Virus record (IMG/VR): IMGVR_UViG_3300042731_001984 | Location: 1-26,722 of that record | Origin: a virus | Direction: 5' to 3' (one strand) | DNA: 26,722 bases | Part shown: positions 1 through 26,722 of the stretch, piece by piece | Layout of the letters: each line of letters begins with the position of its first letter | How positions within the stretch are numbered: the stretch's first letter is position 1 | The notes under the pieces: model-generated | What the model saw: only the letters and a program-made list of their open reading frames with translations | Told to the model about the DNA's origin: nothing | Database searches by the model: none | Position numbers and translations under genes: made by a program

Positions 1-304
1 TTGCTGGTTCATTAACGGCTTTTTTGAGTCCACCTGCTGCGACCCAGTTCGTACCATCATATATTTTTAACTGATCAATACCATCTGTGGTATCATACCA
101 AAGTTGCCCTTCAACTGGGTTTGTTGGAGGGTTAACATTTGCAAAGTTTTCTAATAAATGTAAAAAGTTTGTGTTAATACTTGTGCCATAGTCTGTTAGT
201 AATCTACCAGGCAACTTCATACTTGTTTCTAAATTTGTATCATTATCTTCTACAATAATAACACCTTTGTTAGCTCTATCTGTAAACGGAATCTCATATG
301 GCAT
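1..304 (-). CDS. Virion structural protein, N-terminal part (cut by window edge)
   Basis: The first 101 codons of a minus-strand gene that runs off the left edge. Translation starts MPYEIPFTDRANKG and continues with a hydrophobic helix-like stretch around NFLHLLENFA (about residues 48-57), then EGQLWYDTTDG and LKIYDGTNWV. The pattern 'GQLWYDTT...LKIYDG.NWV' is a short beta-rich unit common in tail-fibre and virion surface proteins of marine T4-like phages, where it is often repeated. Start choice: the ATG (304-302) shares its A with the TAA of the preceding gene (TAATG), so it is probably translationally coupled to that 200-aa protein. Its place at the end of a baseplate operon suggests a fibre or baseplate-periphery protein. 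The exact role cannot be named from this fragment. Confidence 0.75.
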   Translation of the reverse strand, partial: MPYEIPFTDRANKGVIIVEDNDTNLETSMKLPGRLLTDYGTSINTNFLHLLENFANVNPPTNPVEGQLWYDTTDGIDQLKIYDGTNWVAAGGLKKAVNEPA

Positions 305-906
305 TAAGTGTTACCTCCACTTAAACTTTGTACTCTTACAGTATAATCAATTTGTATAAGCCTGTTAAGTGATTTTTGTACTGGATGAAATATAACATGT
401 GTCAATAGACGTCCATTGCCGTCGGCTGCATAACCTACTAAACCAAGTTCGTCAAATACAAACTGTTGCTCTGTGTCTGCTGCCGTATCAAATGCGTCTT
501 GGCCTTCGGGCTCACCATAATCTAGCAAACAACTTACAACAATATCAGTATAGTTGACACCTGTGACGTGACGTGTTTCTATTTTGTTACGTTGTGGATC
601 TACGTTGTTCACACTACGGTCATCAACAACTTTTGTATAAGTTTGATTATACAAACTTGCATTTGTGCCTGTGCTATTAGGAGTTAAGTATGTAATAATA
701 CCTGTTGGGTCGACACTAGTGCCGCCGTTACCAAATGCCATTTCATAAATAAAACCTTCGCCAGCATTACCTAAACTTTCCGCAAGGCTTATACTCATAT
801 TTTCATAATGAATAGCATTGCGTTTATTCACATATACATGCCCTGAATCAGGGTTATGTATTTTGATGTGTCCTTCTATGTGTACGCCACTTTGTTCTTC
901 AATCAT
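304..906 (-). CDS. Virion structural protein, 200 aa (baseplate/fibre-associated, function unknown)
   Basis: A 200-residue protein without signal peptide or membrane segment. The N-terminus has a motif typical of phage tail-tip proteins: VNKRNAIHYENMS (about residues 27-39), followed by IYEMAFGNGGTSVDPTG (about 53-69). The C-terminal third (LLTHVIFHPVQKSLNR, IDYTVRVQSL) is beta-rich. I recognise the overall sequence as resembling an uncharacterised structural protein of marine T4-like phages, found near gp6 and large fibre-like genes; this is from memory, not a search. It lies 26 bases downstream of the giant gene. It has its own late-promoter-like box (930-937), which gives a leader of roughly 18 bases, and a weak CGGA Shine-Dalgarno. 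Its stop overlaps the next start (TAATG). A linker between baseplate and fibres is a reasonable guess but not shown. Confidence 0.8.
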   Translation of the reverse strand: MIEEQSGVHIEGHIKIHNPDSGHVYVNKRNAIHYENMSISLAESLGNAGEGFIYEMAFGNGGTSVDPTGIITYLTPNSTGTNASLYNQTYTKVVDDRSVNNVDPQRNKIETRHVTGVNYTDIVVSCLLDYGEPEGQDAFDTAADTEQQFVFDELGLVGYAADGNGRLLTHVIFHPVQKSLNRLIQIDYTVRVQSLSGGNT

Positions 907-929
907 GTTTACATTCCGTTTCTATAGTG

Positions 930-937
930 TATTTATC
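930..937 (-). promoter_or_regulatory. T4-type late promoter box GATAAATA for the 200-aa gene
   Basis: Read on the minus strand the sequence is CCGATAAATACACTATAG. GATAAATA matches 7 of 8 bases of the T4 late consensus TATAAATA. The expected start point about 6 bases downstream (near 924) gives a leader of about 18 bases before the ATG at 906. The TAA inside the box is the stop codon of the giant gene (935-933). It shares an extended pattern, TAAATA-y-ACTATA, with the box in front of gp6. A gp55 homologue is encoded in the same window. Confidence 0.6.
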
Positions 938-3900
938 GGGGTAACGATATTGTCTTGTCTTTAATAAATCTAGCTATTTCATTTTCACTGTCAGCTAGGG
1001 TTTTGTTATCATCTGTCCATTTTTTGCCTGTTTTTCGTGTAACAACTATCTTAGTTCCATCTGCTGGTGCATCAATATAATCTGCAAGATATACTGCTGT
1101 CACAGTGCTATCTCCGAATACAATATTTTCTATTGTGTACTCAGGAGCAATAGTTACATCTGCTTCTGGAGAATCTAAATCAATAGTTTTATCAAAAGTT
1201 GTAATATTATCTTTTCTTAATCTAACGCCTCCAAGGAAAACATCTATTTCATTAATACTTTGTGGAATAAAATCAAGTATAAACTGTTTAGTGCTTGTAT
1301 CGCCTACAAATGTAGTTGTTGGTGTTTCGTCTGCATATGGTATGGTTTCTTCGATACCTTGTCCTTGAACTAGTGTAGCAGCAGGGTATTGTGGTTTTAT
1401 GCCTGTGCCTAATGTACCTCTGCGTAACTGTCTTAACAGGTTTCCGTCCACAGAAAAATATTCAATACGTTCTTTATCAATAAACACTACACCCGGTAGT
1501 CCTAAAGCCCTGTTTGGAGATTGTATTCCTGTCGAGTCTTTAAGTTCGATAAATGTATCATAATAGTTTAATGGCTGTGCTAATAGATATTCGTTGTCTT
1601 TATTTAGACGCTTATAATGATATCTGTTTAACATATCTTTGAATATACGGAAGCCAAACTTAGGATCACTTGGGTTAGCAGCAAAGTGCAACACTTCTAC
1701 TCTGTCGTTTGATGTAACTTTATCATATAGTTGCACACCTGTTTTTGATTTAGATAAATGATAATCTATTTGAGGTGAAAGTATATTACCATTTTTAAAG
1801 ACCCAAACATAGTTTGCACTTAATGTTTCAGTGCTTAATGCTATAAATCCTCTACTGAGTAAGTTTTTATCTATATATGCTTGTGTACCTTCTGGTGCTT
1901 CGGTAGTATTCCATACAATGTTCAAAGATGTTCTTTGGAAGTTGTTTATATCGTGGTTACTGAATGTATAAATGTTTACTGTTTCCCAATCATCTGGTGC
2001 TTCTAATAATGTAAGCTCATCTGTTTCTATAAAATAAACATCTTTAATAAGCACTTTAGGTGATGTGCTATCAACTTGATTACTCAATATAACCGGAGGT
2101 GTTTCGTCAAGTGAATATATTTGCAACAAGTCACGCACATAACTTTGCAATCTAAAGGATTTAGTTCCAGGAACAGATATAGTACCACCACTAGTATATG
2201 CTGAATATACAGTAGTTTTAAACACACTATCTATGTTACTATCAAAATATAGTTCTAATGTTGTGGTATCAATTACTTTTACAAAGAATCTTCTCAATCT
2301 ATTTAACTCAGTTGTGCCTCCTACTCCGTCTATAATAACTTCATCTTTATCACTAAATGTATGAGCAGAAGATGTGGTTATTCTAAAGTTTTCATAAGTT
2401 ACACCATCTGAGTTTAATGTAGCAGTAATATTTGAAATATTTTTTATGGTTGATTCTGTTTTACCAAGTTTTTCTTGGATGCATACAAGAACACTTGTAC
2501 TATCATTTGCAGTTGCAAACTCAACATCTACACCTGTTTCTAATCCATCATAATCTATTTCGTCATCTAGATCTTCTATAACTACTACAGTATCGTAAAA
2601 GAAATATTCAGCATCTTTAATAATAAGTATTTCTAAAATATCGCCGGCCATACCTACATTGTTATTTAAAAGTTGCACTCTACCATTTATAACATCATAT
2701 ATGTAGTTTTTGCGATCCATTATTTCGCCATTCAAATAAGCTAATACATCACTATTTCTTATTAGAGTATAGTCTTCAAACTGCCATCTGTCTATGTCAT
2801 ATGCTCTTTCACTTGTGACTGTATGTTGTTTTCTATAACCTGCATTAAGAAATGTGCCGTCGCCTCGTTGTACAAGAATGTTAAGTGCAAGTGGTTTAGT
2901 GACTCTAGGTAGTTGCACATCATTTACAAATCTATGAACTTTATTTGATCCGTCTGTGACCATACTAGTATCTATTACCATTTGGCTGTATTTGTCTACT
3001 ATACCATCATAAATGGTATAATTTATAAGAGCGTCTACTTCAACGTTTGCAGGAAACTCTAACTGTAAAAATCCATTATTATCTCTTAAACCAAATGTAT
3101 CATCTAGTACTTGTACAACACCGTTTATAGTTACAAACGCACTCAAACTAGTTTTGAAAACTATGTTTAAATCGTAGTTTGTTTGACCTGTTGCGACAAT
3201 AGTATCGCTATCAACAATATCAACACCATTAACACCTATTGTAATGATACTTAAATTTTGTTCTGCTGCTAATGCACTGCTATCTGCCCAACTAACAGTT
3301 TTGTTTTTCCAATCTATTGTTACATCAGCTAGATCAACAGTGTTCCCATTTAATATAACAACAATAGTGCTGTTTGCTTGCGGGTAGTTACCAAACTCAT
3401 ATTCAAGAGTGGCACCATCTGTAATATAATGTCTTACATCAATGATGCCCATGCCGTCCGTCTGTCTGTTGTAAACTTGTATATCTACTGTATCAAGTAC
3501 TTGACCTGGCACATGTTCCTCTGTACTTTTACTTGTTGTTTCTGTTACAAATCCGTCTCCATCAACAACAATGTCAGCAGGATCAATACCAGTTGCAGTT
3601 GTATATTCAAAGTTACCACCTTGTAGACTTACATCAAAGGATGTGCTTCCTGCTGAATAACTACCGTCGCTTGTTGATTTACGAACAATGATAATGTCAT
3701 CTTCGGCAGTAGTTATCACATCGCTATCTAAGAATATCTGTGCTGTAATATCATCACCAACTGGTGAAACCATTTTAGCATTTGGATTAGTTACTACACT
3801 GCTTCCATCATATGCAGGATCGTCAATGCGAACATTGTTTAAATAAACATTGTAAGTTACGCCTGCTTCTAAAACATTTGCAAGTTCAACTATTTGTGTA

Positions 3901-6900
3901 CTACCATCTAAACGTATTATTTCGTCTTCATAGTTTACATCAAATGTATCAAAGTTTTCACCAAATGGTAGTCCTTCAAATCCTTCGTTTTCACCAAAAC
4001 GAACACTATCCATTTGCACACCGCCATAATCTACACCGTCCATAAGTTGTGCTAGTTCTGTACCAGGCATATTAGTTGTAGGTTTATAGAAGAAGTTTAT
4101 CCTGTCTGCTGCTGTTAGTAAACTTGTAGCTTTTTTATAATCTATTGTAATAACTGCATTGTTTACAGGTGCTTCTACAAAGTTTATTCTACCTCTATAT
4201 CTGTCATAACTTTTTGTTGTATCGAGTTCGTTACTAATTGTGTAATCGCTTGAAAGTTGTACTTCGCCGTCTACAACAATTTCAACATCAGACAACCTTG
4301 TGCTAGAAGGCCATTTCAAATCAAATTCGGTAAGTCCTCCATTTCCTACAAAGTTTTCTGTTTCATCTATTGTAGTGAAGTAATATTCACCTTGTGTTCT
4401 GTCAAACTTCATTAAAATGTGAGAACTTCTCACAAGACTATTGCCTATTTGTGCATATACGATAGCCGGAACACCATCTGCATCTTGTTTGCTGCCATCA
4501 ATAGTTACACTAGGTGTTGTAAAATATTTTGCACCTACAGAATCTACTTCCACAAATGTAATACCACTGCCGCCTATATATGCTTTACCTGTTAGTGTTG
4601 GACCACCTCCTCCGCTAACAGTGACAGTTGCAGTTTCATTATATCCTGAACCTTCATTATAGATAACAAAATCTTTTATTTCAAATCCAACATTATCTAA
4701 CCAATGTTTTTGAGGATATGTAACAGTTGTGTTGTTAATACCTGTTATAGCATTATCGTAAAACTTAATTGTTTCACTTATAATCTTGCCTTGTTCTGCA
4801 TCATATCTAGGTGGCAGATCGAAGTCAGTTACACTAGTTTGTGTAGGTTCTATTTTTCCATAAGAACTAATATATTCTCTAACCTTTGTGCTATAAGGTT
4901 TAACTTCGCTTATATAATCTTGATAGTTTGGTAGATTATCATTTTGGAACGTAATCTTTTGTTCCAATTCACCCACGTTGTGTTTTGCTACAACAAAACT
5001 AGATTTAAAGATCCAGTCCAAATCAACTTGTTCACTCATAGCATATCTAATGCTTGCAAAAAACAGTTTATTCCATTCGACTTCTAGTTCATCAACAAAA
5101 ATATTTTCAATAATAGTCCGTAAAATGATTTTTATTTCTTCAGTTGGTTCTCTGTCATATAAACTTGTGTCGTATATAGCAGCATCAAATCCAATATTAG
5201 AGTTTTGATATAACAAACTACTAAATGCTAAAGTGCCATTTTGTCTTCCTACAACTTTGTAGTTCACTGTATAATCTACTTCTGGCTGATTGTCAATCTT
5301 TTCTAATAACAACCATCCACCTGTGCCGATAGTTTCAATCTTTACAATGTTACCGATCTTATCAGTCAATCCTGGTAAGGCATAACTTCCTGGTACTACA
5401 AAATCTATACGTGTAACTTCACTATAGCCAGTAGCATACCAGTCTTTATAATCCCAATAAAGATTTACGTCATAATCTTGTATGTAGTTTCTAAACCATT
5501 CTTGTGTACTGCTTACCCAATTATATACAGCCCATAAACCGCCAACATCAGAATCATTCCTTACTAGAACACTAAACGGTCTGACTATAAGTGTTGTATT
5601 ATCTAAATAGTTTCTGCCTCCATTTAAGATTTCAACACTTGTAACTTGTCCTAGGTTGTTGATGTATGTTTTTATTTCTGCACCTTCGCCCGAACCTTCA
5701 ATAGTTACTGTTGGACCTTGTCTTGTGTTTCCTTCTGCATAGTTACTATCAACATAGCCTCTGCCTGGTTCTGTAATAGTAACTTCAGTTATTACTCCAT
5801 CAACTATTGTAGGTGTAAGTGTTGCCTGTGTTATTTTAGCAGTACCTACAAAACGTAACAAGTTTTCGCTATCAATAGCGATATCCCAGCGTCTACTGAA
5901 CTTGCTCGGCTCTGGATCGGTTCTAAACAAAGGACTAATATCAAAATCGTCAACAATGGTACGTGTTGCCAAAATACCATTCACACGTTCAATAACTTGT
6001 TTTAATGCTTCAGTCCTATTCACAAACATACTTTGATTAGGTGTATTCAAAATACCATATCTATATGCCAAACTTAGACTTACATCAGGCAAAGGATTAT
6101 TTTGGTCGTCATATCCAGCAATACTATGAATCCATTTATCAACAAGATCTTGATTTGGTTTGCTGGTGTTCAATCCTTCGACTAGCAGTTCATATTCAGC
6201 ATGTATATTTTTGTTTTCAGCATTTTCTTGCACATAGTAATCTATATGGAATATTGTATCTGTGTCTTTTACAAGACTTTTTACATTATGTAAGGCAAGT
6301 TTTTTATCGTCTAATAGAGCTACAAAACGATATCCTTGTCCTGCTGGATCTGCAATAAGATTTGCAACATCTAAACTTGCTATTTTCCTGTTATATGCAT
6401 TTGGTAACGTAGTTTTATTTTTTACCCAGTAATAATACACAGGAATAAATGTATTAGAAACTGCATCGTATTTTCTTGATCTTACATAACGATCATCGCT
6501 GTACTTTGTTAATCCACTTACACCTTGTGATAAACCTTCGGTTGTATCAGCTATTGCATCCCATTCGCTAGGTATATATTCACTTTCTACCCATTCATAA
6601 ACATCTACACTAAATCCTGGAACAATAGTATTCCATGTGTTTGATTTGTATTGAATGTTTCCTTGATATGGATTATACCATTTAACAGCAGAAATATCCC
6701 ACCATAACTTGCCAACGTTATCAGAACCCCAAAGATCTAAGCTACCTGTTTCGGTTGTTCCTATGTTATAAACAGCAGGATCATAATATAGTTTGTAACT
6801 TAATTCTTGTTCTGCTGGTCCAGCTATTCTTCCTTTTATAGGATCAATATAATCAAGATATGTAATCAAATCGTTTGTGGTTTTATCGTATAACCATACA

Positions 6901-9900
6901 CCTTTTATTTTATCAACTACAATATGATTATCGCCACTGCTGTTCAACTGCCATGCATTTGCATTTATATCAGCTCTATAATCTGATACAAGTCCTATGT
7001 TCTCTCCTGCAGGTGCACCTGGAGCAGCAACATACAAATGATTTCTATTCAAGTATCCAAATGGATCAATAGCGTCTCTAATATCAACTCGAGTGTATAG
7101 TTTTTCTGCAAGCACTAGTTTATTATCTAGTGTTTCAAAAATGTAAACTTGTCCGTTGTTTTTGACTTCGTCTAATATGTTTGTTGCTTTATTATCAAAA
7201 TATGTTGTATCGCTGTCAAGTGTAACAAATGCACCTGTGTCGCCTGCTACACTAGTGACAGCAAGTTTTTCTTCATCATACTTTACATATACGCCAAAAC
7301 GTTCATTCTTTTCACCGTCTGGTGCTGTTAGTGTTTGATCTAATGAAAATACACCGTTATTTGATTTGTAAACATACACAGCACCATTTAACAATCCATT
7401 TACATTAGATGCTTGTGCGCCAATAGCTAGTTTGGAGCCGTCTGCATTTATGCTAATAGTTGAACCAAAGTATTCTAAATCTATAGGAGAATCAATATTT
7501 TGATCAAATACAAATCTGTCTCCTACTTTTCTGTAAATAGCTATTCTGTATTCGCTTGAAATAACTCCGCCTAATGCAAGAACTTGACTGTTTGCACTTA
7601 CATCAAAACTACTACCTATTGCACTTGCTAGTCCAAATCCACTGCTGTCTTCGTCTAATAAATCACTAGGATCTAACACAGGAGGTAAAAATCCTGTGTA
7701 ATCAATATAAGAATCTAATACATCCCATAGTCCTGCATCAAATGGATTACCTGCTGGCACTAAAGAGTTTGCTTGATATAATACACCTTCATGATATACA
7801 ATGTCATTTTCTGCATAGCGTTTTGTAGAGAACCATTCTCCTTTGTAGTTAGTATCACGTGAATATCCATATGTAAGGATGTCAGTTCTGCCGCCATTGT
7901 ATATTAAATACAATCTACCATTATTGCCGACTGCTCTTACAAAAAGATTATATTCAAAATCTGCAGGATTAGTTACCTTTAATGCGATGCCAAACTTTTC
8001 ATTAGCAGCAGGTGCAGAACTACAAATAATTTGATGTAATGCAAAACTTTGATCAACTAATCTTTTGTAGATGTATACTACGCCTTGATCAACATATCCT
8101 AAACTTGTGCCTTCGCTGTCTGTAGGAATAATGTTCACAAGTTCCCAATCTAAACTTTCAAAATCAATAGTGCTACTTTCATGAGTAACATCGTTTCTTG
8201 CTCTCCAAAGTGTGCCTTTTGAACTTACAATATCGCCTGCTAAGTAAGGCTGCACAGGATCTAACTGTCCTTTATATCTTGACTTAACATCAAATGCAGT
8301 AGGCGCACCCACATACATATACTGACCATCTTTTGTAATAGAAACACTACTACCAAACTCGCCGCCCGAGTGGTGTGTAGACAAAGGCTCAAGTGTTTGT
8401 TTTAATGTGTAATCTTGAGCTTCACTTGGCCTTGTATAAACATATACTTTGCCATTGTCTTTATCTGGTGTTCCTACAATAAGTGTGGTGTTATTTCCAC
8501 TTGCTGCTATTGCCCTGCCAAACTTTCTACTTGCTGTTTCAGGATTATTAACAGTTTGTTTAAAACTTCTTATAATATTGCTATCATAAACACCAAAGTT
8601 TCCGTTGCCTATATTGTCAACCCAAACTCTTTTATTATCTGTTAAATCGTATTCTTTTGTGATTAAGTTTATTTCTTCTGGTGTGCTTACACGTCTGATG
8701 CATAAGATTGACACAATACCAAGAGTACTATCTTCTAAATCTATATCTGTTGATATTGCGTTATCAGTAACTATTTCTACCGAAGGATGTAACACTGTAG
8801 AATCAGTTAAAACTTCTCTATTTGGACGAATATTAGTTGCAACCCAGAATCCGTTTATTTCAGGACTAATGTTGTTTAGACCAATAAAATCTCCATCTTC
8901 TAAAGGAATAGGTCTATCAAAGTTAGCTCGAAATCCTAAATCGGTTTTTTCAATGTTTATAATACTAAACTTTGTAGTTTCGTGTTGGTAAACATTCCAA
9001 GTGTTATCTTCGTCATTAGTAATCCAAATATGGTCTCCAATGTTAACACTATCAATATCTAAAACAAGCATGTCATTAATAGTTTTTGCAACAAAATCTA
9101 CCTGGTCTAATGTTACATATCCAGCAGTTTTTGTATACTCATTAAGTGCTAGTTCAGTTGGAAGACTACTATGATTGTATGCTTCAGGTTGTAAATAAAC
9201 ATCTTTGCGTGGCAACTGATAAACTAAATCAACTCTTGTATTGTCCACTTGCTCAACAAACTCTACTAGTTGCGGTTCTATTCTAAACTTGCTTTCATCT
9301 AATACATATTCAGTTTCGTCAAAACTAGTTGTAGCACCATATCGTCCTACTCTAATAGCCCATTCTTCGTATAGTTCAACACTATCTGTATCGTTTGCTC
9401 CAAGTTTATCAAATAGTTTTGTAATACTATTTGTTGTGCCTTTATCTTGAATATAGCCTTGATAAAACTTATATTGGCTAATATCATCTTGAACAATATT
9501 AGCTAGATATTCACGTTTTTGATATCCTATTAAGTGCTGTGCTAATCGTTGTTGTTCGCTATCAAAGTTATCAGTATCTAAATCGTAAAAATCTGCAAAC
9601 TGATTTGCTCTGTAATCCCAATTTGGTTTCAAACTACTTTGTGGACGTTCTGGTAATCTTGCCCAGTTTCCGTCTTGGAAAACTTCTGTGCCGCTATGAG
9701 TAAATCTAGCAGCATAATAAAACTCTTTGTATTTTACAAGTTCTCCTGTTTTATAATCTTTATAACTTTCCCAGTCTGTGACTTCAGCTTGGTCGTAAAC
9801 AAATCCTGGAATATTTAGATTACCATTCCAGTCGTCGGTTCTATAACCTACCACTTTCATGCGTTCTTGTCTATAACCTGTCTCAGGAGCATATATAGTG

Positions 9901-12900
9901 TCATTAAAAACAGTTGTGTTATCTATTAACACTAAATGTTCTTTTTGTATCAATGGTAGTTTTAAAAGATAGATTCCTTCTTCACTAGTTAGATTGAATG
10001 TGTTAGTTGAATCTCTAAAAATATTACTAATAGATTTTTTAATAATACTATTGTTTTCATTCAGCACAGCAAATCTATACAAGTTATCATATATATCATC
10101 AACTACATAATAATCACGTTCAAACACAGCTCTATTTGCACTAGGACTTAAACTAATCAAACTTGTTACTGACCAGTTTTGCGTAGTCCAAAACAAAAAC
10201 TCTTTAGCAGACAAATTCCAGTTTTCAAGTGCCTCTGTCTGTTTGTTAAAATAATCAAACTGAAATCCTAAGTTTTTTAGATAAGCCTGATATCCTAAAA
10301 TAAAGTCAACCACAGATTGTGCATCGCTTAGTACAGTACCATAATCTAAAATAGATTTAGTTTTGAAAAAGTTTTTTCTAAAATATGCACCAGCACCTCC
10401 AGTCTCTGGTAAACTCGGTAATAGAGTATAAAAACTTAAATCAAAATTTTCAGTTGTTGTATGAGTAACATTTACTCTATAAAACTTTTGTTCATTTCGT
10501 ATGATTTTTCCAGCAATATATTGTTTATTAGCATCCCAGTTAATAAAACTTTCGCTGATGCCACCAACATTTACAAAAGGATCACTTGCTATTTCTTGTG
10601 GAGCATAATAACAAAAATAAGGTGTTTCTTTATCGTATCCTGATATTTTAAAACCGTTGCTAACTTTTTCTATTATAACTCCGCTATATGTTACAATCTC
10701 TAAAGGTGAAGATTGTCTATAAACAATATCATAGTTTTCAGGCGGTATAAACACGTTGCCTTGATTCAACGGAGACTTGCTATCTAAAACAAGTTTTAGT
10801 TTATCTTTATCAGCAAATCCACCAACTTTAAATCCTAACTTGTTTGTGATACGTTTAACATTATCTGTGTAAGTTTCATACTGGAACTCAGTATTACTGT
10901 TTATGTATTCAGAAATATAGTTTACTAATCCGCCAGTAACCGCAAAATCTATTTTTGGAAATACTAGACTAGCAGTATTGATTCTTTTATTTGTTGAAGA
11001 ATATACAATGTTACCTGCAATACATCTTGACATTCTGGCTCTGTCAAATCCTACGCCCATTGTGTGTGCAGGTCTAGTAATGATACTTGCTATCATTAGA
11101 GAGAAAGGATAAGCACTACTACGTCTCCATGCTGTTTCGGTTGGAGCTTCGTCGCCAAACTTGAATGTATTAGCTCGTTGTCTTGCAAAACTAAAATTGT
11201 TTACATATCCGCTATCCAAAGGCGAAAGTAGTTGTCCACTTGAATCTACAGGAATGTGAGATAATAGGTTGTGTCTAATGTATTTTTTATTAATACTAAC
11301 TGGTTGGTCAGGATTACGTATTGTTCCGTTTTGTAAATCAGTCCACAGAAGTAAGTTATCTCTTGTATAAGGAGCAGGTCCGTATTGCGATTCCCACCAA
11401 CTAGGCTTTACACTAAACCCTAACATCTCCCATGGATGTGTATGAGGCCTATCAGTGTCATATGCCTGTTTGTAAATTCCCCTCCAAAATCCTGGTACGT
11501 CATCGCCTCTAACATTTTTACTACCTCTATAGTTATATGTAAAAGGCTCGTCTTGTTCTACAAAACTATTTTCTGTATAATCAAAAACTTTTGCAACTTG
11601 TATCCAGTCTTGGAAATCTTTAATCATAATTTGATCTAAAGTTTGTTTAGTTATTTGTGTGTTTCTATCAATACCACCTACAATATCATGTATATCAAAC
11701 AAATCAGTGTCATATTCTGTTTTCAAGTTGTTGTAGATTCTTTTTTCAATTTCTAATATCAAATCATCACGGTAGTCATCGAACGCTACAATAATACTAC
11801 CATCATGTCCTCGAAGAACATTAACTGTTTCTTTATAAGTGTTATCTGCAAACTTCTCAGGAATATATGACGGATACATGCCTATTTTTGTAGGCGTTGG
11901 CGGTATAAAACTGCCTTCTGTGTTATCATATTCATGAATAACAAGTATATCTCCATCAGTCAGTGTTGCTGAAATATCAACAAAACCTGTACCTGTAAAT
12001 GTATAATCTAAACCATGTACTAACTGATTGTCATTTAGATAAACTGTCAATGCTTTATTGCTTATTGTAGTTTTATCAAATATAGCAGATAACGCATACG
12101 TTGTAACACGAAAATCTAGTATTTCGTATTCTATTTTTTTGCTTCCGCCTGTGCCTGCCATGTCAGTGCTATAAAAAGGCATAGATTCGTTTTTCATAGA
12201 ATGCATTGTGTTTAATATTTGATCTACATGATCTTTTACATTTCCGCTGAAGCTAGAATCTGTTGCAGTTTGAATAAACTGTCTTTTAAACTTTTGATAT
12301 TCAGTTGACGCATATCTTAATGCTGAAACAATATTTGCATTTTTTGTTGTTAAATGATATAGTGGTAAATTTAATGGTCCGCTATGCTGTACAAACTTTC
12401 TACCATACTGTTGTACAAGTCCTAAATCTCTTAGATTAGATGAACCAGGATGAATACCAGTAAAGTTTTCTAGTTCTGAAACTAGTCCTTGCACATGATC
12501 ATTAACTTCGCCTAAAGTAAACTTAGTTAGATTATTGTTGCTTGGATTACGTTCAAAATTGTGTGGTATTTCGTAATATCCATTGTCATTTTTATCTGCA
12601 TTGCTTCTAGTTTTCACAACTACAATATCGTCAAAATCTATATCATTATCAAGAACGATTGTCTTTACATTATTAATGTTTTCAAATCTATATCCTTCTG
12701 GTGCTATATATTCATTGTTTACATAAACTCTTACAATCAAGTCAGTCAAAAGACTGCTGTTATTGTATACATCAATAGGAAATCCATTACTAATATCTTC
12801 GCCTATATATTTCCTTACAACATATTGATGACTTTTTTCATTTGCTTTTTTCCAACCATTTACATATGTGATTCCAGTTTTAGTATTTTTTTGCAAATAT

Positions 12901-14888
12901 TGTACATCACTAGATAAATTTTGAAATACATTGTTTACTTTATATTGATATGTTTTGTTTAACAAATCAAAATCAAAAACTATATCACCGATGTTAACAA
13001 TGTTCTGATAGGTAATAGGAAATCCAAGTTCGGTGTCGTTCGTTCCTTCTCCAACCCTGTATGAGAAAATACTATTTCCAGTAAAGTCTGTGCTATCATA
13101 CACAGTCTGATCACTTAAACTATTTCCTGAGGTATCAAATAAATCAAACTTAGGTGCTTGATTGATAGCAGTTTTATTTTGTGCTGATTTCCATTCTGTT
13201 CCATCATACCAAAACATTTGTCCTGCATTTTTTGTGCCTGTTTTTACAAGCACTGTTTCATTTAACACTGGCGTAGTATCATCTGTTTCAACAAGACTTA
13301 TCTGATCTCTGTTATTATGCCTAATAAACTTAGCTTCGTATATTTTGCCATTTACTAAACTATCTGGATCTGCTGTAAACAATATTCTCATACCGTTAAC
13401 AACATCTACACCATCAATGTTATAACCTATACTGCCTTCAATATTACTAAACACATCTGTTGTAAATGTATCAACAACATCAACATTAAGTTTTGCTGTT
13501 AAACCGTGATTATATAATCTTAAACCTGCTTCAAATTCAATAATAGGTCTTTTAGCCCTAGCAGTTTGATCTAACTCTACAGGTTGATTGTTGATTTCTG
13601 CACTTTTTTCTATAACATTTTTGTGCGTCCATCTGTTATAACGTGCCCATGCGTTTCTACTTGAATCTTTTCTGTTAATACAAATATAATCTTTGGTGCC
13701 TGCAAAACTTCTTGCATCACTGAAAGGAACACGATCAAATCCGTTTGAATCAAATGGAACTTGTGTGTCGCTTGTAAAAATAGCTGGCACCGCTAGGTCA
13801 CTAACCGCAACAAGTTCAATGCTATCTCCTACGCCTTCTACGTAGTACAACCCATCAGCATAAGTTTCAGGAGTAACTGTACCCTGAAAATAAATTTTCA
13901 TTCCGTTTGATAAGTCCCAACCTTCAACTGTACGATAAGTTTTTTTACCAATAATTTCTTCTGTTACATTTATTTCAGTAGCTTCGTCAATGTCGTATAT
14001 TCTAAAAATACCGCTATTGTTAATATCTGTTTGACTAATATAATAAAGTATATCAGGTGCATCCGAAGGCACAGTAAAAGTTAAGACACCATTTTCAATA
14101 AAGTTGTCATCTAAATAATCTGCCCTATTCACAAGTGTATCATCTGTATTTGCATGTTGAAGTTCAACACCTCTAGTGTATATTACATCAAGCAACTCAC
14201 TGTCTTCGCCATATACAACTTCTCTACTACGACTTGTGGCAAAACTAATAGGTTGTCCAATAGTGTTTACTTCAAAATAATAGGTTTGCCCTCTATATAG
14301 TTTTATCGTTTTATTTGGTGTTAGTCCATTTATTAGATAATATTGATCTCCACCACTTGTTTGTAAATCTATTGTATATGTGCTAGTAACTTGTATTCCT
14401 TGACCTTTTACAGGTATCTCTTGTGGTCCATTTGGCAGCCAATAATATTCTCTAAAGTTAGTAAACTTATCAAAATCTATATGCGGATTCCATGCATAAA
14501 ACTCTTGTCCAAAAAGTTTATCATGATTTGTAGTATTGCCTCCAAAAGCGTTTATTTGACCTAAAACATCTAAGTAATCTGCATCAAATATTGTGTTATC
14601 TAAATCGTCATTAATAATAGCAAACGGTTCAAGTTGATAGTTTTCTCTTTCTTTAGATACATCAGAAATATAGCTGTCATCAACTGTAACTGCTTTTGCT
14701 TCTCTACTGCCAACAAATCCATTTATTTTTTCAACAACTCCAGGATTTACAAGCTGATCTAATGTACTACTAATGAACTTTTTATTTGTATCAGTTCTAA
14801 AATATCTAGGCAGTAATGCTGCGGATGTTCTTTTTATTTTGCCGCTGCCTGGAACAGGATATTCGTTTTGTTCGTCGTTATATGCCAT
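933..14888 (-). CDS. Giant modular virion protein, 4651 aa (propeller, CBM-like and Ig-like modules)
   Basis: One uninterrupted frame of 4651 codons, roughly half a megadalton, placed directly after gp6. Modules I can see, with approximate residues: a YHYH/cupredoxin-like domain (184-304); Ig-like 'V.NG...DY' units near 712-763 and 940-986; a conserved segment with PHTHPWEMLGF (about 1147) of a kind I associate with large marine phage structural proteins; CBM5/12-like modules (1450-1496, 1703-1749); a seven-blade FG-GAP-like propeller (2120-2690) with two further CBM-like inserts; glycine-rich GY..P.V.I repeats (3026-3102, 3409-3483); at least seven more Ig-like units (3529 to 4623); and a C-terminal RIEYFS...QLRRGTLGTG block (about 4470-4498). 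There is no signal peptide, transmembrane helix or recognisable enzyme motif. The start ATG overlaps the gp6 stop (TAATG) and follows AGGAGG. A peripheral baseplate/host-contact role is inferred from position and modules; T4 has separate gp7-gp12 at this place. Confidence 0.85.
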   Translation of the reverse strand: MAYNDEQNEYPVPGSGKIKRTSAALLPRYFRTDTNKKFISSTLDQLVNPGVVEKINGFVGSREAKAVTVDDSYISDVSKERENYQLEPFAIINDDLDNTIFDADYLDVLGQINAFGGNTTNHDKLFGQEFYAWNPHIDFDKFTNFREYYWLPNGPQEIPVKGQGIQVTSTYTIDLQTSGGDQYYLINGLTPNKTIKLYRGQTYYFEVNTIGQPISFATSRSREVVYGEDSELLDVIYTRGVELQHANTDDTLVNRADYLDDNFIENGVLTFTVPSDAPDILYYISQTDINNSGIFRIYDIDEATEINVTEEIIGKKTYRTVEGWDLSNGMKIYFQGTVTPETYADGLYYVEGVGDSIELVAVSDLAVPAIFTSDTQVPFDSNGFDRVPFSDARSFAGTKDYICINRKDSSRNAWARYNRWTHKNVIEKSAEINNQPVELDQTARAKRPIIEFEAGLRLYNHGLTAKLNVDVVDTFTTDVFSNIEGSIGYNIDGVDVVNGMRILFTADPDSLVNGKIYEAKFIRHNNRDQISLVETDDTTPVLNETVLVKTGTKNAGQMFWYDGTEWKSAQNKTAINQAPKFDLFDTSGNSLSDQTVYDSTDFTGNSIFSYRVGEGTNDTELGFPITYQNIVNIGDIVFDFDLLNKTYQYKVNNVFQNLSSDVQYLQKNTKTGITYVNGWKKANEKSHQYVVRKYIGEDISNGFPIDVYNNSSLLTDLIVRVYVNNEYIAPEGYRFENINNVKTIVLDNDIDFDDIVVVKTRSNADKNDNGYYEIPHNFERNPSNNNLTKFTLGEVNDHVQGLVSELENFTGIHPGSSNLRDLGLVQQYGRKFVQHSGPLNLPLYHLTTKNANIVSALRYASTEYQKFKRQFIQTATDSSFSGNVKDHVDQILNTMHSMKNESMPFYSTDMAGTGGSKKIEYEILDFRVTTYALSAIFDKTTISNKALTVYLNDNQLVHGLDYTFTGTGFVDISATLTDGDILVIHEYDNTEGSFIPPTPTKIGMYPSYIPEKFADNTYKETVNVLRGHDGSIIVAFDDYRDDLILEIEKRIYNNLKTEYDTDLFDIHDIVGGIDRNTQITKQTLDQIMIKDFQDWIQVAKVFDYTENSFVEQDEPFTYNYRGSKNVRGDDVPGFWRGIYKQAYDTDRPHTHPWEMLGFSVKPSWWESQYGPAPYTRDNLLLWTDLQNGTIRNPDQPVSINKKYIRHNLLSHIPVDSSGQLLSPLDSGYVNNFSFARQRANTFKFGDEAPTETAWRRSSAYPFSLMIASIITRPAHTMGVGFDRARMSRCIAGNIVYSSTNKRINTASLVFPKIDFAVTGGLVNYISEYINSNTEFQYETYTDNVKRITNKLGFKVGGFADKDKLKLVLDSKSPLNQGNVFIPPENYDIVYRQSSPLEIVTYSGVIIEKVSNGFKISGYDKETPYFCYYAPQEIASDPFVNVGGISESFINWDANKQYIAGKIIRNEQKFYRVNVTHTTTENFDLSFYTLLPSLPETGGAGAYFRKNFFKTKSILDYGTVLSDAQSVVDFILGYQAYLKNLGFQFDYFNKQTEALENWNLSAKEFLFWTTQNWSVTSLISLSPSANRAVFERDYYVVDDIYDNLYRFAVLNENNSIIKKSISNIFRDSTNTFNLTSEEGIYLLKLPLIQKEHLVLIDNTTVFNDTIYAPETGYRQERMKVVGYRTDDWNGNLNIPGFVYDQAEVTDWESYKDYKTGELVKYKEFYYAARFTHSGTEVFQDGNWARLPERPQSSLKPNWDYRANQFADFYDLDTDNFDSEQQRLAQHLIGYQKREYLANIVQDDISQYKFYQGYIQDKGTTNSITKLFDKLGANDTDSVELYEEWAIRVGRYGATTSFDETEYVLDESKFRIEPQLVEFVEQVDNTRVDLVYQLPRKDVYLQPEAYNHSSLPTELALNEYTKTAGYVTLDQVDFVAKTINDMLVLDIDSVNIGDHIWITNDEDNTWNVYQHETTKFSIINIEKTDLGFRANFDRPIPLEDGDFIGLNNISPEINGFWVATNIRPNREVLTDSTVLHPSVEIVTDNAISTDIDLEDSTLGIVSILCIRRVSTPEEINLITKEYDLTDNKRVWVDNIGNGNFGVYDSNIIRSFKQTVNNPETASRKFGRAIAASGNNTTLIVGTPDKDNGKVYVYTRPSEAQDYTLKQTLEPLSTHHSGGEFGSSVSITKDGQYMYVGAPTAFDVKSRYKGQLDPVQPYLAGDIVSSKGTLWRARNDVTHESSTIDFESLDWELVNIIPTDSEGTSLGYVDQGVVYIYKRLVDQSFALHQIICSSAPAANEKFGIALKVTNPADFEYNLFVRAVGNNGRLYLIYNGGRTDILTYGYSRDTNYKGEWFSTKRYAENDIVYHEGVLYQANSLVPAGNPFDAGLWDVLDSYIDYTGFLPPVLDPSDLLDEDSSGFGLASAIGSSFDVSANSQVLALGGVISSEYRIAIYRKVGDRFVFDQNIDSPIDLEYFGSTISINADGSKLAIGAQASNVNGLLNGAVYVYKSNNGVFSLDQTLTAPDGEKNERFGVYVKYDEEKLAVTSVAGDTGAFVTLDSDTTYFDNKATNILDEVKNNGQVYIFETLDNKLVLAEKLYTRVDIRDAIDPFGYLNRNHLYVAAPGAPAGENIGLVSDYRADINANAWQLNSSGDNHIVVDKIKGVWLYDKTTNDLITYLDYIDPIKGRIAGPAEQELSYKLYYDPAVYNIGTTETGSLDLWGSDNVGKLWWDISAVKWYNPYQGNIQYKSNTWNTIVPGFSVDVYEWVESEYIPSEWDAIADTTEGLSQGVSGLTKYSDDRYVRSRKYDAVSNTFIPVYYYWVKNKTTLPNAYNRKIASLDVANLIADPAGQGYRFVALLDDKKLALHNVKSLVKDTDTIFHIDYYVQENAENKNIHAEYELLVEGLNTSKPNQDLVDKWIHSIAGYDDQNNPLPDVSLSLAYRYGILNTPNQSMFVNRTEALKQVIERVNGILATRTIVDDFDISPLFRTDPEPSKFSRRWDIAIDSENLLRFVGTAKITQATLTPTIVDGVITEVTITEPGRGYVDSNYAEGNTRQGPTVTIEGSGEGAEIKTYINNLGQVTSVEILNGGRNYLDNTTLIVRPFSVLVRNDSDVGGLWAVYNWVSSTQEWFRNYIQDYDVNLYWDYKDWYATGYSEVTRIDFVVPGSYALPGLTDKIGNIVKIETIGTGGWLLLEKIDNQPEVDYTVNYKVVGRQNGTLAFSSLLYQNSNIGFDAAIYDTSLYDREPTEEIKIILRTIIENIFVDELEVEWNKLFFASIRYAMSEQVDLDWIFKSSFVVAKHNVGELEQKITFQNDNLPNYQDYISEVKPYSTKVREYISSYGKIEPTQTSVTDFDLPPRYDAEQGKIISETIKFYDNAITGINNTTVTYPQKHWLDNVGFEIKDFVIYNEGSGYNETATVTVSGGGGPTLTGKAYIGGSGITFVEVDSVGAKYFTTPSVTIDGSKQDADGVPAIVYAQIGNSLVRSSHILMKFDRTQGEYYFTTIDETENFVGNGGLTEFDLKWPSSTRLSDVEIVVDGEVQLSSDYTISNELDTTKSYDRYRGRINFVEAPVNNAVITIDYKKATSLLTAADRINFFYKPTTNMPGTELAQLMDGVDYGGVQMDSVRFGENEGFEGLPFGENFDTFDVNYEDEIIRLDGSTQIVELANVLEAGVTYNVYLNNVRIDDPAYDGSSVVTNPNAKMVSPVGDDITAQIFLDSDVITTAEDDIIIVRKSTSDGSYSAGSTSFDVSLQGGNFEYTTATGIDPADIVVDGDGFVTETTSKSTEEHVPGQVLDTVDIQVYNRQTDGMGIIDVRHYITDGATLEYEFGNYPQANSTIVVILNGNTVDLADVTIDWKNKTVSWADSSALAAEQNLSIITIGVNGVDIVDSDTIVATGQTNYDLNIVFKTSLSAFVTINGVVQVLDDTFGLRDNNGFLQLEFPANVEVDALINYTIYDGIVDKYSQMVIDTSMVTDGSNKVHRFVNDVQLPRVTKPLALNILVQRGDGTFLNAGYRKQHTVTSERAYDIDRWQFEDYTLIRNSDVLAYLNGEIMDRKNYIYDVINGRVQLLNNNVGMAGDILEILIIKDAEYFFYDTVVVIEDLDDEIDYDGLETGVDVEFATANDSTSVLVCIQEKLGKTESTIKNISNITATLNSDGVTYENFRITTSSAHTFSDKDEVIIDGVGGTTELNRLRRFFVKVIDTTTLELYFDSNIDSVFKTTVYSAYTSGGTISVPGTKSFRLQSYVRDLLQIYSLDETPPVILSNQVDSTSPKVLIKDVYFIETDELTLLEAPDDWETVNIYTFSNHDINNFQRTSLNIVWNTTEAPEGTQAYIDKNLLSRGFIALSTETLSANYVWVFKNGNILSPQIDYHLSKSKTGVQLYDKVTSNDRVEVLHFAANPSDPKFGFRIFKDMLNRYHYKRLNKDNEYLLAQPLNYYDTFIELKDSTGIQSPNRALGLPGVVFIDKERIEYFSVDGNLLRQLRRGTLGTGIKPQYPAATLVQGQGIEETIPYADETPTTTFVGDTSTKQFILDFIPQSINEIDVFLGGVRLRKDNITTFDKTIDLDSPEADVTIAPEYTIENIVFGDSTVTAVYLADYIDAPADGTKIVVTRKTGKKWTDDNKTLADSENEIARFIKDKTISLPR
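7712..7850 (-). repeat. CBM5/12-like module 4 in the giant protein (between propeller blades 3 and 4)
   Basis: Approximate residues 2347-2393: EWFSTKRYAENDIVYHEG, then VLYQAN and a closing LWDVLD. The spacing Y..(G/N)D.V...G..Y.A.......W matches the small aromatic-rich chitin/cellulose-binding module pattern (CBM5/12). The other three copies lie in the same protein. Confidence 0.5.
8140..8275 (-). repeat. CBM5/12-like module 3 in the giant protein (inserted in propeller blade 2)
   Basis: Approximate residues 2203-2250: VQPYLAGDIVSSKGTLWRAR, then a spacer ending FESLDWELVN. It interrupts blade 2 of the propeller between its VGAP strand and its GVVYIYKR strand, so it would project from a blade loop. 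Confidence 0.5.
9650..9773 (-). repeat. CBM5/12-like module 2 in the giant protein
   Basis: Approximate residues 1703-1749: it begins with W, followed by YKTGELVKYKEFYYAARFTH and closes with DGNWARLPE. The pattern is the same as in modules 1, 3 and 4. It precedes a long segment of unassigned structure. Confidence 0.5.
10400..10538 (-). repeat. CBM5/12-like module 1 in the giant protein
   Basis: Approximate residues 1450-1496: WDANKQYIAGKIIRNEQKFY then RVNVTHTT and a closing FYTLLPSLPE. It is the most divergent of the four copies, since the closing tryptophan is replaced by tyrosine. Confidence 0.4.
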
Positions 14889-17800
14889 TAGTAACTACTT
14901 CCTCCTGAACCGCTGCTACTGCTACTGCTGCTACTACCACTATCTGTGACATATGTAGTCGTTGACGTCGAAGTACTTTGTACTCCTGTATTTGCCACAT
15001 TTTCACTTGTTACAACATTTCCAGATGCTTTAAGTCTAGCTGCTGTAATACTATCTATCACTTCAACATCACTGACTTGAGCACTGCTGATTAATATTTC
15101 ATCATTTTCACTTTTTATTTCATATAGGCTACCAAAACTTTGAGTTTCGCTTTTTGGTACAAGAACTATACTACTAATATCAGGTGCAACTTGTTTCATA
15201 ATATAAGCTGCGAGTTCACTGAAATAAAATGTTTCACCAAAGTCCCAGTTTTCTAACGCAAAAAACTCGTTTATACTGTCAATAAGTCTTGATTTAATAT
15301 CATTATCATTTACAACTCTATTTGGATTTTTAACAATCTTAAATGTAGCTTGTAAGTCGTTATCTGCATAAGAACCAAATAATGGTTTATATTTTACTGG
15401 ATGATATATAATTTCATCACTGATTGATTTTATTTTTTTAATATCTTGTCCATAATCTAAAAATAACGCATCGCTACTTGGAGGAAGTGGTTTTGTTGTT
15501 ATGTCGCCACGTAACCATTTCCTATATTCAATATCATAAGTTTTCGTTAACAAATACAAATCTATAATATTACTGCTGCTTGGATCTATACGTCTGTTTT
15601 CTGCTGCTGCATGTCTATAATCAAATCTTAACTTATCTCTACCTTTATACGCACGATAATCAATATTAAGCACTAATGCAGTTTTTGCTGTGTTTAATGT
15701 TTTAAAAACATTTGTACTGCTAATATAAAATACAGTACTAGCATCATAAGAACTATAAGCACCTATAGCTGCTTCTGTGGTTTTTACTACAATATTTTCT
15801 GCATCTGCATCTACATATTCAAATGTTGTTGTATTGCTACGTGTAAACTTTTTTGCAAATATATATTTGGTATCTGGCAAATAATCTGGAGCAACAATCT
15901 GTGTAAACAAATCTGGATCATCTATAACTCCATCGTTGTCTGCATCGGTAAAACCTATTTCAAGTTTTTTACTATCTACATATCCTTCGCTAGTTCTGTA
16001 TGAGGAAACAACTTGCCATTGCCAATCTTTTTGGAACGGTGTTAATGCATCAGGTTTGTTATTGTTACTTAAGACACCAATAGTATCAGTTACAATTTTA
16101 CCAGTTTTGCTATCATATATTCTATCGTTGCCGTCAAAATAAAATCTTATTTGTTGATCGCTTTCAAAAACATATCTTACAGCGCGGTATGACACTGTGT
16201 ATGTTTCACCATCTGTTTCAAATAAGAATATCCAACTTGCATCTTGATTAGTACCTGTGGCATCTCCAGTTTTAGCTGTGTCAAATGTGCTTGTCTTATC
16301 AAGATTAGATGCAAGAATAACCTTCCAGTTATTTGTTTCAACATCATATCGTAAACCAAATGTTCTAAATGCAAAAACTTGATCTACCATTTGTGATAAT
16401 GTATCACTTACAATGTCGTTATTTAAAACTGGAATGATTTCTACTAACTGAGCTGTGCTCGGAATATTATCATTAAACACAACAGGTCCAAAACTACTAT
16501 CTACTTGTGCTGTTGTACCATCTTCAAATATGCTTACTACTTTTGTCCAAATATATTCTTTTGAACCTATGTGGTCTGCTGCACCAGCCATTAATGTTCC
16601 GTCTTCCATAAAATGAAAACCTTCTGGTGGCACAAACTTAACAAGTGCTCCTTGTTTCATAAAACGTAAAGCAGTTGCAGTAAAACTACCTAGTGCTAAT
16701 GGAATGTCAAACTGATCCTGTAAAATACCTGTGCTTTGGTTTGTATCATTAGTTGTTGCCGACCATGTATAGTTTAGATCTTCAACACTTGTATTTCTAT
16801 CAAAATTTGAATAATAAAAGTTTTTTGTTTGATTATCTTTAATAATATCAATAATACGATTATTGATAACTGCTTCAATGTCTGTTTTTGTAGTAAAGTT
16901 AAAACTAAACTTGCCTGTTAAATCTTCTGTATAGACACTACCGTCATCTCCAAACATCAATGTGTTACTGTATTTTCCAGTTGCATCACGTAAATCATAA
17001 TAACGACTTATACCACTGCTAGTTCTGTTTATACTTTTTACTTTAATAATTTGTTGATTTACACCAAGCGGTCCAATGTTATAATCTTCGCCTGTTATTA
17101 GTCTATTTTGGGTATAATATGTGCTAGGTGCATTAGATTGAATGCTTTCGTTTGATTCAGCAGCGTCTGCATTCGAAACTACGTTAGTAAGTTCTAAAAC
17201 TAGGTTCAGTGTTTCAAGGGTATTATTCTTGCTGATATAAGGAATAGCAATTTGTATACCTTGTAAATCTGCTGGATTTATTCTGTATTGTTGATTAGCA
17301 CTAGTTCTGTAATATACTTTAAAATCGCCTTTTGGTAGTGATCCAAATGTACCGTCACTAAAAATCAAACTAATACGATCATTTACCCTACTAAGAACAC
17401 TGTAAATATCTGTAACACCTTTGCTTACATTATTATATACAATGTTGTTGCCTTCAACAGCACTTACTTGTGTCCATAGTGCTTCTTCGTTGCCGTTACT
17501 GTCAAGTTTATATAACCATACATCACTATTGTTTATGTTATCGCTATCTATGTTTACAGTAGTGTTAGGCACAGGATTAGCTACAGTAAATGTGTTATTT
17601 TGTAATGTGCCTTGTCTAAAATGAAAGAAAAATCCGCTGTTTGCACTACCAGCGCCTTGACCATTGTCTCTATAAACAAAAGATATTTTATTACCAGGAT
17701 ATGGTTCTTCTTCATATAATGTGTTATTTTCAATATCTATACCTGTGCTAACAATCTCAAACTTTCTTGATTTATCATCAATGCTTTTTGTAAAAGTATA

Positions 17801-18394
17801 CAATGGTATATCAGTATTGTTTGCATTAAATCTGTATTGTTCTGTGCTTACACCATCAACATTTGTTTTCTTCACAGGACGTCCAAATATATTATTTGCA
17901 GGAAGTGCTGCATTCATAACTTTTATAAACTGTTCATACCAATCTGTGTTTGTTGCATCATTCCAAATAACAGTTTGGTTGCTAAGATTATTGTTATTTG
18001 CATCAATGACATCTTCAGTGGTGCTAATACTTTCTATTTTAAGTAGTCCGTTTGCTGCAATGTTTCTGTTTGCATTGTAGCTAATTAATCGTGCTAAACG
18101 GAGAATACTTTCTCTACGTTCAGCAGTCTCAATATAGTTTTCTCTTGCATTTAGGTCTGTACGGAAAGCAAGGTTTTGACCTAAAAATGCAATCAAATCT
18201 ATAAGTGCAAGATACTCACTTGATTCAATATAATCGTTAAAATCTTCAGGATAGTTTTCTCTTATGTATGTAATCATTGTTCTACGTAGATTGTCAAAGT
18301 CATAACTTTGGAAATCTGCGTATCTAAAACTTTGATAGATTGTCTTCCAGTCTTCTGCTAATAGAAGTCTATTCTGCCTATCTGTTGTTGACAT
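14888..18394 (-). CDS. 6: Baseplate wedge protein gp6-like, 1168 aa
   Basis: gp6 forms the continuous inner ring of the T4-type baseplate by linking wedges, and it drives the baseplate's change of shape at infection. The N-terminus carries the family's most recognisable part: Phe/Tyr-rich YQSFRYADFQSYDFDNLR, then LIDLIAFLGQNLAFRTDLNA and ESILRLARLISYNANR (about residues 20-115). T4 gp6 is about 660 aa, so this one is nearly twice as long; the extra mass lies in the middle and C-terminal parts. Residues 817-828 form a textbook EF-hand-type loop, DADNDGVIDDPD. The last roughly 30 residues are Ser/Thr/Gly-rich and probably disordered. The ATG at 18394 follows GAGG with an 8-base gap. gp25, which contacts gp6 in the wedge, is immediately upstream. 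Identity is secure; the function of the extra domains is not. Confidence 0.92.
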   Translation of the reverse strand: MSTTDRQNRLLLAEDWKTIYQSFRYADFQSYDFDNLRRTMITYIRENYPEDFNDYIESSEYLALIDLIAFLGQNLAFRTDLNARENYIETAERRESILRLARLISYNANRNIAANGLLKIESISTTEDVIDANNNNLSNQTVIWNDATNTDWYEQFIKVMNAALPANNIFGRPVKKTNVDGVSTEQYRFNANNTDIPLYTFTKSIDDKSRKFEIVSTGIDIENNTLYEEEPYPGNKISFVYRDNGQGAGSANSGFFFHFRQGTLQNNTFTVANPVPNTTVNIDSDNINNSDVWLYKLDSNGNEEALWTQVSAVEGNNIVYNNVSKGVTDIYSVLSRVNDRISLIFSDGTFGSLPKGDFKVYYRTSANQQYRINPADLQGIQIAIPYISKNNTLETLNLVLELTNVVSNADAAESNESIQSNAPSTYYTQNRLITGEDYNIGPLGVNQQIIKVKSINRTSSGISRYYDLRDATGKYSNTLMFGDDGSVYTEDLTGKFSFNFTTKTDIEAVINNRIIDIIKDNQTKNFYYSNFDRNTSVEDLNYTWSATTNDTNQSTGILQDQFDIPLALGSFTATALRFMKQGALVKFVPPEGFHFMEDGTLMAGAADHIGSKEYIWTKVVSIFEDGTTAQVDSSFGPVVFNDNIPSTAQLVEIIPVLNNDIVSDTLSQMVDQVFAFRTFGLRYDVETNNWKVILASNLDKTSTFDTAKTGDATGTNQDASWIFLFETDGETYTVSYRAVRYVFESDQQIRFYFDGNDRIYDSKTGKIVTDTIGVLSNNNKPDALTPFQKDWQWQVVSSYRTSEGYVDSKKLEIGFTDADNDGVIDDPDLFTQIVAPDYLPDTKYIFAKKFTRSNTTTFEYVDADAENIVVKTTEAAIGAYSSYDASTVFYISSTNVFKTLNTAKTALVLNIDYRAYKGRDKLRFDYRHAAAENRRIDPSSSNIIDLYLLTKTYDIEYRKWLRGDITTKPLPPSSDALFLDYGQDIKKIKSISDEIIYHPVKYKPLFGSYADNDLQATFKIVKNPNRVVNDNDIKSRLIDSINEFFALENWDFGETFYFSELAAYIMKQVAPDISSIVLVPKSETQSFGSLYEIKSENDEILISSAQVSDVEVIDSITAARLKASGNVVTSENVANTGVQSTSTSTTTYVTDSGSSSSSSSSGSGGSSY
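14901..14906 (-). promoter_or_regulatory. Shine-Dalgarno AGGAGG for the giant gene, inside the gp6 coding sequence
   Basis: Read on the minus strand, AGGAGG lies 12 bases before the ATG at 14888. It is formed by codons of the Ser/Gly-rich tail of gp6. Together with the TAATG overlap it fixes the start of the giant gene. Confidence 0.6.
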
Positions 18395-18417
18395 ATGCCG
18401 TACCTCGCTTTATAGTA

Positions 18418-18425
18418 TATTTACC
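18418..18425 (-). promoter_or_regulatory. T4-type late promoter box GGTAAATA for gp6
   Basis: The minus-strand reading is CAGGTAAATATACTATAAAG; 6 of 8 bases match TATAAATA, with the TAAATA core intact. The predicted start point near 18412 leaves a leader of about 18 bases before the gp6 ATG at 18394, the same distance as for the box at 930-937. The downstream ACTATA is also shared with that box. Confidence 0.5.
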
Positions 18426-18442
18426 TGATGTAATAAAGTGCG

Positions 18443-18450
18443 TATTTAAA
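18443..18450 (-). promoter_or_regulatory. Possible second late promoter box TTTAAATA upstream of gp6
   Basis: The minus strand reads ATTTAAATACGC at the end of gp25, with the gp25 stop codon TAA inside the box. Seven of 8 bases match TATAAATA. It would give a leader of about 43 bases for gp6. It lacks the ACTATA extension seen at the neighbouring box, so it may be chance in A+T-rich DNA. Confidence 0.3.
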
Positions 18451-18883
18451 TTAAACCGTTGGTTTGATCAAACTTGATACGCATAGTTTCGGTAATGCTG
18501 TACGGCAAATAAGTTAGTGTGCAATCTATTTGTATTCCGCTTTCGTAAGTGTCAACTGTAACACTGTCAACATTCACTCTTGGATCATAGTTTATGATTT
18601 CACTAACATCTTCGATGATAAGTTGTTTTAAATCATCTGTAAATGGTTCAAACAATATATCCCAAATAATAGTTCCAAACTCAGGATTCTCAAGTTTTTC
18701 ACCTTGACGAATATGGAAATGATTAATAATATCTTGTTTAATAATCTGCAAATCAAATAAGTTCACAGTTTTTGGATTAGCAACAGTGCTGAAACCGCGA
18801 TACTGCTTTGTCCTAACAGGAGGTTCTTCTATACCGTTAGAAACACTAATATTTTTATAAAGTTGTTTTTCATTTGCAGCCAT
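18446..18883 (-). CDS. 25: Baseplate wedge protein gp25-like, 145 aa
   Basis: gp25 is the small wedge protein that joins the wedge core to the sheath-initiating ring; it is conserved in phage tails, pyocins and type VI secretion. The signature is clear: a Gly/Glu-flanked segment ENPEFGTIIWDILFEPFTDD (about residues 65-84), followed by DVSEIINYDPRV. The C-terminal half is beta-rich and ends SITETMRIKFDQTNG. T4 gp25 is 132 aa, so the length fits. It follows the 416-aa gene after a 7-base gap and precedes gp6 by 51 bases. Its leader is odd: the only late-promoter-like box nearby lies 4 bases before the ATG, and the Shine-Dalgarno is weak (GGAA 11 bases upstream). Translation may therefore rely on read-through from the upstream gene. 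Confidence 0.93.
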   Translation of the reverse strand: MAANEKQLYKNISVSNGIEEPPVRTKQYRGFSTVANPKTVNLFDLQIIKQDIINHFHIRQGEKLENPEFGTIIWDILFEPFTDDLKQLIIEDVSEIINYDPRVNVDSVTVDTYESGIQIDCTLTYLPYSITETMRIKFDQTNGLI

Positions 18884-18887
18884 AATG

Positions 18888-18895
18888 TATTTATT
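18888..18895 (-). promoter_or_regulatory. Late-promoter-like box AATAAATA just before gp25
   Basis: The minus strand reads GGAATAAATACATTATGGC, where ATG is the gp25 start and TAA is the stop of the preceding gene. It matches 7 of 8 bases of TATAAATA. A start point about 6 bases downstream would fall in the start codon and give a leaderless message, so either it is not used or gp25 is translated from it without a leader. Confidence 0.3.
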
Positions 18896-20141
18896 CCGTC
18901 AAACTTTCACGCAGTTGTGCTCTGTATACCATTTCTTCAACTGGAATAAGCACACCATTTACAACTTGTCTTGTGTTATCTACATCACCTTTAACTTCAC
19001 AGTTTAAACTAAAAGTTGCATCTGATTTTTTAACAAGTTTTGTATCAAACTCTCTAGCACATAATCTGCATTGGCTTGCTACATCTCCAAATATTGTGTT
19101 TCCAGTCGTTCCGTAAGTTTTTTTATCTAATCTATCTGCAATACCTGCTATTGTGTTTAACTGCCCTGCTGGATTATCTTGGAACACAATATTTTTTGCT
19201 ATTTCACGTCCTTGTCTTGCATTTAGTTTACCTGACTTTGTAAGTTTACCAACAAGATTAGCACCAACACTTACTGCTGTACCTGCTAATATGCCTTTAA
19301 GTTCAGGCGGCATATTATTCAATGCACCAGATAGATTATTTGTAAAATCTCCTATGCCTTTACCAAGTTGTTCAAATATAGGTCCAACACCCGGAATACC
19401 AGATAATGCTGTACCTAATCCTTGTGCTAGTTGTCCTGCCATACTTCCAAATGCACCAGCTACGCTATTCAATGCCCCACCTAATGCTCCGCTAATACTA
19501 GCTAATGCTCCTCCTAATGCTCCTGTTAATCCTGTTGTGCTTAACAAGTTTTGCATAGCACTTGGCAAGTTTCCTAGTAAACCTGCGACACCTTGCCCTA
19601 AGATACTACTCAGTCCGCCTTGTAATCCTTGTAAAAAACTATCTTTCATGAGTTCAACTGTATCAGTATTTGCATCTATGATAAATGTTCTTTTTTCTGC
19701 TGGATTATTAGCATTTATTGTGCCTGCATATGTATCAGTTGTAACAGTTCTTCCACTTGGTGGTAATCCTCGTCTACGATTCCACATTTCTGCTGTGTTA
19801 CCACCTGCTAAAGTATCAGGATCTACCCAGCCTGCATTTTGTACAAACGCTGCTGGATTAGGTACACCTGCTATGTTACCTGCTGCTAACGCTAGTCCTC
19901 TATCAAGTTGATTAAAGACACCACCAAACTGATTTTGAACTGCACCTGTAAGTGCTGCTGATATGCCTCCTTGTATTGCACCTGATATTGTACCACTATT
20001 GATACCTCCAGATATAGCACCAACTGTTGCTATTGTAGGAAGTGGAAATCTACTATCAAGTTGATTTATGCCTTGATTAGCTCTTGCAATGCTTTCTCTT
20101 ATAACTGGCGAAGCTAGTGCGCCATTTTTAACTGCAAACAT
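18891..20141 (-). CDS. Gly/Ala-rich baseplate-associated protein of unknown function, 416 aa
   Basis: I do not recognise a named family. The protein has three parts. An N-terminal region includes a Gly/Ala stretch (about 38-75, GAISGGINSGTISGAIQGG). A long low-complexity hydrophobic segment (about 178-306) is dense in Gly, Ala and Leu with many small-xxx-small spacings, for example GALGGALASISGALGGALNS. A compact C-terminal domain holds CRLC (Cys358, Cys361) and a third cysteine at 381, and ends in a charged helix. It lies between the gp5-like spike and gp25, where T4-like phages can carry spike-tip or hub accessory genes, so a hub/needle role is plausible. Start: a TTG at 20144 is in frame, but the ATG at 20141 overlaps the gp5 stop (TGATG) and has GGAGG at a 7-base gap, so I chose the ATG. 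Confidence 0.8.
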   Translation of the reverse strand: MFAVKNGALASPVIRESIARANQGINQLDSRFPLPTIATVGAISGGINSGTISGAIQGGISAALTGAVQNQFGGVFNQLDRGLALAAGNIAGVPNPAAFVQNAGWVDPDTLAGGNTAEMWNRRRGLPPSGRTVTTDTYAGTINANNPAEKRTFIIDANTDTVELMKDSFLQGLQGGLSSILGQGVAGLLGNLPSAMQNLLSTTGLTGALGGALASISGALGGALNSVAGAFGSMAGQLAQGLGTALSGIPGVGPIFEQLGKGIGDFTNNLSGALNNMPPELKGILAGTAVSVGANLVGKLTKSGKLNARQGREIAKNIVFQDNPAGQLNTIAGIADRLDKKTYGTTGNTIFGDVASQCRLCAREFDTKLVKKSDATFSLNCEVKGDVDNTRQVVNGVLIPVEEMVYRAQLRESLTE

Positions 20142-21994
20142 CAATCATCCTCCGGTGTTAGTTCATTCATAGGTGTTCTGTCTGTGTGTACAGGACGTTC
20201 GTCCATGTGAATATCTTGGCTTTCTGTATCAACAGCCGTTGTATTTTCTGGTGCTGATGCAAGTGGATTCCAGTTTTCATGTCCTTGCCATGGTTCGTGT
20301 TGTGGTACACGCTGTGGAAAAAATGCTTTTATTGGTAACACTGCTTCACCTGCTTCTGCTCCTTGTTCAATACAATTTGCTTCCGATGCAGTGGATGCAC
20401 TTGTAGCAACTGGACCGTTCATATCAATACGATCAGCAGTTTCTTTGTGATGACTAGATTTTATGTTACTTGTGCCAGATGCAGTCATATTATATTGTCC
20501 ACCAACTTTAAAATTTTGATCTCCGCTAGATGTAAGAGCGATATCTGATCCAGCATTATAATGCTGATGTCCACCAGTTGTTATTCTAAAATCATCGGTT
20601 ACACAAAGATGTTGATAACCATTTACTGTGGTTTCCATATTACCATTGGTAAAGCCAGATACTCCAGCTACCCCATTATAGGACAATCTTTCTAATGCTA
20701 AAATACTGATATCATTTTTTGCTGTTTCAAATAAATCTCTTGTAACTAAAACATGCTTATCATTTAACACAGTTGTTTTCATATCATTTGTAACTGTTTC
20801 GTCTAAGTTGTTCTTAAACTTGATGTTTCCATTGCGTCCAACTAATAGTTGATAATCTTGTGCTGCACTAATATTAAGGTTGTAGTTTACCATCATATTG
20901 ATGTTTCTACCAGCTTCAAAGTTTATATCTCTGTCAGCAACAAAGTTAAAATCTGTTTCAGTATGAAAACTTATGCTATCTTTTGCATACACATCAAGTT
21001 TGCCATTACTTGACATTTCTAACCAGCAAGTGCCTCTGCTGTTATTAATATAAATCAAGTCTTCGCTAGTGTTTACAAGTATTTGAGCGCCTGTTCTTGT
21101 TCGCAACCTAATAAGTTCGTTGGCAGGACGAGTGACATCACCGCCGCTTTCGCTTGCTTCCTTATTAATGTATTCATAAGGAGTATCTTCTGGCGATCCT
21201 TTACGTAAAAGTTTATCATCACCGTCATCTATTACAAAACTACTACTGCCTAGCCTTGAAATATGCATGGTTGCTTGACTTTCTTTGATGCCAACCTTGC
21301 CTTGCGGTGAACCTCCACGTTTATCTAAAGGACCTGGTGTGCTTATTCCAAATACTGCACTAGGAAACTCACGTTGAGCACTACTTGTTGTGACGCCTCG
21401 TATATCATCTTCGATAAGTCCTTGTTCTTGTAGTTGTGTGATAAAGTCTTCATTAACAGGACGTTTGTATTTTACTGTGTTGTTTGTTTGTAACTTGGTT
21501 ATTTTTTTATTATATTCAGCAACAGGTAGTTTTTTACCTTTTAACTCTTTGGGAATCTGACCACTTGTTTGTTCTGTTGCAGGTTGGCCGCCTGGAACCA
21601 TAAATGTCATACCTCTTTCCGGTACACAAGCAAACCAATAACCGAAATCTCTACTACCTTCAACAAATGTACAAAGAACAAGTGTGCCTGGATCAGGTGG
21701 CACTGCCCAAAATCCATAACTTTTTTGTGTATCAGAGTATTTGTCGTTCTTTCCGATATGTTGAGCACCAGTAACTCCATAAAAAGGACTTGCATAATAC
21801 ACTATTGCAGTTTGTCCTAGTGTTTCGCCTATACCTCCTGCTTCACTTATCTTCAAAAGTTCAACTTCTAATCCACCAAGATACAAAGGATCAGCATGTT
21901 TTAACACACGAGCAAGGTATGGACCAATTTTTACATCAGATTGTCCATCATCTACTGATCTAGTTTGTTCTGCTTTTACTTGTTTGTTACTCAT
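20141..21994 (-). CDS. 5: gp5-like central spike protein, OB fold plus beta-helix, no visible lysozyme domain, 617 aa
   Basis: The spike at the centre of the baseplate, which pierces the outer membrane. Residues about 22-135 look like the gp5/VgrG OB fold: IGPYLARVLKHADPLYLGGL, then YASPFYG, and KSYGFWAVPPDPGTLVLCTF with GYWFACVPE. After a linker rich in Lys, Pro and Gly, residues about 292-527 form a long run of short V.I-type strands (DINFEAGRNINMMV, DIALTSSGDQNFKVGGQYNM), typical of the triple-stranded beta-helix of gp5 and VgrG. The tail (about 528-617) is acidic and probably flexible. T4 gp5 (575 aa) has a T4-lysozyme domain between OB fold and helix; I see no such domain here. The stop overlaps the next ATG, and the start overlaps the stop of the hub gene (TAATG). 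Confidence 0.85.
   Translation of the reverse strand: MSNKQVKAEQTRSVDDGQSDVKIGPYLARVLKHADPLYLGGLEVELLKISEAGGIGETLGQTAIVYYASPFYGVTGAQHIGKNDKYSDTQKSYGFWAVPPDPGTLVLCTFVEGSRDFGYWFACVPERGMTFMVPGGQPATEQTSGQIPKELKGKKLPVAEYNKKITKLQTNNTVKYKRPVNEDFITQLQEQGLIEDDIRGVTTSSAQREFPSAVFGISTPGPLDKRGGSPQGKVGIKESQATMHISRLGSSSFVIDDGDDKLLRKGSPEDTPYEYINKEASESGGDVTRPANELIRLRTRTGAQILVNTSEDLIYINNSRGTCWLEMSSNGKLDVYAKDSISFHTETDFNFVADRDINFEAGRNINMMVNYNLNISAAQDYQLLVGRNGNIKFKNNLDETVTNDMKTTVLNDKHVLVTRDLFETAKNDISILALERLSYNGVAGVSGFTNGNMETTVNGYQHLCVTDDFRITTGGHQHYNAGSDIALTSSGDQNFKVGGQYNMTASGTSNIKSSHHKETADRIDMNGPVATSASTASEANCIEQGAEAGEAVLPIKAFFPQRVPQHEPWQGHENWNPLASAPENTTAVDTESQDIHMDERPVHTDRTPMNELTPEDD
20149..20153 (-). promoter_or_regulatory. 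Shine-Dalgarno GGAGG deciding the start of the 416-aa gene
   Basis: GGAGG on the minus strand lies 7 bases before the ATG at 20141 but only 4 before the in-frame TTG at 20144. It sits inside the last codons of the gp5-like gene. Confidence 0.6.
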
Positions 21995-24324
21995 TAGTAT
22001 TCAAATCCTGTGTTCAACTGTTCTTGTACACCGGCATCTTTAACTTTTATTGCCTGGTTTGTTGTACCAGCGTTATTTGTATCCTCTGGTTGTCCTCTTC
22101 TTCTTAATAAAGTTAGTTCTTGTGTGAAAGTTCCACCAGTAAATCTATTTTCAATAGCAACAACTTTATATAATCCACTAAACTGTGATACAGGAACAGT
22201 ATCTTCAGGATAAATCATGCCGCCAGTTTCTGGATTGTAGTCAATAGGTGTTCTAAAATTAAGTATAATATCACATTCACTACGTTGATATTCTATTTGT
22301 CCAGAAGCAGTTTCGTTTAAACTGTCTGGCTGGTCTGTCCAGTTACCCATACCTGTATCAACAATAAAGTAAGGATCACCAAATATTTGTAGTTTTACTT
22401 CAACTAGGTCAACACTTCCACTGCCAAGTATTTGATCATGAAACTTTTTAGCCCATCTTGTCTTACTAGTATCAATACCTGCACCACCGCCACCTTGTAA
22501 ACTAGTGCTATTCACAAATATTTGTGTAGGCAATCCTGTGCTGCTGTTAGATCCTGAACGCTGAGTGTTCATTCCAAGTTGTTCTGGTTTAGTTTGCAAT
22601 AAGTTTTGTTGTGTTCCGCCAGTTTTAGCATCTATACTGCCTTGACCCATATCAGGTTGTAAGAACTGGAAGAAACTTGCTTTGAAGTTGATATCAAACT
22701 TGATAATATCTGTGTTTTCGCCGCTGTATATGTAACTATATTCTTTGATTGCATTGGTACGTAAACCATTATAGGACAAACCTGGATCACCTGGACGTTG
22801 GAAATGACTAGAGTGTACCATGTACTCTACAACTTTATAATGACTTACTTGTGCATCGCTACCAAATACGTTTTCTTGTGTAGGATTAGGTTTTAGATAA
22901 GTTTCTGCATCAATACGGAACCAAGGTACCATTCCGTTTTCGTCTGGTGCTCGTTCTTTTAGGTTTTTACCCCAATCACTAACCAAAATTACATCTTCGA
23001 TAATCTTTATCATGCTTGTGCCACTACTATAAGAAAATACACGTTCGTCATTACTTACTGTATTTTTTGCTCTTGTCATAACTTTGTTTTTCTTATCATA
23101 TACTTGACCAGTTTCAGGCATAGGCACTTGACCTTGTTCGGTAAAGTCATTAATAACTTTACTTCTTCCTATTGCGTTTAAACTTCCAGGATCTTGTGCA
23201 ATACGAGACAGCTGATCACCAATAGGACTTTTTGTTAATATTTGTCCTGTGATCATGCTCAAGAATCCTTCAAAGTTTTGTGGTGCTTGTGCTCCTAAGA
23301 AACCACTTATGCTTTCAAATAGGCCTTGTACATTACCACTCTTAAAATTTTGTAAAAGTCCACCTAAACTTTTATCTAAACCTCCAACTAGGCCGCCTAA
23401 GGTTCCAGTGAAACTATCTTTTAAACTGTTTCCATTAGCAAGTCCGCTGATGACACCGCCTGCAACACCTGCAAGCACTGCTCCAAAGATACCACTTCCG
23501 CCTTTGCTGCTCGAACCACGTGATCTTGTGGTTGCGCCTTGGTCGGTATTAGTAGGTTTGCGTGGAGGATTAACACTACTTGCAATATCTTGAGGAAATG
23601 TTATAACAACTTCGTTGGCTTCTACTACTTGTCCTGCTTTTCTTAGTTCTTCAAAGTGTCCATTAATGATTGTACATAATCCTTGCTCGCCACTTTGTAA
23701 AAGTTTTTGCAAAGTATTACCTTTTAATGCAACATCTACAGGAATAGCAGTTTTATCATCAAGATATGCTTGTTCATTCCAAGGTAATGCTTCAACTTCG
23801 TAACTAGTGCCTCCTTGGTCGACATCAAAAGTTACATTTGTAAGTTTTATTGGAATATCTCTGCGTAAATTTTGTCCACTTTCTGTTACAATAATATCTC
23901 CATCGTCATCATATCCAATAAACTCAACAGAGAGCATAAAAGGAGCATTTGCATAGTTTTGATATCCACTTAAGGTAGCTGCTATTTGCAAAGTTTGCAA
24001 AAATAAGCCCATACTATAAGGTTCATAAACATTAAATGTAACAAACGTTGCGTTTGTGCTTCTTGATTTTGTATTTGGCACACATAATGCTTCAATGTTA
24101 ACATTATCAATGAAATATTCTAACTTTCCTCCAATAATGTCTTCGTATTCAGTTGTAACTTTATTTTGACCTGCTCCTCCACCGCTTCTAAAAATAATAT
24201 TTTGTGGTTGAGAAGCTCTGTATGTTTCATCAGGAACAGCTATTTCGTCCCTTGTCAAACATGACATGGTGAAAATACTGTTAAAACTAGCAAACTGATG
24301 TAAACTGTTCCTTTTGATTGCCAT
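21994..24324 (-). CDS. Baseplate hub protein, possibly gp27-like, 776 aa
   Basis: A large protein directly upstream of the spike gene, the place of the gp27/VgrG-type hub subunit in contractile systems. The N-terminal 250 residues resemble phage hub proteins: FVTFNVYEPYSMGLFLQTLQ, then PFMLSVEFIGYDDDG and TFDVDQGGTSYEVEALPWNE. Residues about 268-360 are a Gly/Ala/Leu-rich insertion (GIFGAVLAGVAGGVISGLAN). The C-terminal half has MVHSSHFQRPGDPGLSYNG, LQIFGDPYFIVDTGMGNW and a final FSGLYKVVAIENRF segment, a pattern I recall from large hub proteins of other myophages. T4 gp27 is 391 aa and has no such insertion, so a direct gp27 equivalence is inferred from position and N-terminal resemblance only. 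The gene abuts gp53 (TAAATG) and overlaps gp5 by one base. Confidence 0.8.
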   Translation of the reverse strand: MAIKRNSLHQFASFNSIFTMSCLTRDEIAVPDETYRASQPQNIIFRSGGGAGQNKVTTEYEDIIGGKLEYFIDNVNIEALCVPNTKSRSTNATFVTFNVYEPYSMGLFLQTLQIAATLSGYQNYANAPFMLSVEFIGYDDDGDIIVTESGQNLRRDIPIKLTNVTFDVDQGGTSYEVEALPWNEQAYLDDKTAIPVDVALKGNTLQKLLQSGEQGLCTIINGHFEELRKAGQVVEANEVVITFPQDIASSVNPPRKPTNTDQGATTRSRGSSSKGGSGIFGAVLAGVAGGVISGLANGNSLKDSFTGTLGGLVGGLDKSLGGLLQNFKSGNVQGLFESISGFLGAQAPQNFEGFLSMITGQILTKSPIGDQLSRIAQDPGSLNAIGRSKVINDFTEQGQVPMPETGQVYDKKNKVMTRAKNTVSNDERVFSYSSGTSMIKIIEDVILVSDWGKNLKERAPDENGMVPWFRIDAETYLKPNPTQENVFGSDAQVSHYKVVEYMVHSSHFQRPGDPGLSYNGLRTNAIKEYSYIYSGENTDIIKFDINFKASFFQFLQPDMGQGSIDAKTGGTQQNLLQTKPEQLGMNTQRSGSNSSTGLPTQIFVNSTSLQGGGGAGIDTSKTRWAKKFHDQILGSGSVDLVEVKLQIFGDPYFIVDTGMGNWTDQPDSLNETASGQIEYQRSECDIILNFRTPIDYNPETGGMIYPEDTVPVSQFSGLYKVVAIENRFTGGTFTQELTLLRRRGQPEDTNNAGTTNQAIKVKDAGVQEQLNTGFEY

Positions 24325-24627
24325 TTATAAGCCTAGTCCTGGTTTAAGTGCTGATTTCTTTGGCAAATATATTTTTGTCCCTGCAATAAAATCAAACACA
24401 GGATCTTTTATAATATCCATGTTCCGTTGTGCAAACACCCACCATAGTTTTGGTGTATCGTATAAGTCGTAAGCCAGCAAATCTGGTCTAAAAGAATACT
24501 GCGGCTCTATTGTATATAATATATCATCGTCTTCTGCTGCTACAGGTCTGATTGCTAATATACCTAGCTCTCCTGTTTCAGAATACTTTGTGTTACCCCA
24601 AGGACTTGATTTTCCGTATTGTGCCAT
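24325..24627 (-). CDS. 53: Baseplate wedge protein gp53-like, 100 aa
   Basis: gp53 clamps neighbouring wedges around the hub in the T4 baseplate. The signature is IEPQYSFRPDLLAYDLYDTP followed by KLWWVFAQRNMD and DPVFDFIAGTKIYLP (about residues 41-90), matching the gp53/LysM-like wedge family. T4 gp53 is 196 aa; this is a short form keeping essentially only the core domain. The start ATG overlaps the stop of the upstream cap gene (TAATG) and has AAGGA 8 bases before it. Position between tail-tube cap and hub genes fits the role. The family call is firm. Confidence 0.93.
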   Translation of the reverse strand: MAQYGKSSPWGNTKYSETGELGILAIRPVAAEDDDILYTIEPQYSFRPDLLAYDLYDTPKLWWVFAQRNMDIIKDPVFDFIAGTKIYLPKKSALKPGLGL

Positions 24628-25418
24628 TAGATAAATCCTTTTTGTGCTTCATTACCGAGTATAAAGTTGTCCATATTAAACTCTGCAACCCTTGCTCTGC
24701 TGTATGTTGGTTTGACTTGTATGCTTAACAAACTATTAGTAGGTACCATTTGATAAGTTGAGCTGTATTCTCCAAACTTACCTGTGTTTACTTTAAGATA
24801 ATCAACATTATTAGATAAATCAAAGCTAAAGTTTGTTACAACTACAGGAACATTTGGTAAAACATAGTCTCCGTAACCAGATAGTTTAACTAAAGGAGGA
24901 GGCGAACCTTTTTCTGCACTTTCACCATAAAACATTTTTGTTAAACTTCTAAAAAAGTGTACAGCAGCTACCCAATACATGCCATCTGTCTCTGATTGTA
25001 CAGGAAAGTTACCAGCAATACTCATATCTTCTACTTGGCTTTGCATATATTGCGGAAAGGGATAATTACTATGTATAGGAGCTAATGTATCGTAGTTTGC
25101 AGAGCTCACTAACTGTATTTGAGGAGTTACAGGAAACACACAATACCAATCTGTCATTTGTAAAGGTTCAAGTATCGGACTTGATCTAAAGGTTGACAGG
25201 CTTGGAACTTTTATTTTTACACGCCAATCAGGCACAAAATCATCAGTTGGAGCAAACCTAGCAGTTGTTGCAGATTGCTTTGTAGGTTCTGCACCAGCAG
25301 GTAACCGAGACGATCGTATTTCTTTACCAACTTTTTTTGTGTTAGTAAAGAAAGGTTGTGTTAAATTTTGTGTACCTGTTGTATTAGGCACAGACTGTTG
25401 TGAGTTGTTGTGTGACAT
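24627..25418 (-). CDS. Baseplate tail-tube cap/initiator, gp48/gp54-like, 263 aa
   Basis: In T4, gp48 and gp54 are paralogous tube-like proteins that sit on the hub and start tail-tube growth. Here one 263-aa protein has a disordered Ser/Thr/Gln-rich N-terminus (about 1-60), then DWRVKIKVPSLSTF and a tube-like domain: MQSQVEDMSIAGNFPVQSET, WVAAVHFFRSLTKMFYG, and PPPLVKLSGYGDYVLPNVPV followed by VTNFSFDLSNNVDYLKV. The order of parts fits gp48; whether it is closer to gp48 or gp54 cannot be settled by eye (T4 lengths 364 and 320). It is the first gene of the minus-strand block. The ATG follows AGGAG with a 6-base gap, and a late-promoter-like box lies 18 bases upstream. Confidence 0.8.
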   Translation of the reverse strand: MSHNNSQQSVPNTTGTQNLTQPFFTNTKKVGKEIRSSRLPAGAEPTKQSATTARFAPTDDFVPDWRVKIKVPSLSTFRSSPILEPLQMTDWYCVFPVTPQIQLVSSANYDTLAPIHSNYPFPQYMQSQVEDMSIAGNFPVQSETDGMYWVAAVHFFRSLTKMFYGESAEKGSPPPLVKLSGYGDYVLPNVPVVVTNFSFDLSNNVDYLKVNTGKFGEYSSTYQMVPTNSLLSIQVKPTYSRARVAEFNMDNFILGNEAQKGFI

Positions 25419-25435
25419 AGTATACTCCTACATAC

Positions 25436-25443
25436 TATTTAGT
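25436..25443 (-). promoter_or_regulatory. Late promoter box ACTAAATA heading the baseplate operon
   Basis: The minus strand reads CAACTAAATAGTATGTAGGA. The TAAATA core is intact and 6 of 8 bases match TATAAATA. The predicted start point near 25430 gives a leader of about 12 bases that still contains AGGAG (25429-25425) before the ATG at 25418. It is the only such box in the 74-base divergent gap. Confidence 0.5.
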
Positions 25444-25471
25444 TGACAAAATAAACTACGTGTATTATATT
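25443..25471 (+). promoter_or_regulatory. sigma70-like promoter for gp55
   Basis: TTGACA at 25443-25448 (a perfect -35 hexamer) and TATATT at 25466-25471 (5 of 6) are separated by 17 bases. The start point near 25478 leaves about 15 bases before the ATG at 25493, including AGGA at 25479-25482. The -35 shares one base with the divergent late box at 25436-25443. Confidence 0.6.
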
Positions 25472-25492
25472 AGTTAAAAGGAACCGACAAAT

Positions 25493-26320
25493 ATGGCAAG
25501 AAAAGTTAACTATCTCAACAACAAAGACATGTTATTAGAGATACATAAATCAAAAAATACATTTTGTAGTTTTGTAGCACCAGAATATGCAGATTATGAT
25601 ATTATTTTACCAGAAGTAGAAAAAATTAACATTAGAACAGTTGCAGAAGCAAAGAGAAATAAAGCAAAAAAGCAAGGAACTAGAGCTTACGAAGCTGCCA
25701 AAGCAGAAGGTAAGAAGGTTAAAATGGCTGAGTTTGAAGTAGACTATAGGACTATTGAAAAAACCGACCTAGTTTTCCGTGTAATGACTTTTGATCATGT
25801 TCCAGATGAGCCAGGACGTAAGAAAAATCCTAAAACAGTTGCAGATGAGAAAACAAAACTAAACTTTCCTCCGTTTCAACACTACAAGTTTGACGACAAC
25901 GATAATCTAGTTTGTGTAGGAAAGTCACACTGGGAAGGTGGTATGGAAAATGGTTATTTTAACAAAGGACACGGACAAGCAACAAATAAACTTGCAAGTA
26001 TGTGGATGAAACTATGCGATCGTTACGCTACACGTGGTAATGTACGTGGATACACCTACAATGATGAAATGCGTGGACAGGCAATCTTACAACTTGCACA
26101 GATTGGCTTACAGTTTGACGAATCAAAGTCGCAAAACCCGTTTGCATATTACACAGCAGCAGTTACAAACAGTTTTGTGCGTGTGATTAACATAGAAAAG
26201 CGTAATCAAAACATTAGAGACGATATTCTTGAAATGAATAACATGGATCCATCGCACACAAGGCAACATGCCGGCGAATGGGAAGCTGCACAACGTAGAG
26301 AAGGCCTAAATAAAGGTTGA
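25493..26320 (+). CDS. 55: gp55-like sigma factor for late transcription, 275 aa
   Basis: gp55 binds host RNA polymerase in place of its normal sigma factor and directs it to TATAAATA late promoters, helped by the sliding clamp and co-activator in T4. The N-terminus KVNYLNNKDMLLEI aligns with T4 YNYVNNKELLQAI. The conserved sigma-like region is at about residues 165-247: KLASMWMKLCDRYATR, YTYNDEMRGQAILQLAQIGL and FDESKSQNPFAYYTAAVTNS with FVRVINIEKRNQNIR. T4 gp55 is 185 aa; the difference is an insertion between about residues 25 and 160, Lys-rich at first and ending in FPPFQHYKF and VGKSHWEGG. That insertion fits my memory of marine T4-like phage gp55. It is transcribed away from the baseplate block, and its sigma70-like promoter suits expression before the late genes. 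Confidence 0.93.
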   Translation: MARKVNYLNNKDMLLEIHKSKNTFCSFVAPEYADYDIILPEVEKINIRTVAEAKRNKAKKQGTRAYEAAKAEGKKVKMAEFEVDYRTIEKTDLVFRVMTFDHVPDEPGRKKNPKTVADEKTKLNFPPFQHYKFDDNDNLVCVGKSHWEGGMENGYFNKGHGQATNKLASMWMKLCDRYATRGNVRGYTYNDEMRGQAILQLAQIGLQFDESKSQNPFAYYTAAVTNSFVRVINIEKRNQNIRDDILEMNNMDPSHTRQHAGEWEAAQRREGLNKG

Positions 26321-26345
26321 TTTATCCTATTTTCTGCTTTATACT
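26317..26345 (+). promoter_or_regulatory. Possible sigma70-like promoter for gp47, overlapping the gp55 stop
   Basis: TTGATT (26317-26322, 4 of 6 to the -35 consensus) and TATACT (26340-26345, 5 of 6) have a 17-base spacer. The -35 contains the gp55 stop codon. A start point near 26352 gives a 16-base leader holding GGAG, the same layout as the gp55 promoter. Confidence 0.4.
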
Positions 26346-26356
26346 GTAAACGAAGT

Positions 26357-26360
26357 GGAG
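26357..26360 (+). promoter_or_regulatory. Shine-Dalgarno GGAG deciding the TTG start of gp47
   Basis: GGAG ends 7 bases before the TTG at 26368. An in-frame stop at 26347-26349 leaves no ATG or GTG upstream in this frame. Confidence 0.6.
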
Positions 26361-26367
26361 TATTCTA

Positions 26368-26722
26368 TTGTTTAAAAAGGCAGCAGTATTTACTGACATA
26401 CATTTAGGTATGAAAGGCAACTCACGTGTCCATAATCAGGACTGTGAGGACTACATCGATTGGTATATTGACACAGCAAAGAAGAATAACTGTGAAACAG
26501 GACTCTTTTGCGGTGACTGGCACCACAATCGAAACAGTCTTAACCTAACAACCATGGATACAACTATCAAGTTGTTAGAAAAGTTGGGCGAATCCTTTGA
26601 AAACTTCTATATGTTTGCAGGTAACCACGACTTGTACTACAAAGACAAGCGTGATGTAAAGTCAACTGAGTTTGCAAAGCACATACCAGGTATTACTGTG
26701 GTAGATAGCATACAAGTTATAG
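26368..26722 (+). CDS. 47: gp47-like recombination nuclease subunit (Mre11-type phosphoesterase), N-terminal part
   Basis: gp47 with gp46 forms the phage Mre11/Rad50-type complex that processes DNA ends for recombination-dependent replication. The 118 visible codons contain the metallophosphoesterase motifs in order: TDIHLG (D.H, residues 9-14), CGDWHHNR (GD..H, compare Mre11 GDLFH) and GNHDLYY (GNHD). The start is a TTG read as Met, chosen because an in-frame stop lies 21 bases upstream and GGAG is well placed; MFKKAAVFTDIH fits the usual N-terminus, and the next in-frame ATG would delete the first metal-binding motif. The gene runs off the right edge. T4 gp47 is 339 aa, so about a third is present. 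gp55 is 47 bases upstream on the same strand. Confidence 0.92.
   Translation, partial: MFKKAAVFTDIHLGMKGNSRVHNQDCEDYIDWYIDTAKKNNCETGLFCGDWHHNRNSLNLTTMDTTIKLLEKLGESFENFYMFAGNHDLYYKDKRDVKSTEFAKHIPGITVVDSIQVI

Follow-up and report, generated by a model that had tools for sequence, protein, structure and literature searches.

The window examined here (positions 1 to 26,722, the full 26,722 nucleotides, of IMG/VR virus record IMGVR_UViG_3300042731_001984) encodes a giant virion protein, hereafter the carrier, in which a seven-bladed FG-GAP β-propeller is inserted; we regard both the fold and its insertion as nearly certain. With the modules on its outer face, the propeller would serve as a host-adhesion head on the baseplate, a reading to which we assign a probability of roughly 0.55, with receptor binding as the presumed function. 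Propellers of the FG-GAP type are classic domains of cell adhesion; the one described here is a fixed part of a baseplate protein in a phage lineage that counts hundreds of members from the environment.

Table 1. Coordinates of the propeller, its modules, the carrier and the neighbouring genes in the window (aa, carrier residues).
Feature	Position	Strand	Basis
Carrier, giant virion protein in gp7 position (after gp6)	933..14888	-	4651-aa ORF, phrog_10938
C-side carrier anchor (aa 2655-3000), directly after propeller	5889..6926	-	conserved in isolate jumbo phages
Seven-bladed FG-GAP_2 β-propeller (predicted), aa 2105-2645	6954..8576	-	PF14312, AlphaFold2 models, structural alignment (VIA-align) to integrin alpha/WD40
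Blade 7 strands A-C, aa 2599-2645	6954..7094	-	FG at 2610, model strands
Blade 6, aa 2521-2598	7095..7328	-	FG at 2531, model strands
Blade 5, aa 2467-2520	7329..7490	-	FG at 2474, model strands; best FG-GAP_2 stretch
Blade 4 and leading loop, aa 2393-2466	7491..7712	-	FG at 2418, model strands
CBM2 (putative), CBM5/12, aa 2345-2392, DA loop between blades 3 and 4	7713..7856	-	PF02839 match, model strands
Blade 3, aa 2290-2342	7863..8021	-	FG at 2299, model strands
Blade 2, aa 2167-2289, CBM1 in BC loop	8022..8390	-	FG at 2178, model strands
CBM1 (putative), CBM5/12-like, aa 2203-2252, BC loop of blade 2	8133..8282	-	CBM5/12 pattern resemblance, position, model strands
Blade 1, aa 2115-2166	8391..8546	-	FG at 2123, model strands
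N-terminal strand, aa 2108-2114 (SFKQTV-type)	8547..8567	-	strand at model residues 279-285; structural alignments begin at model residue 276
N-side carrier anchor (aa 1740-1925)	9114..9671	-	conserved in isolate jumbo phages
gp6-like baseplate wedge protein (context)	14888..18394	-	phrog_10646, phrog_219
gp25-like baseplate wedge protein (context)	18446..18883	-	PF04965, phrog_261
gp5-like hub/spike protein (context)	20141..21994	-	phrog_13211, DUF2345
gp53-like wedge protein (context)	24325..24627	-	phrog_7145; Pfam Phage_gp53 match below cut-off

Analysis of the carrier sequence revealed seven FG motifs in tandem, at residues 2123, 2178, 2299, 2418, 2474, 2531 and 2610, exactly the number of FG-GAP-like units of the original prediction. 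Residues 2105-2650 contain seven FG dipeptides against a mean of 2.0 after shuffling, and only 43 of 20,000 shuffles reach seven. Furthermore, the Pfam family FG-GAP_2 (PF14312) matches the whole ORF with an E-value of 3.4e-14 and residues 2067-2753 alone with 8e-19, scoring 68 bits over three stretches (curated cut-off 23), and a match at E 0.1 or better was obtained for all 21 members of set A2. A profile of the propeller family finds integrin alpha-4 by sequence (E 7.3e-6), which bears out the anticipated relation of the blades to FG-GAP and integrin alpha profiles. The extent first proposed, 6810-8530, required correction at both ends, as it misses the N-terminal strand predicted to close blade 7 and runs approximately 48 residues past the propeller into the carrier.

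AlphaFold2 confidently predicts a closed seven-blade propeller (pLDDT mostly 75-97), in which each of the seven FG units is matched by a four-strand blade in register. Strand order and motif suggest that the N-terminal strand represents strand D of blade 7, thereby providing a velcro closure. The best matches of the model among solved structures are integrin alpha heads (~350 residues, 3-4 Å) and complete seven-blade WD40 rings: integrin alphaM (7usl_A) is aligned end to end over 351 residues at 3.5 Å (Z 30.1), Ciao1 over 307 of 328 residues at 3.0 Å, and WDR61 over 289 of 293 residues at 2.6 Å. In the model, therefore, the seven blades close into one ring, as had been expected of an integrin alpha-like propeller. 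The best predicted-structure matches include two BFVD entries, A0A6J5L0K2 and A0A6J5S3H5, and FG-GAP proteins of giant viruses. A search of residues 2105-2650 for DxDxDG-like calcium motifs found none, and the integrin resemblance is one of fold.

The placement of this protein in the baseplate, also part of the original prediction, is supported by gene order and by homology to virion proteins. The genes are arranged in the order gp53, hub, gp5, gp25, gp6 and giant protein, which is that of a baseplate operon and is shared with PA5oct and Vibrio 2.275. The carrier gene is positioned between the gp6-like wedge gene and fibre-type genes, the latter seen just downstream in one related contig; lying directly behind gp6 in the wedge operon, it occupies the position of T4 gp7. 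The 'virion structural protein' family phrog_10938 matches the carrier at profile level (E 0, 1087 bits, four stretches) and, the propeller apart, covers much of its length; the PA5oct ortholog, gp355, is annotated as a virion protein by ESI-MS/MS. These findings support the view that a large T4-like phage lineage has, in the place of gp7, a giant baseplate protein of the wedge type, the carrier. Homology to T4 gp7 itself was considered and dropped: hhalign returned a probability of 0.2% (a weak test, with a single-sequence template), and the domains Gp7_helical, Gp7_5th and Gp7_6th are absent from the ORF, where FG-GAP_2 and CBM_5_12 are the only Pfam families above cut-off. The fold-match lists were filled by propellers; T4 gp7 is not among the matches listed, which has no bearing either way.

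The propeller is an accessory domain, inserted as one unit between two conserved parts of the carrier. The carriers of PA5oct, RaK2, Atu_ph07, SCTP-2 and Vibrio 2.275 have the two flanks but not the propeller: they align, in pieces and at ~22-41% identity, to the N and C flanks while skipping residues 2116-2660, and at this site possess 160-460 residues of other sequence (~1470 in Atu_ph07). A LamG-type, lectin-like domain suspected by eye at the SCTP-2 site was dropped, as no Pfam match was obtained. No isolate matches the propeller of the window, while an environmental relative (L053) is matched by 56 isolate records which, among the matches listed, align only beyond its propeller. Since an alignment of isolates and relatives together proved too diverse in the collection scan, two smaller alignments were employed instead. 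At least two blade matches are present in 206 of 220 unique carriers, which come nearly all from environmental contigs, and 13 have none. On the carrier tree, presence and absence of the propeller require two changes (shuffled mean 12.7), namely one propeller clade and, within it, one clean natural loss in L260, where an in-frame empty site lies between homologous flanks. The domain is common to hundreds of mostly aquatic phages, with several hundred carriers in IMG/VR, and is absent from the cultured relatives examined. As a test of cyanophage origin, 12 related contigs (mostly fragments) were searched for a photosystem reaction-centre gene, and none was found.

The two inserts noticed within the propeller are real, and both resemble family 5/12 carbohydrate-binding modules (CBM5/12), being putatively sugar-binding. 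CBM2 is matched by PF02839 at residues 2351-2388 (E 2.4e-7; 31.1 bits, cut-off 26.2), while CBM1 is so classed by pattern and position only, its profile region weakly matching Anabaena All3316 (7b5h; E 0.0087). Most of the distant relatives harbour an additional 58-714 residues within the CBM1 site, after residue 2243; no Pfam match was found for the relatives' insert of 450-500 residues. Extra insertions of at least 25 residues in the propellers of relatives fall, in 263 of 265 cases and at 9 of 11 sites, in the DA and BC loops of one face, showing where the propeller tolerates inserted domains without breaking. Strand order places both chain ends on the opposite, AB/CD face, from which we deduce that the carrier grips the propeller there and that the DA/BC face points away. 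Bare propellers without a CBM (relatives L093, L098 and L116) suggest that these modules are separable add-ons. CBM5/12-like modules also occur elsewhere in the carrier and in other phage virion proteins, where they perhaps serve as structural spacers.

Residue entropy on the DA/BC face is 1.22 versus 1.14 among close relatives (p 0.6), in which no face-specific hypervariability was found, and 2.40 versus 2.21 among distant ones (p 0.04); since the face is not singled out, point changes give no strong indication of an arms race. The propeller is moderately less conserved than the carrier, at 60% versus 71-73% in close and 34% versus 45-51% in distant relatives.

The accessory nature of the domain, its modules on one face and its clean loss in one relative qualify the propeller as a good candidate for a head that attaches to the host. 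The receptor-binding head envisaged by the original prediction remains a candidate, without a clear excess of residue variation on the decorated face. Several such heads would be set around the baseplate, the carrier holding each by its AB/CD face, and would so make contact with the envelope of the host. Surface glycans or proteins may be bound by the CBM5/12-like modules and by the larger modules of relatives, perhaps together with the propeller top, and this adhesion would act beside dedicated tail fibres, much like the baseplate RBP propeller platform of phi11 and 80alpha. Given the fibre-type genes downstream, host recognition may instead reside in the fibres. For the uncultured clade at large, we propose tentatively that attachment is accomplished or aided by an integrin-like propeller of the baseplate wedge, whose DA/BC face would act as a socket for exchangeable modules (CBM5/12-like, 450-714 aa and others), separate from the tail fibres.

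Propellers are common protein-protein platforms, and this one might be a structural docking platform in the virion, its outer face anchoring fibres or neighbouring wedge proteins and its modules acting as connectors. The wedge genes adjacent to the carrier, retention by nearly all clade members and steady residue conservation are consistent with such a role. We nevertheless consider it rather unlikely, because the propeller-less carriers of related phages and the L260 loss imply that assembly does not generally depend on the domain, and because outer-face modules that vary and reach 714 residues are unusual for a tight internal interface. It is improbable that the carrier is a tail-surface or whisker protein displaying the propeller along the tail: the lack of detectable similarity to T4 gp7 and its domains would allow this, and hairy-tailed phages such as CBB exist in the carrier group (PMC5259590). 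The baseplate operon order, conserved in PA5oct and Vibrio 2.275, argues against it. CBMs are usually found alongside glycan-active enzymes. A catalytic or degrading propeller, for example one acting on glycans to clear surface polysaccharide during adsorption, is highly improbable, for although CBMs are present and glycan-acting enzymes occur among propeller folds (phage endosialidases, in a passage of PMC4901313), no enzyme family is among the Pfam matches above cut-off and the integrin and WD40 propellers that head the structural matches are not enzymes.

The proposed host-adhesion head provides a starting point for asking how large uncultured phages of aquatic habitats select their hosts, and with relatives lacking the propeller, both bare and decorated forms, and a naturally empty site at hand, baseplate-borne host recognition becomes practically testable. 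FG-GAP proteins of MntV1 and medusavirus, which are large algal or amoebal viruses, have been proposed to function in attachment (PMC11467894); unlike the phage propeller, these are encoded by separate genes in eukaryotic viruses. As this 2024 paper suggests that no virus before MntV1 may have been confirmed to possess FG-GAP domains, the wide phage clade is apparently not widely known, and a literature search among openly available papers found none that describes FG-GAP domains in the baseplate of a phage.

Among phage proteins, the giant structural proteins of PA5oct, RaK2 and Atu_ph07 (phrog_10938) are orthologous carriers: they occupy the equivalent gene position and conserve the two flanks, but lack a propeller at the insertion site. 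The 'YHYH domain-containing protein' A0A6J5L0K2 of an uncultured Caudovirales phage shows 29% identity in its match to the model of carrier and propeller; it and the 'FG-GAP repeat' protein A0A6J5S3H5, for which automatic annotations were the only descriptions found, probably belong to the same group. The earlier claim that no T4 baseplate or fibre protein has this architecture stood only as to what its reader knew of T4, and peripheral baseplate precedents do exist in other phages. The seven-bladed propeller of phiKZ gp131C (PDB 4GBF) likewise sits on the periphery of the baseplate, in a large myophage, and is a proposed, unproven receptor-binding or cell-degrading domain, but, compared by description only, it is a C-terminal domain of a different protein, and the relevant passage of PMC4901313 draws no link to FG-GAP. 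The proteins phi11 gp45 and 80alpha gp61 share a baseplate-mounted propeller, an N-terminal strand closing the last blade and proposed GlcNAc binding, yet these are five-bladed, homotrimeric siphophage RBPs on a coiled-coil stem, with no insertion in a wedge protein.

The FG-GAP_2/integrin alpha propeller (PF01839 type) likewise consists of seven four-strand blades with FG...GAP units. It differs in its DxDxDGxxD calcium loops, which were not found in the phage propeller, in sequence (16-18% identity), and in its N-terminal location, whereas the phage domain is inserted between carrier domains of a baseplate protein. Integrins with an alphaI domain bear entire domains within loops on a single propeller face, as does the phage propeller; if our reading is true, the socket-type propeller of these phages parallels the integrin alphaI domain.

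The seven tandem FG units of the original prediction were recovered at residues 2123-2610 of the giant carrier protein, where FG dipeptides are enriched (7 versus 2.0 expected; 43/20,000 shuffles) and the region matches FG-GAP_2 (E 8e-19). AlphaFold2 model 1 (residues 2067-2753, 21 sequences; pLDDT 71.5, pTM 0.74) resembles integrin alphaM (Z 30.1, 351 residues, 3.5 Å) and the WD40 ring Ciao1 (Z 29.1, 307/328 residues); model 2 (residues 1830-3000, 68 sequences; pLDDT 85.9, pTM 0.75) resembles alphaIIb (Z 21.7, not comparable with the model 1 values since model lengths differ) and WDR61 (289/293 residues at 2.6 Å, over model residues 276-819). Closure of the anticipated seven-blade ring thus rests on end-to-end matches of these predicted models to complete seven-blade rings, together with the strand count. 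The expected integrin-alpha relationship is also seen at the sequence level, where the family profile matches integrin alpha-4 (E 7.3e-6). The strand preceding blade 1 (residues 2108-2114, SFKQTV) bears the D-strand pattern of the other blades and is presumably the N-terminal strand closing the propeller, as expected for such closure.

Gene order and PHROG/Pfam matches place the carrier in a late operon on the minus strand of the window, a virus record of 26,722 bases.

Late operon genes, in order, and propeller features of the carrier (aa, carrier residues)
Feature	Place	Position	Strand	Match
Uncharacterised virion-protein gene	first in operon		-	
gp53-like gene	after the preceding		-	
Two hub genes, one gp5-like	between gp53-like gene and 417-aa protein gene	20141-21994 (gp5-like)	-	trimer/DUF2345 (Pfam, gp5-like)
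Gly/Ala-rich 417-aa protein, TTG start	between gp5-like and gp25-like genes	18891-20144	-	no PHROG, no significant Pfam
gp25-like, then gp6-like genes	directly before giant ORF		-	
Giant ORF (carrier), 4651 aa	after gp6-like gene	933-14888	-	phrog_10938, 'virion structural protein'
First insert	blade 2 BC loop	aa 2203-2252	-	CBM5/12-like by pattern (weaker)
Second insert	DA loop ahead of blade 4	aa 2345-2392	-	CBM5/12, above Pfam cut-off
200-aa protein, then start of further virion-protein gene	after giant ORF		-	

Pfam found no lysozyme domain in the gp5-like protein, unlike its counterpart in Vibrio phage 2.275, annotated GH24. A second variable carrier segment (residues ~4100-4300, window ~1990-2590), mostly absent from relatives, holds an E1_FCCH-like match (residues 4172-4237) just below the Pfam cut-off (29.1 against 29.5 bits).

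The 60 records of isolate phages that match carrier residues 1-1963 include PA5oct, Atu_ph07, RaK2, SCTP-2 and Vibrio phage 2.275, with identity under 60% throughout (24-29.5% among the matches listed); the PA5oct ortholog likewise follows gp6 and is annotated as detected by mass spectrometry. In five isolates the carrier alignment covers both propeller flanks and skips the propeller, and a Pfam scan found no FG-GAP in four of them. A relative's propeller region retrieved 56 isolate records, all beginning beyond the propeller among the matches listed, and no isolate phage with a propeller was found. IMG/VR scans with the conserved C-side flank yielded at least 590 carriers, plus further distant ones. 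At least two blade hits occur in 206 of the 220 unique carriers with both flanks, a single hit in 1 and none in 13, fractions that apply to this sample, which was drawn from the top-scoring query matches, and not to the family at large. On a FastTree tree of 219 carriers (flanks only; long branches, root not known), propeller presence can be explained by two changes, versus 12.7 with shuffled labels: one between propeller carriers and a group made up of the isolates and a few contigs, and one at L260, nested among propeller carriers and grouped with six of them at a node of support 100. Judged from the computational evidence, both the fold and the domain insertion are nearly certain. L260 (L260:1383-11939), a single contig read in frame straight through the site, appears to be a natural propeller-less variant with a clean empty site inside the propeller clade. 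Salicola phage SCTP-2 has a different ~250-aa sequence there (residues ~2100-2360); a lectin-like domain, guessed by eye, gave no Pfam match and was set aside.

The two inserts of the original prediction both show a CBM5/12 pattern. Insertions of at least 25 aa from 179 alignable propellers were mapped onto predicted strands, and DA or BC loops take 263/265 of them and 9/11 sites, the latter being the more cautious measure, as sequences sharing an insertion through common descent are each counted and the placing of inserts hinges on the profile alignment. The main site is the blade 2 BC loop (127 sequences, 58-714 aa), followed by the DA loop ahead of blade 2 (68 sequences); propellers of three relatives (L093, L098, L116) are without CBM modules. 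As N-terminal strand closure brings the chain in and out on the opposite, AB/CD face, the decorated face would point away from the carrier, a deduction from topology rather than a measured orientation. The relative L035 (residues ~2245-2710, L035:8606-10009) and most of the distant relatives carry an extra 450-714 aa in the blade 2 BC loop; this insert, which has no Pfam match and by eye seems to contain two related halves, is possibly a further binding module. PF02839 (E 1.8e-12 on the whole giant protein) also matches outside the propeller, best at residues 1450-1480, and Vibrio phage 2.275 has an annotated CBM5/12 in its gp6-like protein.

Adhesion is the best single explanation of the propeller (probability about 0.55), and the receptor-binding head proposed originally is still a candidate. 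A simple receptor-binding account is weakened by DA/BC loop entropy, which in close relatives does not exceed AB/CD loop entropy (p 0.6) and in distant ones does so only slightly (p 0.04), by propeller conservation only moderately below that of the carrier, and by fibre-type genes that come after the carrier gene on a related contig. The main rival, an internal docking role, is less likely. No photosystem gene was found in 12 related contigs, most of them fragments.

Our search of the openly accessible literature turned up no account of a phage baseplate protein with an FG-GAP propeller. Precedents are reported for a seven-blade baseplate propeller (phiKZ gp131C; PMC4901313) and a five-blade propeller platform on the baseplate (phi11/80alpha RBP). 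FG-GAP proteins are described from algal and giant viruses (PMC11467894), the latter being among the fold matches of our model, and automatic annotations among the predicted-structure matches include FG-GAP proteins of uncultured phages. What appears new is the setting: a known fold that sits in a phage baseplate protein as an inserted head, present across a clade and carrying modules nested within it.
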